64,000 bases of DNA from an uncultured bacterium (GTDB lineage: Bacteria; Bacillota; Clostridia; Oscillospirales; Oscillospiraceae): positions 1 to 64,000 of the forward strand of contig CATKXO010000006.1 in the NCBI GenBank assembly GCA_949840775.1, written 5' to 3'. Position 1 is the first letter of the stretch. Every line of letters starts with the position of its first letter. The notes under the pieces were generated by a model. It made no database searches. It was not told the DNA's origin and worked only from the letters and a program-made list of their open reading frames with translations. Made by a program: the position numbers and the translations under genes. Positions 1-64,000 of this stretch are shown here, in pieces.

Positions 1-57
1 CAACCCCTGGGCGCGGGGCGCGGTGGCGCCGCGCGCGTTTCACTGTGGGGGTATTCC

Positions 58-84
58 GGGCGGCCCAACCGCCCGCCCCTACAG
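58..84. repeat. R1-type palindromic repeat, partial copy
   Basis: GC-rich inverted sequence (GGGCGG, CCAA, CCGCCC) running into a CCCCTACA end. The same end marks the longer copies at 8875, 28356 and 54372. Only one end is present here, so this is probably a decayed copy. Bases 1-57 show no gene. Confidence 0.55.
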
Positions 85-113
85 AAAAATCTCGAAAAAC
101 CTGGGAAAACCAC

Positions 114-142
114 TTGACAACCGCCTGTCCCGTTGGTAAAAT
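114..142 (+). promoter_or_regulatory. sigma-A-type promoter of rplU operon
   Basis: TTGACA at 114-119, a 17-base spacer and TAAAAT at 137-142, with a start expected near 149. The roughly 75-base leader to rplU contains GGGG-CGA-CCCC at about 173-183. Bacillota often carry an L21 autoregulatory leader at this place; I cannot confirm that fold here. Confidence 0.8.
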
Positions 143-222
143 ACTAAGGCCGCGTTGAATGGGCACACAAGTGGGGCGACCCCGCCTATGAGAGCGAGCC
201 CGTGATAAAGGAGTTGAATACT

Positions 223-534
223 ATGCAGGCAATCATCGTGACCGGCGGCAAGCAGTACAAGGTGGCGGAGGGCGACACCCTCTTCATCGAGAAGCTGGAG
301 GCCGAGGCCGGCCAGACCGTCACCTTCGACCAGGTGCTGGCAGTTCTGGACGGGGACAAGGCTACCTTCGGCGCTCCCACCGTGGAGGGCGCTTCCGTGG
401 CTGCCACCGTGGTCAAGAACGGCAAGGGCAAGAAGATCCGTATCTTCAAGTACACCCCCAAGAAGGGCTATCGTAAGCGCCAGGGCCACCGTCAGCCCTA
501 CACCAAGGTGGAGATTGGCGCCATCAAGGCCTGA
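223..534 (+). CDS. rplU: 50S ribosomal protein L21
   Basis: L21 binds 23S rRNA in the large ribosomal subunit. The protein is 103 residues, normal for the family, beginning [14 protein letters not shown] and ending in the conserved basic stretch [18 protein letters not shown] lies upstream at 202, but the AAAGGAG at 207-213 is correctly spaced for the ATG at 223. It is first in a tight rplU-prp-rpmA operon. Its TGA overlaps the ATG of the next gene (TGATG), so the two are probably translationally coupled. Confidence 0.97.
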
Positions 535-863
535 TGACCACCGTAAGCTTTTATTCTGAGGGCAGCCGCCTCACCGGATTTGAGATGAAGGGACACAGCG
601 GCTACGCCCCCCAGGGGGAGGACATCGTCTGCGCCGCCCTGACCAGCGCCGTCCGCATGACCGAGTGCGCCGTCAACGACGTGCTGGGGCTGGAGGCTCC
701 GGTGAAGGTGCGGGACAAGGACGCGTTCATCTCCCTCAAGCTCCCCAAGGCCCTGGACCCGGACAGCGAGAGCGTCTGCCAGACCCTTCTGGCCGCCCTC
801 ATGGTCCACTGCGTCCGGCTGGCAGAGGAGTACCCTGAAAATATTACCGTCTTGGAGGTGTAA
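534..863 (+). CDS. prp: ribosomal-processing cysteine protease Prp
   Basis: Prp removes the N-terminal extension of ribosomal protein L27 before ribosome assembly in Bacillota. The 109-residue protein has the family's two signature sites: His21 in KGHSGYA and Cys33 in DIVCAA, the catalytic dyad. It lies between rplU and rpmA, the classical position of the ysxB/prp gene, and the rpmA product downstream carries the matching cleavage sequence. It overlaps rplU by one base and ends three bases before rpmA. Confidence 0.93.
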   Translation: MTTVSFYSEGSRLTGFEMKGHSGYAPQGEDIVCAALTSAVRMTECAVNDVLGLEAPVKVRDKDAFISLKLPKALDPDSESVCQTLLAALMVHCVRLAEEYPENITVLEV

Positions 864-866
864 GAG

Positions 867-1157
867 ATGCTGAATATCGGTTTACAGTTTTTCGCCCATA
901 AAAAGGGCGTGGGCTCCACCCGCAACGGCCGTGATTCCAAGGCCAAGCGGCTGGGCGTGAAGCGGGGCGACGGCCAGTTTGTGCTGGCCGGCAACATCCT
1001 GGTCCGCCAGCGGGGCACCCATATCCACCCCGGCGTCAACGTGGGCAAGGGCAGCGACGACACCCTGTTCGCCATGAAGTCCGGCCGTGTGAAGTTTGAG
1101 CGCCTGGGCAAGGACCGCAAGCAGGTCTCCATCGTGGAGGAAGCCGCCGCGGAGTAA
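867..1157 (+). CDS. rpmA: 50S ribosomal protein L27 with cleavable N-terminal extension
   Basis: L27 reaches toward the peptidyl-transferase centre of the ribosome. The 96-residue protein starts [17 protein letters not shown]. The first nine residues are the Bacillota-type extension, with the Prp site expected between FF and A (residues 9 and 10). The core GSTRNGRDS and the [10 protein letters not shown] region are typical. It is the last gene of the operon and is followed by a clear terminator. Confidence 0.97.
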
Positions 1158-1169
1158 TCATCAACAGGA

Positions 1170-1200
1170 AGCCGCAAACGATTACCGTTTGCGGCTTTTC
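1170..1200 (+). terminator. intrinsic terminator of rplU-prp-rpmA
   Basis: An 11-base stem (AGCCGCAAACG / CGTTTGCGGCT) with a short loop, followed by a T-rich tract. Confidence 0.9.
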
Positions 1201-1234
1201 TTGAATCCTTTTTCTGTATGACAGGAGGTTGGAA

Positions 1235-1873
1235 ATGGCCGAGCGACCTGTATTCTATGTCCATAATGGGATAGTTGTGAGCAAAATGTACTCTTTTGAG
1301 TGGTTTCCTGGATTTTCTATATCTCAAAAGCAAAAATCCATCGAGAGCCTGCATGATGCGATACGGAGGATAGATGCGGCAGCCAGGCCGCTGGAGGTCA
1401 GCACAAAAAGCAAAGAATCGCTGGGGACAAAGCTGAGCGCCTTCAACCTTAAATTAAACCAGTATACGCTGGAAAACATTTTTCAAAGCGCAAAGGTGTT
1501 TGAAAACGGTGGTCCCTATCTTGATTTGCTGGAGGTATCGCCAAAAGAGGCAAAACGGGATGAGAGATTAAAAAATTCCGGGCCTTTGAGGGCGTTTCGT
1601 TATCAAAATGAAGATTTTCCACTGATTCCCATGACAGTGTTTTATGATTACATTTATTTTGCCGCAGTGAAGGACTCGCTTGCGACAGATGAAATCAGCC
1701 AGATTTCCGATTATAATTATTTTACCGATATTGAGTTTAATCCGGCAAAAAGCATCAATACTCAGGCAAAGACCGCTGCAATGATAAAATTAATTCTGGA
1801 TGAATATGGATTTCTTCCGAATTTCACAAAAGGAGAATTTATCCAATATCATAAAAAGCATGTTGCTTCTTGA
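1235..1873 (+). CDS. NADAR-like protein of the DarT1-associated antitoxin type (orphan)
   Basis: A 212-residue soluble protein. From memory of the family it resembles DarT1-associated NADAR proteins, which remove ADP-ribose from DNA bases. Visible features are an N-terminal WFPGFSISQKQKSI segment (residues 23-36), FQSAKVFENGG at 83-93, EAKRDERL at 105-112 and an aromatic FYDYIYFAAV at 136-145. AGGAGG at 1223-1228 supports ATG 1235 over the TTG at 1229. The gene is visibly AT-richer than its neighbours, suggesting transfer. No DarT-like toxin is adjacent; the neighbours are a ribosomal operon and an acetyltransferase. The family call needs a profile search. Confidence 0.6.
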   Translation: MAERPVFYVHNGIVVSKMYSFEWFPGFSISQKQKSIESLHDAIRRIDAAARPLEVSTKSKESLGTKLSAFNLKLNQYTLENIFQSAKVFENGGPYLDLLEVSPKEAKRDERLKNSGPLRAFRYQNEDFPLIPMTVFYDYIYFAAVKDSLATDEISQISDYNYFTDIEFNPAKSINTQAKTAAMIKLILDEYGFLPNFTKGEFIQYHKKHVAS

Positions 1874-1888
1874 AAAGGAGGGTTTTCT

Positions 1889-2500
1889 ATGGATATCCGC
1901 GAAAAACAGCACAGCGGAATGCTGTACCTCCCCGGGGACGCGTCCCTCCAGCGGGAGCAGCTGAAATGCCTGGACAAGCTCCACGAGTTCAACCAACTGT
2001 GGCCCTCCCAGCTGGAGGAGAAGGCCGCCATGCTCAAAGAGATGTTCGCCGAGGTGGGGGAGGACTGCTACATCGAGCTTCCCTTCCACGCCAACTGGGG
2101 CGGGAAACACGTCCACTTCGGGAAAAACATCTACGCCAACTTCAACCTGACCCTGGTGGACGACACCCACATCTACGTGGGGGACTACACCCAGTTCGGC
2201 CCTAACGTGGTGCTGGCCACGGCGGGCCACCCCATCCTCCCGGAGCTGCGGGAGCAGGCTTATCAGTACAACGCCCCCATCCGTATCGGCCGCAACTGCT
2301 GGCTGGGGGCCAACGTGGTTGTGGTGCCCGGCGTCACCATTGGGGACAATGTGGTGGTAGGCGCCGGCAGCGTAGTCACCCACGACCTGCCCGACCACGT
2401 GGTGGCCGTGGGCAATCCCTGCAAAATTCTGCGGGAGGTGGACGGCCGCGACCGGGAATACTACTTCAAGGACCGGAAAATAGGAGACTGCCAACTATGA
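1889..2500 (+). CDS. maltose/galactoside O-acetyltransferase-type hexapeptide enzyme
   Basis: A 203-residue member of the left-handed beta-helix acetyltransferases that move an acetyl group from acetyl-CoA to sugars. An N-terminal helical cap (about residues 1-55) precedes hexapeptide repeats ending in the typical VVGAGSVVTHDLPDHVVAVGNPCKI. AGHPI near residue 112 contains the expected catalytic histidine. The true sugar acceptor is unknown; many family members detoxify non-metabolised sugars. It overlaps the flavodoxin gene by ATGA. A second, AT-rich relative lies at 54664. Confidence 0.85.
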   Translation: MDIREKQHSGMLYLPGDASLQREQLKCLDKLHEFNQLWPSQLEEKAAMLKEMFAEVGEDCYIELPFHANWGGKHVHFGKNIYANFNLTLVDDTHIYVGDYTQFGPNVVLATAGHPILPELREQAYQYNAPIRIGRNCWLGANVVVVPGVTIGDNVVVGAGSVVTHDLPDHVVAVGNPCKILREVDGRDREYYFKDRKIGDCQL

Positions 2501-2943
2501 AAACTGCCATTGTCTACTACTCTGCCCACCACGGAAACACCAGGAAGCTGGTGGAGGCCGTGGCCCAGGGCCGGGATGTCACCCTCATCGACGCCCAGGA
2601 CGTCAAGTCCGCCGGCCTGAGCGGCTATGACCTCATCGGCTTTGCCTCGGGCATCTACTATGGAACATTTCACCAGAGTGTGCTGGACTTTGTAAAAAAC
2701 AACCTGCCCCAGGGCAAGAAGGTGTTTTTCCTGTCTACCTACGGCGGCAGAAACAACATCAAGGCCATTGAGGCGGAGGTGAAAGCCAAGGGGGCCCAGG
2801 TTGTGGGATGTTTTGGCTGCAAGGGCTACGACACCTTCGGCCCCTTCAAGCTGGTGGGCGGCATTGCCAAGGGCCGCCCCAACGAAACCGACCTGAAAAA
2901 CGCCTGCGGCTTTTTTGACGGGCTGCTGAAGGCTGCACAATAA
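2497..2943 (+). CDS. flavodoxin-family protein
   Basis: A 148-residue single-domain protein beginning MKTAIVYYSAHHGNTRKLVEA. The SAHHGNTRK loop (residues 9-17) is the FMN phosphate-binding site, and the STYGGRNN segment near residue 84 matches the second flavin-contacting loop. It is probably a low-potential electron carrier or a small FMN reductase. Its ATG overlaps the TGA of the acetyltransferase gene (ATGA), so the two are co-translated. Confidence 0.85.
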   Translation: MKTAIVYYSAHHGNTRKLVEAVAQGRDVTLIDAQDVKSAGLSGYDLIGFASGIYYGTFHQSVLDFVKNNLPQGKKVFFLSTYGGRNNIKAIEAEVKAKGAQVVGCFGCKGYDTFGPFKLVGGIAKGRPNETDLKNACGFFDGLLKAAQ

Positions 2944-2961
2944 AAGAAATGAGGGATTGAT

Positions 2962-3384
2962 ATGGAATACAGAAAATTTCCCCAGGGCTACGCCCTGCGC
3001 CTGGACCCCGGCGAAGAGGTGGTCGACTGCCTGACCCGGCTGGTGGAGCGGGAGGGCGTCCGGCTGGGGACGGTCTCCGCCCTGGGGGCGGCCAACGACG
3101 TGACCATCGGAATTTTTGACACGGCGGAGAAGAAATACTACTCCCGGCGGTATCAGGGGCAGTATGAGATTTCCGCCCTGGTGGGCAACGTGACCCGCCA
3201 GGAGGGGAAGCCCTACCTCCACCTGCACATTACCATCGGCAATCCGGTCACCGGTGAGGTCCACGCCGGCCATTTGTCCGCCTGTACCATCAGCGCCACC
3301 CTGGAACTGTTTTTGCAGGTCTGGGACGGTGAGATTGGACGGAAATTCAGCGATTCTGTGGGCCTGAACCTGCTGGAGTTCTAA
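2962..3384 (+). CDS. PPC (DUF296) domain protein
   Basis: A 140-residue stand-alone PPC domain. Diagnostic parts are the opening YALRLDPGEEV, the EISALVGNVT strand and the metal-site YLHLHITIG (about residues 87-95), followed by GHLSACTISATLE. The same domain is fused to AT-hooks in plants; in bacteria it occurs alone, forms trimers and has no settled role. It follows the flavodoxin gene by 18 bases with its own GAGGG Shine-Dalgarno site. Confidence 0.85.
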   Translation: MEYRKFPQGYALRLDPGEEVVDCLTRLVEREGVRLGTVSALGAANDVTIGIFDTAEKKYYSRRYQGQYEISALVGNVTRQEGKPYLHLHITIGNPVTGEVHAGHLSACTISATLELFLQVWDGEIGRKFSDSVGLNLLEF

Positions 3385-3449
3385 GAAGTCTTTCACTGCT
3401 CTCCCCACCTCCGGAGGGGAGAAGCGAAAACAGTAAGGAGGTGCCCGAG

Positions 3450-4730
<1,281 letters not shown>

Positions 4731-4837
4731 GCGAATTGGCAGTTGATCCCCTGATTCTTTTTCGCAGTTCCCGCCCCCGCAGGGGGCGGGAACTACAAGT
4801 TTTTTTGCCACGAGAAACAAAAGCGAATTGGCAGTTG
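4731..4837. repeat. 15-base direct repeat flanking the obgE terminator
   Basis: GCGAATTGGCAGTTG occurs at 4731-4745 and again, unchanged, at 4823-4837. Between the copies lies the terminator hairpin. The second copy ends within the -35 region of the rpiB promoter. Confidence 0.85.
4766..4807 (+). terminator. terminator after obgE
   Basis: A perfect 13-base stem (AGTTCCCGCCCCC / GGGGGCGGGAACT) with a three-base loop, followed by ACAAG and a run of seven T. Confidence 0.9.
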
Positions 4838-4863
4838 CAAAAAAGAGGGAAAAGCGGTACAAT
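4835..4863 (+). promoter_or_regulatory. rpiB promoter
   Basis: TTGCAA at 4835-4840, a 17-base spacer and TACAAT at 4858-4863. Confidence 0.75.
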
Positions 4864-4909
4864 GAGAGAGAAAACGGCCTGTTGAGGCCCTCTGATGGGA
4901 GGAAGGATT

Positions 4910-5347
4910 ATGATCGCCATTGCGTCTGACCATGGCGGCTACCAGCTCAAGGAGCATTTGAAAGCTTATTTGGCCGCAAAAGGGATCACCTGTGAGGATT
5001 TTGGCACTGACAGCACAGACAGCTGTGACTACCCCATATTCGGCAAGGCCGCGGCCCAGGCGGTAGCGGACGGCCGGTGCGGCCGGGGGATTGTCATCTG
5101 CACCACGGGCATCGGCATCTCCATATCCGCCAACAAGGTAAAGGGCATCCGCTGCGCCCTGTGCGGCGACGTGCTGTCCGCCGAGATGACCCGCCGGCAC
5201 AACGACGCCAATATGCTGGCCCTGGGGGCGGGAGTTACCGGCCCCATGCTGGCCGAGCGGATTGTGGACGTTTTCCTCAGCACAGAGTTTGAGGGCGGCC
5301 GCCACCAGCGCCGGGTGGGGCTGATGATGGACATTGAGAAGGAATAA
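4910..5347 (+). CDS. rpiB: ribose-5-phosphate isomerase B
   Basis: Interconverts ribose 5-phosphate and ribulose 5-phosphate in the pentose phosphate pathway. The 145-residue protein has MIAIASDHGGYQLKEHL at the start, the catalytic Cys in GIVICTTGIGIS, and the R/H-rich RRHNDANML loop, all typical of the RpiB/LacAB family. GGAGGAAGG upstream selects ATG 4910 over the in-frame ATG at 4895. It is monocistronic, with its own promoter and terminator. Confidence 0.95.
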   Translation: MIAIASDHGGYQLKEHLKAYLAAKGITCEDFGTDSTDSCDYPIFGKAAAQAVADGRCGRGIVICTTGIGISISANKVKGIRCALCGDVLSAEMTRRHNDANMLALGAGVTGPMLAERIVDVFLSTEFEGGRHQRRVGLMMDIEKE

Positions 5348-5351
5348 GAGA

Positions 5352-5390
5352 ACCGCCCGGTCCCGTTTGGGGGCCGGGCGGTAAAAATTT
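5352..5390 (+). terminator. rpiB terminator
   Basis: A GC-rich hairpin (ACCGCCCGG with CCGGGCGGT) followed by AAAAATTT. The T run is short but the stem is strong. Confidence 0.75.
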
Positions 5391-5392
5391 CC

Positions 5393-5421
5393 TTGTATCT
5401 TCCGCCGAACTGTGTTATAGT
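5393..5421 (+). promoter_or_regulatory. promoter upstream of a long untranslated stretch
   Basis: TTGTAT at 5393-5398, a 17-base spacer and TATAGT at 5416-5421. A start near 5428 would give a leader of about 306 bases to the gene at 5734, or a separate RNA. Confidence 0.6.
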
Positions 5422-5427
5422 AATGTC

Positions 5428-5733
5428 ACGAGGCAAATAAAGGCAAGGCGTGGGGCGCTGGAACCGCCCCACACCCCTATGCGGGAGAAGACCCCTCCCA
5501 CACAACAGCTTTGCTGCGCCAGCCCTCATTATACTGGATTTCCTCCTTGTTTACAAGTGCCGGTTTGAGGGTTTGTGTCTGGATAGATGCGGTGTGGGAT
5601 AGATTATCCTGCGCCGCTTTTGTTTGTCTCGGCGGAAAACACCCTGGAGAGGGCCTCAATCTCCTCATTGGGACCCTCTCCTGGGCGGAACCGCTGAGAA
5701 AACTCCCTAAAAACATATGAGAGGAAGGATCAC
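5428..5733 (+). other. structured non-coding stretch; candidate leader or small RNA
   Basis: No convincing gene; the only open frame (5511-5720) has no ribosome site or family look. The stretch holds a hairpin at about 5449-5472 (GTGGGGCG / CGCCCCAC). It also holds a larger interrupted stem at about 5627-5700: CTCGGCGG pairs with CCGCTGAG outside, CCC with GGG, and GGAGAGGG with CCCTCTCC inside. There is no poly-T end. It could be a 5' leader or an independent RNA; I could not match it to a known riboswitch, 6S RNA or SRP RNA. Confidence 0.4.
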
Positions 5734-6912
5734 ATGAAAAAGAAAACCCTGTCCCTCGCGCTGGCCCTGATTATGTGTCTGGGTCTGACCTTACCCGCTT
5801 TTGCCGCAGAGCAAAAGACCATTTATGTGCAATATGTCGATGTGAAAGACAGCTCTGGTCTGAATGTGTCCGGTTCACGCACAGCCCCTGCCGGGGAGGA
5901 GAAGGAATCCTCCCTCCGCCTGGAATCCGACGGCCTGACAGAGACGGGCGTCTTTTATGAGGCATGGGAGGACACACTCACCGGTCCTTATCCAGTCTAT
6001 GCCTCCACCTCCCCTGTGAAGGTCACACTGACAGAGGGATGTACCAAAGAAGAAACGCTTCAATATATCGCGGGCGGCGAGTTTGAGGGCGGCGTGGACA
6101 CCCTTTGTGTGGATAAGGTGACTTATAACGAGGCGGACAAGTCTATTACCGTACTCCAGGAAAATGCTGCTTTCTTCGAGGGTATGATTTATTTTGATGG
6201 AAAGGACCCCTGTACCATCCGGGAGTACTATTCTCAGGATGAGGATACCCATGAGGAATACTTCTGGTCCTCTCCCTCTATCGAGATCGGGTCGACCGTC
6301 ACCCTCTCCCAGCCCGGAACCTACTGCATCAGTGAGAGTTGGTCGAACGCTTACGGTTCAACCCAGGCTTTAATCATTATCTCCGAGAGCCAGCCTGAAC
6401 AGCCCGTCGATACCAAGCCCACCACTCCCACCGACCCCGCCGTCACGGTGGAGGACATCCCCGCCAGCGGTACGGCCATTGCCAGCAACCAGACCGTCAC
6501 CGTAGACGGCAAGGCGGTGGAGTTCCAGATGTACGCGTTGAAGGACGCCAACGGCAACCTGACCAACTACATCAAGCTCCGTGACATGGCCTACGTCCTC
6601 AACGGCACCAAGGCGCAGTTCGCCGTGGGGTATGACGGCACCATCAGCCTGACCACCGGCCAGCCCTACCAGGCGGGCGGCACTGAAATGACCACCCCCT
6701 ACTCCGGTGACCGGGCCTACACCGGCGGGGCGCAGACCGTCAAAATCGACGGTAAGGACGTGGCCATGACGGCCATCACCCTCACCGACGACAACGGCGG
6801 CGGCTACAACTACTTCAAGCTCCGCGACCTGGGCAAGGCCCTGGGCTTCAACGTGGGTTACAGCAACGAGAACGGCGTGTTCATCGAGAGTGATAAGCCC
6901 TACAGCGAGTAA
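5734..6912 (+). CDS. secreted protein with C-terminal stalk-like repeats
   Basis: A 392-residue exported protein of unknown function. Residues 1-25 are a signal peptide ending LTLPAFA. The middle (about 26-220) is a beta-rich region with no family I can name. The C-terminal third has two related repeats, one with YIKLRDMAYVLNG and one with YFKLRDLGKALGFNVGY (from about residue 355). This KLRD pattern is common in surface proteins of Oscillospiraceae and resembles copper-amine-oxidase-like stalk domains. A proline/threonine-rich linker (about 220-240) joins the parts. The gene stands alone. Confidence 0.75.
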   Translation: MKKKTLSLALALIMCLGLTLPAFAAEQKTIYVQYVDVKDSSGLNVSGSRTAPAGEEKESSLRLESDGLTETGVFYEAWEDTLTGPYPVYASTSPVKVTLTEGCTKEETLQYIAGGEFEGGVDTLCVDKVTYNEADKSITVLQENAAFFEGMIYFDGKDPCTIREYYSQDEDTHEEYFWSSPSIEIGSTVTLSQPGTYCISESWSNAYGSTQALIIISESQPEQPVDTKPTTPTDPAVTVEDIPASGTAIASNQTVTVDGKAVEFQMYALKDANGNLTNYIKLRDMAYVLNGTKAQFAVGYDGTISLTTGQPYQAGGTEMTTPYSGDRAYTGGAQTVKIDGKDVAMTAITLTDDNGGGYNYFKLRDLGKALGFNVGYSNENGVFIESDKPYSE

Positions 6913-6913
6913 A

Positions 6914-6949
6914 CAAAAATCCACCGGCAAAAGCCGGTGGATTTTTATT
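6914..6949. terminator. bidirectional terminator between stalk protein and RNase J genes
   Basis: ATCCACCGGC / GCCGGTGGAT with an AAAA loop, flanked by A-rich and T-rich tracts. It serves the rightward gene and the convergent leftward RNase J gene. Confidence 0.9.
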
Positions 6950-8607
6950 TACACCTCCATGATAACAGGCAGGATCATGGGGGAGCGTTTTGTCTTCTTG
7001 TACAGATACCCGGACAGGTCGCCCTTGATGGCCCCCTTGATGGCGGACCAGTCGGTGGCATAGCGGGTATCCACGTGACGGAGGGCCTCCAGGGCCACCT
7101 GGCGCAGCTCTTCCAGGAGCCCCTCGGACTCCTTCACATAGACGAAGCCCCGGGTGATGATGTCCGGCCCGGACACCAGACCGCCGTCCTCTCCGGACAT
7201 GGACAGGGCCACCACGATCATGCCGTCCTCGGCCAGGTGGCGGCGGTCCCGCAGGACCACGCTGCCCACGTCGCCCACGCCGTAGCCGTCCACAAAGACC
7301 TGCCCGGCGGTGACGGTGCCGGTGATCTTGGCGGAGCTGGGGGTGAACTCCATCACCCGGCCGATGTCGCTGATGAGGATGCGGTTGGGGTCCATCCCCA
7401 TCTGCTGGGCCAGCCGGCTGTGAATCTGGAGCATCCGCTGCTCCCCGTGGACGGGGACGAAGAACCTGGGCTTGACCAGGGCGTGGACGATTTTCAGCTC
7501 CTCCTGGCAGGCGTGGCCGGAGACGTGGAGGGCCAGCTCCCGCTCGTTCATCACCTCCACGCCCTTGCGGTACAGCTCATTGACCACGTTGCCGATGGCG
7601 TTCTCGTTGCCGGGGATGGCGGAGGCGGAGATGATGACCCGGTCGCCGGGGAGCAGGTCCACCTGCCGGTGGGTGTTGAAGGCCATGCGGGTGAGGGCGG
7701 ACATGGTTTCGCCCTGGCTGCCGGTGGTGATGATGCACACCCGGTCCTTGGGCAGGGACTTGATGTGGTTCAGGTCCATGAGGATGCCGTCGGGGATGTT
7801 CATATAGCCCAGCTCGGCGGATACCCGCATCACGTTCTCCATGGACCGGCCGGTGACGGCCACCTTCCGCCCGTACCGGGCGGCCACGTCGATGACCTGC
7901 TGGATGCGGTCCACGTTGGAGGCGAAGGTGGTGACGATAATCCGCTCCTCACAGCCCCGGAACAGGGCGTCGAAGGAGGCCCCCACGCTCCGCTCGGAGC
8001 GGGTGTAGCCCGAGCGCTCCACGTTGGTGGAGTCGGCCAGCAGGGCCAGCACCCCCTCCTTGCCCAGCTCGCCCAGGCGGGCCAGGTCCATCATGCCCCC
8101 CTGGATGGGGGTGGCATCGATTTTGAAGTCGCCGGTGTGGATGCAGGTGCCCACCGGGCACTTGATGGCAAAGGCCACCGCGTCGGCGATGGAGTGGTTC
8201 ACGTGGATAAACTCCACGGTAAACCGCCCCGCCTTGACCACCTGGCCCGACTCGCAGGTAATCAGCTTGGTCCGGTCCATAAGGCGGTGCTCCTCCAGCT
8301 TCAGCTTGATGAGGCCGGCGGACATGCGGGTGGCGTAGATGGGGGCGTTGATGGACCGCAGGACGTAGGGCAGGGCCCCGATGTGGTCCTCGTGGCCGTG
8401 GGTGATGAAGATGCCCCGGATTTTGCTCTGGTTTTTAATCAGGTAGGTGACATCGGGAATGACCACGTCGATGCCGTACATGTCGTCGTCGGGAAAGCCC
8501 ATGCCGCAGTCCACTACGATGATGTCGTTTCCGTACTCGTAGACGGTAAGGTTCTTGCCGATCTCGTTGAGACCGCCAAGGGAAATGATTTTCAGTTTTT
8601 CTGCCAT
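6949..8607 (-). CDS. rnj: ribonuclease J
   Basis: A metallo-beta-lactamase-fold RNase with endo- and 5'-exonuclease activity in mRNA decay and rRNA processing. The 552-residue length is normal. The zinc motif HGHEDHIG is at residues 70-77, with GHACQEELK and PVHGEQRML in the beta-CASP part. The open frame runs upstream into repeat sequence, but AAAGGAG just before ATG 8607 and the conserved MAEKLKIISLGGLNEIGKN start settle the initiation site. The leader contains an R1 repeat. Confidence 0.95.
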   Translation of the reverse strand: MAEKLKIISLGGLNEIGKNLTVYEYGNDIIVVDCGMGFPDDDMYGIDVVIPDVTYLIKNQSKIRGIFITHGHEDHIGALPYVLRSINAPIYATRMSAGLIKLKLEEHRLMDRTKLITCESGQVVKAGRFTVEFIHVNHSIADAVAFAIKCPVGTCIHTGDFKIDATPIQGGMMDLARLGELGKEGVLALLADSTNVERSGYTRSERSVGASFDALFRGCEERIIVTTFASNVDRIQQVIDVAARYGRKVAVTGRSMENVMRVSAELGYMNIPDGILMDLNHIKSLPKDRVCIITTGSQGETMSALTRMAFNTHRQVDLLPGDRVIISASAIPGNENAIGNVVNELYRKGVEVMNERELALHVSGHACQEELKIVHALVKPRFFVPVHGEQRMLQIHSRLAQQMGMDPNRILISDIGRVMEFTPSSAKITGTVTAGQVFVDGYGVGDVGSVVLRDRRHLAEDGMIVVALSMSGEDGGLVSGPDIITRGFVYVKESEGLLEELRQVALEALRHVDTRYATDWSAIKGAIKGDLSGYLYKKTKRSPMILPVIMEV

Positions 8608-8630
8608 AATTTCTCCTTTTTCAATAGCTA

Positions 8631-8661
8631 TGTAGGGGCCGCCGCCCTCGGCGGCCCTCTG
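8631..8661. repeat. R1 repeat arm
   Basis: TGTAGGGGCC followed by the GCCGCC-GCCCTC-GGCGGC hairpin, identical in start and stem to the copy at 28356. Only one arm is present. It sits in the RNase J leader. Confidence 0.8.
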
Positions 8662-8874
8662 GTTGTGAGACAGCACAGCACTTAGACGAAGGACTGCCCC
8701 GCCCCGGCCCTGCCTCGCCGGTTGGGTGCGCGGTCCCTTCGCCTTCGGATGAATCTCTGTCTAAGTTGAGCTTCCGGCCCTGTCCCCGCCTGCGTTACGG
8801 GTGGAGGAGCGGAACATATATTTAGACGCCGGGGCGGGAGACGGCTCCCTGCCCCATTCGGCGTTTAAATCGCG
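8662..8874. other. gene-free GC-rich stretch with inverted CTTAGAC
   Basis: No supportable gene. CTTAGAC near 8682 is repeated inverted as GTCTAAG near 8759, and TTTAGACGCC recurs at about 8820. The content looks like repeat-derived spacer. The open frames here lack ribosome sites. Confidence 0.4.
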
Positions 8875-8943
8875 TGTAGGGGCGGCCTGTGGCCGCCCGT
8901 GTTCTCCAGCCTGTTTTGCGGGCGGCCACAGGCCACCCCTACA
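8875..8943. repeat. R1 repeat with both terminal inverted ends
   Basis: Begins TGTAGGGG and ends CCCCTACA. It contains two nested palindromes, GGCGGCCTGTGGCCGCC and GGCGGCCACAGGCC, separated by about 20 bases. From here to 9020 there is no gene; ACTTTTC-CT-GAAAAGT near 8982 is a small hairpin. Confidence 0.85.
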
Positions 8944-9020
8944 GGAAGAGAACATAATAAGCGCCTATAGTTTACCACACTTTTCCTGAAAAGTATACTA
9001 TGCGTTTCTTAAGAACAAAA

Positions 9021-11396
9021 TTACAGATTCTTGTTCTCCTCTTGTGCACATTGCTCAGAGATCGACCGGTCGATTTCCGCCGCCCGGCCGGCGTAGAAGT
9101 CGCACAGCTCGGCGGCCAGCTCCAAGTCGGGGCCCTCGGCGATGACCCGCAGGGCGGAGCGCCGGGCGATGGGGGTGAGGTAGACCCAGCCGCTGCCGGT
9201 GCGCATCCGCAGTCCCTCCCCGGCGGGCTGGCGGGACTGCTCCCGGGCCAGTGCCTGCATCACCCGTCCCCGGTCGGAGGACAGGGGGACCTCCCGCCTC
9301 CAGGCGGAGAAGCGGGGCGTCTTGGTCGCCAATGCCTCCAGCTTTTGCCCCGAGACAGCCATCCGGGAACAGATGCGCACCGCCGCAGCGGGGGCCTGGC
9401 GCAGCCAGGGCTGGACGGCATAGAGCGCCCGGGCCTGGTCTCCGTCACGGTCCAGGCGGAGAACGGTCCCTCCATACCCGGCGGCCACCAGCTCCACTGC
9501 GGCGCTGGCCCCGGCGGGGACGGCCACCTTCCCGGAGCCGTTTTCCATCTCAATGAGGACGGCCAGGGCAAGCAGCTGGCCCGGGTCTGCCAATGCCCCC
9601 CGTTCGTCCTGGGCGGTGAGGGAGAAGCCGCCCCGCTGGGCGTGGAAGGCGGCGATGCCGGGCCGCCACTCCTTCTCCAGCCTGCATCCCAGGGCGGCCA
9701 GGGCAGCCCGGAGGGCCCGGTCCTCCGGCGTGGTGTCTCCCACCGCCACGGTCACCCGGCGCAGGGAGGGGCGGTGGAGGCCGGCCTCTGCCGCCGTCTG
9801 TTTGGCCCACTGCTCCTGGGAAAAATCCAGCTGCCGCAATCGGCCCACCTTATCCCCCCTCGTCCGCCGCACCTCCCCCTGGAGGAGGGCGTGCTCCAGC
9901 TTCCGCTCCCGGGCCCGGCCCAGGGGCAGGCCGCTTTGATCGAAGAGGTGGAGGTAGACGGTATTTTCACTCTCCTCCACAAAGAGGGAGACCGGAATCT
10001 GCTGAAAGGCGGCCAGCGCCGCCCCCTGGACGGGGCTGGAGAGGGCGTGGGTGAGCACTTCGCCCCCTGCGGCAGCGGCCCCCACCGCCGCGGCCCGGGC
10101 CAGCATTCCCGCTCCGGGCGTGGGGGAGCATCCGATTCCCACCTGGCCCTCCTGCCCTAAAATGCTGCCCAGGGTGAGCAGGGCCTCCGGGCCCGTGTCC
10201 TCCCCCAGCACCCCACGGATGACGCCGCTGTCCCCAAAGCGGAGCACGCCCTTCTGGCTCCCGCTGGTGATGGACCGGGCCAGCCGGCAGGCGGCAGGGG
10301 CGGTCTGGCCGGGCCAGAGGCGGACCCGTTCCAGCAGGGTACTCCCCTCTTCGGCCAGGGCGTTTTCTCCCAGAACCGCTCCCTCGTTGAGAACGCTCCC
10401 CTTCCGGGCGGAGGCGTCTTTACAGAGGATGGCCCCGTACAGGGTGCTCCGGGGCCCGGCTGCGGCATTTTCCAGCAAAATGGACCGCTGGACCATCGCC
10501 TTTTCCCCCACGGAGGCCCCCCGGTCCAGCACTGTGTGGGGCCCGATCAGACAGCCCGCCCCCAGGGATACCTCCTCGCCGATCCAGCAGGGGGGCACCA
10601 GATTCAGCCCCTTGGGCAGAGGCCGGGCGGACCAGACCCCCGCCTCCCGCTTGGGCAGACCCATGTTCAGCGTTACCTTGCCGGACAGGGCGTCGCAGGT
10701 GCAGTCCAGATAGGCGCGGCAGTCCCCCATGTCGCACCAGTAGCCCTCCAGGGGCAGGCCGTACAGAGGGGCGCCCTCCCGGAGCAGGGCGGGGAACAGG
10801 TCCTTGCCGAAGTCCCAGGGCCTGTCCTGGGGGACCCGTTCCATGGCGGCGGGGGAGAGGACGTAAATGCCGGTGTTGATCTGGTCGGTGAAGACCTGGC
10901 CCCAGCCCGGCTTTTCCACAAAGCGCTCCACCCGGCCATTGCTGCCGGTGAGGACCAGGCCGTACTCCAGGGGGTTTTTGTGGTGGTAGAGCCCCAGCGT
11001 GGCCTGAGCCCCCTGCTGCCGGTGGAACTCCATCAGGACGGTGAGGTCCAGGTCGCAGACGCAGTCCCCGCTGATGACCAGCATGTCCTCCCCTCCGATG
11101 TGGGACATGCAGTTTTTTACGCTGCCCGCCGTTCCCAGGGGCTCCTCCTCCACAAACCAGGTCAGCTGCACCCCCAGCCGGTCCCCGCTGCCGAAGTAAT
11201 CCATAATCATCTGGGGCTTGTAGCACAGGGTGACGCAGATGTCGCTTACCCCGTGGACTTTCAGCAGATTGATGATGTGCTCCATCACCGGCCGCCCCAG
11301 CAGCGAGGTCATGGGCTTGGGGGCGCCCAGGGACAGGGGACGCAGCCGGGTGCCCTCGCCTCCCGCCATAATAACAGCTTTCAAACTGTTCGCCAT
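9021..11396 (-). CDS. nucleotidyltransferase / beta-helix / phosphomannomutase-like fusion
   Basis: A 791-residue cytoplasmic protein. Residues about 5-235 form a sugar-nucleotidyltransferase with MAGGEGTRLRPLS, the PKPM lysine motif and SGDCVCD, as in mannose-1-phosphate guanylyltransferases. About 240-370 is a left-handed beta-helix region. The C-terminal 400 residues follow the phosphomannomutase layout (GDSGVIRG; LHLFDQSGLPL; RERKLE). However, the phosphoserine loop (usually TASHNP) and the DGDxDR metal loop are not recognisable. The first domain is likely active on a hexose 1-phosphate; the mutase part looks inactive. Start 11396 gives MANSLKAVIMAGG. Confidence 0.8.
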   Translation of the reverse strand: MANSLKAVIMAGGEGTRLRPLSLGAPKPMTSLLGRPVMEHIINLLKVHGVSDICVTLCYKPQMIMDYFGSGDRLGVQLTWFVEEEPLGTAGSVKNCMSHIGGEDMLVISGDCVCDLDLTVLMEFHRQQGAQATLGLYHHKNPLEYGLVLTGSNGRVERFVEKPGWGQVFTDQINTGIYVLSPAAMERVPQDRPWDFGKDLFPALLREGAPLYGLPLEGYWCDMGDCRAYLDCTCDALSGKVTLNMGLPKREAGVWSARPLPKGLNLVPPCWIGEEVSLGAGCLIGPHTVLDRGASVGEKAMVQRSILLENAAAGPRSTLYGAILCKDASARKGSVLNEGAVLGENALAEEGSTLLERVRLWPGQTAPAACRLARSITSGSQKGVLRFGDSGVIRGVLGEDTGPEALLTLGSILGQEGQVGIGCSPTPGAGMLARAAAVGAAAAGGEVLTHALSSPVQGAALAAFQQIPVSLFVEESENTVYLHLFDQSGLPLGRARERKLEHALLQGEVRRTRGDKVGRLRQLDFSQEQWAKQTAAEAGLHRPSLRRVTVAVGDTTPEDRALRAALAALGCRLEKEWRPGIAAFHAQRGGFSLTAQDERGALADPGQLLALAVLIEMENGSGKVAVPAGASAAVELVAAGYGGTVLRLDRDGDQARALYAVQPWLRQAPAAAVRICSRMAVSGQKLEALATKTPRFSAWRREVPLSSDRGRVMQALAREQSRQPAGEGLRMRTGSGWVYLTPIARRSALRVIAEGPDLELAAELCDFYAGRAAEIDRSISEQCAQEENKNL

Positions 11397-11448
11397 CCTT
11401 CCGTCAGTTCAGTAGGCTTAGTATGGCTGGGGGCGGCCGGTTTCAATC

Positions 11449-11477
11449 TTGTTCGGGCAAGTAAAATATGGTATACT
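11449..11477 (+). promoter_or_regulatory. promoter of ArsC-family gene
   Basis: TTGTTC at 11449-11454, a 17-base spacer and TATACT at 11472-11477. Confidence 0.7.
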
Positions 11478-11510
11478 GGTGGGACAGATTAGAGAGACGG
11501 GAGAACAGCC

Positions 11511-11843
11511 ATGAATATTCAGATTTTCGGCAAAAGTAAGTGCTTCGATACCAAAAAAGCGGAGCGGTGGTTTAAGGAGCGGCGGATCAGGTTCCAGGCG
11601 GTGGACCTGAAGAAGCAGGGCATGAGCCTGGGGGAGCTGGCCAGCGTGAAAAACGCGGTGGGGCTGGAGGCCATGGTGGACCCCAGGCACCCGGACGCGG
11701 TGCTGGTGTCCTATCTGGCCTCTGACCAGGCCAAGCTGGAAAAGCTCTTTGAGGACCCCCTCCTCCTCCGCACCCCCGTTGTCCGCAACGGCCGGCAGGC
11801 GACGGTGGGGTACTGTCCGGAGGTGTGGGAGCGCTGGACATAA
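11511..11843 (+). CDS. ArsC/Spx-family thioredoxin-fold protein
   Basis: A 110-residue protein of the arsenate reductase C/Spx superfamily. It opens IQIFGKSKCFDTKKAERWF, with the single active-site Cys11 in the position of the ArsC catalytic cysteine. It retains the RTPVVRNGR segment (residues 87-95) typical of the family. There is no second CxxC cysteine, so it is not Spx with its redox switch. It is annotated in many Clostridia only as ArsC family; arsenate reduction is unproven. It is divergent from the 9021-11396 gene. Confidence 0.8.
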   Translation: MNIQIFGKSKCFDTKKAERWFKERRIRFQAVDLKKQGMSLGELASVKNAVGLEAMVDPRHPDAVLVSYLASDQAKLEKLFEDPLLLRTPVVRNGRQATVGYCPEVWERWT

Positions 11844-11911
11844 AAGTCCGTTTTATTGTACGCTGTCTTTGCTATGCTGGGGCGTGAAACCTGGAAAGGA
11901 GGAAAAAGCCA

Positions 11912-12898
11912 ATGCCAAAAAGCTGCAATCAGAAAACAAAGCTGCTCCACCTGTGCCAAATGCTTCTGCATAAGACCGATGAGGACCATCCGCTTACGGT
12001 GCCCCAGATCATCGAGGAGCTGGCCCGGCAGGACATCAAGGCCGAACGCAAGAGCATCTACGACGACCTGGAGTCCCTGCGCCTGTTCGGGCTGGATGTC
12101 CAGTCCCGGAAGGGCAAGGTCCCCGGCTGGTTTGTGGGGGCGCGGGAGTTTGAGCTGCCCGAGGTCAAGCTGCTGATGGACGCGGTGCAGTCCTCCCGGT
12201 TCATCACCCAAAAGAAGAGCGACGCCCTCATCCGCAAGCTGGAGGGGCTGGCCAGCGTCCACCAGGCGGGCCAGCTCCAGCGGCAGGTGTATGTCTCGGG
12301 CCGGATCAAGGTGATGAACGAGAGCATCTACTACAACGTGGACAAGCTCCACGCCGCCATCGCGGGGCGGAGGGCCATCACCTTCAAATACTTTGACTAT
12401 GATATTGCCCGGCGCAAGGTGTACCGTCAGGAGGGGAAGCGGTATATGGTCTCCCCCTACGGCCTGATTTGGAACAGCGAGAACTACTATCTGGTGGCCT
12501 TTGACCACACCCACCGGGAGCTGCGCCACTACCGGGTGGACAAGATGACCGAGATCGTGGTCACCAACCTGGAGCGGGAGGGGCAGGACCAGTACCCCGG
12601 CTTCCAGCTGGCTGAGTACGGCCAGAAGCACTTTGGCATGTACAGCGGCCAGGAGACAAGGATTACCCTCCGGGGACGGAGAGACAAGGCCCATCTGGTA
12701 TGGGACCGGTTCGGCCAGGATGTGATTCTGGTGCCGGACGGGGAGGAGCACTTCACCGTCACCCTGCCGGTGGTGATAAGCCCTCAGTTCTTCGGCTGGC
12801 TGCTGGGGCTGGACGGCAGCGTCACCCTGACGGGGCCGAAAGAGGCGGTGGCCGCCTACCGCCGCCTTCTCGCCGCCGCCCTGGAGGAGCTGTCTTAA
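11912..12898 (+). CDS. WYL-domain transcriptional regulator
   Basis: A 328-residue regulator of the YafY/WYL type. An N-terminal winged helix-turn-helix (about residues 10-80) contains HPLTVPQIIEELARQDI. The WYL domain at about 140-230 has AITFKYFDYD and YMVSPYGLIWNSENYYLVAF, and a WCX-like C-terminus follows. WYL regulators sense small ligands or nucleic-acid fragments and often control DNA repair or defence genes. No such target is adjacent. The ATG at 11912 follows GGAAAGGAGG. Confidence 0.9.
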   Translation: MPKSCNQKTKLLHLCQMLLHKTDEDHPLTVPQIIEELARQDIKAERKSIYDDLESLRLFGLDVQSRKGKVPGWFVGAREFELPEVKLLMDAVQSSRFITQKKSDALIRKLEGLASVHQAGQLQRQVYVSGRIKVMNESIYYNVDKLHAAIAGRRAITFKYFDYDIARRKVYRQEGKRYMVSPYGLIWNSENYYLVAFDHTHRELRHYRVDKMTEIVVTNLEREGQDQYPGFQLAEYGQKHFGMYSGQETRITLRGRRDKAHLVWDRFGQDVILVPDGEEHFTVTLPVVISPQFFGWLLGLDGSVTLTGPKEAVAAYRRLLAAALEELS

Positions 12899-12972
12899 TT
12901 GACGCTTCTTAGGAACTTTTCTTTAAAATACATAAAAAACTGTCGGACCCAGTGGTAATTTTCACAGAGCTG

Positions 12973-12981
12973 TGATATGAT
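12973..12981 (+). promoter_or_regulatory. extended -10 element before nfeD-like gene
   Basis: TGATATGAT (TG-n-TATGAT) at 12973-12981, with no clear -35 hexamer. It lies 47 bases before the gene at 13028. Confidence 0.5.
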
Positions 12982-13027
12982 AAACATGTAAGGTTGCAGC
13001 TGCTGACCCGAGAAAGGAGGGATCGCT

Positions 13028-13450
13028 ATGACAATTTTTTGGCTGGCTGCATTTATTGTCTTCGCCATCGGCGAGGCGGTAACGGTGGGCCTGGTCTCCG
13101 TCTGGTTCGCCGTGGGCGCCCTGGCGGGGCTCTTTGCAGCGGCTCTGGGGGCCGGGCTCTGGCTTCAGATCGCGGTGTTCCTGGGGGTGTCCGCCCTGGC
13201 CCTGGCCCTGTTCAAGCCGCTGAGCAGCAAGCTCCTCAAATCCAAGCCCTCCGCCACCAACGCCGACCGGGTGATCGGCGCCCAGGCCCTGGTCACTGAG
13301 ACCATCGACAACGCCCAGGCCCAGGGACAGGTGCGGGTAAAGGGACAGGTCTGGTCGGCCCGCTCTGCCCAGGACGTGGTCATCCCCGCCGGGCGGGACG
13401 TAAAGGTCCTGCGCATCGAAGGCGTAAAGGTCATTGTAGAAATTGTGTAA
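13028..13450 (+). CDS. NfeD-like membrane protein
   Basis: A 140-residue protein with two hydrophobic helices in the first 65 residues and a soluble C-terminal OB-fold domain (about residues 85-140, ending KVLRIEGVKVIVEIV). This is the short NfeD type. NfeD proteins are encoded beside SPFH/stomatin genes and work with them in membrane microdomains, and the SPFH gene starts 38 bases downstream. The RBS is GAAAGGAGGG. Confidence 0.88.
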   Translation: MTIFWLAAFIVFAIGEAVTVGLVSVWFAVGALAGLFAAALGAGLWLQIAVFLGVSALALALFKPLSSKLLKSKPSATNADRVIGAQALVTETIDNAQAQGQVRVKGQVWSARSAQDVVIPAGRDVKVLRIEGVKVIVEIV

Positions 13451-13487
13451 GACGGATACAGACCGCAGTTAATAAGGAGGAAACAAA

Positions 13488-14462
13488 ATGGAATATCTCA
13501 TTCCCACCCTGATCGTCATTGTCATTGCCATCGTGATTTTCTCGCTGCTGGCAAGCATTGTGCGCATCGTGCCCCAGTCCCGGGCCTACGTCGTCACCTG
13601 GCTGGGCACCTTCCACTCCGTTTGGGACGCGGGCGTCCACTTCAAGGTGCCTATTGTGGAGCGGATTGTCAAAAACGTGTCTTTGAAGGAGCAGGTGGTG
13701 GACTTCGCCCCCCAGCCCGTTATCACCAAGGACAACGTGACCATGCAGATCGACTCGGTGGTCTACTTCCAGATCACCGACCCCAAGCTCTATACCTACG
13801 GCATCGAGAACCCCATGGCCGCCATTGAGAACCTCACCGCCACCACCCTGCGGAACATCATCGGCGACCTGGAGCTGGACCAGACCCTCACCAGCCGTGA
13901 CCACATCAACACCAAAATGCGGGCCCTGCTGGACGAGGCCACCGACCCCTGGGGCATCAAGGTCAACCGGGTGGAGCTGAAGAACATCATGCCTCCCCGT
14001 GACATCCAGGAGTCCATGGAGAAGCAGATGCGGGCCGAGCGGGAACGCCGTGAGGCCATCCTCCAGGCCGAGGGCCAGAAGCAGAGCCAGATTCTGGTGG
14101 CCGAGGGCGAAAAGCAGTCCGCCATCCTCCGGGCCGACGCCGCCAAGCAGGCGGCCATCCTCCAGGCCGAGGGCGCCAAGCAGGCCAAAATCCTGGAGGC
14201 CGAGGCGGAGGCGGAGGCCATTTTGAAGGTCCAGCAGGCCACCGCCGACGCCATCCGCCTCATCAACGAGGCCGCCCCCGGCCAGGGCGTGCTCACCATC
14301 AAGGCGCTGGAGGCCTTCCAGGCCGCCGCCAACGGCAAGGCCACCAAGATCATTATCCCCTCCGAAATCCAGGGTATCGCCGGCCTGGCCGCCGCCGCCA
14401 AGACCGTCTTCGACACCGAGGACCCCAAGGCTACCATTACCAAAACTGTGCCTAAGCAATAA
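13488..14462 (+). CDS. SPFH/band 7 (stomatin-like) protein
   Basis: A 324-residue membrane-anchored scaffold. One N-terminal transmembrane helix lies at about residues 4-24, the band 7 domain at about 25-185, then a long alanine/glutamate-rich coiled coil (about 185-265) with repeats such as ILQAEGQKQSQILVAEGEK. It is the slipin/QmcA type. With the preceding NfeD-like gene it forms the standard pair thought to organise membrane domains and protein quality control. GGAGG precedes the ATG. Confidence 0.93.
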   Translation: MEYLIPTLIVIVIAIVIFSLLASIVRIVPQSRAYVVTWLGTFHSVWDAGVHFKVPIVERIVKNVSLKEQVVDFAPQPVITKDNVTMQIDSVVYFQITDPKLYTYGIENPMAAIENLTATTLRNIIGDLELDQTLTSRDHINTKMRALLDEATDPWGIKVNRVELKNIMPPRDIQESMEKQMRAERERREAILQAEGQKQSQILVAEGEKQSAILRADAAKQAAILQAEGAKQAKILEAEAEAEAILKVQQATADAIRLINEAAPGQGVLTIKALEAFQAAANGKATKIIIPSEIQGIAGLAAAAKTVFDTEDPKATITKTVPKQ

Positions 14463-14477
14463 AAGGAGGTAAATGCA

Positions 14478-14627
14478 ATGCCCACCGAAAAAGATTACAA
14501 GGTAATCGAGAAAGCCACCATTTACGACCTGCGCCGTCTGTTTAAAAACAGCGACAAAGCTACCTACACCAAGGAAGAGCTGTGCGACCTGCTGGACACC
14601 ATCGCGGACGCGAAAGACCAAGAGTAG
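14478..14627 (+). CDS. hypothetical protein, 49 residues
   Basis: A small acidic protein starting MPTEKDYKVIEKATIYDLRR, preceded by AAAAGGAGGT at 14461-14470 and placed 15 bases after the SPFH gene, so probably co-transcribed with it. It is predicted helical and soluble, with one cysteine. I do not recognise the family. Confidence 0.6.
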   Translation: MPTEKDYKVIEKATIYDLRRLFKNSDKATYTKEELCDLLDTIADAKDQE

Positions 14628-14681
14628 CTCATTGTGAAGACGGCACTTGAGTGGCGGGGAAACAATATGGAGGTATCGCAG

Positions 14682-14807
14682 ATGACTGACAAGCAGTTCG
14701 ACAGGATTATAAAAATGATCCGTATGGTTCTGGACGGCTGCAAAGACCTGGAGGAAGCAAAGCAGAAGGTCGAAGAACTGCTGGAAGACGGAAAAAAAGA
14801 AGACTGA
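14682..14807 (+). CDS. hypothetical protein, 41 residues
   Basis: Begins MTDKQFDRIIKMIRMVLDG and ends in a charged helical stretch rich in E and K. GGAGGT at 14669-14674 suits ATG 14682 better than the in-frame ATG at 14667. Similar tiny proteins sit near XRE regulators and mobile-element cargo in Clostridia, but no function is known. A terminator follows directly. Confidence 0.55.
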   Translation: MTDKQFDRIIKMIRMVLDGCKDLEEAKQKVEELLEDGKKED

Positions 14808-14812
14808 AAACG

Positions 14813-14842
14813 GGGCCGGGGAATCATTCCCCGGCCCTTTCC
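14813..14842 (+). terminator. terminator after small ORFs
   Basis: GGGCCGGGGA / TTCCCCGGCCC followed by TTTCC. The stop codon of the opposite-strand gene lies inside the hairpin. Confidence 0.8.
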
Positions 14843-14988
14843 TCCGCCTGTGCAGTTTCTTCGCCGCCAGCAGAAAGATACATCTCCTCACATTTCCGCT
14901 GGGCGGCTATCAGAATATCCAGCGCCTCCTCGCTGGCTCTGAACAAGGTTAAATACATTTCCTTATAATCAGGTATATTATCGGACAT
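14824..14988 (-). CDS. hypothetical protein, 54 residues, divergent from XRE regulator
   Basis: Translation gives MSDNIPDYKEMYLTLFRASE and an acidic C-terminal tail; it is probably an alpha-helical soluble protein. It is preceded by GAGGTGA and by a near-perfect leftward promoter (TTGACA, 18 bases, TATAAT) whose spacer holds an XRE-type operator. The placement implies that the neighbouring XRE protein represses it. The family is unknown; proteins of this shape commonly accompany XRE regulators in mobile regions. Confidence 0.6.
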   Translation of the reverse strand: MSDNIPDYKEMYLTLFRASEEALDILIAAQRKCEEMYLSAGGEETAQAEERAGE

Positions 14989-15005
14989 ACTATCACCTCA
15001 CGGAC

Positions 15006-15058
15006 ATTATAATCGGTAATACCGACTTTTGTCAATATCGGTATTACCGATGTTGTAA
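15006..15058. promoter_or_regulatory. divergent promoters with paired XRE operators
   Basis: Leftward: TTGACA (15035-15030), 18-base spacer, TATAAT (15011-15006). Rightward: TTGTCA at 15029-15034 and a weak TTGTAA at 15053-15058. Two near-identical palindromes, TCGGTAATACCGA at 15013-15025 and TCGGTATTACCGA at 15038-15050, lie one in each spacer with centres 25 bases apart. The -35 elements overlap. Confidence 0.85.
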
Positions 15059-15076
15059 ATTTTCTTCGGTGATAAT

Positions 15077-15307
15077 ATGCTTTTTCCTCGAATCAGAGAA
15101 TTGCGGGAAGACAATGACAAGAAGCAACTGGAGCTTGCAAATTATTTGCACATCAGACCGAACACGTATTCCGACTATGAACTGGGAAAGATTAATGTAC
15201 AAGTTGACACGTTAATCAAGATCGCTGATTTTTACAACGTCAGCCTGGACTATCTGGTGGGCCGGGACGATGTCCCCAACCGGAAACAGAGAAAATTTAC
15301 AACGTAA
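15077..15307 (+). CDS. XRE-family transcriptional regulator
   Basis: A 76-residue DNA-binding protein, essentially one Cro/CI-type helix-turn-helix (residues about 5-60: IRELREDNDKKQLELANYL, then YSDYELGKINV and DFYNVSLDYLVGRDD). It has no ligand domain. It most likely binds the two palindromes between itself and the divergent 54-residue gene, controlling both. The ribosome site is weak (GGTGA), in keeping with low-level autoregulated expression. Confidence 0.9.
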   Translation: MLFPRIRELREDNDKKQLELANYLHIRPNTYSDYELGKINVQVDTLIKIADFYNVSLDYLVGRDDVPNRKQRKFTT

Positions 15308-15362
15308 GTTTTCCCCGCCGCCGCGCATACTGACAGCAAACGCGTCAAGGAGGCAGCAGGCG

Positions 15363-16076
15363 GTGAAGTGGAAAAAATTTGCGGCTTTTTTGTGTGCACT
15401 GGGGCTTGTGCTGATGCTCCCGGCTCCGGAGGGGGCGCTCCAGGCGGACGGCCCGGCGGAGGTCACATTGGAGGACCCGCCCCTGGTGGCCCTTACCTTT
15501 GACGACGGCCCCCGGTCCTCCACCACTGGCCCCCTGCTGGACGGCCTGGAGCTGCGGGAGGTGCCCGCCACCTTCTTTCTGGTGGGCAACCGCATTCCGG
15601 GCAACGAGGACCTGGTCCGCCGCATGGCCGCCGGGGGCCACCAGATCGGCATCCACACCTATGACCACGTGGAGCTGAAGGGGCTGTCCCGCCGGGACTT
15701 CGACCTCCAGGTGGGCAAGACCAGGGCCCTGATTACCGGCCTGGTAGGGGATGGGAACTACTGGCTCCGTCCGCCCTACGGGCTTTTGGACAAGAACGCG
15801 GAGAGCTGGTGCGGCGGGCCGGTGATTCTGTGGTCGGTGGACCCGGAGGACTGGAAGGACAGGGACATCGACCGGATTGTGGCCGCTGTGACGGAACACG
15901 TGTCCGACGGGGACATTATCCTCCTCCACGACCTGTTTCCCAGCTCCGCCCAGGCCGCCCTGCGCATTGTGGACGCCCTGCTGGCCAAGGGGTACTGCTT
16001 CGTCACCGTGGAGCAGCTGATGGAGGAGCGGGGGGTAACTCCGGAGGCGGGGGCGCGGTATCGAAAAATAAATTAA
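15363..16076 (+). CDS. polysaccharide deacetylase (NodB homology), exported
   Basis: A 237-residue cell-envelope enzyme that removes N-acetyl groups from peptidoglycan or a related glycan. AAGGAGG at 15347-15353 sets a GTG start at 15363, giving a short N-terminal membrane or signal segment (about residues 5-22). All NodB motifs are present: TFDDGP (45-50), the zinc-binding HTYDH (98-102), RPPYG (136-140), VDPEDW and ILLHD. It resembles PdaA-type deacetylases of spore-formers. It directly follows the XRE gene but may have a separate promoter. Confidence 0.92.
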   Translation: MKWKKFAAFLCALGLVLMLPAPEGALQADGPAEVTLEDPPLVALTFDDGPRSSTTGPLLDGLELREVPATFFLVGNRIPGNEDLVRRMAAGGHQIGIHTYDHVELKGLSRRDFDLQVGKTRALITGLVGDGNYWLRPPYGLLDKNAESWCGGPVILWSVDPEDWKDRDIDRIVAAVTEHVSDGDIILLHDLFPSSAQAALRIVDALLAKGYCFVTVEQLMEERGVTPEAGARYRKIN

Positions 16077-16092
16077 ATTTTTCCAAAAACGA

Positions 16093-16121
16093 TTGTAATT
16101 TTTCCCGCAATCGTGTAAACT
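16093..16121 (+). promoter_or_regulatory. promoter of 56-residue membrane protein gene
   Basis: TTGTAA at 16093-16098, a 17-base spacer and TAAACT at 16116-16121. An inverted CGATTG / CAATCG overlaps it (16090-16114). Confidence 0.6.
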
Positions 16122-16153
16122 GGGGACAACAGTTTTTCAGAGGAGGTAGGATT

Positions 16154-16324
16154 ATGAAAGTTGCCCGCTTTGTACTGAAGATCGTGGCCCTGTCCCTGGC
16201 CGCCGCTGCCGCCGTGTGTGCCATCATTGCCTATTGGGACGGCCTCACTGAGGTGTGCGGTACCGTCAAGGGAAAGCTCCAGCGCTCCGCCCACGTGGAC
16301 GAGTACGACGATTACGAGGAGTGA
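16154..16324 (+). CDS. small membrane protein, 56 residues
   Basis: Starts MKVARFVLKIVALSLAAAAA after a strong AGGAGGTAGG. One transmembrane helix (about residues 6-27) is followed by a short basic region and the acidic tail VDEYDDYEE. No recognised family. It has its own promoter and terminator, which supports it being real although short. Confidence 0.7.
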   Translation: MKVARFVLKIVALSLAAAAAVCAIIAYWDGLTEVCGTVKGKLQRSAHVDEYDDYEE

Positions 16325-16326
16325 CC

Positions 16327-16366
16327 CAAAAACGGCCGCCGGTTTTGAACCGGCGGCCGTTTTTTA
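16327..16366. terminator. bidirectional terminator
   Basis: AAAACGGCCGCCGGTT / AACCGGCGGCCGTTTTT. It serves the small rightward gene and the convergent permease-like gene. Confidence 0.9.
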
Positions 16367-16882
16367 CCGGCTGTACCATCGGAGGCAGGACACGTCCCCC
16401 TGCCGCCGCAGCAGGGCGGCGGTGAGGCCCCCGTCCGTCAGCAGGGTTGCCAGCATCATCCACCCCACCGGGGCCGGGATGCGGGCCAGCCAGGGGGCCA
16501 GCAGGGGGTGGAGCCAGTACACCAGCCCCAGGGACAGCACCCCCCAGGCCAGGGAGAAGGGCAGGCACACCCTGCCCTGGACATTGCCAGGCAGGTTGCC
16601 GTAGTCCCAGAAGGATACCCCCAGCGCCTTCTCGTGGTAGAGGGCGGCCAGGTATTCCGCAGCCGTGGCGGTCAGTCCGCCCAGAAGGAACAGCGCCCAG
16701 GGCCGCTCGTCCACCCAGCCGGGCAGGGCCAGAATCAGGCAGGCCCCCGCCCCGTACACCGGACACAGGGGCAGTACCAGCAGCCCCTTCCGGTCGGCCC
16801 GCCCACCCGACAGCTTGGCGAAGGCCACCTCAAGGAGAAAGCCTATAAAACTGTAGGTCACAAAGCTCCAAAACCAGATCAC
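16364..16882 (-). CDS. putative ABC transporter permease (CmpB-like integral membrane protein)
   Basis: A 172-residue protein with about five hydrophobic segments. It has SFIGFLLEVAFAKL at the start, GLLVLPLCPVYGAGACLIL, and the conserved EYLAALYHEKALGVSFWDY containing the family's W-D-Y. These match the family annotated as putative ABC transporter permease (ABC_trans_CmpB), whose transport role is unproven. The open frame extends upstream, but GGAGGGGG before the GTG at 16882 and the hydrophobic start fit best. It is divergent from pyrB. Confidence 0.75.
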   Translation of the reverse strand: MIWFWSFVTYSFIGFLLEVAFAKLSGGRADRKGLLVLPLCPVYGAGACLILALPGWVDERPWALFLLGGLTATAAEYLAALYHEKALGVSFWDYGNLPGNVQGRVCLPFSLAWGVLSLGLVYWLHPLLAPWLARIPAPVGWMMLATLLTDGGLTAALLRRQGDVSCLRWYSR

Positions 16883-16958
16883 AAAACCCCCTCCATTCCA
16901 TCTGCTAGGATGTGGAAATTGGAGGGGGGTTATGCGGAAGATTTTGAAAAAGCGCCTA

Positions 16959-16987
16959 TTGCGCAAACCATCGCTTTATGGTAGGAT
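16959..16987 (+). promoter_or_regulatory. pyrB promoter
   Basis: TTGCGC at 16959-16964, a 17-base spacer and TAGGAT at 16982-16987. The leader to pyrB is only about 25 bases, too short for a PyrR attenuator. Confidence 0.55.
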
Positions 16988-17019
16988 ATCGGAAGAAAAA
17001 AGGAGAGGGAGCGGGAGAG

Positions 17020-18081
17020 ATGCGGCATTTAATCGACTTTGGGGACCTGACCCGCCAGGAGTGGGATGAGCTTTACCAGCGGGCCGGGAACATTATGGAC
17101 AACCCGCAGAAGTATATTGATGTCTGCCGGGGCAGGGTGATGGCCTCCCTGTTCTACGAGCCCTCCACCCGCACCAACTTCTCTTTCCAGACCGCCATGC
17201 TCCGCCTGGGGGGGACGGTTTTCGGCTTTGCCGACCCCAACTCCTCCTCGGTGGCCAAGGGCGAGACCCTGAAAGACACCGTCAAGATGGTGTCCGGCTA
17301 CGCCGACGTGATTGTCATGCGCACCCCCTGGGAGGGGGCGGCCAAGGCGGCGTCGCTGTACTCCCATGTCCCCGTGGTCAACGCCGGCGACGGCGGCCAC
17401 ATGCACCCCACCCAGACCACCGCCGACCTGACCACCATCACCCGCCTGCTGGGCCATGTGGACGGGCTTTCGGTGGGGCTGTGCGGCGATTTGAAGAACG
17501 GCCGCACCGTCCACTCCCTCATCAAGGCCCTGGCCAAGTTTGACAATATCCAGTTTTTCCTCATCTCCCCACGGGAACTGGCCGTTCCCGACTACATGCG
17601 CGCCTTTATGCGGGAGAACGACATGCGCTTTACCGAGGTCACCGGTCTGGAGGCGGTCATCCCCCAGCTGGACGTGCTGTATATGACCCGCATCCAGCGG
17701 GAGCGGTTTGTGGACCCCCTGGAGTATGAGCGGAACAAGGGAATTTACATCCTCACCCGCCGCAAGCTGGAGCGGGCCAAGGAGCACATGCTGGTGATGC
17801 ACCCCCTGCCCCGGGTGGATGAGATCGCCGTGGACGTGGACGACGACCCCAGAGCGGTGTACTTCGACCAGGCCCGGTACGGCATGTTCGCCCGGATGTC
17901 CCTGCTGGCCGACTTGGCCAACCAGTCCCGGCTGGACCGCACCCAGGCGGTGGAGATCGGGACCAGGCCCGTCTGCCGCAACCCCCGGTGCATCACCCAG
18001 AGCCAGCCCTACCTGCCGCCCCTGGTGAAGAAAAACGGCGGCGTGGACTGCTGTGCCTTCTGCGACGCGGCCCTGGACTGA
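17020..18081 (+). CDS. pyrB: aspartate carbamoyltransferase with C-terminal PyrI-like zinc knuckle
   Basis: Catalyses carbamoyl phosphate + aspartate to carbamoyl aspartate in pyrimidine synthesis. It is 353 residues from ATG 17020, selected by GGGAGAG. The carbamoyl-phosphate loop YEPSTRTNFSF lies at 46-56, and HPTQTTADL and the HPLPRVDEI loop are present. After about residue 310 comes an extra tail with C319-x4-C324 and C345-x2-C348, the arrangement of the zinc domain of the separate regulatory chain PyrI. No pyrI gene is adjacent. The tail may replace PyrI contacts without its nucleotide-binding domain. Confidence 0.93.
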   Translation: MRHLIDFGDLTRQEWDELYQRAGNIMDNPQKYIDVCRGRVMASLFYEPSTRTNFSFQTAMLRLGGTVFGFADPNSSSVAKGETLKDTVKMVSGYADVIVMRTPWEGAAKAASLYSHVPVVNAGDGGHMHPTQTTADLTTITRLLGHVDGLSVGLCGDLKNGRTVHSLIKALAKFDNIQFFLISPRELAVPDYMRAFMRENDMRFTEVTGLEAVIPQLDVLYMTRIQRERFVDPLEYERNKGIYILTRRKLERAKEHMLVMHPLPRVDEIAVDVDDDPRAVYFDQARYGMFARMSLLADLANQSRLDRTQAVEIGTRPVCRNPRCITQSQPYLPPLVKKNGGVDCCAFCDAALD

Positions 18082-18106
18082 ACTGCCGAATTTTTTTGAA
18101 AAACCA

Positions 18107-18135
18107 TTGACAGGCCGAAAAAAATGTGATAATAT
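18107..18135 (+). promoter_or_regulatory. promoter of the tRNA cluster
   Basis: TTGACA at 18107-18112, a 17-base spacer and TAATAT at 18130-18135, 33 bases before the first tRNA. Confidence 0.8.
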
Positions 18136-18167
18136 TCATAGGCTGATGTGAGGGGAGCACCATCCAT

Positions 18168-18241
18168 GCGGGTGTAGTTCAATGGTAGAATCCCAGCCTT
18201 CCAAGCTGGTCGCGTGGGTTCGATTCCCATCACCCGCTCCA
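18168..18241 (+). tRNA. tRNA-Gly (TCC)
   Basis: Acceptor GCGGGTG / CACCCGC, anticodon loop CTTCCAA reading TCC, T arm with GGTTCGATTCC, encoded CCA at 18239-18241. First of five tRNA genes. Confidence 0.95.
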
Positions 18242-18244
18242 AAC

Positions 18245-18321
18245 GCGCCTGTAGCTCAGGTGGATAGAGCAGCTGCCTTCTAAGCAGCGGGCCGGGGGTT
18301 CGAGTCCCTTCAGGCGTACCA
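18245..18321 (+). tRNA. tRNA-Arg (TCT)
   Basis: Acceptor GCGCCTG / CAGGCGT (one G-U pair), anticodon stem CTGCC..., anticodon TCT, T loop TTCGAGT, encoded CCA at 18319-18321. Confidence 0.93.
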
Positions 18322-18355
18322 GCCAGCTTCAGGTGTAACCGGGCATCAGTGATAT

Positions 18356-18433
<78 letters not shown>

Positions 18434-18488
18434 CATTGAGGCGGAAGGGCCGGAGCTTCTGCTCCGGCCCGAGCCTTTCCTGACACAC

Positions 18489-18563
18489 AGGGGTGTAGCC
18501 AAGTGGTAAGGCAAGGGACTTTGACTCCCTCATCCGCTGGTTCGAGTCCAGCCATCCCTGCCA
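18489..18563 (+). tRNA. tRNA-Gln (TTG)
   Basis: Acceptor AGGGGTG / CATCCCT with G73, anticodon TTG within GGGACTTTGACTCCC, encoded CCA at 18561-18563. A gene for GlnRS is in this window at 55625. Confidence 0.94.
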
Positions 18564-18577
18564 TTCAATTTTTATAC

Positions 18578-18653
18578 GACCCGTTAGCTCAGCCGGTAGA
18601 GCAACTGCCTTTTAAGCCGTGGGTCCGGGGTTCGAATCCCCGACGGGTCACCA
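18578..18653 (+). tRNA. tRNA-Lys (TTT)
   Basis: Acceptor GACCCGT / ACGGGTC, anticodon loop CTTTTAA, T arm CGGGGTTCGAATCCCCG, encoded CCA at 18651-18653. The anticodon stem reads ACTGC / GCCGT, leaving a T-C mismatch at the middle pair (29-41). Its last bases are the left part of a 62-base direct repeat. Confidence 0.93.
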
Positions 18654-18755
18654 GAACGCGCAGATACGAACACGCTTTGTCGTGAGGAATGTATTTGCGG
18701 TAGAAACAGAGATAGAGCCAAGACTGTGAAGCCTTGGCTCTATCTCTGTTTCTAC
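18645..18755 (+). repeat. R2 direct repeat, left copy, with long hairpin
   Basis: Bases 18645-18706 match 26737-26798 at 54 of 62 positions, starting with GGGTCAC of the tRNA-Lys 3' end. The unit forms a hairpin with outer stem CGCAGATAC / GTATTTGCG (18659-18699). It is followed by a 23-base perfect stem at 18700-18722 / 18733-18755 (contains GAGCCAAG). The second stem probably ends tRNA transcription, though no T run follows. Confidence 0.85.
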
Positions 18756-18836
18756 GTATATATTTGGGGTGTATCACAGAGCTAAGGAGGGCTAAATGTT
18801 GAAGAATCTCGAAACATTTGAAGGAAGAATATCCGA

Positions 18837-18902
18837 ATAAGAAACCTGAAGCGGGCTCTCTGCCTGACCCTGGCCTCCGTCATGCTCTTGGGCATGATGT
18901 AA
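18837..18902 (+). pseudogene. remnant of a secreted-protein signal peptide
   Basis: In-frame codons read IRNLKRALCLTLASVMLLGM then M and stop. This looks like the signal peptide of the SLH-type surface proteins common in this bacterial group, with the start ATG changed to ATA and a TAA right after the hydrophobic core. A 14-codon frame (18796-18840) behind AAGGAGG precedes it. It is probably debris at the edge of the inserted segment. Confidence 0.5.
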
Positions 18903-18917
18903 ACAATAGAGCCCATT

Positions 18918-19703
18918 TTAACAAATCAAGTATCGCCGCATGTTAAAAAGACTGATGCAGATAATCACTGCCATCAGCAAAATGAACAGCCGTTCTACCG
19001 CCCTGCTGTCCATCCGCCGGTTCAGCCTTCTGCCCAAAACGCCTCCTCCCAGTCCGCCTGCTGCCATCAACACCAGCACTAACCAGCGAAAATCCGGGAC
19101 AGACGCGGTGATCAGGGTGGTCAACAGGCTGCACAGCTGACTGAAAAAGATGATGTAAAGGCTATTGGCGGCGGCTGTTTTGGTATCCATACTGAAAAAG
19201 AAATACAGCACCACCAGATTGATCGGCCCGCCGCCGATCCCCAAAAAGCTGGACATACAGCCCAGTGCCAGGCCGATTGCGGCGCACGCCCCCTTATTTC
19301 GGATCTGGTGGGTAGAAATACGGGATTTGTTCAGCGTGTAGAGCAGCGTTCCCAGTGTAACGACAGCCAGACAGGCGGACTGGACCGCCCCCACCCGCTC
19401 AGGTGTATCCGACAGCTCCCGCGCCAGCGCGAACAGCTGATTGCCCAGCAAGCCGCCCGCCGCCGCTCCCACCGCCAGCGGTGTTCCCACGTCCAGGGAG
19501 ACGCTTTTCTCCCCTGCCAGGAGCGACTTGCCCACCGAGTAACAGCTCATGGTTAATACAGTGCAGCCGGACAAAAAACTGATGGCGGATACCGTCTCCA
19601 GGTGGAACAGGTCCAACACAGGCTTGATGATGACGCCGCCGCCAATGCCGCAGATGGCGCCCACAGCGCTGGCCCCCAGAGCGACGAGAAAAAATATCAG
19701 CAT
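18918..19703 (-). CDS. TauE/SafE-family anion exporter
   Basis: A 261-residue integral membrane protein with eight likely helices. Two half-repeats carry the family glycines: GAICGIGGGVIIKPVLDL at about 16-33 and GCMSSFLGIGGGPINLVVL at about 147-165. Family members export sulfite, sulfoacetate or other oxyanions. It is the last gene of the leftward sulfatase operon, and its ribosome site (GAGGTGAG) overlaps the end of the maturase gene. In this context it probably exports the sulfate or sulfite released by the pathway; that is inference. Confidence 0.88.
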   Translation of the reverse strand: MLIFFLVALGASAVGAICGIGGGVIIKPVLDLFHLETVSAISFLSGCTVLTMSCYSVGKSLLAGEKSVSLDVGTPLAVGAAAGGLLGNQLFALARELSDTPERVGAVQSACLAVVTLGTLLYTLNKSRISTHQIRNKGACAAIGLALGCMSSFLGIGGGPINLVVLYFFFSMDTKTAAANSLYIIFFSQLCSLLTTLITASVPDFRWLVLVLMAAGGLGGGVLGRRLNRRMDSRAVERLFILLMAVIICISLFNMRRYLIC

Positions 19704-19707
19704 GAGC

Positions 19708-20823
19708 TCACCTCGTTCTTAACATGCTTTGCGCCTGCCGCAGGCGGGGGAGGGCGTAGGCAAAAAAACCGGCGTAGGCCCGGCAGTAGTAATTGCGTCC
19801 CAGCCCGTCCTCTTCCACCGCCCGATCCCGACGGCACCCGTTGCGGCACAAGGGATACCACTGACAGGTCTTACACTCCTCCGGGACCCGCCGGGACGCC
19901 TCCACAAAGCCAATCTCCTCCCGGACCCGGTCCAGCTCCTCCCAGGAATCCTGTTGGATATTCCCCAGGCGGTATCCATCCAGGCCGTAGAAGTCACAAG
20001 GGTAGACGCTTCCGTCCGCCTCCACCAGATACTGTAAACCGCAGCACCCCAGCATAGAGCACTGCTCCGGAGCGTGTCCGTTCAGCATCCACACCAGATT
20101 GTCAAAATACCGGATCGACCAGTATCGGCCCTGCTCCAGCTCTCGATACCACAGGTCGAACAAGGTTTTCAAAAAGCGCTCATACTGATCCGGAGACAGG
20201 GAGTAGCCCTGTCCCCCCCGCTCCTCCTCCAGGGGGTCCAGGCAGGGAATATACTGCTGAAACCGGAAGCCCTCCTTGCACAGGGCGGAAAAGACGCTCT
20301 GGATATGCCTGGCCAGATGGCCCGTCACTACCGTGAGGACGTTGTAGTCCACTCCGGCCTCCTCCAGCAGGCGGGCTGCCTTCATCACCCGGTGGTAGGT
20401 GCCCTTTCCCTCCCCGTCCCGGCGGAACCGGTCGTGACACTCCCGGTTCCCGTCCAGAGACAGACCCACCAGGAAGCGGTTTTCTTGAAAAAAGCGGCAC
20501 CAGTCCCTGTCCAGCAGCATCCCGTTTGTCTGAATGGCGTACTGGACCGCCAGGGCTTTTGGGACCGTCTCCTTCACACAGGAGACAAAATCCCGGTAGA
20601 AGTCCAGCCCCGCCAGGGTGGGTTCGCCGCCCTGAAACAGGAACGTAATGGAGCCCTCCGCCGCCCCCGCCGCCTTCTCAATCAGGGTATGGCTCACCGC
20701 TTGGGGCATCAAACCATAATTGGGCACAGTGCGGATACTGGCCTCGTCGGCGTAGAAGCAGTAGGCGCAGCGCAGGTTGCAGGCGCTGGAGGCCGGCTTG
20801 ATCAGGATGCTCAGGGGCGGCAT
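19708..20823 (-). CDS. anaerobic sulfatase-maturating enzyme (radical SAM/SPASM)
   Basis: A 371-residue radical SAM enzyme that oxidises the active-site Cys or Ser of sulfatases to formylglycine without oxygen. Visible: C15-x3-C19-x2-C22 (CNLRCAYC) for the SAM cluster, FQGGEPTLAG, and a C-terminal SPASM region with CGLQYL, YPCDFYGLDGYR and CKTCQWYPLCRNGC for two auxiliary clusters. An adjacent Cys-type sulfatase gene in the same operon is its expected substrate. Start ATG 20823 follows GGAGGAG. Confidence 0.93.
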   Translation of the reverse strand: MPPLSILIKPASSACNLRCAYCFYADEASIRTVPNYGLMPQAVSHTLIEKAAGAAEGSITFLFQGGEPTLAGLDFYRDFVSCVKETVPKALAVQYAIQTNGMLLDRDWCRFFQENRFLVGLSLDGNRECHDRFRRDGEGKGTYHRVMKAARLLEEAGVDYNVLTVVTGHLARHIQSVFSALCKEGFRFQQYIPCLDPLEEERGGQGYSLSPDQYERFLKTLFDLWYRELEQGRYWSIRYFDNLVWMLNGHAPEQCSMLGCCGLQYLVEADGSVYPCDFYGLDGYRLGNIQQDSWEELDRVREEIGFVEASRRVPEECKTCQWYPLCRNGCRRDRAVEEDGLGRNYYCRAYAGFFAYALPRLRQAQSMLRTR

Positions 20824-20844
20824 GGCAGCTCCTCCTTTTTTGAC

Positions 20845-20870
20845 GCGGGCCGCCCATCAGGGCGGCCCGC
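20845..20870. other. GC-rich hairpin between GntR and maturase genes
   Basis: GCGGGCCGCCC / GGGCGGCCCGC with an ATCA loop. There is no T run on the coding strand, so it is more likely an mRNA stability element or an R1-like remnant than a terminator. Confidence 0.55.
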
Positions 20871-20875
20871 ACTGT

Positions 20876-21985
20876 TTATCTTATGGCAGGGCCGACGGAC
20901 CGGCCCACATAGATCTCCGGGGACAGGACACAGGTATAGCCCAGATCGTCGCAGTCCCGGTTCCGAATCATCTGCGTCAGCCTGGAGGCCACCTCCTGCC
21001 CGATCCGGTAGCCCTGGTGAACGGAGCAGGTGACCCCCTCCGCCTCCCAGTCGTCGCTGGAGTAGTCAAAGCACACCAGGGAGCAGTCCTCCGGCACCCG
21101 CTTTCCCTGCTTCTCCAGCACCTGCCGCACCAGACGGTAGATCATGTAGTTGCAGCAGACCACCGCCGTATAGTGGGTCAGCCGCTTTAAAAAGCGGTCG
21201 ATGGAGCGGGCAAAGCTGGGGTCGTGGGCCTCGTCGGAGACGCACCACTTGATGTAGTCGTCCTGATACGCCACTCCGTTTTCCCGGAGGGCGGCGGCCA
21301 TCCCCTGGAACTTTTCGATGCTCTGGTAGTTGTCAGAGACAAACACCCCGGCAATATTCCGGTGGCCCTCCCGGATGAGCAGGCCGATGAGCTCCTGGGC
21401 GCACCGCAGGTCGTTGACCACCACCCGGGGGCACTTCAGGTTTTTATAGTAGTTGTTGTAGAAGATGACGGGAATCCGTTTCTGGTAAATTTTCTGGTAG
21501 CAGTCCAGGTTGGGGTTGAGCAGGCTGGCCTTCACGCCGTCTACGATGAAGCCCTGAAAGCCCTGGTTGATGACGGTCTGGAGGCAGTGCCGCTCGTTGG
21601 CGAACTTGTTGTCCGTCAGAAAGGTGCGCAGGTCCACCCGGTCGGGAGACAGGACGCTGCGGATGCCCTCCATCAGGCTGGAGTTGGCGTTGCTGTCCTG
21701 ACCCTGGAGGATCAGTCCGATTTTCAGCTTTCCGGTGCTTCCGCCCAGCTCCCAGGACAGGGCTTCCTCCTTGTCGATGTAGGTGCCGCTGCCCTTCACC
21801 CGGATGAGCAGCCCCTCCTCGGTCAGCCGCTCCAGCGCCCGGCGCACCGTCTCCCGGCTGACGGACAGCTTCCGGCTCAGGGTGTTTTCGGAGGGAATCT
21901 TTGTGTTGCTGGAAAACTTATTCTCCTCAATATAGGCCCGCACCCAGAGATAGACCATCTCTGACTTCCTGTCCAGCACCTTCAT
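20876..21985 (-). CDS. GntR-type regulator with LacI-like sensor domain (AraR architecture)
   Basis: A 369-residue regulator. Residues about 5-75 are a GntR winged helix (KIPSENTLSRKLSVSRETVRRALERL, split by the turn; GLLIRVKGSGTYI). The rest is a periplasmic-binding-like sensor with DGVKASLLN, GHRNIAGVFVSDN and CFDYSSDDWE, as in AraR. Such proteins bind a sugar-type ligand and release DNA. ATG 21985 is preferred over the GTG at 21994. It lies inside the operon, so it is produced with the pathway it probably controls. Confidence 0.88.
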   Translation of the reverse strand: MKVLDRKSEMVYLWVRAYIEENKFSSNTKIPSENTLSRKLSVSRETVRRALERLTEEGLLIRVKGSGTYIDKEEALSWELGGSTGKLKIGLILQGQDSNANSSLMEGIRSVLSPDRVDLRTFLTDNKFANERHCLQTVINQGFQGFIVDGVKASLLNPNLDCYQKIYQKRIPVIFYNNYYKNLKCPRVVVNDLRCAQELIGLLIREGHRNIAGVFVSDNYQSIEKFQGMAAALRENGVAYQDDYIKWCVSDEAHDPSFARSIDRFLKRLTHYTAVVCCNYMIYRLVRQVLEKQGKRVPEDCSLVCFDYSSDDWEAEGVTCSVHQGYRIGQEVASRLTQMIRNRDCDDLGYTCVLSPEIYVGRSVGPAIR

Positions 21986-22015
21986 GACGCCCACCTCGCC
22001 CAGCCGCGCAGTTTC

Positions 22016-23368
22016 TCAGTCGGTAATCTCGGGCCGTTTCCCCTCCGCCTTTTCGATCCAGTCCAGCAGGCGCAGCCGCAGCGCTTCCTTCACCTGGGCG
22101 TAGGCGGGATCGGCCACCACATTGTTCAGCTGGTGGGGGTCCTTCTCCATGTCGTAGAGGAAGTCGTCGGCGTACACGTCCGCCGCCGCCGCCTCGCCGC
22201 CGTTGACGCCGGGGGCGTAGACAGAGTAGGTATACCGGGCTGTGCGGATGCACCGGCCCACCCGGCTCTCGGAAATCTGCGCGAAAATTTCGTTGGGTCT
22301 ATTATCGTCCTTTTTCTCTACCACGTCAAGGAGGTTTTCCCCGATCATGGCCTCTCCCACATCTACGCCGGCCAGGGACAGGATGGTCTTGGGCAGACTG
22401 GCGGTGCTCACCAGCTCCTCCACGGCAATTCCACCCTTGAAGGGCCCGCCGGCGATGACCAGGGGCACGTGGAGGGCCGCGTCGTGACAGGAGCGCTTAT
22501 AGTCGTCGTAGCCGTTGAGGTGGGCGTCCCGGTTGCGGGTGAGGAAGTGGGAGCCGTGGTCGGAGGCAAAGATGATCACCGTATTCTCATACAGCCCCTT
22601 CTCCTTCAGCTTGGCCACCAGCCTGCCCAGATTCTCATCCAGGCTGGCGCACTGGCCCAGGTAGTCGGGGTACTCCTCCGCCGCATTGCCTCCCAGCGCC
22701 TTCAAATCCTCGGGCAGAATGAAGTTCTTGAACCGCTCCCTGGACCCCTCCGGTCCCTCGTAGTGCTTCCGGTCGTTCTGGTGGTGGGGCTCGATTTGTG
22801 AGACGGTCATAAAGAAGGGCTTTTTCCCGTCGTACTGGTCGAAGAACTCCAGGGCCAGGTCGTTGATGCAGTCGGCCCGGTAGCCCTTGAAGTCGATGCG
22901 CCGGTCATTCTCGTCAAAGACGTAGCCGTCGTAGCCGTGGGAGGTAAACTCCAGCACGTCGGCGGCGCGCCAGAAGCCGGTGTATCCCCCCCGCAGCTCC
23001 CTAGGGATGGCGGTGACGGTGTGGTCAATCGTGGGGGGCTTCTCCAGCTCCCCGTCGCTGGCCAGATGCCACTTGCCGATATAGGCGGTCTCATAGCCCG
23101 CCTCCTCAATGTAGCTGCCCAGGGTTTTCACCCCGGAGGGCAGCATGATGTTGTTGCGGAAGCAGCCCGTCTCGGTGGGCCATTTACCCGTCTGGAAGAG
23201 GGCGCGGCAGGGGCCGCACACCGGCTGGGGGGAGAAAGCGTTGTCAAACTTGACTCCCTCCCGGGCCAGCTGGTCCAGGTTGGGCGTGATGTCCAGGGGC
23301 TGGCCGAAGCAGCCGCAGGTGTCCCAGCGCTGCTGGTCGGTAAAGTAGAAAATAATATTATTTGGCAT
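22016..23368 (-). CDS. Cys-type sulfatase, cytoplasmic
   Basis: A 450-residue alkaline-phosphatase-fold sulfatase. The metal-site DQQ lies at 11-13 and the formylglycine motif is C51-G-P-C-R55 followed by ALFQTG. GKWHL and SDHGSH are also present. It starts MPNNIIFYFTDQQ with no signal peptide, so it acts inside the cell. It is converted to formylglycine form by the maturase encoded two genes downstream. Its ribosome site overlaps the tctA stop. The substrate must enter by the linked transporter; its identity is unknown. Confidence 0.93.
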   Translation of the reverse strand: MPNNIIFYFTDQQRWDTCGCFGQPLDITPNLDQLAREGVKFDNAFSPQPVCGPCRALFQTGKWPTETGCFRNNIMLPSGVKTLGSYIEEAGYETAYIGKWHLASDGELEKPPTIDHTVTAIPRELRGGYTGFWRAADVLEFTSHGYDGYVFDENDRRIDFKGYRADCINDLALEFFDQYDGKKPFFMTVSQIEPHHQNDRKHYEGPEGSRERFKNFILPEDLKALGGNAAEEYPDYLGQCASLDENLGRLVAKLKEKGLYENTVIIFASDHGSHFLTRNRDAHLNGYDDYKRSCHDAALHVPLVIAGGPFKGGIAVEELVSTASLPKTILSLAGVDVGEAMIGENLLDVVEKKDDNRPNEIFAQISESRVGRCIRTARYTYSVYAPGVNGGEAAAADVYADDFLYDMEKDPHQLNNVVADPAYAQVKEALRLRLLDWIEKAEGKRPEITD

Positions 23369-23371
23369 TTG

Positions 23372-24874
23372 TCAGTCCTCCTTCTGCTGGCTGGCTTTTC
23401 GCTCCTTCATCTTTCCACGGACAATGGCGCCCACCGCTCCCACAATGAGAACCAGGAAGATGATGCAGTATACGCTGCTGAAAAAGATGCTGGGACTGCC
23501 GTTGGAGATGAGCAGGGCCCGGCGGAAGTTGGTCTCGGTCATGCTGCCCAGCACCAGGCCCAGCAGAATGGGTACCGGGGGCAGCTCCAGCTTGCGCAGA
23601 ACCCAGGACAGAATCCCGAAAATCAGGGCCACACCCACATCAAAGTAGTTTCCATTGACGGAATAGGCCCCCGCAAAGCAGAAGATGACGATGATGGGGG
23701 TAAGAATCTCCTGGGGGATGGACACCACCTTGGCAAAAATAGTGGTGAGGAATTTCCCCTGAAGGAACATGAACACATTTACTAGGATCAGGCCCAGCAT
23801 GATAGCGTACATAATGTCTCCCTGGGTGGTGAACAGGCTGAGACCGGGATTCAGGCCATTGATCATCAGGGCGGAGAGCATGATGGCCACTGTGCCGTCG
23901 CCGGGGATGCCCAGGGTGAGCAGAGGGATCAAAGTTGCGCCGGTGACGGCGTTGTTGGCCGATTCGGCGGCGGCGATGCCCTCCACCGAACCGTGGCCGA
24001 ACTCCTCCGGGTGTTTGGACATGTTCTTGGCAGTGTTGTAGCTGAACCAGGAGGCCTCCGAGGCCCCGGTGCCGGGAATAATGCCCACCATTACCCCGAT
24101 GAGGGAGGAGATCAGCACCGGCCGGGTCATGCGCTTATACTCCGCCTTGGTGATGACCCCGTCGTCCTTGATTTGGGTAGTATCCAGGTTGAGCCGGTCC
24201 AGCCGCCGCTCCGCCTTGGCCATAATCTCCACCAGGGCGAACAAGCCGATGAGGCAGACGGCCAGGTCCAGCCCCAGATAGAGCCGGGGGATGCCGAAGG
24301 TAAAGCGGTCGTAGCTGGTCATGGGGTCGGAGCCTACACAGGAGATGAGCAGGCCCAGGCAGGCGGAAATCAGGCCCTTGATCATGCTCTTGCCCGACAC
24401 GCCGGCGATGATGGTCAGGCCGAAGACGCAGACCATAAAATATTCTGCGGTGCCCAGCTGGGCGGCAATCCTGGCCACCTGGGGCCCCAGGAAGAGGAGC
24501 ATCAGGGCGGAGAATACCCCGCCGAAGGTGGAGGCATACAGGGCGATTTTCAGCGCCGCCTTGGTCCGGCCCTGCTCCGACAGGGGGTGCCCGTCCAGCA
24601 TGGTGGCCGCCGCGTGGGGCGTGCCGGGGGTGTTGATGAGGATGGCGGACACGCTGCCGCCGTAGCCGCCGGCGCAGTAGATGCCCAGCAGGAACATCAT
24701 GCCGGGGATGGCGGTCATGGAGTAGGTGACGGGCAGGAAGAGGATGACACACAAAATGACGCTCAGGCCAGGGATAGCCGCAAAGACCGAGCCGATGAAC
24801 ACACCAATATTGATCCACAGGATATTCTGTAGCGTGAACAGCAGGCCGGTGGCCGGAATGATATGTTGTAACAT
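23372..24874 (-). CDS. tripartite tricarboxylate transporter, large membrane subunit TctA
   Basis: A 500-residue, roughly 12-helix permease of the TTT family. Typical motifs are GVFIGSVFAAIPGLS near the start, GGYGGSVSAILINTPGTP, and PGTGASEASWFSYNTAK. It uses an ion gradient to import organic anions delivered by TctC. ATG 24874 follows AAGGAGGGGG; the upstream open frame is not conserved. It lies between tctB and the sulfatase gene. Confidence 0.93.
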   Translation of the reverse strand: MLQHIIPATGLLFTLQNILWINIGVFIGSVFAAIPGLSVILCVILFLPVTYSMTAIPGMMFLLGIYCAGGYGGSVSAILINTPGTPHAAATMLDGHPLSEQGRTKAALKIALYASTFGGVFSALMLLFLGPQVARIAAQLGTAEYFMVCVFGLTIIAGVSGKSMIKGLISACLGLLISCVGSDPMTSYDRFTFGIPRLYLGLDLAVCLIGLFALVEIMAKAERRLDRLNLDTTQIKDDGVITKAEYKRMTRPVLISSLIGVMVGIIPGTGASEASWFSYNTAKNMSKHPEEFGHGSVEGIAAAESANNAVTGATLIPLLTLGIPGDGTVAIMLSALMINGLNPGLSLFTTQGDIMYAIMLGLILVNVFMFLQGKFLTTIFAKVVSIPQEILTPIIVIFCFAGAYSVNGNYFDVGVALIFGILSWVLRKLELPPVPILLGLVLGSMTETNFRRALLISNGSPSIFFSSVYCIIFLVLIVGAVGAIVRGKMKERKASQQKED

Positions 24875-24888
24875 AAGCCGCCCCCTCC

Positions 24889-25404
24889 TTAAAAGTCCAC
24901 GCCCAGGGCGAAGCGGAAGGCGGCCCAAATGGCCACCGCTATCACCAGGGTAATGACATAATAGGACTTCTTCCGGCACCGGAAATAGAGCAGGAAGCCA
25001 AGACAGCAGAAAATTGCTCCCACTACAAACAGTCCGGTGAGCTTGCTGAGCAGATAGGTAACCACCAGGATGCCCAGAATAATCAGGGCCTTGATCTCTA
25101 CCTGAATGTTGATGACCTTCCAGTTCAGGGGCTGTTTGGTCGCCAGCTTATACAGCTCCTTGCCGATGAGCATGGCGCAGCACAGCAGCAGCACCACCGT
25201 CAGCATGGTGGGGAAGGCCCGGCCGTTCACCACATCTTTTTCGGAAATTGCCACCTGATCCGGCATGACAAGCAAAACGCCGAGGCCCAGAAGGAAAAAT
25301 AGGATGCCGGTGACCAGGTCTATGGGAATGCGAATCTCTTTCTCATGCAGCTTGCGGCCCCAGGCGTCCATACGGCCGTTAAACTGCTCCACCCATTTAC
25401 TCAT
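24889..25404 (-). CDS. tripartite tricarboxylate transporter, small subunit TctB
   Basis: A 171-residue protein with four hydrophobic segments (about 28-46, 60-80, 105-145, 150-168) and a short cytoplasmic N-terminus. The sequence is poorly conserved, as usual for TctB; identity rests on size, topology and position between tctC and tctA. It is preceded by AAAGGAGG. Its stop is 15 bases before tctA. Confidence 0.85.
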   Translation of the reverse strand: MSKWVEQFNGRMDAWGRKLHEKEIRIPIDLVTGILFFLLGLGVLLVMPDQVAISEKDVVNGRAFPTMLTVVLLLCCAMLIGKELYKLATKQPLNWKVINIQVEIKALIILGILVVTYLLSKLTGLFVVGAIFCCLGFLLYFRCRKKSYYVITLVIAVAIWAAFRFALGVDF

Positions 25405-25436
25405 GGGGGACCTCCTTTCCAGATTTCAAAATGAAA

Positions 25437-25475
25437 CAGGGGATGGGCGGGGTCTTATCCCGATCCCATCCCCTG
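25437..25475 (-). terminator. hairpin between tctC and tctB (attenuator candidate)
   Basis: CAGGGGATGGG / CCCATCCCCTG, followed on the transcribed strand by TTTCATTTT. It probably lets most transcripts stop after the receptor gene, giving more TctC than TctBA. Confidence 0.65.
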
Positions 25476-25497
25476 CATGTTATACGCAGTGCTCAGG

Positions 25498-26463
25498 TCA
25501 GCCGGCAACGATATCCTTGTACTCGTTGACGATGCTCTTCACGTTGTCAATGTGAGCTTCCACGTCTTCCACAGACATGGTGTCCACCTCCAGCAGCATA
25601 GTGTCATGCAGCCAGTCGGCCACCTCCTGGTCGGCCAGAATCTTGCCGTAGAGTTCCTTCAGCTCCTTCACCTTGGCCTCGTCGGTGCCGGCCCGGGCCA
25701 TGACGAAACAGCGGTTGCGGAAGTAGGGGTAGCCATGCTGGCCCACACCCTCCACGCCCTCAAAGGGGCCGTTGGCGATGTCGTTCTCGTCAAAGGCGCA
25801 CACCACGGTCACGCCCTTCTGCTGGTAGGTCTCCAGAATCTGGGACTGGTGGGAGACGGCGAACTGAGTCTCGCCCCGGGCCACGGCCTGGGCGGCCTCA
25901 GCAGCGGACTGGTAAGGAGTGAGCTTCAGTTTGTCGCCCGCGCCCATGGCGCCGAAGAGGGAGGCGGCCAGGAAGGCCTCGGAGCCGGTGGCGCCGTTGA
26001 CGGCCACGCTGATCTCATTGCCCTGGCCCACATAGGACTCCAGGTCAGCGATGCTGTTGATGTTCAGCTCGGCGTCGGCGGAGAGGACAAAGATGGAGGA
26101 ATACAGATTCTCCACAAAGACAAAGTCCTCATAGCCGAACTGCATCTTGTCCGGGTCCAGGATGGAGGTGATGGACAGCAGGCCCTCGCCCACAAACACC
26201 AGCTCGGTATCGTTGGCCTTGGTATCGGCTACCCAGGTATTCACGGTAGCGGCGTCGCCCTTGATTGCCTCGGCCACCAGGGTGATGGTGTCGGAATAGC
26301 TGGTGGACTTGGTGGCGGCCTGCTGGCTCACCATGGCGGCTACGCCGGAGGGGGCCCAGGGACAGGTGACCTTCCAGGTGGCGTTTTTCTTGCCGCCGCA
26401 GGAGGCGAGCAGCCCTATGCACATGGCTCCAACAAGGGCAAGGCTGAGAATCTTCTTTTTCAT
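25498..26463 (-). CDS. TctC-type solute-binding lipoprotein
   Basis: A 321-residue extracytoplasmic receptor. The lipoprotein signal MKKKILSLALVGAMCIGLLA has Cys22 after LLAS. The mature part has the TTT pattern CPWAPSGVAAMV and AVNGATGSEAFLAASLF. AAGGAG selects ATG 26463 over 26469. It is the first gene of the sulfatase operon and should define its substrate, which the sequence does not reveal. Confidence 0.88.
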   Translation of the reverse strand: MKKKILSLALVGAMCIGLLASCGGKKNATWKVTCPWAPSGVAAMVSQQAATKSTSYSDTITLVAEAIKGDAATVNTWVADTKANDTELVFVGEGLLSITSILDPDKMQFGYEDFVFVENLYSSIFVLSADAELNINSIADLESYVGQGNEISVAVNGATGSEAFLAASLFGAMGAGDKLKLTPYQSAAEAAQAVARGETQFAVSHQSQILETYQQKGVTVVCAFDENDIANGPFEGVEGVGQHGYPYFRNRCFVMARAGTDEAKVKELKELYGKILADQEVADWLHDTMLLEVDTMSVEDVEAHIDNVKSIVNEYKDIVAG

Positions 26464-26492
26464 GATCATTCTCCTTTTCCATTTTGTATCAA

Positions 26493-26562
26493 ATGCGGGT
26501 CATGTCGCTTTATCCCGCATCTGTGGTATCCTCAATCTAGCACAACCAACAGCCCGATTCAA
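26493..26562 (-). promoter_or_regulatory. promoter and leader hairpin of the tct-sulfatase operon
   Basis: Leftward TTGAAT (26562-26557), 17-base spacer, TAGATT (26539-26534). The leader contains the inverted repeat ATGCGGG (26493-26499) / CCCGCAT (26514-26520), a possible binding site for the operon's GntR regulator. Bases 26563-26736 show no gene. Confidence 0.65.
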
Positions 26563-26736
26563 CATCTTTCCTTCAAATATGTATAAAGTTGTATGCTCTT
26601 TGTTCGAATTACAAAAACCTGTCTGGAAACCTCGCGTTTTTCATGTGTTTTAAACAAATGATTGGGCAGGAAGTGTGGGATGCTTATCCGTAGAACGAAC
26701 TGTGCCAACCGGATGTGAAAACAGTAGCAGTATGCT

Positions 26737-26829
26737 GGGTCACTAAAACGCGCAGATACGAGCGCGCTTTGTTGTGAGGAGTGTATCTGCGGTTGAAATA
26801 GAGCCAAGGTCTCACGACCTTGGCTCTAT
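26737..26829 (+). repeat. R2 direct repeat, right copy, with hairpin
   Basis: Bases 26737-26798 match 18645-18706 at 54 of 62 positions, in the same orientation, including GGGTCAC from the tRNA-Lys end. Outer stem CGCAGATAC / GTATCTGCG (26751-26791) is perfect. A second hairpin at 26798-26810 / 26817-26829 has a 13-base stem with GAGCCAAG and may end the convergent GH32 transcript. Confidence 0.85.
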
Positions 26830-26836
26830 CATTGTC

Positions 26837-28333
26837 TTACCTCTCTTCACAGTCAAAAACCAGATCATACTTTTCCACGTCGATCACTGCGGAGCCGCCC
26901 GCCTCGAAGGTGATGGCGTCGGCGGACTGCCGGGTGTAGATCACTGCACTGGCCGCCTGTTCGCCGTCATTGACGAAGACCTCCACGCTGAACCGGTCCA
27001 GAATAATCCTCAGCTTAATCTCCCCACCCCGGGGCCGCACCAGGAAGGAGCGGGTGTGGACGATGTCATGGGGCAGGCCGCTGCGGATGCGGTCCAGCTT
27101 GAGGGTGCCCTGGTCGGGGCGGTAACGGATGATGGTCTCGTGCTCCCCGTCCTTGGCCACCCGGATACGGAACCAGCGGTAGAGGTCGGGCCCGGTGGGA
27201 CGGACGGTAACGGTCATGTCCAGCACCCGGCCCCGGACGCCGGGCAGGTTGATCTCCCCGCAGACGGGGATATTTTGATGGACCACCCGAGCTCCCCTGT
27301 AGTGCTCCAGCTCCCGGACCGGGTTTTGAATCAGCCGCCCGTTTTTCACCGTCAGCTCCCGGGGCAGGGTCATCTGGCCAAACCACCGGCAGTTGCAGGG
27401 TTTGGCCTTGGCGGTGTCCCAGTTCTGCATCCAGGCGATCATAATCCGCCGCCCGTCGGGGGATTCCAGCGTCTGGGGGGCGTAGAAGTCCAGCCCGTAG
27501 TCGATGGCCTGGGCTCTCTGCCGGGTGAAGCCCCTGTCCGGGCCGTACTCCCCGATGAGGCAGAGGGTGCCGTTGCCGGCGTGGAACTCCAGGCCCACCG
27601 GGGACATCTCCTGGGGGCTGGTGATGAGCACCTGCCTGCCGTCCAGGGGGAAGAAGTCGGGACACTCCCACATCTTGCCGTACTGATTGCAGCACCGGTC
27701 CAGGGTGCGGACAAATTCCCATTTCAGGCCGTCGGTGCTCCGGTACATCAGGATTGCCCCGCTGCCGTCGGCGGTGCGGTTGCCCACCACGGCGTAAAAG
27801 GTTCCGTCCGGGTCCCGCCACACCTTGGGGTCCCGGAAGTCGATGGTACTGCCTCCCTGGGGCAGGTCCTTGCCGTCCAGAATGGGGTTATCCCCCCATT
27901 TTTCGTAGTTCACCCCGTCCCCGACGGCCACGCACTGGGTCTGGATGTCCTGGAGATAGCCGTCGGCGTTGTGGCCCCGCCGCACGCCGGTGTACAGGAG
28001 AAGCTGCCGCCCGTCGGGCAGCTCCACCGCCCCGCCGGAGAAGCAGCCCGCGCTGTCGTAGTCCTGATCCGGAGCCAGGGCGGCGGGCAGCCGCTCCCAG
28101 TGGAGGAAGTCCCGGGTTTTCAGGTGCCCCCAGTGCATGGGGCCCCACTCGTTGGAGTAGGGGTGGTACTGGTAGAACAGGTGGCACTCCCCCCGGTAGA
28201 AGGAGAAGCCGTTGGGGTCGTTCATCCAGCCGATGGTGGGGGTGGCGTGGAAGGCGGGGCGCTCGCTGTCCGGGATGTGGGGGCCGTACTGGGCCTCGAA
28301 CTCCCGGGCTTTTTGCAATGTTTCACTGGTCAT
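26837..28333 (-). CDS. glycoside hydrolase family 32 (fructosidase/sucrase)
   Basis: A 498-residue enzyme without signal peptide, hydrolysing terminal beta-fructosides (sucrose, fructo-oligosaccharides). Family motifs: WMNDPNG at 36-42 with nucleophile Asp39, FRDPK with the transition-state Asp, and ECPDFF with the acid/base Glu. The C-terminal beta-sandwich contains VFVNDGEQAAS. The long upstream open frame is repeat; ATG 28333 follows GGAGGTG. It is the last gene of an ABC importer operon controlled by the LacI gene at 32269. Confidence 0.93.
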   Translation of the reverse strand: MTSETLQKAREFEAQYGPHIPDSERPAFHATPTIGWMNDPNGFSFYRGECHLFYQYHPYSNEWGPMHWGHLKTRDFLHWERLPAALAPDQDYDSAGCFSGGAVELPDGRQLLLYTGVRRGHNADGYLQDIQTQCVAVGDGVNYEKWGDNPILDGKDLPQGGSTIDFRDPKVWRDPDGTFYAVVGNRTADGSGAILMYRSTDGLKWEFVRTLDRCCNQYGKMWECPDFFPLDGRQVLITSPQEMSPVGLEFHAGNGTLCLIGEYGPDRGFTRQRAQAIDYGLDFYAPQTLESPDGRRIMIAWMQNWDTAKAKPCNCRWFGQMTLPRELTVKNGRLIQNPVRELEHYRGARVVHQNIPVCGEINLPGVRGRVLDMTVTVRPTGPDLYRWFRIRVAKDGEHETIIRYRPDQGTLKLDRIRSGLPHDIVHTRSFLVRPRGGEIKLRIILDRFSVEVFVNDGEQAASAVIYTRQSADAITFEAGGSAVIDVEKYDLVFDCEER

Positions 28334-28355
28334 GGGGGCACCTCCGAAATTGTGT

Positions 28356-28437
28356 TGTAGGGGCCGCCGCCCTCGGCGGCCCGCATATTGCGCACGCATA
28401 TTTTATAGACGGGCCGCCCAGGGGGGCGGCCCCTACA
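28356..28437. repeat. R1 repeat, complete copy
   Basis: TGTAGGGG at one end and CCCCTACA at the other. One inner hairpin is of the CCCTCGGCGG type and the other of the CCCAGGGGGG type. It lies in the 111-base gap between the solute receptor and GH32 genes. Confidence 0.92.
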
Positions 28438-28444
28438 TTTTTGG

Positions 28445-30121
28445 TTACTCCGCCGCGGAGTAGCGGTCGTAGGCGTCCTGGTAGACCTGAATCAGGTCGT
28501 CCATGCCGCACTTCTTGGACAGGTAGGTCTTATACTCCTCCCACTCCTGGTCGGTGGGTCCGCCGTCCCGGAGCCAGAGGCCCTCCCGCTCCTTCACGGC
28601 CGTCTCGAAATCGGTCTTGTGCCAGTCGATGGTCTCCATCTCCATGCCGGTGAAGACGCAGTCCACGGGGTAGAAGGTGGTGTCCTTCACATAGGGCATC
28701 CAGAACTGATCCAGGTCGGTGAGCCGCTCGATGGCCCGGTCCTCCATGTAGAACACGTCACTGTAGTACTCGGCCAGAATCAGCTTGGGGCCGTAGACCT
28801 CGTAGAGGTTGCGCACCTCGCCGGCGCTGCGGTTGTACTGGGAACGGGCCTCGTCCTCGGTGATGGCCAGCCACATGCCCTTGTCGTCCTGGCCGGTGAA
28901 GAACACGCCGATGGGGCCGTATTGCAGCTGTATGACGGTCTCGCCGTCGTACCACTGGTCAAAGAATTTCAGCAGGTTGATGGGGCTCTTGCACTTGTTG
29001 GTGATGCACAGGTCGCCGGACTTGATGGGGGAGCCGGGGCGGATGGTGACGCCGCAGACGCCCTCATACTCCGTCCCCTTGGGCCCGGTGAGGGGCGGCA
29101 GGAAGACGTAGTCCTTGGCGTAGTCCCCCATCAGCTCCTCGATGTACCACCACACGGACACCCCCACATAGCCCTGCTGGCACTTGGCGATGAGCTGGCT
29201 GTCGCTCTGGGAGAACATCTCCACGTCCATCAAGCCCTCCGCGTACCAGTCATGGAAGTAGGTCAGGCAGTCCCGGTAGGCGTCGCTGGCGCAGACAAAT
29301 TCCACCTTGCCGTCGCTTCTCAGATGGATGTCGTTGATGACATCGTTGGGCCAGTTGGTGAAGCCGAAGCCGGAGTAGAAGATATTCTGACCCCAGCACC
29401 ACTCGTCAAAGCCGGTGGTCATAGGAATGGTGGAGCCGGGGGCGTTGCCGTAATATTTGGCGGACATGTCGTTGTCCTGGAAGGCCTTGAGCACGTCGTG
29501 GAGCTCGTCCAGAGAGGTGGGCACCTCCAGCCCCAGGTCGTCCAGCCAGGCCTTGTTAATCATGCTGTACTGGGGGACGGAGAAGATGGAGAACGCCTCG
29601 TCCATAGGGGCGCCGATGCCGGCGGTGGTCATCTGCTCCCCCGAGGGCAGGCCGTAGATCTTGCCGTCCTCCTGGGTGATGGCCGCCCGGATCTCCGGGT
29701 GCTCCTCCAGGATGGCGCACAGGTTGGGCATGATGTCCGGGGTGAGGTAGGGGGTCATGTCCAAAAAGGTGCCGTCGTCCCCGTACCGGGCCAGGTCGTA
29801 GTTGGAGAAGCCCACCCCCATAAAGGCGTCGGGGTACTGGCCGCCGGTGATGCGGATGTTCACCTGCTCGGCCAGGGAGTCGGACATGGTCTCCCAGTTG
29901 ATTTTGACGCCGGCGCTGGCCTGGAGGGCGTCCAGCACCTCGTGACCGTCATAGCCTCTGGACAGGGCGGACATGCCGCCCATGATATCGAACTCGGTCT
30001 GTTCCGTGTTGGGGTTGACCGTACCGTCGTTCACGTTGACCACCAGTCCCCCGCCGCAGCCGGACAGGAGGGACAGGGACAGGGCCGCAGACAGCGCGGC
30101 GGCAAACAGCTTCTTTTTCAT
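28445..30121 (-). CDS. extracellular solute-binding lipoprotein (LplA-like, sugar ABC importer)
   Basis: A 558-residue receptor, large like LplA/YtcQ proteins that serve oligosaccharide importers. The signal is MKKKLFAAALSAALSLSLLS with lipobox Cys22, then VNVNDGTVNPNT. ATG 30121 follows GAGGAGGAAG. It works with the two permeases upstream in the operon. The ATP-binding subunit is absent here, as usual for this class, which shares an MsmK/MsmX-type ATPase encoded elsewhere. Linkage to GH32 suggests a fructose-containing oligosaccharide. Confidence 0.88.
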   Translation of the reverse strand: MKKKLFAAALSAALSLSLLSGCGGGLVVNVNDGTVNPNTEQTEFDIMGGMSALSRGYDGHEVLDALQASAGVKINWETMSDSLAEQVNIRITGGQYPDAFMGVGFSNYDLARYGDDGTFLDMTPYLTPDIMPNLCAILEEHPEIRAAITQEDGKIYGLPSGEQMTTAGIGAPMDEAFSIFSVPQYSMINKAWLDDLGLEVPTSLDELHDVLKAFQDNDMSAKYYGNAPGSTIPMTTGFDEWCWGQNIFYSGFGFTNWPNDVINDIHLRSDGKVEFVCASDAYRDCLTYFHDWYAEGLMDVEMFSQSDSQLIAKCQQGYVGVSVWWYIEELMGDYAKDYVFLPPLTGPKGTEYEGVCGVTIRPGSPIKSGDLCITNKCKSPINLLKFFDQWYDGETVIQLQYGPIGVFFTGQDDKGMWLAITEDEARSQYNRSAGEVRNLYEVYGPKLILAEYYSDVFYMEDRAIERLTDLDQFWMPYVKDTTFYPVDCVFTGMEMETIDWHKTDFETAVKEREGLWLRDGGPTDQEWEEYKTYLSKKCGMDDLIQVYQDAYDRYSAAE

Positions 30122-30137
30122 CGAACTTCCTCCTCTC

Positions 30138-31037
30138 TCAGCCCTTGACGGCCCCGGCCATAAAGCCCTTCTCGAAGTGCTTCTGGACGAAGGGGTAGAT
30201 GACCAGCATGGGCACCGCCGCCACAATCATGGAGCAGAACTTCAGCAGCTCGGTGAGCTTGTTCAGCTCGGCGTAGCCGCCGGAGATGGTGGCCGCCTGA
30301 GAGGCGGAGGCGGAGCTCTTAATCAGGATGTTCCGCATGACCAGGGGCAGGGGGGTGCCCTTGCCGCCCAGATAGATCAGGGCGGTGAACCAATCGTTCC
30401 AGTAGGCCACCATGGAGAACACCACCATCACCGCCATGATGGGCATGGACAGGGGAATCACCACGGAGAAGAAGGTGCGCAGCTTGGAGCAGCCGTCAAT
30501 CTCACTGGCCTCGATGAGGTCGTGGGGGATGGAGTTCTGGAAATAGTTACGGACGATAATCATATTGCCCACCGCCACCCCGCCGGGGAGGAACAGGGAC
30601 CACATGCTGCCCGTCAGGCCGGTGGATTTCACCACCAGGTAGGTGGGGACCAGTCCGCCGCCGAAGTACATGGTAATCAGGAAGAAGATACTCAGCGCCT
30701 TGCGCCCCGGCAGGTCCTTCTGGGCCAGGGGATAGGCGGTGATGTACAGCATGACCACCGAGAAGATGGTGCCGATAACGGTATATTTCACCGAGTTGAG
30801 GAAGCCGGAGACGATGTTCTTCTCCGCGAACACCGCCTTGTAGCCGTCCAGGGTGAAGCCGCTGGGCAGCAGGAAGGTTTTTCCCGCATATACCTCATAG
30901 GGGTCGGAGAAGGAGGCCACCAGCACATAGTACAGCGGGTAGGCCACGATCACAAGGACCACCGCGCAGATAGCCACCAGAATGATGTCGCTGGTCCGCT
31001 CGGACATGCCGGTGGACAGAGATTTTTCCTTTGTCAT
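30138..31037 (-). CDS. carbohydrate ABC permease (LplC/MalG type)
   Basis: A 299-residue inner-membrane subunit with six helices. The ATPase-contact loop reads EASEIDGCSKLRTFFSVVIP (about residues 183-202). The long loop after the first helix, SFSDPYEVYAGKTFLLPSGF, is typical of the LplC group. It is encoded 16 bases before the receptor gene. Confidence 0.92.
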   Translation of the reverse strand: MTKEKSLSTGMSERTSDIILVAICAVVLVIVAYPLYYVLVASFSDPYEVYAGKTFLLPSGFTLDGYKAVFAEKNIVSGFLNSVKYTVIGTIFSVVMLYITAYPLAQKDLPGRKALSIFFLITMYFGGGLVPTYLVVKSTGLTGSMWSLFLPGGVAVGNMIIVRNYFQNSIPHDLIEASEIDGCSKLRTFFSVVIPLSMPIMAVMVVFSMVAYWNDWFTALIYLGGKGTPLPLVMRNILIKSSASASQAATISGGYAELNKLTELLKFCSMIVAAVPMLVIYPFVQKHFEKGFMAGAVKG

Positions 31038-31051
31038 AATTTCCGCCCCCT

Positions 31052-31999
31052 TTACACAAATTCCACGTCCGAGGCTCTGGACGCGATCTTGTTGACGACG
31101 AGCAGCAGAATAATGTTCACCGCCGTGTTGAACAGGCCCACCGCCGTGGAGTAGCTGTACTTGGCGCTCTCAATGCCCTGCTGGTACACATAGACGGCGA
31201 TCACATCGCTGGTGGCCTTGTTCAGGTCGGTCTGGAGCAGCCAGACCTTCTCAAACCCCACGTTCATCAGGCCACCGGCGGCCATAATCAGGTTCAGGAT
31301 GGCCATGGGCAGCAGCTCGGGGATGTCGATGCTGCGGATTCGCTGAAACACCGACGCGCCGTCGATCTTGGCCGCCTCATAGAGGCCGGGGTCCACGTTG
31401 GCCAGGGTGGCCAGGTAGATGATACAGCCCCAGCCGGCGTCCTGCCAGATGCCTGAGGCGATGTAGATGGTGCGGAAGGCGGAGGACTGGGTCAAAAAGT
31501 CGATTTGGGTGCCCAGAATCAGGTTGAGCAGTCCCCCCGAGGGGCTGAGGAAGATGCGGATCATACCGCAGATGACCATAACGGAGATGAAGTGGGGGGC
31601 GTAGAGCACCGTCTGCACCACCCGTTTGAATTTGTGAAACCGGAGCTGGTTGATAATCAGGGACAGGATGATGGGGATGGGGAAGCTCCACAGCAGGCTG
31701 TACAGGCTGATGAGCACCGTGTTCTTAATCATCCGCCAGCAGGTGGGGGAGCTGAAAAAGCGCTGGAACCAGTACCAGCCCACCCACTCGCTGCCCAGAT
31801 AGCCCCGGCTGGCCTTGAAGTCCCGGAAGGCGATCTGGATGCCGTACATGGGGATGTACTTGTAAATAACTGTGAGCACCACGGGGATCAGCAGCAGCGC
31901 GTACAGCTGCCAGTTGTCCATGATCCTCTGACCCAGGCTCTTGCCCGGCCGGGCAAGGGCGGCGGAACCCGCCGCCGAGATGCGTACGCCAGTTTTCAT
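31052..31999 (-). CDS. carbohydrate ABC permease (LplB/MalF type)
   Basis: A 315-residue partner permease with six helices, YIPMYGIQIAFRDFKASRGY near residue 50 and the ATPase-contact loop YEAAKIDGASVFQRIRSIDI near residue 220. It is the first gene of the operon. A GTG at 32008 is possible, but AGGGAG is better placed for ATG 31999. Its promoter carries a probable LacI operator just after the start of transcription. Confidence 0.92.
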   Translation of the reverse strand: MKTGVRISAAGSAALARPGKSLGQRIMDNWQLYALLLIPVVLTVIYKYIPMYGIQIAFRDFKASRGYLGSEWVGWYWFQRFFSSPTCWRMIKNTVLISLYSLLWSFPIPIILSLIINQLRFHKFKRVVQTVLYAPHFISVMVICGMIRIFLSPSGGLLNLILGTQIDFLTQSSAFRTIYIASGIWQDAGWGCIIYLATLANVDPGLYEAAKIDGASVFQRIRSIDIPELLPMAILNLIMAAGGLMNVGFEKVWLLQTDLNKATSDVIAVYVYQQGIESAKYSYSTAVGLFNTAVNIILLLVVNKIASRASDVEFV

Positions 32000-32041
32000 A
32001 TGCGTCACTCCCTATTTCTTTCCTTGTTGCAGTTTTCGATA

Positions 32042-32097
32042 TGAAACGTTACATATTCGTTGCGTTTATGATAGTCCCACATATTATCCCTTGTCAA
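32042..32097 (-). promoter_or_regulatory. promoter and operator of the fructoside ABC-GH32 operon
   Basis: Leftward TTGACA (32097-32092), 18-base spacer, TATCAT (32073-32068). The LacI-type palindrome TGAAACGTTACA at 32042-32053 falls just downstream of the start, where a repressor would block. Confidence 0.8.
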
Positions 32098-32197
32098 CCA
32101 CTTTTTTTCACTTCAAAAAAGATTCTTCCCTTTTTCACAAAACCGGGCGTTTGATTTTGTGCAGTTGGACGATTTACTGGAAATTTCCTCAAAGTAC

Positions 32198-32249
32198 TTG
32201 CAAAATAACGTTTCACGTCTATAATGAAATCATCGGTGAAACATTTCAC
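32198..32249 (+). promoter_or_regulatory. autoregulated promoter of LacI gene
   Basis: TTGCAA at 32198-32203, a 16-base spacer containing the half-site ACGTTTCA, and TATAAT at 32220-32225. GTGAAACATTTCAC at 32236-32249 differs by one base from the perfect palindrome TGAAACGTTTCA in its core. Bases 32098-32197 show no other feature. Confidence 0.8.
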
Positions 32250-32268
32250 GATTTGAGAGGTGAACTCC

Positions 32269-33258
32269 ATGAAACAGCGCGACAGCGCCCCCACCATGAA
32301 GGACGTGGCCCGGGAGGCCGGGGTGGCTCTGGGCACCGTGTCTAAGGTGTTCAACGACATCCCCGTGGGGGAGGATTACCGGAAGCGGGTGGAGGAGGCC
32401 GCCCGGCGGCTGGGCTATCAGGTGAACAGCTACGCCCGGGGGCTGAAAACCAACCGGACCTGCTCGGTGGCCCTGATTCTGCCCGACATCACCCACCCCT
32501 TCTTCTCCGCCCTGGCTCAGGGGGTGTGCTCCGCCCTGGCCGCCCGGGGCTACCGGACCATCCTGTCCATCACCGCCTACGACCCCGAGGCCGAGCAAAA
32601 ATGTATCCAGATGGTCCGGCAGAACAAGGTGGACGGCATCATCGGCCTGACCTACAACCCGGAGCTGGACATCGACCCCCGGCTGCCCTATGTGAGCATC
32701 GACCGCTATTTCAGCCCCAGCGTCCCCTGCGTGGCCTCGGACAACTTCGGTGGGGGCCAGCTGGCGGCGGAGAAGCTGCTGGAGCTGGGGTGTACGCGGC
32801 CCCTGTTCCTGCGCATCGGCTCCAGGGTCCCCGGCGAGTCGGACAAGCGGGGAGACGGCTTTGAATCGGTGTTCCGTCAGCGGGGGATGGTGTGCGCCGC
32901 CTTGCGGCTCAACGACGAGGACGGGCTGGAGCCCATCCGGGACTTTCTGGCCGGGCACATGGGCGGGGGGCGGCTGGATTTCGACGGCATCTTCTGCGTC
33001 AACGACGCCCTGGCGGTCCGCGTCCGGAACTTTTTGACGGCGCTGGGCCTGCGGGTGCCGGAGGACGTGCAGCTCATCGGCTTTGACGGCCTGCGCCACT
33101 TTGCCACCGGGGACTTTTACTGCTCCACCATCGTCCAGCCCGTGGGCCGGCTGGCGGAGACCGGCGTGGACATGCTCCTCCGGGAGGACCGGAGCAACCT
33201 GCCCAGCCTGGTCTGCCTGCCCGTTACCTACGCCCCCGGCGGCACCACAAAGGAGTAA
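32269..33258 (+). CDS. LacI-family transcriptional regulator
   Basis: A 329-residue repressor. The helix-turn-helix and hinge lie at residues about 9-60 (TMKDVAREAGVALGTVSKVFN; RRLGYQVNSYARGL). The sugar-binding core has VALILPDITHPFFS and QLIGFDG. Operator-like sites match on both its own and the divergent importer promoter, so it likely represses the fructoside operon and itself until substrate is present. ATG 32269 is set by GAGAGGTG; a GTG at 32260 is too close to it. Confidence 0.92.
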   Translation: MKQRDSAPTMKDVAREAGVALGTVSKVFNDIPVGEDYRKRVEEAARRLGYQVNSYARGLKTNRTCSVALILPDITHPFFSALAQGVCSALAARGYRTILSITAYDPEAEQKCIQMVRQNKVDGIIGLTYNPELDIDPRLPYVSIDRYFSPSVPCVASDNFGGGQLAAEKLLELGCTRPLFLRIGSRVPGESDKRGDGFESVFRQRGMVCAALRLNDEDGLEPIRDFLAGHMGGGRLDFDGIFCVNDALAVRVRNFLTALGLRVPEDVQLIGFDGLRHFATGDFYCSTIVQPVGRLAETGVDMLLREDRSNLPSLVCLPVTYAPGGTTKE

Positions 33259-33261
33259 AAC

Positions 33262-33312
33262 CCCCTCCGTCACGGCCTGCGGCCGCGCCACCTCCCTCTG
33301 ACGGGGGGAGGC
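33262..33312. repeat. GC-rich palindromic repeat (R3 type)
   Basis: CCCCTCCGTCACGGCC ... CTGACGGGGGGAGG forms an imperfect inverted repeat. Related CTCC...GGAG pieces occur near 3400 and 62230. Such elements are common between genes in this group; no function is visible. Confidence 0.5.
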
Positions 33313-33331
33313 AAAAAGGAAAGGATTTATA

Positions 33332-33907
33332 ATGGCAAGCGAGTATTTGAAGTGGAAATACCGGAACGTCCGGCCCGACCGGCCGGTGGAGCGGACAAAA
33401 AAGCAGCGCCGCCAAACCTGGTGGCACTACCACAAGTGGCATGTGATTCTCGGCGTGGCGGCGTTGTGTATGATCGGTAATCTGGTCTGGCACGCCGTCA
33501 CTCAGGTCCGCCCCGACTACCAGATTGCCTATGTGGCCTCCGCTCCCCTGTCAGAGGAGGAGGCCGCCGCCTGGGAAAGCCGCCTGTCCGCCCTGGGGGC
33601 CGACTGCAACGGGGACGGCAAAATCCTGGTCCGGCTCAACCAGTATCTCTCGGTTCAGGAGGACGCCATGTATACCGCCGCCGGCAGCGTCAAGCTGATG
33701 GCCGACCTGGACTCCTGCGAGAGCTATTTCTTCCTGTTGGGGGACCCGGAGGGCTTTCAGGAGGGCTATGAGGTGCTCCGGGAGGACTGGTTCCCGGTGG
33801 AAAACGGGCTGTATCTGGCCCGGCGGACCTTCTGGGAGGACCGGACCCCAAAGCATATGGCGGACTGCGACGCGCTGTGGGCGCGGTTGTTAGAGGAGGC
33901 GGCGTAA
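33332..33907 (+). CDS. single-pass membrane protein, unknown function
   Basis: A 191-residue protein. The N-terminus is basic (SEYLKWKYRNVRPDRPVERT), then WWHYHKWHVILGVAALCMIG with one transmembrane helix at about 37-55. An exported domain follows with ADCNGDGKILVRLNQY (about 89-104). The NGDGK loop resembles a calcium site but stands alone. Genes starting with this WWHYHKWH pattern recur in Clostridia as hypothetical proteins. It is immediately followed by a lipoprotein gene, probably in one unit. Confidence 0.65.
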   Translation: MASEYLKWKYRNVRPDRPVERTKKQRRQTWWHYHKWHVILGVAALCMIGNLVWHAVTQVRPDYQIAYVASAPLSEEEAAAWESRLSALGADCNGDGKILVRLNQYLSVQEDAMYTAAGSVKLMADLDSCESYFFLLGDPEGFQEGYEVLREDWFPVENGLYLARRTFWEDRTPKHMADCDALWARLLEEAA

Positions 33908-34495
33908 ATGAAAAAGCTGTTTGGTCTATGTCTGTGCATGGCGCTGTTTCTCAGCGGATGCGGCAAGGCCGCGCCGCCCAAGGCTGCGGACGGCTCGGCC
34001 TGGAGCGAGGACTGGGTCACGCTGGGAAGCGTCATGGGCGTGGACACTCCGGAGGGACTGACTGCCCGGGAAAACAGCGATGTCCTGTCTGCAAAGGGAA
34101 TGTATTACGCCTCCTGGTCGGCCGGCGAGGCGGTCCCCTATGTCAACGAGGACGGGGAGGAGGCCCAGTTATACGACGCGCAGGTTTATCATCTTCTGGC
34201 GGCAGGATATGACTCCACCCAAAAAGCGGAAGAAACAGCGGCGGAGTGGTTGGATATGGCCTATGCGCAGTATGCGGTGGACGCGGAAGCCGTGGAGACC
34301 TGCAATGGCCAGGAATTGACCGTCATTACCTATACTTACATGTCAGAGAGCAACCCCTACAGCCGGGGCGCTTCCGCCTTCGGGACCTACGGGAACTACG
34401 CCCTCAGCGTGGAGCTGTCCTGCCGGGAGAGCTTCGACGGCGATGCCCTGGAGATTTTGGAAAACTTTTTGGAGCACTGTCACTACGCGGCATAA
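33908..34495 (+). CDS. lipoprotein, unknown function
   Basis: A 195-residue protein with a lipoprotein signal MKKLFGLCLCMALFLSGCGK, Cys18 in the lipobox. The mature part contains WVTLGSVMGVD and a C-terminal domain with YALSVELSCRE; I recognise no family. The start codon directly follows the stop of the preceding gene, so the two are co-translated and may act together at the membrane surface. Confidence 0.7.
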   Translation: MKKLFGLCLCMALFLSGCGKAAPPKAADGSAWSEDWVTLGSVMGVDTPEGLTARENSDVLSAKGMYYASWSAGEAVPYVNEDGEEAQLYDAQVYHLLAAGYDSTQKAEETAAEWLDMAYAQYAVDAEAVETCNGQELTVITYTYMSESNPYSRGASAFGTYGNYALSVELSCRESFDGDALEILENFLEHCHYAA

Positions 34496-34507
34496 AGCAA
34501 GCAAATA

Positions 34508-34572
34508 TGTGGGACCCGCCGCCCTCGGCGGGCCATTTTCAAGATGACCCGGCCAGGGGGCCGGGTCCCACA
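34508..34572. repeat. R1 repeat, TGTGGGA subtype
   Basis: Begins TGTGGGACCCGCC and ends CCGGGTCCCACA, with a CCCTCGGCGGG arm and a GGCCAGGGGGCC arm. It sits between the lipoprotein gene and the next membrane protein, contacting the latter's leader. Confidence 0.88.
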
Positions 34573-34591
34573 GAAGATGGGAGGAATAGAT

Positions 34592-35344
34592 GTGGGACTG
34601 CTGTTTGCGGAGGACCCGCACTTTAACGAGAACGAGCGTCAAACCGGCTTTTACCGCTACCGGCAGCTCCTGTCCGCCCGGTTTGGCCGGTGGTGGAAGA
34701 CCAATCTGTTCACCCTGGCGGGCTTTGCGCCCCTGGCGGCGGGGATATTTACCGCCGTGGCTTCCTCCAGCGTGCTGGTGCTGCTGCCCGTCTCCCTTCT
34801 GGGCGGAGCCATCGCCGGGCCTTTCCTGGCCGGGATGTACGACGCCGTCCTCCGGGGTCTGCGGGACGACCCCCGGCCCTGGTGGGACGGCTGCCGGCAA
34901 TCCTGGAAGCAGAACTGGAAAGGCAGCCTGATCCCCGGCGCTCTGCTGGGCCTGGCCGCGGGAGTGTACACCTTTATGGCCATGCTGTTCTGGTGGGCGG
35001 AGCGGTCCCCTTCCCTTGGGACGGTGGCGCTGTACCTGTTTTCCCTGCTGGTGGTGCTGATGGTCAATACCCTCTACTGGCCCCAGCTGGTGCTGTTCCG
35101 GCAGAAGGCGTCCGTCCGTCTGCGCAACTGCCTGCTGTTCTGTGTAAAATACCTCTGGCGTGTGCTGGGCGTGGGGATGTTGCAGCTGGTTTACTTGGCA
35201 GTGTTCGTGCTGTTCGCCCCCTGGACGCTTCTCCTGCTGCCGGTCCTCGGGGTATGGTATATCCTGTTTCTCTCGCAGTTTTTCATCTATGAGCAGATGG
35301 AGGAAGCGTTCCAAATGGAGGAACAGTTCAAATCCGTTCAATAG
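34592..35344 (+). CDS. multi-pass membrane protein (DUF624/YesL-like)
   Basis: About 250 residues, with helices near 42-80, 108-135 and 150-170 and two more toward the end, and FGRWWKTNLFTLAGFAPL near the start. The order (cytoplasmic N-terminus, RPWWDGCRQSWKQNWKGSLIPG loop) resembles YesL/DUF624 proteins, often found beside sugar ABC systems. GGGAGGA supports a GTG start at 34592; ATG 34577 in the same frame is the alternative, and upstream codons are repeat-derived. Confidence 0.6.
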   Translation: MGLLFAEDPHFNENERQTGFYRYRQLLSARFGRWWKTNLFTLAGFAPLAAGIFTAVASSSVLVLLPVSLLGGAIAGPFLAGMYDAVLRGLRDDPRPWWDGCRQSWKQNWKGSLIPGALLGLAAGVYTFMAMLFWWAERSPSLGTVALYLFSLLVVLMVNTLYWPQLVLFRQKASVRLRNCLLFCVKYLWRVLGVGMLQLVYLAVFVLFAPWTLLLLPVLGVWYILFLSQFFIYEQMEEAFQMEEQFKSVQ

Positions 35345-35471
35345 CGGATAACTTTCAGGAGGTCACAGGCGGGATTGACAAAGCGATGATGCCGCTCAGG
35401 GTGTTCGGGGGCTGGAGGCGGCGGGACGGCCGGCGGTTTGCACTGCCATTTGTGAAAGTTCCACAATTATC

Positions 35472-35499
35472 TTGACATTTTTTGTGATCGGATTATAAT
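35472..35499 (+). promoter_or_regulatory. promoter of the iron/polyamine-type ABC operon
   Basis: TTGACA at 35472-35477, a 16-base spacer and TATAAT at 35494-35499. The 127 bases before it hold no gene. Confidence 0.85.
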
Positions 35500-35556
35500 A
35501 TAGGAGTAGTTCCCCGGTTGTTTAAGATGTTCAAATTCAGAAAAGGAGTCCTAGCT

Positions 35557-36840
35557 ATGAAAAAGATCCTTGCACTTGCACTGGCCATGTCCATGGCCTT
35601 GTCCCTGACTGCCTGCGGCGGCGGAAACAAAGCACCTGCCGCCTCCAGCAATCCCCCCGCCGCCAGCAGCGGCGCCCCCGCCCAGTCCGCCCCCGCAGGG
35701 GTGGAGGCCGACTACGACTACACCATCCGTATCTACTCCAACTCCAACTCCACCGAGCGCACCACCTGGCTCATCAACGAGGCCAAGGAGGCCGGCTTCA
35801 ACATCTCCATCGACGACAACTCCGTCATTTCCGGCGACACCGCCGCCATCCAGGCCGCCAACGAGAACAAGGACGGCGACCTGATCTTCGGCCTGAACGA
35901 GACCCGCTGGAGCCAGCTGGTGGACGGCACCTATGAGAACCTGAAGATTATGGACTGGACCCCCTCCTGGTCCGGTGATGTGGGCGAGTACGTCTACCCC
36001 GGCAAGGCCTACGGCCTGGTCATCCAGAACGTGCTGATGCTCTACCGCAACGACGAGCTGGGCACCAACGGCGCCGAGCTCCACTTCGACCACTGGGCCG
36101 ACATTGTGGATTGCGGCTACTCCTGGTACCGCCAGAACAAGGTGGGCGGCACCACCAACGCCAACATCAACTCCGCCATGCTCTACGCCTTTGTGGACCC
36201 CGCATCCCCCGCCGGCGGCATCTCCGTGGACGGCTGGAAGACCCTGTGGAAGTACTGCGCCGAGGGCAAGAGCGGCGGCGACGACTACAAGTACGGCTTT
36301 GACCCCCTGAACAAGGGCGACGTGCAGGTGTCCACCTTCTACTCCTCCTCCCTCTACGGCAAGATCGACGCCGCGGGCGAGAGCTCCGAGAAGCCCCTGA
36401 AGGGCACCATGGAGCCTGAGAACTGGGCCCTGGTGGACATCAAGGATGGCACCTACTACATCGCCGAGTACATCGGCATCCTGGACAAGGCCGGCCGTAC
36501 CCCCGAGCAGACCGCCGCTGTGGAGGAGTTCGCCGAGTGGTTCGGTTCCGCCGAGATTCAGGCTGCCTGGGGCGAAGAGTGCGACTCCTACCCCTGCAAC
36601 ACCCAGGCCGCCACGATGCTCTACCCCGACGGCATCCCCCCCATCTATGAGCTGAAGAACTTTGCCCTGTCCAAGGTGGACGGCGACACCACCTACGCCG
36701 AGTATGTGGCCGCCCACTCCAGCGACTGGACCAACATCATGACCAATCTGGGCTTCTACTGGGCCGATACCAGCAGCCCCGCTCCCACCCCCGACTGGGA
36801 CAATCTGGACTGGGCCACCCTGACCCAGACTGCCGGCTGA
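35557..36840 (+). CDS. extracellular solute-binding lipoprotein (Fe3+/polyamine-type ABC)
   Basis: A 427-residue receptor with lipoprotein signal MKKILALALAMSMALSLTAC (Cys20) and a serine/proline/alanine linker to about residue 48. It then reads DYDYTIRIYSNSNSTERT, the fold of periplasmic ligand-binding proteins of the iron/thiamine/polyamine group. AAAGGAG supports ATG 35557 over the upstream ATG at 35518. It is followed by an ATPase and a fused double permease. The bound solute cannot be read from sequence. Confidence 0.85.
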   Translation: MKKILALALAMSMALSLTACGGGNKAPAASSNPPAASSGAPAQSAPAGVEADYDYTIRIYSNSNSTERTTWLINEAKEAGFNISIDDNSVISGDTAAIQAANENKDGDLIFGLNETRWSQLVDGTYENLKIMDWTPSWSGDVGEYVYPGKAYGLVIQNVLMLYRNDELGTNGAELHFDHWADIVDCGYSWYRQNKVGGTTNANINSAMLYAFVDPASPAGGISVDGWKTLWKYCAEGKSGGDDYKYGFDPLNKGDVQVSTFYSSSLYGKIDAAGESSEKPLKGTMEPENWALVDIKDGTYYIAEYIGILDKAGRTPEQTAAVEEFAEWFGSAEIQAAWGEECDSYPCNTQAATMLYPDGIPPIYELKNFALSKVDGDTTYAEYVAAHSSDWTNIMTNLGFYWADTSSPAPTPDWDNLDWATLTQTAG

Positions 36841-36856
36841 TTTGAATTACTTATCC

Positions 36857-36893
36857 GTGGCGGGCCGGTCTTCCCGGCCCGCCACCGCCTTTT
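36857..36893 (+). terminator. hairpin between receptor and ATPase genes
   Basis: A perfect 12-base stem (GTGGCGGGCCGG / CCGGCCCGCCAC), loop TCTTC, then CGCCTTTTAA. It is likely an attenuator raising receptor over transporter expression. Confidence 0.75.
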
Positions 36894-36922
36894 AAATCTA
36901 ATAAAGAGAGGGAGCGCCGCTT

Positions 36923-37939
36923 ATGATCCGCCTGAACGACATCGCCGTCAAATTTGGCGACTTCACCGCCCTGCACGACATCAACGTCCATGTGAAGGAG
37001 GGGGAGTTCTTCACCTTCCTGGGGCCCTCCGGCTGCGGCAAGACCACCACCCTGCGCACCATCACAGGCTTTATTGAGCCGGTATCCGGGAGCGTGGTGG
37101 TGAAAGACAAGGATATCACCCACGTCCCCATTGAGGAGCGCAACATCGGCATTGTTTTCCAGTCCTACGCCCTGTTCCCCACCATGACGGTGTATGACAA
37201 TATCGCCTTCGGCCTGAAGCTGAAAAAGCTGAAAAAGGCGGAAGTCGCCCGGAAGGTAAACGACATCGCCAAAAAGGTGGACCTGAGCGAGGAGCAGCTG
37301 AAAAAAGCGGTGAGCCAGCTGTCCGGCGGCCAGCAGCAGCGGGTGGCCATTGCCCGGGCCTTGGTCACCGAGCCGGCCATCATCTGCATGGACGAACCTC
37401 TGTCCAATCTGGACGCCAAGCTCCGCGTCCAGCTGCGCAACGAGCTCAAGCAGATGCAGAAGGACTTTGGCATCACCACCATCTACGTCACCCACGACCA
37501 GGAGGAGGCTCTCACCCTCTCCGACCACATCGCCGTGTTCAACAAGGGGGTCATTGAGCAGATCGGCACCCCCAACGAGGTTTACAACCACTCGGCCACC
37601 GAGTTTGTGTGCAACTTCATCGGTGACATTAACCTCCTCCAGGCTGAGGCGGTGTCGGCCCTGAACAGGGCCGGCGGCCGGGTGGACCCGGCCGCCCACA
37701 ACTACATTCGCCTGGAGCGCATCCACGTCAATGTGGACCCCAAGCCGGGCAGCGTGGCCCTGGAGGGCGTTGTGGACAGCCGGGAGTACTACGGGCTGTA
37801 CATCAAGTACTACATCCGCGCCGCCGGGCAGATCATCAAGGTCATCGAGAAAAACGACGGCGTGAACATCTACGAGGTGGGCCAAGCCGTTCAGGTGGTC
37901 ATGGACCCCAGGGACGTGATGGCCTACCCCGCAGAGTAA
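36923..37939 (+). CDS. ABC transporter ATPase (FbpC/PotA type)
   Basis: A 338-residue ATP-binding subunit. Walker [10 protein letters not shown] lies at 34-42, followed by Q-loop QSYALFP, signature LSGGQQQR, Walker [13 protein letters not shown] and the H-loop THDQEEA. The C-terminal 100 residues form the TOBE-like regulatory region of the iron/polyamine class. It is encoded 14 bases before the permease gene, with GAGAGGGAG upstream. Confidence 0.93.
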
Positions 37940-37952
37940 AGGGGGCGGGACT

Positions 37953-39857
37953 ATGACCAAAAACCGCTCTGTCCAAATGGGACCGGCCCTGCTGGTCAAG
38001 CTCTTCGGCATCGCCTTCTTCGCCTACCTGTTTCTGGGCTTTATGCTGCTGCCCTGCCTAAACACCCTGGCCAGCATCTTCACCACCCAGAACGCCTCGG
38101 GGGAGACCGACCCCCTGGCCGTCATCCGCTTCTTCTTCGCCGGCAATATGGGCTCCTTCGTGTGGAACTCCCTGAAGCTGGCCGTCTGCCTGGTGATTAC
38201 CGTCAATGTGGTGGGCGTGTCCATTGTGCTGCTCACCGAGTACTTCGACATCAAGGGGGCCAAAATCCTCCGCCTGGGCTATATGACCACCCTGATTTAC
38301 TCCGGCGTGGCCCTGGTCACCGGCTACCTGTTCCTCTACGACAGCAACGGCATCATCACAACCCTGCTGGTGAACGCCTTTCCGGGGATGAATCCCAACT
38401 GGTTTTCCGGATTTAACGCGGTGCTGTTCACCATGACCTTCGCCTGCACCAGCAATCACGCCCTGTTTCTCCGCAACGCCATCCGGGGCATCGACTACAA
38501 TACGGTGGAGGCTGCCCGGAACATGGGGGCCCGGCCCTTCAAGGTGCTGTGGAAGGTGGTCTTCCCCACTCTGGTACCCACCATGTTCTCCCTGACGGTG
38601 ATGACCTTCATCACCGGCCTGTGCGCCATGTCCGCTCCCACTCTGCTGGGCTACGACTCCATCAACCCGGAGATCGTCCGTCTGGCCGGCTCCTCCACGG
38701 CGGACGAGGCCTTCCCCCAGGCCCGGGCGGCCCTGCTGTCCATCATCCTGGCCATGTTCACCATCGTCCTGCTGACGGTGCTGTCCTCCTACGAGCGGAA
38801 GGGGCACTATCTGTCCGTCTCCAAGACCAAGGCCAAGCTGCAAAAGCAGCGGATCGACAACCCGGTTTGGAACATCCTGGCCCACCTCTACGCCTACATC
38901 CTGTTCATTATCTACATGATCCCCGTGGTGATGATTATCATCTTCTCCTTCCAGACCTACGGGGCGATCCGGATGAAGAAACTGGACCTGACCAACTGGA
39001 CCCTCATCAACTTCTTCGGCACCCAGGACTACCAGTATCTCACCAACCGGGGCACCTACAAGACCCGGAAGGGGTCCATCTCCGGCCTGTTCGCCAACGA
39101 GGCCACCCTGGGGGGCATCAAGCTCAGCTTTATCCTGTCCGCCATCGCTGCCGCCCTGGCCTGCGTCATTGTGGTGGTGGCCTGCAACTACATCTTTAAG
39201 AACCGGAAGAAGAAGTCGGGGACCGTTCTGGAGTACTGCCTGCTCTTCCCTTGGCTGCTGCCCACCATCCTCATCTGCTACTCCTACCGGGTGTACTTCA
39301 ACAGCGAGGACGTGTGGTATGTGGGCGGGACCAACCTGTATTACGCCGGCCACGTGCGGCTGCTGATTATCCTGGCCTACACGGTGGTCAAGCTGCCCTT
39401 CTCCCTGCGGATGATTAAGGCGGCCTTCTATGCCATCGACGAGGAGCTGGAGGACGCCGCCCGGAACCTGGGCTCCAGTTCCCTGGCCACCTTCCTCAAG
39501 GTCAAGCTGCCCATCATCCTGCCCTCGGTGCTGGCAGTGTTCGCCCTGAACTTTAACGCCCTGTTCACCGAGTATGATATGTCCGCCACCTTTGCCAGCT
39601 CCTACGGCACCACCTACGCCATGGTCATCCAGTCCATGTGCCGGGAGGAGGGGCTGTACGGCTACAACGTCAACGCCTCGGGCCGGCGGTGCGCCTCCAC
39701 GGTGTTCATCATGATCGTGTCGGGCATCATCCTCTACCTGGTCTACGGGGTGGGCGCCCGGGACCTGGGAGAGCGGCTGGAGATTCGCGACCGGCGGCGC
39801 AAACGGCTGGAGAAGCTGAAAAGCTTCGGCAAAAAATCCAAGGAGGTCAATGTATGA
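37953..39857 (+). CDS. fused double ABC permease (FbpB type)
   Basis: A 634-residue inner-membrane protein carrying two permease halves, as in ferric-ion transporters. Each half has six helices and an ATPase-contact loop: VEAARNMGARPFKVLWKVVF near residue 187 and LEDAARNLGSSSLATFLKVK near 505. A charged linker (about 280-305) joins them. Its stop overlaps the next start (ATGA). The fused form supports an FbpABC-like system; phosphonate or polyamine substrates remain possible. Confidence 0.92.
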   Translation: MTKNRSVQMGPALLVKLFGIAFFAYLFLGFMLLPCLNTLASIFTTQNASGETDPLAVIRFFFAGNMGSFVWNSLKLAVCLVITVNVVGVSIVLLTEYFDIKGAKILRLGYMTTLIYSGVALVTGYLFLYDSNGIITTLLVNAFPGMNPNWFSGFNAVLFTMTFACTSNHALFLRNAIRGIDYNTVEAARNMGARPFKVLWKVVFPTLVPTMFSLTVMTFITGLCAMSAPTLLGYDSINPEIVRLAGSSTADEAFPQARAALLSIILAMFTIVLLTVLSSYERKGHYLSVSKTKAKLQKQRIDNPVWNILAHLYAYILFIIYMIPVVMIIIFSFQTYGAIRMKKLDLTNWTLINFFGTQDYQYLTNRGTYKTRKGSISGLFANEATLGGIKLSFILSAIAAALACVIVVVACNYIFKNRKKKSGTVLEYCLLFPWLLPTILICYSYRVYFNSEDVWYVGGTNLYYAGHVRLLIILAYTVVKLPFSLRMIKAAFYAIDEELEDAARNLGSSSLATFLKVKLPIILPSVLAVFALNFNALFTEYDMSATFASSYGTTYAMVIQSMCREEGLYGYNVNASGRRCASTVFIMIVSGIILYLVYGVGARDLGERLEIRDRRRKRLEKLKSFGKKSKEVNV

Positions 39858-40480
39858 TCCGAAACATCGTATTTGACATGGGAAATGTCCTGATCCACTG
39901 GAGGCCGGATCTTTTTCTGGAGCGGGCGGGAATACCGGAGGAGGACCGCACCCTGCTGATGAGAGAGCTGTTCGGCTCGGTGGAGTGGATTCAGATGGAC
40001 CGGGGCGTCCTCCCCTTTGAGGATGGAATTTCCGCCGTCTGCCGCCGTCTGCCCGAGCGCCTCTGGGGCGGGGTCCGGGAACTGACGCTGAACTGGTGGA
40101 GAGACCATCTCCTCCCCGTAGAGGGCATGGCGGAGCTGATCCGGGAGCTGAAACAAAACGGATACGGCATCTACCTGCTGTCCAACGCAAAAACTGACCT
40201 GCCCGAGTACTTCGGCAATATCCCGGGCAGCGAGTGCTTCGACGGGCGGATTGTCTCCGCCGACTGGAAACTGCTCAAGCCCCAGCCGGAGCTCTACCAG
40301 GTTCTGCTCCGGGAGTACGGCCTGAAAGCGGAGGAGTGTTTCTTCACGGACGACCTGAACATCAACATTGAGGCGGCCGTTTTGGTGGGAATGTCAGGCG
40401 CGATTTTCCGGGGCGCGGAGGATTTGCGCCGCGCCCTGACAGAGGCGGGCGTTTCCGTCCGGCTCCAGAGCGCTCAATAG
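39854..40480 (+). CDS. HAD-family hydrolase (YihX-like phosphatase)
   Basis: A 208-residue phosphatase. Motif I is VFDMGNVLI (nucleophile Asp9), motif II LLSNAKTD, motif III around DWKLLKPQP and motif IV FFTDDLNINI. The DxGNV form and cap region resemble YihX-type sugar phosphatases. It overlaps the permease gene by four bases with AAGGAGG inside it, so it is co-translated with the importer. It may act on a phosphorylated product of the imported solute, or be unrelated. Confidence 0.88.
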   Translation: MIRNIVFDMGNVLIHWRPDLFLERAGIPEEDRTLLMRELFGSVEWIQMDRGVLPFEDGISAVCRRLPERLWGGVRELTLNWWRDHLLPVEGMAELIRELKQNGYGIYLLSNAKTDLPEYFGNIPGSECFDGRIVSADWKLLKPQPELYQVLLREYGLKAEECFFTDDLNINIEAAVLVGMSGAIFRGAEDLRRALTEAGVSVRLQSAQ

Positions 40481-40500
40481 ACCGGAAAGGAGGACCGCCC

Positions 40501-41058
40501 ATGCCCAATTCTACGAAAAAGGCCATCAAGGAGACCTTTCTCGCGCTGCTGGACGAGCGCCCCTTAAACCGGATTACGGTCAAGGACATTGTAGAGACCT
40601 GCAAGATCAACCGCAACTCCTTCTATTACCACTTTGAGGACCTGCCCGCCCTGCTGGAGGAGATTATCGCCGAGCGGGTGCAGGAGCTGATTCAGAGCCA
40701 CCCCACGGTGGACTCCCTGGAGGACTGCTTCGACGCGGCGGTGGAGTTTGTGCGGGAAAACCGCCGGGCGGTGCTCCATGTCTACAGCTCCCTCAGCCGG
40801 GATGTCTTTGAGCGCTATCTGATGGAGGTCTGCCTCTATGTGGTCACCACCTATGTGGAGGCAGACTTCGCCGGCCGGCCGGTGGACCGGCAGGACAAGG
40901 AGATGATTATCCGCTACCACAAGTGCGAGTGCTTCGGCAACATCATCGACTGGCTGAACAGCGGCATGGAATACGACATCTCCGCCTACTTCCACCGCAT
41001 CTACCAGCTGAAACGGGGCTGGGAGGGGGAGGTCCTCCGCCGGGACAGCAGGTCATAA
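40501..41058 (+). CDS. TetR-family regulator (DhaS-like)
   Basis: A 185-residue regulator. The N-terminal helix-turn-helix (about residues 5-50) reads ITVKDIVETCKINRNSFYYHF. The C-terminal helical domain with MEVCLYVVTTYVEADF resembles the TetR_C group of DhaS-like proteins. It closes the importer operon and probably controls it; no operator is obvious at the 35472 promoter. Confidence 0.85.
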   Translation: MPNSTKKAIKETFLALLDERPLNRITVKDIVETCKINRNSFYYHFEDLPALLEEIIAERVQELIQSHPTVDSLEDCFDAAVEFVRENRRAVLHVYSSLSRDVFERYLMEVCLYVVTTYVEADFAGRPVDRQDKEMIIRYHKCECFGNIIDWLNSGMEYDISAYFHRIYQLKRGWEGEVLRRDSRS

Positions 41059-41068
41059 GGGATATGGA

Positions 41069-41100
41069 AACCCCCGCTCCTCACGGAGCGGGGGTTGTTG
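41069..41100. terminator. bidirectional terminator
   Basis: AACCCCCGCTCC / GGAGCGGGGGTT with a TCAC loop, between the TetR gene and the convergent MMPL gene. Confidence 0.9.
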
Positions 41101-41104
41101 TCTG

Positions 41105-43216
41105 TCACAGGGCTTCTGCCCCGTGAGGGACCGGTTTTTCTTTGACCGGGGCGGCCTGCCTCCAGTGGAAGCTGGTTTTCTGAATCAGCGGCTCACATAC
41201 GCACAGCACTGCCGGCATGAGGAAGATGCTCACCAGTGCGGAGATGAGGGCGCCCCGGGCCAGCATGGTACAGATGGAGCTGATGATTTCGATTTCGGAG
41301 ATGAGTCCCACCCCCAGAGTTGCGCAGAACATGACCAGGGAGCTGGTGATGATAGAGCCGTCAGAGGCGGTGGCGGCAATCCGGATGGCCTCCTCCCGGT
41401 CCTTCCCGCTCTGGAGCTCCTCCCGGAAGCGGGTGGCCAGCAGGATGGCGTAGTCCACCGTGGCCCCCAGCTGGACGCAGCCGATGATGGTGGGGGAGAC
41501 AAAGGGAATTACCGTTCCGGTGAAGTAGGGGATGCCCTGGTTGATGAAGATGGCCAGCTCAATAGCCGCTACCAGCACCACCGGCATAGACGCGGACCGG
41601 AACACCCAGGCCACGATGAGGAGGATGGCGGCGATGGAGATGTAGTTGGTCACCTGAAAGTCCACCGCCGAGGTGGAGATCAGGTCGTCGGTGAGGGCGG
41701 CCTCGCCGGTGATGAGGGCGGAGGGGTCGTAGGACTTGATGATGGCCCCGATCTCCTTCAGCTGCCGGGATACGTCGTCCGAGGCGGTGGCGTACTCCGA
41801 GTTGATCATCATCATCTGCCAGCCCCCCTGCTTCAGCATGTCCCGCACATCCGCCGGAATGAAGAAGTCGGGGATGCCCCCGCCCAGCATGGCGTGGTAG
41901 GACAGGACGGAGGTGACCCCCTCCACCTCTTTCAGCTCCGCCTCCATCTGATTCATGCCGGTGGCGGGCAGACCGTCGCTGAGGAGGACAAAGTGGGAGG
42001 TGGCCATGTCAAACTCGTCTTTCAGCTTGTTGTTGGCCACGATGGAGGCCATATCCTGAGGGAGGGCCTCATCCAGCTTGTAGTACACCTGGGCGTGGGA
42101 TTGGGCGTAGAGGGCGGGGGGGAAGAGCAGCAGGAACAGTACGGCCAGCCACCGGCGGCGGCGGACCATCCAACTGTTGATCCGGGTGAAGTCGGGCAGA
42201 AAGCTGCGGTGCCTGTGCTTCTCAATCTGCTTGTCGAAGAGGAGCAGCAGGGCGGGCAGTACCAGGATGACGGTGGCCACCCCCAGCACCACCCCCTTGG
42301 CCATGACGATGCCGATGTCCCGGCCCAGGGTGAGGCGCATGAAGCACAGGGCGATGAAGCCGGCGATGGTGGTCAGGCTGGAGCCGGACAGGGAGGTGAA
42401 GGCGGCCACAATGGCCTGGGTCATGGCGTCCCGCTTGTCCTCGTAATGGGTTTTCTCCTCCTGATACCGGTGGTAGAGGAAGATGGAGTAGTCCATGGTG
42501 ACTCCCAGCTGGAGGACGGCGGCAATGGCCTTGGTGATATAGGAGATCTGCCCCAGAAAGATGTTGGTGCCGAAGTTGTAGACGATGGCCATACCGATGC
42601 TGGCCAGGAAGACAAAGGGCAGCACCGTGGACTCCATGGTCAGAGACATGGCGATGAGGGACAGCACCACCGCCAGGGCCACATAGATGGGAAGCTCCTT
42701 GTCCACCAGGTCCTTGGTGTCTTTGATGACCACCGAGAAGCCGGCCAGAAAGCACTTCTCGTTGCAGATATCCCGGACGGCCTGGATGGCCTCCATGGTG
42801 TCCTCATCGGCCCCGGATTTGTCGTACTGGATAATCATCATGGTTGCTTTGCCGGCGTAGAACATCTCCCGCAGGTTGGCGGGGATGAAGTCCACGGGAA
42901 TCTGGATGCCTACCACGTTGGACAGCCACACCGCATTGGACACATTGGGCACCTGCTTGATGGCGTAGATCAGATTGTTGGTGTAGGCGGCGGGCATATC
43001 CTCCACAATGAGCATACTGGTGGCTGCCATGTGGAAGGGCTCCTCCAGCAGCCGCTCCCCCTGGGAGGACTCCAGGTCCTGGGGCAGATAGGTCAGGATA
43101 TCGTAGTTGACCCGTGTGCCGACATAGCCCAGGGCGGAGGGAATGAGCAGCAGCACCGCGATCAGGGCAACCAGCTTGGGCTTTCGGGTGAGCGTATGGG
43201 CAATTTTTTCCACCAT
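41105..43216 (-). CDS. MMPL-family RND transporter
   Basis: A 703-residue transporter with 12 likely helices in two repeats, each with a large exported domain (about 45-200 and 385-510). Typical parts are an N-terminal helix ending SALGYVGTRVNYD, QLGVTMDYSIFLYHRYQEE and QLGATVDYAILLATRFREEL. The paired GxxxDY/F segments carry the proton-relay Asp-Tyr of MMPL proteins. Such Bacillota proteins move lipids, peptides or drugs. ATG 43216 follows AAAGGAG; upstream codons belong to another frame. It is co-transcribed with the preceding exported protein. Confidence 0.92.
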   Translation of the reverse strand: MVEKIAHTLTRKPKLVALIAVLLLIPSALGYVGTRVNYDILTYLPQDLESSQGERLLEEPFHMAATSMLIVEDMPAAYTNNLIYAIKQVPNVSNAVWLSNVVGIQIPVDFIPANLREMFYAGKATMMIIQYDKSGADEDTMEAIQAVRDICNEKCFLAGFSVVIKDTKDLVDKELPIYVALAVVLSLIAMSLTMESTVLPFVFLASIGMAIVYNFGTNIFLGQISYITKAIAAVLQLGVTMDYSIFLYHRYQEEKTHYEDKRDAMTQAIVAAFTSLSGSSLTTIAGFIALCFMRLTLGRDIGIVMAKGVVLGVATVILVLPALLLLFDKQIEKHRHRSFLPDFTRINSWMVRRRRWLAVLFLLLFPPALYAQSHAQVYYKLDEALPQDMASIVANNKLKDEFDMATSHFVLLSDGLPATGMNQMEAELKEVEGVTSVLSYHAMLGGGIPDFFIPADVRDMLKQGGWQMMMINSEYATASDDVSRQLKEIGAIIKSYDPSALITGEAALTDDLISTSAVDFQVTNYISIAAILLIVAWVFRSASMPVVLVAAIELAIFINQGIPYFTGTVIPFVSPTIIGCVQLGATVDYAILLATRFREELQSGKDREEAIRIAATASDGSIITSSLVMFCATLGVGLISEIEIISSICTMLARGALISALVSIFLMPAVLCVCEPLIQKTSFHWRQAAPVKEKPVPHGAEAL

Positions 43217-43232
43217 AGGGTCCGCGCTCCTT

Positions 43233-46079
43233 TCAATGGAAGATACCGGTGATGGCCCTCCAGAAGTCCTGGAACATCTGGGCCACCCGCTGCCAGAAGG
43301 TGGTCTTTGCCGGAGCGGCGGCGGCCAGCTGCTCCGCAGTGGGCTCCTCCACCTTGATCTCCTGGGTGCGGATGAGAATCTGCACGCTGGAGGGGGAGGG
43401 GTTGCGGCTGTCGGTGAGGGAGACCGCCTTCGCCTCCGCGTCCATAAGCAGGATGTTGTTGATGTCACCGGTGTACTCGTGCCAGGTGTCCTCGATGATG
43501 TTGTTGATGGTCAGCTTGGCCTGCTTCACGTCGCCGGTGGCCTCCATGGCCCTGGCGGTCTGCCGCAGGGTAGCGGCCAGGCCCCGGAGGGACTGCCGGG
43601 TGCCGGCGTCCAGCTGATTGCCGGAGGTCTTCATCAGCGCCTCGCTGTCGGCCAGCAGGACCTCCAGGTCCCGCAGGGTGGCCACGGCGGCGGTGGACAG
43701 GCTGCCCACATTGGCCACCCCCTCCTGGAGGGTGGGCTCGTACTCGTCGAGGAGCCGGCGCAGGGCGTCCACATCGTTTAAAATACTTCCCAGCTTCTCC
43801 GAGGACTGCCGCAGGGCGGCGGACAGGTCTTCGGCGCTGTCGATCAGGTCCACCAGGTCGTCCACGTCGTCGCACAGGTCGGCCAGCTCGCCCACCACCC
43901 GGCCGGTGGGACGGGTGATCCGGTTGATGGTGCTGTTCAGCTCGCTCTGGATGGCGTTGATTCGGTCGTTGGCCGCGCTCATGGCCTGGTCCAGCCCGCC
44001 CACGATCAGGTCCACCGCCGCGCCGCCCACGGTGTTGTCCTCACCGGAGCCGCCGGCCGGGGTGTTGGGAGCGGGAGCTGTGTCCCCAGCCGGGCTGCCG
44101 GCCCCTGCCGGGACGGTATCGCTGCCGCTGGAGGTATCCCCAGACCCGCTGGGGGAGCTGGAGCTGTCCGAACTGCCTGAGCCGGTGGACCCGCTGGAGC
44201 TGTCCGGGCTGCTGGAGCCGGTGGACCCGGCGGAGCTATCCGAACTGCTGGAGCCGGTGGACCCGGCGGAGCTGTCCGAGCCACCCGAACTGCCGGAGTC
44301 TCCGGTACTTTCGCCGTCCAGATCACCGGATTCCTCCGGAATCATTTCCGCCGGGGCTTCCTCCTGGCTGCCGGCGGGCTCGGAGCCGGGGGCCTCCGGT
44401 GCCACGTCCTCTGCCGGGGCGGATGACCCGTCATCCTGAGTGTCGGCTTCCGGTGCGGACTCCAGGGCAGGCTCTTCCGCATGGCCGCTGGCGGCGGGGG
44501 CCGGCTTGACGATGGTCCACAGGTCATTCATCTGCTTGGCCTGCTCCGCCCGGTCCTTGTCGGACATGCCGGGGTTCTGCTGCTTCAGCAGCGTGTCGCA
44601 GAACTGCTGGAAACCCAGCTGATCCTTGGCCGCGAACATGGCGTCGGTCTGCTGCTTGGCCCCCTGGGCCAGCTGCCACTCTGAAAGCTTACCCATGGCC
44701 TCTGCCTGGTCCTGAGTCAGCCCGGCCAGGCTTTTCAGGCCGGCCACGATCTCCGGATCTTTTCCCTGGAGCTCCAGCATCTTGCCCATAAACTCGATCT
44801 GGTTGGTCTCCCCGTAGGCGCTGCCCACCTGCTTGGTTTTTTCCACGCTCTCCTTCAGCTTGGGCGTATTCCGGTCGCCGCTGGAGCTGCCGCCGATGTA
44901 GCTGTCCCCCAGTGCCCGCTGGAGGGAGCGCAGGCTGCTCTTCATGTCGGCTAGGCCCCGGACCACCTGCCGCACATCGCTGGAGCCGTCCTCCAGCCCT
45001 TTCAGGGCCTTCTCCAGGCTGTCCAGCTGGGTCTGGAGGGACACCGCCGTGTCCGTCATATTCCCCAGCACCGCCTTGGAGCTGGTGATGGTCTGGCTGA
45101 GGACCATTGCCCGCTGCTCCACCGGCTCCAGCAGGTCGGCAATGGAGGTCAGGTCGCCCCGCAGGACGCCGGCGTCGCTGTAGAGCTGACCCTTCCCCTT
45201 GGAGATGGTGCCCCGGGCGATGTCCAACTGGTCCAGCCCCTCGGCGGAGGCGTACAGGCCGTCCTGGACATTGTACATGGCGTCCAGCAGGGCGTCCAGG
45301 CTGCCGGAGAGGGCCTGGTAGTCCTCCTCCAGGTCGTCCTTCCGCTGGCTCAGCTTGGCAATCTCCTCCAGCTGGGCCAGGGTGGCGGGGACCATCAGAA
45401 TGGTCAGCCCGCTAAAGGAGAAATCATTGCTGCCGACCCGGATGGTAAAGTGCTGCTCCTCCCCGGGCAGGCACATAAACAGTACGGTGCGCAGGTTGCC
45501 CACCAGCTGCACCTGGGCGCCCTGGGCCTCCAGAGACAGGATGTCGTCCTGATTGAACATGGCCATGGCCTCCAGGGTGTAGTTATACCGGGCGTAGCTG
45601 CTGGCCCGGGGGTTGGGGACGATATCCAGCAGAATCTCCACCACCCCCTGCTTCCCGGCCAGGTCCTCCGCCCTGGCGGGCACGCCGTTCAGGGTGTACC
45701 GCAGGGTGATGGTCCAGGGCAGGTCCTGGAAGGGCCGGGCGGTTTTGCCCTCGAAGTAGAAGTGCTCCGGCGTCTGGCCGAACTGGAACTGCGTCACCCC
45801 GGAGGCGGTGCTGACAGGGGTACTGTCAGTGAGATTTACCACCTGATCGTAGTCGCCGTAGTCGGTGAGGGAGGAGGCGCCGTTAAGGGCGTAGCTCTTT
45901 ACGACGCTGCCCTCCTGTAAATTCCCGTAGTAGTCCAGCGTGGCGTAGTAGGCCTCGTCATAGGTGGGCGTCACGCCGCTGCCAATGGGCGCGGCGGAGG
46001 CCGGCACAGCGGCGGTTGCCCCCATGAGCACCGCCATCGACAGGGCGAGGATGCGCACAGATAATTTTTGTCGGGTCAT
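43233..46079 (-). CDS. large exported coiled-coil partner of the MMPL transporter
   Basis: A 948-residue protein with signal peptide ending PASA (about residue 29). The first part (about 30-225) is beta-rich and predicted extracellular, with ITLRYTLNGVPA. Then come two helical stretches (about 230-400 and 680-880) with regular leucine spacing. Between them, at about 590-650, is a low-complexity linker of roughly four 12-residue units of the SSDSSAGSTG kind. The C-terminus reads FWQRVAQMFQDFW, an amphipathic end. It is first in a two-gene operon with the MMPL transporter and is likely its accessory subunit; no named family is recognised. Confidence 0.7.
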   Translation of the reverse strand: MTRQKLSVRILALSMAVLMGATAAVPASAAPIGSGVTPTYDEAYYATLDYYGNLQEGSVVKSYALNGASSLTDYGDYDQVVNLTDSTPVSTASGVTQFQFGQTPEHFYFEGKTARPFQDLPWTITLRYTLNGVPARAEDLAGKQGVVEILLDIVPNPRASSYARYNYTLEAMAMFNQDDILSLEAQGAQVQLVGNLRTVLFMCLPGEEQHFTIRVGSNDFSFSGLTILMVPATLAQLEEIAKLSQRKDDLEEDYQALSGSLDALLDAMYNVQDGLYASAEGLDQLDIARGTISKGKGQLYSDAGVLRGDLTSIADLLEPVEQRAMVLSQTITSSKAVLGNMTDTAVSLQTQLDSLEKALKGLEDGSSDVRQVVRGLADMKSSLRSLQRALGDSYIGGSSSGDRNTPKLKESVEKTKQVGSAYGETNQIEFMGKMLELQGKDPEIVAGLKSLAGLTQDQAEAMGKLSEWQLAQGAKQQTDAMFAAKDQLGFQQFCDTLLKQQNPGMSDKDRAEQAKQMNDLWTIVKPAPAASGHAEEPALESAPEADTQDDGSSAPAEDVAPEAPGSEPAGSQEEAPAEMIPEESGDLDGESTGDSGSSGGSDSSAGSTGSSSSDSSAGSTGSSSPDSSSGSTGSGSSDSSSSPSGSGDTSSGSDTVPAGAGSPAGDTAPAPNTPAGGSGEDNTVGGAAVDLIVGGLDQAMSAANDRINAIQSELNSTINRITRPTGRVVGELADLCDDVDDLVDLIDSAEDLSAALRQSSEKLGSILNDVDALRRLLDEYEPTLQEGVANVGSLSTAAVATLRDLEVLLADSEALMKTSGNQLDAGTRQSLRGLAATLRQTARAMEATGDVKQAKLTINNIIEDTWHEYTGDINNILLMDAEAKAVSLTDSRNPSPSSVQILIRTQEIKVEEPTAEQLAAAAPAKTTFWQRVAQMFQDFWRAITGIFH

Positions 46080-46096
46080 AGCTCATTACCTCCACT

Positions 46097-46179
46097 TATA
46101 ATCAACTGTTGTTATTTATCGGAAATCTGTTGACTTCTGAATTTAAGTCGATTATAATAAAGGCAGTTGATTTGGTCAA
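46097..46179. promoter_or_regulatory. overlapping divergent promoters with TetR-type operator candidates
   Basis: Rightward: TTGACT at 46130-46135, 17 bases, TATAAT at 46153-46158. Leftward: TTGACC (46179-46174), 17 bases, TATAAT (46156-46151). The two -10 elements overlap. AATCAACTG at 46100-46108 is repeated inverted as CAGTTGATT at 46163-46171, and TTATAATCAACT nearly matches inverted AGTCGATTATAA. Confidence 0.8.
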
Positions 46180-46226
46180 TAGACAAATGCGGGCGAATGT
46201 CTAACTCGTCCCAAGGAGGTATCGCA

Positions 46227-46820
46227 ATGCTGAAAAATCCGGAGGACCGCCGGGCGCGCCGGTCCCGCAAGCTGCTGAAAGAGAGTCTGCTGGAGCTGAT
46301 GAAGGAAAAATCCTTCTCCGAAATCTCAGTCCGTGACATTGCCGACGCGGCGGACATGAACCGGGGGACCTTCTACCTCCACTACTCGGGCACCGCCGAG
46401 CTGCTGAAAAGCATCGAGGCGGACCTGTTGGAGGAGCTCCAGGCCCTCATCGACGCCCACATCCAGGAGACAGTGGCCGGCGGCACTGTCCGCCCGGTGC
46501 TGGAGCCCCTGCTGGACTTCGCCGTCAGCCACCGGGAGGTCTGTGCCGTCCTCTTTGCCAGCAGCGAGGCCAGCGGCTTTATCCAGTCCCTCCAGGAGCT
46601 GATCTGCCGCAGCGGCGCCTCGCTGGTGGATCGCTGGTACAGCCCCAAGGACAGCGGCCAGACGGTCTACTACCTGAGCTTTCTGACCTGGGGGGCGATC
46701 GGGCTTTTAAAGGAGTGGTTTACCCAGGACATGGCCATGCCCCGGGAGGAGCTGCTGGCCGCCGCCCAGCGCATGGCCGACGGCTCCGCTGCGGAGCTGT
46801 TTTCCCCGGCGGAACGGTGA
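46227..46820 (+). CDS. TetR-family regulator of the MMPL operon
   Basis: A 197-residue regulator with helix-turn-helix at about 15-60 (EISVRDIADAADMNRGTFYLHY, split by the turn) and a helical ligand domain. It is divergent from the exported-protein/MMPL operon, with overlapping promoters, the classic layout of TetR repressors that control an exporter. AAGGAGG selects ATG 46227. Confidence 0.9.
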   Translation: MLKNPEDRRARRSRKLLKESLLELMKEKSFSEISVRDIADAADMNRGTFYLHYSGTAELLKSIEADLLEELQALIDAHIQETVAGGTVRPVLEPLLDFAVSHREVCAVLFASSEASGFIQSLQELICRSGASLVDRWYSPKDSGQTVYYLSFLTWGAIGLLKEWFTQDMAMPREELLAAAQRMADGSAAELFSPAER

Positions 46821-46822
46821 GT

Positions 46823-46860
46823 AAAAAGGAAACGCCCCTGTTGGGACGTTTCCTTTTACT
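46823..46860. terminator. bidirectional terminator
   Basis: AAAAGGAAACG / CGTTTCCTTTT with CCCC / GGGA inside, serving the TetR gene and the convergent methyltransferase gene. Confidence 0.88.
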
Positions 46861-46887
46861 ATAATATAAGGAGGAGCGCGGGGTTCC

Positions 46888-47508
46888 TTATGCCTCGATT
46901 GTCAGTCCCGGCCTCCCCTGACGTACCGCCTCCACCAGCAGCAGGGAGGGGGGATGGGTCGGGCTGTGGGAGACCAGCTTGAGGCGCTTGGGCTCCAGCC
47001 GGTGCCCCCGGAGGGCGCAGATCACATCCGCCAGCCGCTCCGGGCGGTGGCACAGGGCGAAGCGCCCCCCGTTTTTTACCAGCCGGGACGCGGCGGCGCA
47101 CAGCTCCTCCAGCGTGCAGCACGCCTCGCTCCGAGCCGGTCCGCCGCTCGTCCCGGAGCCCACGGGGAAGTAGGGCGGATTGGACACCACCAGATCAAAG
47201 CCCCCGGCGGGGAGGGGGACGGCCCGCAAATCCCCGGCGGCAATCTCCCCCGCCAGGCCGTTGGCCGCCAGGTTTTCCCGGGCAATTTGGGCGGACAGGG
47301 GATCGATCTCCACCCCGGTAAGGGCCAGCCCATCCGCTCTCCGGGCCAGCAGCAAAAGCAGCGCCCCGCTGCCCGTCCCCAGGTCGCACACCCGCCAGCC
47401 CGGTTTGAGCGTGGCAAACTCCCCCAGGGCCAGGGCGTCGCCTCCCAGGGGGAACACGCCCTCCTCCCAGGACAGGGAGTAGGGCCCCAGTTGTTCGGTC
47501 TTTTTCAT
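46888..47508 (-). CDS. TrmN6-like tRNA (adenine-N6) methyltransferase
   Basis: A 206-residue class I methyltransferase of the YabB/YfiC group, which methylates A37 of tRNA-Val in E. coli. The SAM site is CDLGTGSGALLLLLA (about 41-55), the acidic residue lies in GVEIDPLSAQIA, and the catalytic NPPY is in VVSNPPYFPVG (about 108-118). The yabB gene is next to rsmI in many Bacillota; here the two are adjacent but divergent. Confidence 0.88.
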   Translation of the reverse strand: MKKTEQLGPYSLSWEEGVFPLGGDALALGEFATLKPGWRVCDLGTGSGALLLLLARRADGLALTGVEIDPLSAQIARENLAANGLAGEIAAGDLRAVPLPAGGFDLVVSNPPYFPVGSGTSGGPARSEACCTLEELCAAASRLVKNGGRFALCHRPERLADVICALRGHRLEPKRLKLVSHSPTHPPSLLLVEAVRQGRPGLTIEA

Positions 47509-47564
47509 GGCGGTTACCTCTTAAAGAAATCGTTAAGAAAAGGATACCATAATTTCTGCGGTTG

Positions 47565-47573
47565 TGCTATAAT
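47565..47573 (+). promoter_or_regulatory. extended -10 promoter of rsmI
   Basis: TGCTATAAT (TG-n-TATAAT) at 47565-47573. No good -35 is visible. Confidence 0.6.
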
Positions 47574-47609
47574 GTCCCAAGAAAGAATTTCGTCCGGGAG
47601 GTGAAGCGC

Positions 47610-48440
47610 ATGAGCGGCACGCTCTATCTGGTCCCAACCCCCATCGGCAACCTGGGGGACATCTCCCGGCGAATTGTGGAGACCCTGGAGCAGGCGGACT
47701 TTATCGCCGCCGAGGACACACGGGTGACGGTGAAGCTGCTCAACCATCTGGGGCTCAAAAAGCCCATGGTCACCTACCACCGCCACAATACCGGCTGGGG
47801 GGGACAGGCGGTTCTGGACCGCCTCCAGGCCGGGGAGAACTGCGCCCTTGTCACCGACGCGGGTACGCCGGCCATCTCCGACCCCGGTGAGGAGTTGGTG
47901 GCCCGGTGCGCCGCCGTAGGCGTCCCGGTTTGCGCCATCCCCGGCCCCTGTGCCCTGGTGACGGCCCTGGCCGTCTCCGGCCAGCCCACCGGCCGCTTTA
48001 CCTTCGAGGGCTTTCTGGCCATGAACAAAAAGAACCGCCGGGCCCACCTGGACGCCCTCCGGGGGGAGGAGCGGACCATGATCTTCTACGAGGCCCCCCA
48101 CAAACTGGCCGCCACCCTCCGGGATTTGGCGGAGGTCTTCGGCCCAGACCGGCCCGTGTCCCTGTGCCGGGAGCTGACCAAGCTCCACGAGGAGGTCCGC
48201 CGCACCACTCTGGGCCAGGCCTCCGCCTGGTATCAGGAGAACGACCCCAAGGGGGAATTTGTGCTGGTGGTCCGGGGGGCGGAGCCCGCCGGAGAGGCGG
48301 AGGCCACCCTGGAGGACGGCCTGGCCCTGGTGGACAGGCTCCGGGGGGAGGGCCTGTCCCTCCGGGACGCGGTCAAGCGGGCCGCCAAGGAGCTGGGGTT
48401 GTCGAGAAATCAGCTGTACGACGCGGCGGTAAATTTATAG
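47610..48440 (+). CDS. rsmI: 16S rRNA (cytidine-1402-2'-O)-methyltransferase
   Basis: A 276-residue tetrapyrrole-methylase-fold enzyme that modifies C1402 in the decoding centre. Family motifs: LYLVPTPIGNLGDIS near the start, AAEDTRVT, LVTDAGTPAISDPGEEL and FYEAPHKL. GGGAGGTG sets ATG 47610. The stop codon TAG is the first part of an R1 repeat (TAGGGGCC), so the repeat has probably altered the C-terminus. Confidence 0.95.
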   Translation: MSGTLYLVPTPIGNLGDISRRIVETLEQADFIAAEDTRVTVKLLNHLGLKKPMVTYHRHNTGWGGQAVLDRLQAGENCALVTDAGTPAISDPGEELVARCAAVGVPVCAIPGPCALVTALAVSGQPTGRFTFEGFLAMNKKNRRAHLDALRGEERTMIFYEAPHKLAATLRDLAEVFGPDRPVSLCRELTKLHEEVRRTTLGQASAWYQENDPKGEFVLVVRGAEPAGEAEATLEDGLALVDRLRGEGLSLRDAVKRAAKELGLSRNQLYDAAVNL

Positions 48441-48518
48441 GGGCCGCCGCCTTCGGCGGGCTCCACATAAAAAGGCGGATTTTTGCGGGATGTGGGACCC
48501 GCCCCCCTGGGCGGGTCG
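48438..48518. repeat. R1 repeat, mixed subtype, touching the rsmI stop
   Basis: Starts TAGGGGCCGCCGCC with a CTTCGGCGGG arm. It has a second arm of the TGTGGGACCCGCCCCCCTGG type, so each end belongs to a different subtype. Confidence 0.85.
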
Positions 48519-48595
48519 TTTCATAAAACCCCGTACCCATTTCCCAAAAAGTGGATAGAATATAGAGAGAAACCTTAGAAACGAGGTGCTGTCCC

Positions 48596-49969
48596 ATGAA
48601 CCGAAACATTGAGGACTATATCCGGCCGGGCAAACACGCCCATCTGGTGGGAATCGGCGGGGTGTCCATGGCCCCCCTGGCCGAGGTGCTGAAGGGCAAA
48701 GGGGTGGAAATCACCGGCTCCGACATGCGGGAGAGCGACACGGTGGCCCATCTCCGCTCCCTGGGCATCCCGGTGACCATCGGCCACCTGCCCCAGAGCG
48801 TGGAGGGGGCGGGCTGCGTCATCCGCACCGCCGCCGTCCACGACAGCAACCCGGAGATTGCCGCCGCTCTGGCCGCGGGCATCCCCGTCTTTGAGCGGGC
48901 CCAGGCCTGGGGGGCCATCATGGGCCACTACAAGAACGCCCTGTGCGTGGCGGGCACCCACGGCAAGACCACCACAACCTCTATGTGCACCCACATCTTC
49001 CTGGCCGCCGGCCGGGACCCCTCCGTCATGGTGGGGGGCACCCTGCCAATCCTGGGCTGCGGCCACCGGGTGGGCCGCGGGGACACCATCATCGCGGAGT
49101 CCTGCGAATACTGCAACTCCTTCCTGTCCTTCGCCCCCACGGTGGCGGTGATTCTCAACGTGGAGGAGGACCACCTGGACTTCTTCAAGGACCTGGAGGA
49201 CATCAAGGCATCCTTCCGCCGCTTTGCGGAGCTGGTGCCCCCCGGCGGCAGTGTCATCGTCAACAACGACAACGCCGGGGCCCGGAGCGTGGCCGCCGGC
49301 CTGGCCCCCTTCACCTTCGGTCTGGAGGAGGGGGCGGAGTGTACCGCCGCAAACCTCACCTGGGACCGGGGCCTGCCCGCCTTCGACATTCTGGTCCGCG
49401 GGAAGCAATACGCCCGCGTGACTCTGCGGGTGGGCGGGGTCCACAACGTTTCCAACGCCCTGGCCGCCGCCTCTGCCGCCTATGTGCTGGGGGTGCCGGG
49501 GAGCGCCGTGGAGGAGGGCCTGAACGCCTTTACCGGTGCCGGCCGCCGGTTTGAAAAGAAAGGCGTGTTCAACGGCGCCGATGTCTACGACGACTATGCC
49601 CACCACCCGGACGAGCTGCGGGCCCTCCTCACCATGGCCGGGACCCTGGGCTACAAGCGGGTGATCTGCGCCTTCCAGCCCCACACCTACACCCGCACCG
49701 CCGCCTTTTTCGATCAGTTTGTAGAGGTGCTGAAGCTGGCCGACGTGGCTGTGCTGGCGGAAATCTACGCCGCCCGGGAGCAGAATGACCTGGGCATCTC
49801 CTCCCTGGACCTGGCCCGGAAGATTCCCGGCGCAGTCTATTGTCCCCATTTGGAGGGGGTCACCGCCCAGCTGGCGGACATGGCCCGGCCCGGAGACCTG
49901 ATCCTCACCGTGGGGGCGGGGGATATCTATCTGGCGGGGGAGGCCCTGGTGAAGGACATTGGCCGGTAA
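48596..49969 (+). CDS. murC: UDP-N-acetylmuramate--L-alanine ligase
   Basis: Adds L-alanine to UDP-MurNAc, the first amino acid of the peptidoglycan stem. It is 457 residues, standard for MurC. The UMP-binding HLVGIGGVSMAPLAE lies at 15-29 (GIGGxxM form), the ATP loop GTHGKTTTT at 120-128, then NVEEDHLDFF and DDYAHHPDEL. It is monocistronic, with GAGGTGC before the ATG. Confidence 0.95.
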   Translation: MNRNIEDYIRPGKHAHLVGIGGVSMAPLAEVLKGKGVEITGSDMRESDTVAHLRSLGIPVTIGHLPQSVEGAGCVIRTAAVHDSNPEIAAALAAGIPVFERAQAWGAIMGHYKNALCVAGTHGKTTTTSMCTHIFLAAGRDPSVMVGGTLPILGCGHRVGRGDTIIAESCEYCNSFLSFAPTVAVILNVEEDHLDFFKDLEDIKASFRRFAELVPPGGSVIVNNDNAGARSVAAGLAPFTFGLEEGAECTAANLTWDRGLPAFDILVRGKQYARVTLRVGGVHNVSNALAAASAAYVLGVPGSAVEEGLNAFTGAGRRFEKKGVFNGADVYDDYAHHPDELRALLTMAGTLGYKRVICAFQPHTYTRTAAFFDQFVEVLKLADVAVLAEIYAAREQNDLGISSLDLARKIPGAVYCPHLEGVTAQLADMARPGDLILTVGAGDIYLAGEALVKDIGR

Positions 49970-49985
49970 AATTTTGCGCTCCATA

Positions 49986-50015
49986 TTTACAAGAAATACC
50001 GGAAAATGTTAAAAT
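49986..50015 (+). promoter_or_regulatory. promoter of the diguanylate cyclase gene
   Basis: TTTACA at 49986-49991, an 18-base spacer and TAAAAT at 50010-50015. Confidence 0.6.
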
Positions 50016-50051
50016 AGAAAAAACCTCTGACTTGGAGAGGAGGGAGCGCGC

Positions 50052-51848
50052 ATGTCGGCGCAAAAAAAGAAGAATGTTACCCACTTGGCGGTGCTGTTTA
50101 CGATATGCGGCGTGTTCCTGCTGCTGATTGCCGTAGGAGGGCTGGTTTTCCGCTGCCGCGCGCTGGAGCTTCGCCTGGAGGATATGTTTATTGAGAGCAT
50201 GACCTCGCACACCCTGGAGAGCGGCGAGAAGGCCAGGCTGCTTATTGATGACACCCAGGTTATGCTGGAGGACGCCGTTGAAATCCTTACGAAGGATGGC
50301 CGTTCGCTGGACAAGGGCTGGGCCAATCCGCTGCTGCAGTCGGTCAATCTGGGAGGGCACAGATTAGAGGTCGGTTATCTGGACCGGAATGACCTGGATT
50401 CCGCCGAGCCGGGCAGCGAGGAGCTACGGGTGTTTCAGCAGCTTCAGGAGGGGACCGGCGTGGTTGGCGGTGTGATCTCCGGCCAGGACGAGTTCTATTT
50501 TCTGGTGGTCCGTCCAGTGACGCAGGGCGGCGAGATCATAGGCGCGGTGCAGGCCAAGGTGAGCGCTGACCTGTTGTCCCGGCAGGGGCACGATTCAGTG
50601 CTGTTCCACAGCGTCCAGCGGGTGATTGCCGGGGACGACGGCCGCATTGTCTGCGGCAGCCTGGAGGAGAACAGGGGCCTGTCCCTGGAGGAGCTGGGCA
50701 GGCGGGACGGCCTGGACCAGAAGGAGCTGAAGGGCTTTACAGCCGCCTACCGGGCCGGGGAGACGGGCTCCTACCGCTATGAGGTCAGTGGGGGCCGGGG
50801 CTATGCCGCCTGGGCGCCGATTGGATATAACGATTGGCGCATCGTGCAGTTTTCTCATTCCCCCGACTTGCGGGTGGAGCGGTCCAGCGCGGTGCAGACG
50901 TTGATTGTGGTGGCAAGCCTGCTGGTGTGCGCCGGACTGGCCGCGCTGAACTGGTGGCAGAGGTCCAGACTGGCGGCGGAGAAGCTGCGCTACAGCACCC
51001 TGGCTGAATTTAAGGACACCCTGATTTTCGACTACGACTACCAGGATGACAGCCTGGAGTTTACGTCCAACGCCCTGGATACCCTGGAGCTGGACGACCT
51101 CCGGTTGGAGCATGTCACCGATATGACGAATGCTTTCCCCGTATTTCACCCGGACGACATGGACAACATCCGGCGGGCGCTTTGGAACACCGTGGACATG
51201 ATTCCAGACCAGATCGAGCACGACCGCATCCGCATGAAGAAGCGGGGGGGCGGCTACAGCTGGTACCGCAGTCAGTATAAGGCCGTGTTCAGCCAGGAGG
51301 GGAAGGCGGTCCGGCTTATCGGCACCCTGACGGATATCAGCGCCCAGATTGACCGGGAGATCGAGCTGCGCAACCAGGCCCAGCAGGACCCCCTCACCGG
51401 GGTGTACAACCGGGCGGGGGTCAAGCTGATTAATGCCCGGCTGGAGCAGATTTCCCGGGGCGTGCTGTTCATGCTGGACCTGGACGACTTCAAGTCGGTG
51501 AACGATACCTATGGCCACGCCGCCGGCGACCGTCTGCTGATGGCCATCGGCCGGGTGCTGCGGGAGACCTTCCGCGCCGACGACATTGTGGCCCGGGTGG
51601 GGGGCGACGAGTTTGTGGCATTCCTGTCCGGTTCAGACAACCGGGTAGCCGCAGAACAGAAGGGCCAGGAGCTGCTGGAGCGGGTGCGGGAGCTGCGGGT
51701 GGACGGGGTGAACGTCTCAGTCACCGTCAGCGTGGGCGCCGCCAGCGCCCCCGCCCTGGGCCGGACCTACGAGGCTCTGAGCCAAGCCGCGGACGAGGCC
51801 ATGTATCAGGTGAAGCACAGCGGAAAGGGCGGCTTTATCCTGCGGTAG
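50052..51848 (+). CDS. membrane-bound diguanylate cyclase with Cache-like and PAS domains
   Basis: A 598-residue signalling protein making cyclic di-GMP. A first transmembrane helix (about 13-35) is followed by a Cache-like extracellular sensor (about 36-280) and a second helix (about 285-303). A PAS domain (about 315-435) has FHPDDMDNIRRAL, and the GGDEF domain runs from about 445 to 598. The catalytic GGDEF motif is intact near residue 517, and the preceding DLDDFKSVND is typical. No EAL domain is present. The ligand is unknown; similar Cache domains bind amino acids or other small molecules. Confidence 0.92.
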   Translation: MSAQKKKNVTHLAVLFTICGVFLLLIAVGGLVFRCRALELRLEDMFIESMTSHTLESGEKARLLIDDTQVMLEDAVEILTKDGRSLDKGWANPLLQSVNLGGHRLEVGYLDRNDLDSAEPGSEELRVFQQLQEGTGVVGGVISGQDEFYFLVVRPVTQGGEIIGAVQAKVSADLLSRQGHDSVLFHSVQRVIAGDDGRIVCGSLEENRGLSLEELGRRDGLDQKELKGFTAAYRAGETGSYRYEVSGGRGYAAWAPIGYNDWRIVQFSHSPDLRVERSSAVQTLIVVASLLVCAGLAALNWWQRSRLAAEKLRYSTLAEFKDTLIFDYDYQDDSLEFTSNALDTLELDDLRLEHVTDMTNAFPVFHPDDMDNIRRALWNTVDMIPDQIEHDRIRMKKRGGGYSWYRSQYKAVFSQEGKAVRLIGTLTDISAQIDREIELRNQAQQDPLTGVYNRAGVKLINARLEQISRGVLFMLDLDDFKSVNDTYGHAAGDRLLMAIGRVLRETFRADDIVARVGGDEFVAFLSGSDNRVAAEQKGQELLERVRELRVDGVNVSVTVSVGAASAPALGRTYEALSQAADEAMYQVKHSGKGGFILR

Positions 51849-51849
51849 A

Positions 51850-51886
51850 AAAAACGCCTCTGGAGATGATCCAGAGGCGTTTTTCT
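51850..51886. terminator. bidirectional terminator
   Basis: AAAACGCCTCTGGA / TCCAGAGGCGTTTT with a five-base loop, between the cyclase and convergent thioredoxin genes. Confidence 0.92.
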
Positions 51887-52197
51887 CATAGATTCTGTTC
51901 CAGCACCTGAATAAAGGCGTCGGGAGGCATGACCCCTACCAGGCGGTCGATCTCCTTGCCGTCCTTGAAGAAGATGACGGTGGGGATGCCGCTGATCTGG
52001 AAGCTCATGGCCAGGTCCGGCTCCTCGTCGGTGTTCACCTTGCCGATGACGGCCCTGCCCTCATACTTCTCCGCCAGGCTCTCGATAACGGGCCCCAGCA
52101 TCTGGCAGGGACCGCACCACTCGGCCCAGAAGTCCACCATCATCAGCTTGCCCTCAGCCAGGGTCTTGTCAAAGGTCTCCTTGTTAAAATGAATCAT
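51886..52197 (-). CDS. trxA: thioredoxin
   Basis: A 103-residue thioredoxin with the active site WCGPC at 27-31, FWAE before it and the cis-proline loop GIPTVIFFKDGKE. It is the general dithiol reductant of the cytoplasm. It lies just downstream of a thioredoxin-reductase-like gene in the same direction, separated by an R1-type repeat, so the two probably form a redox pair. Confidence 0.95.
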   Translation of the reverse strand: MIHFNKETFDKTLAEGKLMMVDFWAEWCGPCQMLGPVIESLAEKYEGRAVIGKVNTDEEPDLAMSFQISGIPTVIFFKDGKEIDRLVGVMPPDAFIQVLEQNL

Positions 52198-52233
52198 TGC
52201 TCATTGCTCCTTTCTGTTTGTAAAATATTGTTC

Positions 52234-52282
52234 TGTAGGGGCGCATGATATGCGCCCGCGGGCGGATCATATCCGCCCCTAC
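52234..52282. repeat. short R1-ended repeat between trxB-like gene and trxA
   Basis: Ends TGTAGGGGC and GCCCCTAC, with inner arms GCGCATGATATGCGC and GGCGGATCATATCCGCC that differ from other copies. Its right end supplies the stop codon (TAG) of the reductase gene. Confidence 0.85.
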
Positions 52283-53127
52283 GGATTCGCGTCCAGATAT
52301 TCGCAGGCGGACAGGGCGGCCACATGGCCCTCCCCCACCGCCTTGGATACCTGAAGGGGGCCGCCGGTGCAGTCCCCGGCGGCGAAGACGCCAGGGATGT
52401 TGGTGGCCATGCGCCGGTCCACCCGGATCAAACCCTCCTCCATCTCCAGGGCGGGGAGCAGGTCGGTGGGGGCCACCGCCCGGCGGAGGATGAACACCCC
52501 GGCGCAGGGGAGAAGGGCGCCGTCCGCCTCCAGCCCGGTAACGGTCTGTTCCCCCTTCACAGCCAGTTTTCCCGCCTGCACACAGGGGATGTCCCCGTCC
52601 AGCCCGTCGGGGCGGAGCGGGGAGACGTAGACCACCTGGCACCCCAGGTTTTTCAGGTAGTTGGCCTCCTGGGGGGCGTCGGGGGCCAGGCCCACCACCG
52701 TGACGGGCCGGTTCCGGTAGAGCATCCCGTCGCAGGTGGCGCAGTAGCTCACGCCCCGGCCCAAATACTCCGCCTCGCCGGGGTACTTGGCCTGACGGAC
52801 CACCCCGGGGGCCAGAACCAGGGCCTTCCCCTGATACGCCTGACTGCCCGCAGTGAGGGAAAAGCCGTTCCAGGCCAGCAGGGACAGGACCCTGCCCACC
52901 GCGAACTCCGTTCCCAGGGCCTGGGCGTGGCGGAAGAGCTCCTCCAGCAGCTCCAGTCCGGTGCGGCCAGGGAGGCCGGGGTAGTTGTCCACCCGCTCCG
53001 CCCTGGCCAGAGGGCTGTCCTGCCAGGGGTTTCCGATGACCAGAACGCTCTTGTCCCGTCCGCGGGCGGCAATGGCCGCCGCCAGCCCGGCAGGGCCGGA
53101 GCCTAAAATGAGGATGTCATAGATCAT
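52279..53127 (-). CDS. thioredoxin reductase-like flavoprotein with degenerate NADPH site
   Basis: A 282-residue FAD protein. The FAD site is ILGSGPAGLAAAI at about 7-19, the redox pair C129-A-T-C132, and the C-terminal FAD motif VFAAGDCTGGPLQ. The second nucleotide site, normally GGGxSA with a following HRR, here reads GLAPDA (146-151) and then VSPLRPDGLDG. NADPH may therefore not be the electron donor. Clostridial ferredoxin-dependent reductases lack the same motif. ATG 53127 follows GGAGGGAC. It is adjacent to trxA. Confidence 0.85.
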   Translation of the reverse strand: MIYDILILGSGPAGLAAAIAARGRDKSVLVIGNPWQDSPLARAERVDNYPGLPGRTGLELLEELFRHAQALGTEFAVGRVLSLLAWNGFSLTAGSQAYQGKALVLAPGVVRQAKYPGEAEYLGRGVSYCATCDGMLYRNRPVTVVGLAPDAPQEANYLKNLGCQVVYVSPLRPDGLDGDIPCVQAGKLAVKGEQTVTGLEADGALLPCAGVFILRRAVAPTDLLPALEMEEGLIRVDRRMATNIPGVFAAGDCTGGPLQVSKAVGEGHVAALSACEYLDANP

Positions 53128-53173
53128 ACAGTCCCTCCTCTTTGGAAGCCTCAATTCTTTTGGAGCGGCCCGG

Positions 53174-54250
53174 TCAGAAGGGATACCGGGTGCGGGCAAA
53201 AAAGTTCTGCTCCTCCAGCTCCTGACGGGTAATCTCCCGGTTCCAGTGGATCGTTTTGCTGTAGTTGCCCTCGGTCACGATTACGCTGTCCGGACGCTTC
53301 TCCAGCACCACCACCGTGTGGGAGTCGTCCCGGGTCCGGAGAATGTCTCCTGCCCGGAGCTTGTCAAAATTGGAGTGTACGGCCGTGAGCGGCAGGTCGC
53401 CGAACGCCATGTCGCTGACCATAAAAGCGAAAGCAGAGCAGCCGTGGCCCTTGAAGTACAGCGGCTGAGAGGTGTAGTGATTGTCCTCGTTGGTCCAGCG
53501 CATTCCCTCCGGATAGCTGCTCCGCAGGCCGTTTATAATCTCTCGGACATTGTCTTCCGTGATCTCCTTCCCGTTGGCCAGCAGCGCCCCCGTCTGTGCT
53601 TCCCGGTCCGCCCCCGTGGTGACGGCGTCGTAGAGGGAGCAGAGCACAGTGGCGGCCTGGGCCCGGTCCATGGCGGCCCCAGGGGAGAAGCCGCTGCCGG
53701 TGCCGCTGAGCAGCTTCATAGACCAGCAGGTGAGAACGGCGTCCCGGTTCCGGCCCATCACATCGTCCAGGTCGGAGATGTCCTGCCTGGCCCAAGCCTT
53801 GTCGATTTCGGTGGGCAGCTGCTTGTTCTCTGCCTGGAGGTAGTTATACATCATCTGGGCCATGGCCTGCCGGGGAACGGGCTGGCCGCTCTGGCTGTCC
53901 CACGCGTTTCTGTCGGCCATGACGGTGCTGTCCCACAGCCCGTGGCTGCCGGCCACAGCGCAGTAGGGCGTCCACCACGCCCCGGCGTTCCCCTCCGCGG
54001 CCTGCTTCACCTCGTCCTGATAGCGGATGGAGCACAGCATTGCGGCGTACTCCCGATAGCTCACCTTGCTGTTGGGGGCGTAGCGCCCGTCGCCCATGCC
54101 GTTGACCAGGCCCAGAGAGGCGGCCCGCTCGATGTAGGGGGCGGCCCAGCTGCCCTCCTCCACGTCGGTGAAGGTCCCCGCGGCGAAAGCGGGCATACAC
54201 AGCCCCAGGCACAGCACCAGAGACAGCAGGGCGGACATCGCTTTTTTCAT
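53174..54250 (-). CDS. SLH-domain protein with cysteine-peptidase-like C-terminus
   Basis: A 358-residue exported surface protein. The signal peptide ends MPAFAAG (about 24). S-layer-homology repeats follow, the first with FTDVEEGSWAAPYIERAASLGLVNGMG (in part) and another with LLSGTGSGFSPGAAMDRAQA. The last 110 residues contain GHGCSAFAF, then DSHTVVVLE and EGNYSKTIHW, giving the Cys-His-Asn order of papain/NlpC-like peptidases or amidases. It is probably a wall-anchored hydrolase. ATG 54250 follows AAGGAGGAGG; the upstream frame is spurious. Confidence 0.82.
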   Translation of the reverse strand: MKKAMSALLSLVLCLGLCMPAFAAGTFTDVEEGSWAAPYIERAASLGLVNGMGDGRYAPNSKVSYREYAAMLCSIRYQDEVKQAAEGNAGAWWTPYCAVAGSHGLWDSTVMADRNAWDSQSGQPVPRQAMAQMMYNYLQAENKQLPTEIDKAWARQDISDLDDVMGRNRDAVLTCWSMKLLSGTGSGFSPGAAMDRAQAATVLCSLYDAVTTGADREAQTGALLANGKEITEDNVREIINGLRSSYPEGMRWTNEDNHYTSQPLYFKGHGCSAFAFMVSDMAFGDLPLTAVHSNFDKLRAGDILRTRDDSHTVVVLEKRPDSVIVTEGNYSKTIHWNREITRQELEEQNFFARTRYPF

Positions 54251-54371
54251 CAGTCTGCCTCCTCCTTTATTATGCTGGAATCCAAACCAAATATAGCACA
54301 TTTTTTTGGATATGGCAAGGGAGAAGGAAATACGGGAGTGTCCCAACTGCGCATTTTATCCGGAAAACAGC

Positions 54372-54453
54372 TGTAGGGGCCGCCCCCCTGGGCGGCCCAA
54401 AGCCAGGGGAGGCCTTGCACTTTGGCGGGCCGCCGAGGGCGGCGGCCCCTACA
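54372..54453. repeat. R1 repeat, complete copy, reverse order
   Basis: TGTAGGGG ... CCCCTACA ends. The CCCCCCTGGGCGG arm comes first and the CCGAGGGCGG arm last, the reverse of the copy at 28356. Confidence 0.92.
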
Positions 54454-54545
54454 TTGAAATCTGTGAAAAGGACACTCCCGAAAATACAGCCCTTTTCTCT
54501 TTCGTGTGGACTGCTCTGACCGCCGGCGATTTCACGAATGGAATC

Positions 54546-54574
54546 TTGAAACAGAAAATTGTTTGTGATATAAT
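54546..54574 (+). promoter_or_regulatory. promoter of AT-rich acetyltransferase gene
   Basis: TTGAAA at 54546-54551, a 17-base spacer and TATAAT at 54569-54574. Confidence 0.85.
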
Positions 54575-54663
54575 CAACTTGTATAGAATGAAGATGCGTT
54601 TTTAGTATATTGCGCAAATGGTTGGAAACGCTATTTTTTGAAACAAATTATAGGAGAAATACC

Positions 54664-55242
54664 ATGCAATATGAGCAAAAGGATTTTTTAGAGACAGCAG
54701 GCCCAGATGCCTTAAAGCAAATAGCCCGCGCAAGAGAACTTACTCGAGAATACCTCTTTACGGACTACATTGACTCCGAAAAAAGGAGCGCCATTCTTAG
54801 AGAACTATTAGGCGAGATAGGCGAAAATGTGGTAATTGATACACCGTTTCATTGTGACCATGGAAAAAATATTTTTATTGGCAGTAATGTAATAATCAAT
54901 ATGAACTGCACGTTTGTGGACAATGCGCCAATTAAAATTGGAAACAGGGTATTGATTGCGTCGAACGTACAGATCTATACATCTTCTCACCCGATATTGC
55001 CGCAAGAACGGCTTGTATCGGATTGGATAGAACATAAAACAACATGGTTTAGGACATATGCCCGTCCGGTGGAAATAAAAGACAACACATGGATCGGGGC
55101 TGGAAGCATCCTATTGCCGGGAGTGACCATAGGGGAAAACAGCGTGATTGGAGCAGGGAGCGTGGTTAATCGAACGATCCCGGCAAATTGTGTTGCCGTA
55201 GGGAATCCATGCAAGATTATACGGTCTTTTTCTGAAGATTAA
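54664..55242 (+). CDS. maltose O-acetyltransferase-like protein (AT-rich paralogue)
   Basis: A 192-residue hexapeptide acetyltransferase with the same plan as the gene at 1889: helical cap, then GKNIFIGSNVIINMNCTFVD, the SSHPI loop with the likely catalytic His, and VIGAGSVVNRTIPANCVAVGNP. Codon use is clearly AT-richer than almost everything around, which suggests recent acquisition. It has its own strong promoter and AGGAGA ribosome site. The acceptor sugar is unknown. Confidence 0.85.
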   Translation: MQYEQKDFLETAGPDALKQIARARELTREYLFTDYIDSEKRSAILRELLGEIGENVVIDTPFHCDHGKNIFIGSNVIINMNCTFVDNAPIKIGNRVLIASNVQIYTSSHPILPQERLVSDWIEHKTTWFRTYARPVEIKDNTWIGAGSILLPGVTIGENSVIGAGSVVNRTIPANCVAVGNPCKIIRSFSED

Positions 55243-55565
55243 ATCTATCGAGATAACGACATGATTGTGATCGCTATTCTTAAGGAAGCACTGAATAAAT
55301 CCCCGCGCACGTCCGGGCGGAAAATATTCCGCCCTGCTGCGTTAAAAAATCTTGAAATACACCAAGTATTCCTGCATTTTTTGCCTTGCAGGGCAAAATA
55401 TTTTCTCCTCCATCCGCACACGTTGATTGAATCAGTCATTCCTTCATTCTATTTCCGGTTTATTGGGCAGTGATCCACGGTGGTTCACTGCCCATTCCGT
55501 CATTCTGACAATGGAGAAATTTTATCAACGCTTCTCAACACGAAAGAGAAAAGGGATGGAAATAC
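55243..55565. other. gene-free region with several hairpins
   Basis: No supportable gene. It contains GGGCGG-AAAATATT-CCGCCC near 55315, TTTTGCC-TTGCA-GGGCAAAA near 55374 and GGGCAGTGA / TCACTGCCC near 55465-55494. The mix of AT-rich sequence and hairpins suggests decayed mobile or repeat DNA next to the AT-rich gene; I cannot name it. Confidence 0.45.
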
Positions 55566-55594
55566 TTGCAAGGAAGCCGTTTCTGGTGTAAAAT
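55566..55594 (+). promoter_or_regulatory. glnS promoter
   Basis: TTGCAA at 55566-55571, a 17-base spacer and TAAAAT at 55589-55594. Confidence 0.75.
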
Positions 55595-55624
55595 AACCCC
55601 ATTCACAAAGGAGGAGAGATGCTC

Positions 55625-57328
55625 ATGTCTGACGAAATCAAAACTGCCGGCCCGGAAGAGGGAGAAAGCCAGAACTTTATCCATCAGTTTATCACGGAGG
55701 ACATCGCCGAGGGCGGCCGCTGCGCCGGGATGCAGGTCCACACCCGGTTCCCCCCTGAGCCCAACGGCTACCTGCACATCGGCCACTGCAAGGCCCTCAT
55801 CATCGACTTTGGCTCCGCCGAGAAGTTCGGCGGCATCTGCAACCTGCGCATGGACGACACCAACCCCGCCAAGGAGGACACCGAGTTTGTGGACGCCATC
55901 AAGGAGGACATCCACTGGCTGGGCTTCGACTGGGGGGACCGCTTTTTCTACGGCAGCGACTACTTTGAAAAGACCTATGAGCTGGCCATCGGACTGATTA
56001 AAAAGGGGCTGGCCTACGTCTGTGAGCTCACCCCCGACCAGTTCCGGGAGTACCGGGGAGACGTAAACACCCCCGCCCGCTCCCCCTGGCGGGACCGGCC
56101 CGTGGAGGAGAGCCTGGACCTGTTCCAGCGGATGCGGAACGGGGAGTTCCCCGAGGGCAAATACACCCTCCGGGCCAAGATTGACCTGGCCAGCGGCAAC
56201 TTCAACATGCGGGACCCGGTGCTCTACCGCATCCGGTATATCGAGCACCACCGTCAGGGCACCAAGTGGTGCATCTTCCCCATGTACGACTTCGCCCACC
56301 CCATCCAGGATGCCCTGGAGGGCATCACCCACTCCCTGTGCTCCCTGGAGTATGAGGACCACCGCCCCCTGTACGACTGGGTCATCAACAACACCGACGT
56401 GCCGTCAAAGCCCCGGCAGATCGAGTTTGCCCGGCTGGGCATCAACTACACCGTCATGTCCAAGCGGAAGCTGCGCAAGCTGGTGGAGGAGAAGTACGTC
56501 TCCGGCTGGGACGACCCCCGTATGCCCACCCTCTGCGGCCTGCGCCGGCGGGGCTACACCCCCGCCGCCATCCGGAATTTCTGCGACCGCATCGGTGTGG
56601 CCAAGAACACCTCCACTGTGGAGTATGGCTTTTTGGAGCACTGCCTCCGGGAGGACCTGAACGACCACGCCCAGCGGGTTATGGCCGTCCTGCGTCCCGT
56701 CAAGCTGGTCATCACCAACTACCCCGCCGGCCAGAGCGAGAAGCTCACTGTGGAGAACAACCCCCTGGACCCCTCCGCCGGGACGCGGGAGGTCACATTC
56801 TCCCGGGAGCTGTGGGTGGAGGCGGAGGACTTCCTCCCCGAGCCCGTCCCCAAGTATAAGCGCCTGTACCCCGGCGGCCCCGAGTGCCGGCTGAAGGGGG
56901 CCTACCTCATCAAGTGCGTGGGCTATCAGACGGATGAGGCGGGCAACGTCACCGAGATTGCCGCCGAGTACGACCCGGACAGCCGGGGGGGCGACCCCGC
57001 CGACGGCCGGAAGGTGAAGGGGGCCACCATCCACTGGGTGGACGCCGCTACCGCTGTAGACGCCCAGGTCCGCCTGTACGACAACCTCTTTGCCGACGAG
57101 AACCCCGACGGCGGCGACAAGGACTTCCTGGACTGCCTGAACCCCGGCTCCCTGGAGGTGCTGGAGGGCTGCAAGCTGGAGGCCTCCCTGGCCGCCGCAC
57201 AGCCCGCCGACCGCTTCCAGTTCCTCCGCCTGGGCTACTTCTGCGCCGACTCCAAGGACTCTAAGCCCGGCGCCCTGGTCTTCAACCGGGCGGTCAGCCT
57301 GAAGGACAGCTTCAAACCCAAAAAGTAA
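55625..57328 (+). CDS. glnS: glutaminyl-tRNA synthetase
   Basis: Charges tRNA-Gln with glutamine directly. It is 567 residues. Class I motifs are PPEPNGYLHIGH (HIGH at 51-54) and the KMSKS equivalent MSKRK at 278-282. DWVINNTDVPSKPRQ and TREVTFSRELWVEAEDF are GlnRS rather than GluRS features. AAAGGAGG lies upstream; ATG 55619 and ATG 55625 are both in frame, and 55625 has the better spacing. It is the acquired GlnRS route, used by some Clostridia besides or instead of GatCAB. Confidence 0.95.
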   Translation: MSDEIKTAGPEEGESQNFIHQFITEDIAEGGRCAGMQVHTRFPPEPNGYLHIGHCKALIIDFGSAEKFGGICNLRMDDTNPAKEDTEFVDAIKEDIHWLGFDWGDRFFYGSDYFEKTYELAIGLIKKGLAYVCELTPDQFREYRGDVNTPARSPWRDRPVEESLDLFQRMRNGEFPEGKYTLRAKIDLASGNFNMRDPVLYRIRYIEHHRQGTKWCIFPMYDFAHPIQDALEGITHSLCSLEYEDHRPLYDWVINNTDVPSKPRQIEFARLGINYTVMSKRKLRKLVEEKYVSGWDDPRMPTLCGLRRRGYTPAAIRNFCDRIGVAKNTSTVEYGFLEHCLREDLNDHAQRVMAVLRPVKLVITNYPAGQSEKLTVENNPLDPSAGTREVTFSRELWVEAEDFLPEPVPKYKRLYPGGPECRLKGAYLIKCVGYQTDEAGNVTEIAAEYDPDSRGGDPADGRKVKGATIHWVDAATAVDAQVRLYDNLFADENPDGGDKDFLDCLNPGSLEVLEGCKLEASLAAAQPADRFQFLRLGYFCADSKDSKPGALVFNRAVSLKDSFKPKK

Positions 57329-57332
57329 ACAA

Positions 57333-57367
57333 AAATCCCGGAGCTTGAGGGCTCCGGGACTTTTTTA
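57333..57367. terminator. bidirectional terminator
   Basis: TCCCGGAGC / GCTCCGGGA with a short loop and a T6 run, between glnS and the convergent DgoK gene. Confidence 0.9.
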
Positions 57368-58348
57368 CTGCCTGCGGGACAGGATTTTTTTCAGCCCGTT
57401 CACGCCGTAGCTCTTCCCCTCTGAGATGGGCAGCCACAGCACCTGATCGATGCAGGGGCTGTCCTCCAGCAGAATGGAGAACAGCTGGTACATAAACTCG
57501 TCGGACACCAGGGCCGCCGTACGGCAGCCGGGCCAGAAGTTCCTGCAATAGTACTCCAGCGACTGGCGCACGCCCCCCAGGATGACCCCCTCGCCGTAGG
57601 AGAACCGCTGGGCGGGAGTGCCCTCACCGAAGGCATCCATGGCCCGGCAGATATACAGCGCCCGGTTGAAGCCGAACTTCTCCAGGTTCTCATAGCCCTT
57701 CAGGACCATCGCCCGGTCGGGAGGGGAGCCGTCCCACTGGAGGACGGGGGAGAGGATGGTCTCCTTCTGGATGGCGTGGAACAGCTCCCCGGTGAAGTTG
57801 GAGATGATGCCGGTAATCTGTTCTCCCTGGAGACAGGTGACGTGGGGGTGGGAGCCGGGGAGGATCAGCGCCAGGTCGTGGGGCGCCCCCATGCTCTGGA
57901 GCTCGTCCAGTGCCCCGACGATCTCAATTTCCTCCCCCCGCATGTTGTTCACAAAGGTGATGTCGTCGTGGACGGTCTTCAATCCGGGCACCAGCACGAG
58001 TTCCCGGTGAAAGAGGGTGCCCTCTAAAAAGGGGACCAGCCCGCCGGCCAGCTCCTCCACCGTCAGGGGCAGGGCCAGGTGGGGGACCTCCTTCAGCCCG
58101 TAGGCGCAGGTAATCATCCCCGAGGCGTAGATGGCGGAGATGTCCCCCTCCTCCAGAGCGTTGGCAGACAGTACGCTGTTGTACAGCTCCCACAGCCCCT
58201 CGATCAGAACCCGGTTGCTCCCGGCGATGGCGGAGTCCTTGGAGCCCACCGCCTTCTTGACGGTGTACCGCACCTGGAAGTCCCGGTCCAGCAGGTAGGC
58301 CCTGGTGTTGGAGGTGCCGGAGTCGTAGTAGAGAATATAGTCCTTCAT
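57365..58348 (-). CDS. dgoK: 2-dehydro-3-deoxygalactonokinase
   Basis: Phosphorylates 2-keto-3-deoxygalactonate at O6. The 327-residue DgoK-family kinase begins DYILYYDSGTSNTRAYLLD, with the phosphate loop at about 8-15. It has VPGLKTV and LILPGSHPHV near the middle and SYGEGVILGG toward the end. ATG 58348 overlaps the aldolase stop (ATGA), so the kinase and aldolase are co-translated. Together they perform the last two steps of galactonate breakdown. Confidence 0.9.
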   Translation of the reverse strand: MKDYILYYDSGTSNTRAYLLDRDFQVRYTVKKAVGSKDSAIAGSNRVLIEGLWELYNSVLSANALEEGDISAIYASGMITCAYGLKEVPHLALPLTVEELAGGLVPFLEGTLFHRELVLVPGLKTVHDDITFVNNMRGEEIEIVGALDELQSMGAPHDLALILPGSHPHVTCLQGEQITGIISNFTGELFHAIQKETILSPVLQWDGSPPDRAMVLKGYENLEKFGFNRALYICRAMDAFGEGTPAQRFSYGEGVILGGVRQSLEYYCRNFWPGCRTAALVSDEFMYQLFSILLEDSPCIDQVLWLPISEGKSYGVNGLKKILSRRQ

Positions 58349-58983
58349 TTCAGCTTCTCCCTGTAGGCCCGGGCAGTGGCGGTAATCTTGTCGAAGTGCC
58401 CCTCCTTCACCAGCAGGGGGCTGACCAGGCTGCCGCCCACCCCCACGCCCACCGCGCCGGCCTGGATGAAGTCGGCGCAGTTGTCCACTGTGATGTTGCC
58501 CACCGCACTGACGGGGATGTGCTTCAGCGGGGCCTTCAGCGCCTTCACATAGGCGGGCCCCAGCAGGCCGGCGGGGAACAGCTTGACGATATCCGCCCCG
58601 CACTGCCAGGCAAAGGCGGTCTCGGTGGGGGTCATGGCCCCGGGGATGGACACCTTGCCCAGGGCCTTGGTGGCCCGGATGACCGTCTCGTCCACGTTGG
58701 GGGAGATCATATACTCCGCCCCCGCCTGGGCGGCCTGCTCCACCTGTTCCGCCGTCATCACGGTACCCGCCCCCAGGCAGATTGTGTCCCCCAGCTCCGA
58801 CCTGATGGCCCGGAGGGAGGCCAGGGTGTCCTCCGGGGCGGTCTGATCGAAGGTGACCTCGATGCAGCTTACCCCTCCCTCCGCCAGGGCCCGGGCCAGG
58901 TCCACGATTCGGCTGCTGGGGATGCCCCGGACAATGGCGATGATCTTTTCCTCAAAAATACGCTCCAGAACGGACTGTGCCAT
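58345..58983 (-). CDS. 2-dehydro-3-deoxy-6-phosphogalactonate (KDPGal/KDPG) aldolase
   Basis: A 212-residue class I aldolase splitting KDPGal or KDPG to pyruvate and glyceraldehyde 3-phosphate. Motifs: IAIVRGI near the start, CIEVTFDQ with the catalytic Glu, GAGTVMTAEQ, SIPGAMTPTE and the Schiff-base lysine in DIVKLFPAGLLGP. Pairing with DgoK favours the galactonate product (DgoA). A different aldolase of the same pathway type lies at 63514. Confidence 0.9.
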   Translation of the reverse strand: MAQSVLERIFEEKIIAIVRGIPSSRIVDLARALAEGGVSCIEVTFDQTAPEDTLASLRAIRSELGDTICLGAGTVMTAEQVEQAAQAGAEYMISPNVDETVIRATKALGKVSIPGAMTPTETAFAWQCGADIVKLFPAGLLGPAYVKALKAPLKHIPVSAVGNITVDNCADFIQAGAVGVGVGGSLVSPLLVKEGHFDKITATARAYREKLK

Positions 58984-59064
58984 AGAAATATTCCTCCTTT
59001 GTAAAGCGGCGGAGCGCCGTCCGGGACCGGAGGGCGCTCCGCGTAAAAACGGTATGGGTGAAGG

Positions 59065-60549
59065 TCAGATAGCCTTCTTCTTGAAGAGCAGGGCCTTGAT
59101 CTTGCCGCCGAAGAGGCTGATCACGATCAGGAAGATGAAGAACCAGGCGATGACGGAGCCAAAGAACACGGAGGGGTCGCCGCCGGATTTCAGCAGGGCG
59201 GTGCGGAAGTTCTTCTCGGCCATGGGGCCCAGAATCAGGCCCAGGATGGCGGGACTGGTGGGCACCTTCACCTTGGCCAGGAAGTAGCCCACCACGCCGG
59301 CGATGAGCATGACCCACACGTCAAACAGGCTGTTTTTCATGGCGTAGGAGCCGATGACGCACAGCACGAAGATGGCGGGGGTGAGGATCACCTTGGGCAC
59401 GCTGAGCACCTTGGTAAACAGGCGGATGCCGGCAAACCCGAACAGGCACATCAGGGTATTGGCGATGAACATGCCCAGGAAGATGGTGTACACCAGTACC
59501 TTGTTGGTGCTGAACAGCATGGGGCCGGGGGTGAGGCCCTGGATGGTCAGGGCGCCGATCATGATGGCGGTGACTGCGTCGCCGGGGACGCCCAGGGTGA
59601 GCATGGGGATCATGGCCCCGCCGGTGACGCCGTTGTTGCCGCCCTCGGGGCCGGAGATGGCCTCCACCGAGCCCTTGCCGAAGAGCTCAGGCTCCTTGGC
59701 GATGGACCGGGCCACGTTGTAGCCCACAAAGGAACCGATGTCCGCGCCGGCGCCGGGGATGATGCCGATAAAGGTGCCGATCAGGCCGGTAAGAGGGGCG
59801 ATGCGGATGATCTTCTTCAGGTCCTCCTTCCTGGGGAGGATGTTGGTCAGCTTTGCCTGGACCTCCTCCTCCTCGAAGATGGACTCGATGTTCTCAAATG
59901 CCTGACTCATGGCGAACAGGCCGATCATAATGGGAATATAGTTGATGCCGCCCATAAAGTTGTAGTTGCCCTCGGGGGAGAAGCGGATATAGCTGGTCAC
60001 GCTGTCAATGCCCACGCAGGCCACCAGAACGCCGATGGAGCCGCAGATCAGGCCCTTCTCCACGTCCTCGCCGGAGATGTTGCCGATGATGCACAGGCCG
60101 AACACGGCCAGCAGGAAGAACTCGGCGGAGCTGAACTTCAGGGCCAGCTTGGCCAGCAGGGGGCTGATGAGCCACAGACAGGCCACGGAGACAAGGCCGC
60201 CGATGTAGCTGGACAGGGTGGCGGTGCCTAGAGCCCGGCCGGCCTCGCCCTTCTGGGAGAGGGCGTAGCCGTCGATGGCGGTGGCGGCGGAGGCGGGAGT
60301 GCCGGGGGTGTGTAGCAGTACGGCGGAGATGGAGCCGCCATAGATGGCGCCGCAGTAGATGCCCAGCAGCATCAGAATGCCCTGGGCGGCGTCCATGCCG
60401 AAGGTCATGGGCAGCAGCAGGGCCACGCCCATGGTGGCGGTCAGGCCGGGCAGGGCTCCGATGCAGATGCCGGACAGCACGCCGATGGCCATATACAGAA
60501 AGACCATTGGGGTCAGACTGGTCGTAAAAATCTCAGCTAATAAACTCAT
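59065..60549 (-). CDS. TTT transporter large subunit TctA (second system)
   Basis: A 494-residue permease with the same motif order as the TctA at 23372: GALPGLTATMGVALLLP near residue 33, GAIYGGSISAVLLHTPGTP and PGAGADIGSFVGYNVARS. It has about 12 helices. ATG 60549 follows AAGGAGGG. Its position between sugar-acid genes suggests an aldonate or 2-keto-3-deoxy acid as cargo. Confidence 0.93.
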   Translation of the reverse strand: MSLLAEIFTTSLTPMVFLYMAIGVLSGICIGALPGLTATMGVALLLPMTFGMDAAQGILMLLGIYCGAIYGGSISAVLLHTPGTPASAATAIDGYALSQKGEAGRALGTATLSSYIGGLVSVACLWLISPLLAKLALKFSSAEFFLLAVFGLCIIGNISGEDVEKGLICGSIGVLVACVGIDSVTSYIRFSPEGNYNFMGGINYIPIMIGLFAMSQAFENIESIFEEEEVQAKLTNILPRKEDLKKIIRIAPLTGLIGTFIGIIPGAGADIGSFVGYNVARSIAKEPELFGKGSVEAISGPEGGNNGVTGGAMIPMLTLGVPGDAVTAIMIGALTIQGLTPGPMLFSTNKVLVYTIFLGMFIANTLMCLFGFAGIRLFTKVLSVPKVILTPAIFVLCVIGSYAMKNSLFDVWVMLIAGVVGYFLAKVKVPTSPAILGLILGPMAEKNFRTALLKSGGDPSVFFGSVIAWFFIFLIVISLFGGKIKALLFKKKAI

Positions 60550-60564
60550 AAACGTCCCTCCTTC

Positions 60565-61032
60565 TTAAATGGTGAAAATGCCGAAGGTATGCACCGGCAC
60601 GTTCAGGACAAAGCGGAAGGCGCAGTACACCACCATGGTAATGGCGGCGGAGATGATCGCGGTGATGATGGGATTCTTTTTGGCGAACCACTGGATGAAG
60701 ATGAGCTCCAGCACAAAGGTGGCGATGATAAAGCCCAGGAAGGGCAGTACCAGCAGATAGACGAACAGGATGCCCATGGTGAGGTACACCCGCCGGGTGC
60801 CGGTGGTCCACAGCTCGATTTTGGTGTTCTTCTCCGGGGACATTTTCAGGGTGCGGTAAATCAGGATGGCGGTACAGGCCAGCAGGACGATGGAAATGAC
60901 GATGGGCCACAGGCCGGGCCCGGGAACGCCGGTGCCGTAGTCGGCCGCCTTGGGGTATCCGGAGGCGACGGCAATGATCCCCACGCCCAGTACCGCGCAG
61001 ACAGCGGCCAATACCAGGTTGCCTTTTTTCAT
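60565..61032 (-). CDS. TTT transporter small subunit TctB (second system)
   Basis: A 155-residue protein with four hydrophobic stretches (about 5-25, 40-58, 80-118, 124-142). It was identified by size, topology and position immediately before tctA (16 bases). Confidence 0.85.
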   Translation of the reverse strand: MKKGNLVLAAVCAVLGVGIIAVASGYPKAADYGTGVPGPGLWPIVISIVLLACTAILIYRTLKMSPEKNTKIELWTTGTRRVYLTMGILFVYLLVLPFLGFIIATFVLELIFIQWFAKKNPIITAIISAAITMVVYCAFRFVLNVPVHTFGIFTI

Positions 61033-61055
61033 ATGCTTTCTCCCTCCAAATCATC

Positions 61056-61097
61056 GAATAAAAGCCGGGGAGCGGAAGCCTGTTCCGCTCCCCGGCT
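61056..61097 (-). terminator. terminator/attenuator after second tctC
   Basis: A perfect 15-base stem (AGCCGGGGAGCGGAA / TTCCGCTCCCCGGCT), followed on the transcribed strand by TTTATTCG. Placed as in the first tct operon. Confidence 0.85.
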
Positions 61098-61128
61098 GCT
61101 GTGCAAATGGGCGCTCTGGATATGGGAT

Positions 61129-62154
61129 TTAGCCGATTTTCAGACCCAGGTCCTCCACCAGGCCGGTGTACAGCTCCAGCTGCTGGCCAATCATGGTGTT
61201 GAAGGAGGGACCGTCCATGATGTCAATGACGTTGTTGGTGTTGGCCATGAACTCCTTGAAGGCGTCGGACTCGGCGGCCTCAGAGAAGATGCGGTACAGC
61301 TCGTCCACAACCTCGTCGGGGGTGTTGGCGGGCACGCCCAGGCCGCGCCAGGTACCCAGAACGGCGTCATAGCCGCACTCCTTGCAGGTGGGCACGTCGG
61401 GAATGGCCTCCAGGCGGTCGTTGGCCATAACGGCCAGCACCTTCAGCTCGCCGGACTGGACAAAGCTGTTGACCTCGGCGTAGGACACGGCCACGGCGTC
61501 GATGTGGCCGCCCAGCAGGTCGGTAATGGCGCCGGCGGCGCCGTCGTAGCCCACGTGGTTGAACTCGGTGCCGGCGGTCTTGGCCAGGCCGGCGGCGGCC
61601 AGGTGCCAGATGGCGCCGATGCCGGAGTTGCCCACCTGGACCTTGTTGGTCTTGGAGTACTCGATGAAGTCCTCCAGGGTGTCGAAGCGGTCGTCGTCGG
61701 CCTTCACGGTGATGGCGGAGGCGGCGGAGTTGACCATCATGATGGGCTTGAACTGGGTGTAGGTCAGACCGGCGTTGTTGCCCATGGCCTCCAGGGTGGC
61801 CAGCTCAACGGTAATCATGGTGACGATGGAGCCGTCGTTCTTGGCCTGGGCGCCATAGAGCATACCGGTGGCGCCGCCGGCGCCGGAGCGGTTCTCGACG
61901 GTGATGTTCTTGAAGCTGCCCTTGGCCGCGTCGGCCAGGCCGCGCATGACGGCGTCGGTGCCGCCGCCCGCATCGTAGGGCACCACGCAGGTGACGCTCA
62001 GGTTGGACAGGTCCACGCTGCCGGCCGGAGCGCTGCCGCTGGCATTATTGGAACCGGCCGCAGGAGTGCTCTTGGCGGGGGCGTTGCCGCCGCCGCAAGC
62101 GGTGAGGGACAGGGCCATGGCCAGCGCCAAGGCAAGTGCGGTGATTTTCTTCAT
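61129..62154 (-). CDS. TctC-type solute-binding lipoprotein (second system)
   Basis: A 341-residue receptor. The signal is MKKITALALALAMALSLTAC with Cys20, followed by a low-complexity linker to about residue 47. Then come VTCVVPYDAGGGTDAVMRGLA and VGNSGIGAIWHLAAAGLA, the classical TctC pattern. It has its own promoter and is probably highly expressed relative to TctBA because of the hairpin that follows. Confidence 0.93.
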   Translation of the reverse strand: MKKITALALALAMALSLTACGGGNAPAKSTPAAGSNNASGSAPAGSVDLSNLSVTCVVPYDAGGGTDAVMRGLADAAKGSFKNITVENRSGAGGATGMLYGAQAKNDGSIVTMITVELATLEAMGNNAGLTYTQFKPIMMVNSAASAITVKADDDRFDTLEDFIEYSKTNKVQVGNSGIGAIWHLAAAGLAKTAGTEFNHVGYDGAAGAITDLLGGHIDAVAVSYAEVNSFVQSGELKVLAVMANDRLEAIPDVPTCKECGYDAVLGTWRGLGVPANTPDEVVDELYRIFSEAAESDAFKEFMANTNNVIDIMDGPSFNTMIGQQLELYTGLVEDLGLKIG

Positions 62155-62281
62155 ACATTCTACCTCTTTTCAAAAAAATTGGGAATCTATTTGAACATCC
62201 GTCGGGATGATCAAACCGCGGCGCCCTCCCCCTGGGGAGAGGCGGCAGGGGAGCTTCCCTGCCAGTGTAAATTCATCCGTT

Positions 62282-62310
62282 ATGATACTACAATTTGATG
62301 AAACAGTCAA
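62282..62310 (-). promoter_or_regulatory. promoter of second tctC
   Basis: Leftward TTGACT (62310-62305), 17-base spacer, TATCAT (62287-62282). The leader includes a GC-rich inverted stretch near 62220-62262. Confidence 0.75.
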
Positions 62311-62358
62311 CTGCTGAGAGAAATTTTTGGTTAATTTCACCTAAGCTCACAGGCAGCG

Positions 62359-63387
62359 TTACCGCTGGATTCTTCCGGAGCCGTCGCCGCCGGCCAGCTT
62401 CTCCACCTCGGCCACGGTGACCATGTTGTAGTCCCCCTCGATGGAGTGCTTCAGGGCGGAGGCCGCCACGGCGAACTCCACCGCCGCCTGGGTGTCCTTG
62501 CCGTTCATCACGGAGTAGATCAGCCCACCGCCGAAGGAGTCGCCGCCCCCTACCCGGTCGATGATGTGCAGGTCGTACTTCTTGGAGAAGCAGTACTCGT
62601 CCTTGGCCACGTTGTACAGCATGGCGGACCAGCCGTTGTCAAAGGCGGAGTGGCTCTCCCGCAGGGTGATGGCCACCATCTCAAAGCCAAACTTGTCGGC
62701 CAGCTGCTTGGCCACGGACTTGTACCCCTCGTGGTTCAGGGAGCCGCCAGTGATGTCGGTGGCCTCGGCCTCGATGCCGAACACGTCCTTGGCGTCCTCC
62801 TCGTTGGAGATGCACACGTCCACATACTGGCACAGGTCGGTCATGGCCTCCCGGGCCTGGGCCCGAGTCCACAGCTTGCCCCGGTAGTTCAGGTCGCAGG
62901 AAATCTTGATGCCCTTGGCCTTGGCAGCCTTGCAGGCCTCCCGGCAGATGTCCACCACATTGGGGCCCAGGGCCGGGGTGATGCCGGTGAAGTGGAACCA
63001 CTCCACACCCTCGAAGATCTTATCCCAGTCAAAGTCGGCGGTGGTGGCCTCCTGGATGGCGGAGTGGGCCCGGTCGTAGATGCACACGGAGCCCCGCTGG
63101 GAAGCGCCCTTCTCGTTGAAGTAGATGCCCACCCGGTCGCCGCCCCGGACAATCTTGCTGGTGTCCACCCCGTAGCGCCGCAGGGAGTTGACGGCTGCCT
63201 GGCCGATGGCGTGGGCGGGGAGCTTGGTGACGTAGGCCACATCCATCCCGTAGTTGGCCAGGGAGACGGCCACGTTGGCCTCGCCGCCGCCGAAGGTGAA
63301 CTCCAGGTGGTCGGCCTGGACAAAACGCTCATAGTTGTAGGGCTGGAGCCGGATCATCAGCTCGCCAAAGGTGACAATTTTAGCCAT
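62359..63387 (-). CDS. kdgK: 2-dehydro-3-deoxygluconokinase (PfkB family)
   Basis: A 342-residue sugar kinase making KDPG from 2-keto-3-deoxygluconate. The start is FGELMIRLQPYNYERFVQ; the substrate-loop GGGEANVAVSLANYG lies at about 33-47, and the PfkB signature with catalytic Asp is DRVGGGDSFGGGLIY near residue 280. It is upstream of a KDPG aldolase fusion in the same direction, as expected for the pathway. Confidence 0.92.
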   Translation of the reverse strand: MAKIVTFGELMIRLQPYNYERFVQADHLEFTFGGGEANVAVSLANYGMDVAYVTKLPAHAIGQAAVNSLRRYGVDTSKIVRGGDRVGIYFNEKGASQRGSVCIYDRAHSAIQEATTADFDWDKIFEGVEWFHFTGITPALGPNVVDICREACKAAKAKGIKISCDLNYRGKLWTRAQAREAMTDLCQYVDVCISNEEDAKDVFGIEAEATDITGGSLNHEGYKSVAKQLADKFGFEMVAITLRESHSAFDNGWSAMLYNVAKDEYCFSKKYDLHIIDRVGGGDSFGGGLIYSVMNGKDTQAAVEFAVAASALKHSIEGDYNMVTVAEVEKLAGGDGSGRIQR

Positions 63388-63416
63388 AATATTTTCCTCC
63401 TAATCTAATTGACTGT

Positions 63417-63490
63417 TGTGGGAATGACCCGCCGAGGGCGGCGGGTCCCACAGACCCATTTTGTGGGGCCCGCCCCCCTGGGCGGGCCAT
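63417..63490. repeat. R1 repeat, TGTGGGA subtype
   Basis: TGTGGGA start, an arm with CCGCCGAGGGCGGCGGG, TCCCACA, then GTGGGGCCCGCCCCCCTGGGCGGGCC. It lies between kdgK and the aldolase fusion gene. Confidence 0.85.
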
Positions 63491-63513
63491 TTGCAAAAGG
63501 TGCGGCAGACGGA

Positions 63514-64000
63514 TTATTTCTGCACCAGGTGGATGGCGAAGCCGCCTACCTCGCCTTTCAGGTAGATGGCCTTGGGCTTGCGGGTGGACTCGTCGAACTC
63601 CACGCCCTGGCGGCCCAGGTGGTAAATTGCCCGGTCCAGGTTGTTGGTGGCGATGGCGATGTGGCCATTCTTGCCCAGGTAGGGGGTCTTCATGCACTCC
63701 ACGGCGCTGCCGGCGAAGATGGAGCTGTTGCCCGGCTTGTAGTCGAAGCCGAAGAAGGCGCACAGGGTCTTGGCCGCCCGCTGGGCCTCCACCTCGTTCT
63801 CACAGTTGATGCCCACGTGGGCCAGGGAGAAGCCCAGCATGGTCTTCACGGCCTCCTTGCACAGGGCGGTGATTTCGTCCCACTTGCCGGCCTTGATCAT
63901 GTCGCTCTTGCACATCCAGGTGCCGCCCACCGCCACGATTTGGTCGTAGCCCAGGTAGTCGTTCACGTTCTTGGCGTTGACGCCGCCGGTGCACATCCAC
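63514..64000 (-). CDS. KDPG aldolase fused to a VOC-like domain, 5' end outside the window
   Basis: Only the last 161 residues are visible. They begin WMCTGGVNAKNVNDYL and VAVGGTWMCKSDMI, the end of the KDPG aldolase barrel. A second domain of about 110 residues follows with FSLAHVGINCENEVEAQRAA, GHIAIATNNLDRAIYHL and VGGFAIHLVQK, the beta-alpha-beta pattern of the VOC (glyoxalase-like) superfamily. Clostridia have bifunctional aldolases with such a tail; its role is unknown. It is first in the leftward sugar-acid cluster. Confidence 0.82.
   Translation of the reverse strand, partial: WMCTGGVNAKNVNDYLGYDQIVAVGGTWMCKSDMIKAGKWDEITALCKEAVKTMLGFSLAHVGINCENEVEAQRAAKTLCAFFGFDYKPGNSSIFAGSAVECMKTPYLGKNGHIAIATNNLDRAIYHLGRQGVEFDESTRKPKAIYLKGEVGGFAIHLVQK

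Follow-up and report, generated by a model that had tools for sequence, protein, structure and literature searches.

The window, i.e. the whole stretch of 64,000 nucleotides that was analysed, carries a seven-gene operon that is reasonably likely to be a self-contained scavenging system for a small sulfated sugar. An intact sulfate ester would be imported by a TTT transporter whose TctC receptor is divergent, Cys51 of a cytoplasmic sulfatase would be converted to formylglycine by the maturase (anSME), and the sulfatase would then free sulfate in the cytoplasm, leaving the desulfated sugar to enter ordinary sugar metabolism. Sulfate would exit via TauE (in some relatives, perhaps via a CHR pair), and a GntR/LacI-type regulator would sense the sugar and act at a tandem repeat before tctC. 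Judged from the sequences, the substrate is most likely to be a sulfo-monosaccharide derived from mucin or glycosaminoglycans. As a single candidate GlcNAc-6-sulfate would lead, followed by GalNAc-6-sulfate or galactose sulfates; a sulfoglycosidase of B. bifidum frees GlcNAc 6-sulfate from the glycans of mucin, as described in PMC6109692.

Operon structure and the linkage of importer to sulfatase

The seven genes lie on one strand (26463-18918, minus strand, as for all operon features below) with intergenic gaps of 3-93 bp, in the 5' to 3' order tctC, tctB, tctA, sulfatase, GntR/LacI-type regulator, anSME and TauE/SafE. Profile searches of all genes confirmed the closely spaced, co-directional set described in an earlier note on this DNA. 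The membrane subunits TctB (small, 24889..25404, 39.4 bits) and TctA (large, 23372..24874, 499.9 bits) were both above their Pfam cut-offs and were assigned to the TTT family. TctA was taken to start with MLQHIIPA (ATG), its listed ORF opening upstream at a GTG (24979); many TctA homologues are annotated at about 500 aa.

The TctC-type solute receptor (25498..26463, 321 aa) has a lipoprotein-like N-terminus and an atypical ligand loop. It scored below the Pfam gathering score (25 bits versus 27) and was assigned to the TTT receptors by fold and gene order. A canonical TctC elsewhere in the window (61129-62154) scored 150 bits, and the GGxTD-type loop of that protein is replaced by PSGVAA in the operon receptor. 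The operon receptor thus differs from TctABC, BugD/Bug27 and TphC by its sub-cut-off Pfam score, its altered ligand loop and its tight linkage to a sulfatase.

Conservation of gene order in other genomes had been set beforehand as a test on which the idea could fail, and the outcome favours it: TctC-TctB-TctA-sulfatase was found in identical order and strand in 54 of 80 fetched relatives. Carriers of this four-gene block belong to the Oscillospiraceae and Lachnospiraceae (Firmicutes) and also include Anaerobiospirillum (Pseudomonadota). The cassette is thus not peculiar to one genome but is known from dozens of gut bacteria, and its identity of 78% across distant phyla suggests that it was probably spread horizontally.

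Across 250 genomes of the window's family, operon-type TctC was present in 6/7 sulfatase genomes vs 1/243 others (p = 1.5e-10, ignoring shared ancestry), and in the one sulfatase-less genome that has it, the locus is a tctC-gntR deletion remnant. Twenty-two genomes have the sulfatase and no intact adjoining TTT of this type; 21 of these lacked such a TctC genome-wide (E 1e-20), and the remaining one has such a TctC at 37% identity. Given this co-occurrence, the importer is tied to the sulfatase. The earlier proposal that import would come first and desulfation would follow inside the cell is supported.

A tandem direct-repeat, operator-like element lies upstream of tctC (26585..26623), with the form GACAGGTTT - 19 bp - CATACAACTTT and a 30 bp period. 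It was the sole match in the window (0 in 100 shuffles) and, even when 3 mismatches were tolerated, the sole site in the complete genome of 2.6 Mb, so the regulon search, finding no second site, revealed no catabolic gene. Of the 44 sites that fit a looser pattern in loci totalling 1.29 Mb, 42 precede tctC (the window's own copy counted), one precedes a sulfatase without TTT (L059) and one a tctC/tctA remnant (L082); an inverted-repeat pattern gave no matches. The element precedes the four-gene block in 41 of the 54 relatives that carry it. The repeat is a putative operator, and its presumed binding protein is the regulator encoded in the operon (20876..21994), whose AraR-like architecture was confirmed as a GntR domain (Pfam, 62.5 bits) joined to a LacI-type sugar-sensor domain (Peripla_BP_3, 55.6 bits).

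Sulfatase, maturase and proposed sulfate exit

The sulfatase (22016..23368, Pfam Sulfatase 157 bits) is a predicted cytoplasmic enzyme of type I (S1), placed among the formylglycine sulfatases by its C/S-x-P-x-R motif and S1 fold (AF2 model, pLDDT 84.8). Its Cys-type motif, noted previously as CGPCR without a signal peptide, was verified as C51-G-P-C-R55, and C51, P53, R55, K291 and R292 were invariant in 32/32 aligned sequences. The closest solved relatives by profile include S1_11 6-O-sulfatases, i.e. BT4656 (5g2v) and BuS1_11 (7lha) at ranks 1-2 and BT3177 (7p24) at rank 5, although the window enzyme is only 26-29% identical to these and lacks a signal peptide. A catalytic Lys followed by Arg is common to both (K291-R292 versus K362-R363), as is a nearby Asp: D289, K291 and R292 align with D361, K362 and R363 of BT4656, except that one extra residue separates Asp from Lys in the window enzyme. 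In S1_11 the catalytic Lys is flanked by an O4-binding Asp/Arg dyad, D361 and R363 of BT4656 (PMC6994673). By sequence alignment only, the residue aligned with BT4656 H447, the His for O3, is Arg372, in a QISESRVGR segment with no conserved His. Membership in S1_11, suggested by profile rank, was not accepted because this triad His is missing. The fold was likewise set aside as an indicator of substrate: many S1 structures that differ in specificity match the model within a few Z units of one another, so no substrate or subfamily call was made from it.

The maturase (anSME, radical SAM/SPASM, 19708..20823) exceeded the cut-offs of both equivalog models, NF010321 (448.3 bits, cut-off 441) and TIGR03942 (372, cut-off 349.45). 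The co-encoded maturase proposed earlier is supported; an anSME gene was found near the sulfatase in 52/80 loci.

The TauE/SafE (TSUP) gene (18918..19703, Pfam TauE 109.4 bits, cut-off 32.6) would encode a sulfate exporter, both direction and ligand being presumed. The exporter for sulfur oxyanions described in the earlier note held up as a frequent partner and not as a universal one: TauE-like genes occur in 20/80 loci, CHR chromate-type transporters in 7/80 (two of these also with TauE, and two from Faecalibacterium), and a TSUP or CHR exporter in 28/80. From CHR pairs tallied by hand in 16 genomes, six of them picked for having CHR at the locus, 0.5 CHR loci were expected at the mean density (P for 6 or more = 1.7e-5) and 1.5 (P 0.004) if the density of the richest single genome is used. 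These values, which likewise ignore shared ancestry, are no more than suggestive of CHR as a stand-in for the TauE exporter.

Probable identity of the substrate

Although no sugar enzyme gene is present within the TTT operon, sulfatases 69-86% identical to the window's adjoin GH112 (1,3-beta-galactosyl-HexNAc phosphorylase), a NahK-like kinase, a GH2 beta-galactosidase or sugar-type ABC importers. The sulfatase lies in or beside a lacto-N-biose/galacto-N-biose phosphorylase operon in 8/80 loci and in one further genome (L088). GH112 was present in 6/7 sulfatase genomes vs 17/243 others (p = 2e-6, ignoring shared ancestry) and in 33/49 sulfatase-bearing genomes reached through loci. Because the sulfatase is repeatedly found beside sugar genes, a sulfated sugar is favoured, and gene context would favour one of mucin type over aromatic or uronate sulfates. 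GH88, tried as a marker of a glycosaminoglycan route, was far more weakly associated than GH112 (3/7 sulfatase genomes, the window's own being a weak match at 62.9 bits, vs 23/243; p = 0.026, ignoring shared ancestry) and is kept as a secondary possibility.

The same architecture could instead serve a sulfated carboxylate or aromatic sulfate (sulfated uronate, sulfotyrosine or aryl sulfate) whose carboxylate is recognised by the TTT receptor. Solved TctC-type receptors do bind carboxylates (5oei oxoadipate, 6hke malate, 8hka terephthalate), the operon is devoid of sugar enzymes as noted above, and the best NCBIfam matches of the sulfatase are arylsulfatase (139.3 of 481) and choline-sulfatase (121.5 of 433.45) models, both far under their cut-offs. 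This reading is nevertheless unlikely in view of the sugar genes adjoining the related sulfatases and the loss of the canonical receptor loop, and the first guesses of the earlier note, sulfated uronates and aromatic acids, are not supported.

It is quite unlikely that the sulfatase acts on sulfated disaccharides (sulfo-lacto-N-biose, sulfo-galacto-N-biose or sulfo-LacNAc) instead of monosaccharides, with the TTT system importing these disaccharides and desulfation opening the way for GH112 or beta-galactosidase; the GH112 neighbourhoods described above and a GH2 beta-galactosidase pair in L068 fit such a route, whereas GH112 is absent from 12/34 TTT-bearing genomes reached and solved TTT receptors have small molecules as their named ligands. 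It is highly improbable that the enzyme is a promiscuous phosphonate/sulfate monoester hydrolase in an operon serving another anion, since the anSME (52/80) and TSUP/CHR (28/80) genes fit sulfate chemistry and phosphonate monoester hydrolases rank under S1_11 sulfatases in profile and fold searches.

Known systems and implications

Lacto-N-biose/galacto-N-biose phosphorylase operons comprise an ABC importer, GH112, NahK, GalT and GalE. In L067 and L088 an orthologous sulfatase has ABC, GH112 and NahK-like genes around it; the window sulfatase differs in having its own TTT operon, with GH112 on a different contig of the genome. The sulfatase gene clusters of Bifidobacterium breve UCC2003 (those of Egan et al. 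2016) reportedly also contain a maturase, an importer and a regulator, the latter said to be of ROK type and the importer to be non-TTT. The likeness lies in a cytoplasmic sulfatase with what are reportedly a co-encoded maturase and importer, and the difference in the TTT importer and the GntR plus LacI-type regulator of the window operon. According to PMC7326374, B. breve imports GlcNAc-6-sulfate and then desulfates it with intracellular sulfatases, which act there on a cross-fed, mucin-derived sulfated monosaccharide. The label of a candidate new pathway was thus overstated: import followed by desulfation is an idea known from Bifidobacterium, and what looks new is the TTT-type importer with its atypical receptor, together with the gene set. 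A title-level literature search found no system pairing TTT with a sulfatase, and no paper was found on a cytoplasmic sulfatase in Faecalibacterium, most subscription papers lying outside the coverage of both searches; five sulfatase-related terms looked for in PMC4252021 are absent from it.

More broadly, a TTT branch may be dedicated to sulfated (amino)sugars and, with the cytoplasmic sulfatase, maturase and sulfate exporter, form a probably horizontally spread cassette. It would let gut bacteria with no need to degrade mucin themselves, Faecalibacterium prausnitzii and Anaerotruncus colihominis among them, feed on sulfated monosaccharides freed by mucin degraders; this proposal is judged slightly less likely than not. 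Named strains (L038, L044) carry the cassette, Anaerotruncus colihominis DSM 17241 and Faecalibacterium prausnitzii ATCC 27768 being named carriers, and its small size also makes it directly testable. Mucin is thought to be protected by sulfation, and F. prausnitzii is a butyrate producer. Gut sulfate release has been studied mainly in Bacteroides, in which carbohydrate sulfatases carry export signals (PMC10154612). If the proposal is true, desulfation inside the cell would be a second way in which sulfate is released, anaerobes such as F. prausnitzii would have a niche based on cross-feeding, and TTT transporters would gain a new class of ligand.

Conservation of the gene set and linkage of the importer

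Relatives of the window sulfatase were identified by scanning 84,980 species genomes, which confirmed 216, and the best 80 of the 216 were taken as loci (L-numbers). These 80 share 69–95% identity with the window sulfatase and come from Oscillospiraceae, Lachnospiraceae, Faecalibacterium, Anaerotruncus, Erysipelotrichaceae, Anaerobiospirillum, and spirochaetes. TctC, TctB, TctA, and the sulfatase were kept in order and strand at 54 of them, with carriers of this set in both Firmicutes and Pseudomonadota (the latter being Anaerobiospirillum). Matches to the anaerobic sulfatase maturase (anSME) were found at 52 of the 80 loci, to GntR at 54 (including a distant paralog in L076), and to TauE at 20; the complete seven-gene set was present at 18. 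TctA was matched at 60 loci, including a paralog (L065) and remnants (L082, L084). Many of the 80 loci stop within a few kb. Among the 48 with at least 6 kb on each of the two sides, the counts were TctCBA 32, anSME 33, GntR 33, TauE 12, and chromate-type (CHR) transporter 4.

The tripartite tricarboxylate transporter (TTT) importer belongs to the sulfatase. Of 250 genomes belonging to the window's family, seven contained the sulfatase and seven the window-type TctC; six contained both. The sulfatase genome lacking this TctC (G245) has its sulfatase adjoining GH112 (lacto-N-biose/galacto-N-biose phosphorylase), and the TctC genome lacking the sulfatase (G218) carries just a tctC-gntR deletion remnant. 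In 22 genomes with a sulfatase and no adjoining intact TTT of the window type, a window-type TctC was not found elsewhere in 21, and the remaining genome has a TctC of 37% identity.

At L092:2980-4452, the tctC start runs into the gntR end with all genes between missing, which suggests that most of the cassette was lost. In two spirochaete MAGs that retain sulfatase and anSME (L082:8047-8796 and L084:8223-8990), the tctC start is fused in frame to the tctA end and tctB is missing; the L084 genome also holds a separate, distant TctC (L091, 37%).

A second, canonical TTT system (its TctC at 150 bits) lies at 59065-63999 (-) in the window. It adjoins a PfkB kinase similar to 2-dehydro-3-deoxygluconokinase, as well as a KDPG-type aldolase truncated by the window end, neighbours that suggest an importer for a sugar acid.

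A tandem repeat upstream of tctC

The window tctC is preceded by a tandem repeat (ACAnnTTT plus ACAACTTT, spacing 30 bp). After the repeat come two promoter-like hexamers, TTGAAT and TAGATT, separated by 17 bp; they were read by eye and are absent from the promoter scanner's list. The pattern was matched 44 times in 1.29 Mb of loci. Counting the window's own copy, 42 matches precede tctC; one precedes the sulfatase at L059, a locus devoid of TTT genes, and one the remnant in L082. At L021 and L070 the called gene closest to the repeat is tctB, with tctC located in between by tblastn. The repeat was present in 41 of 54 relatives with TctCBA and unmatched in 13, for some of which the contig stops short of tctC. 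Because the motif was derived from the very loci then scanned, the independent evidence is the absence of further matches and the single site in the window's 2.6 Mb genome.

A GH32 gene of the fructan/sucrose type lies directly upstream of the tct operon at 26837-32008 (-), accompanied by permease and binding-protein genes; together these probably form a separate operon. GH32 is also close to the sulfatase in L007 and L042.

Substrate of the sulfatase

Since the window operon contains no sugar enzyme, neighbourhood context was used for the substrate. The sulfatase lies within or next to operons with GH112 (1,3-beta-galactosyl-N-acetylhexosamine phosphorylase) and a sugar-type ABC importer at L031, L035, L039, L040, L045, L050, L061, and L067; the GH112 protein of L061 scores 949 bits against TIGR02336. 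Neighbours at L067 and L088 include an APH-family kinase resembling NahK; L088 also has galT-like, galE-like, and nucleotidyltransferase-like genes (named from N-termini alone), and at L068 a split beta-galactosidase (two genes) follows the sulfatase. GH112 was present in 6/7 family genomes with the sulfatase vs 17/243 without (p = 2e-6, uncorrected for shared ancestry); the control host-glycan family GH88 was present in 3/7 vs 23/243. Among the 49 sulfatase-bearing genomes reached from 50 of the 80 loci, GH112 was present in 33 and absent from 16. This genomic context is consistent with a sulfated sugar of mucin or keratan type as substrate.

The window organism's own GH112 operon region (L087, contig 10, 4421-17826) also holds GH88, DUF2264, KduI, and a gluconate 5-dehydrogenase/KduD-like gene, a predicted combination of galactosyl-HexNAc phosphorolysis with unsaturated-uronate catabolism. 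At L075:8956-15155 and L076:8914-19339, where the sulfatases share ~75% identity with that of the window, neighbours include a sugar-type ABC importer, a class II aldolase, and a protein distantly like sulfoquinovose isomerase (244 bits against a cut-off of 700), plus a PPi-PFK-like kinase at L075; the desulfated sugar may follow another route at these loci.

In a profile search of the PDB, the top match of the window sulfatase was BT4656, the second an L-galactose-6-sulfatase, and the fifth BT3177, all of S1_11, a SulfAtlas subfamily of 6-O-sulfatases. The reported specificity is 6S-GlcNAc/GlcNS for BT4656 (PMC10154612) and 6S-GlcNAc for BT3177 (PMC10154620). The window sulfatase retains the Arg beside the catalytic Lys but lacks the triad His, so S1_11 membership is not claimed; structure comparison did not discriminate among S1 families.

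Proposed pathway and its candidate new element

In the proposed pathway, the substrate would be taken up via TctABC, desulfated by the anSME-matured sulfatase, and the sulfate would leave through TauE. The exporter is the weakest step, given the TauE match in just 20/80 loci. A CHR-family transporter is a possible alternative sulfate exporter, being present in 7/80 loci (best 80 of 216; L027, L038, L041, L044, L053, L058, L073), above the background from 16 genomes though not overwhelmingly. These CHR genes lie ~7 kb or less from the sulfatase.

In Bifidobacterium breve, sulfatase clusters encode intracellular sulfatases that serve GlcNAc-6-sulfate (as cited in PMC7326374), and B. bifidum BbhII liberates GlcNAc 6-sulfate (PMC6109692). 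A TTT importer for such intracellular GlcNAc-6-sulfate-type desulfation was not found in searches of open-licence papers. Because the B. breve clusters and BbhII release are published, the strategy is known; relative to that literature, a TTT importer serving it would be the new element.
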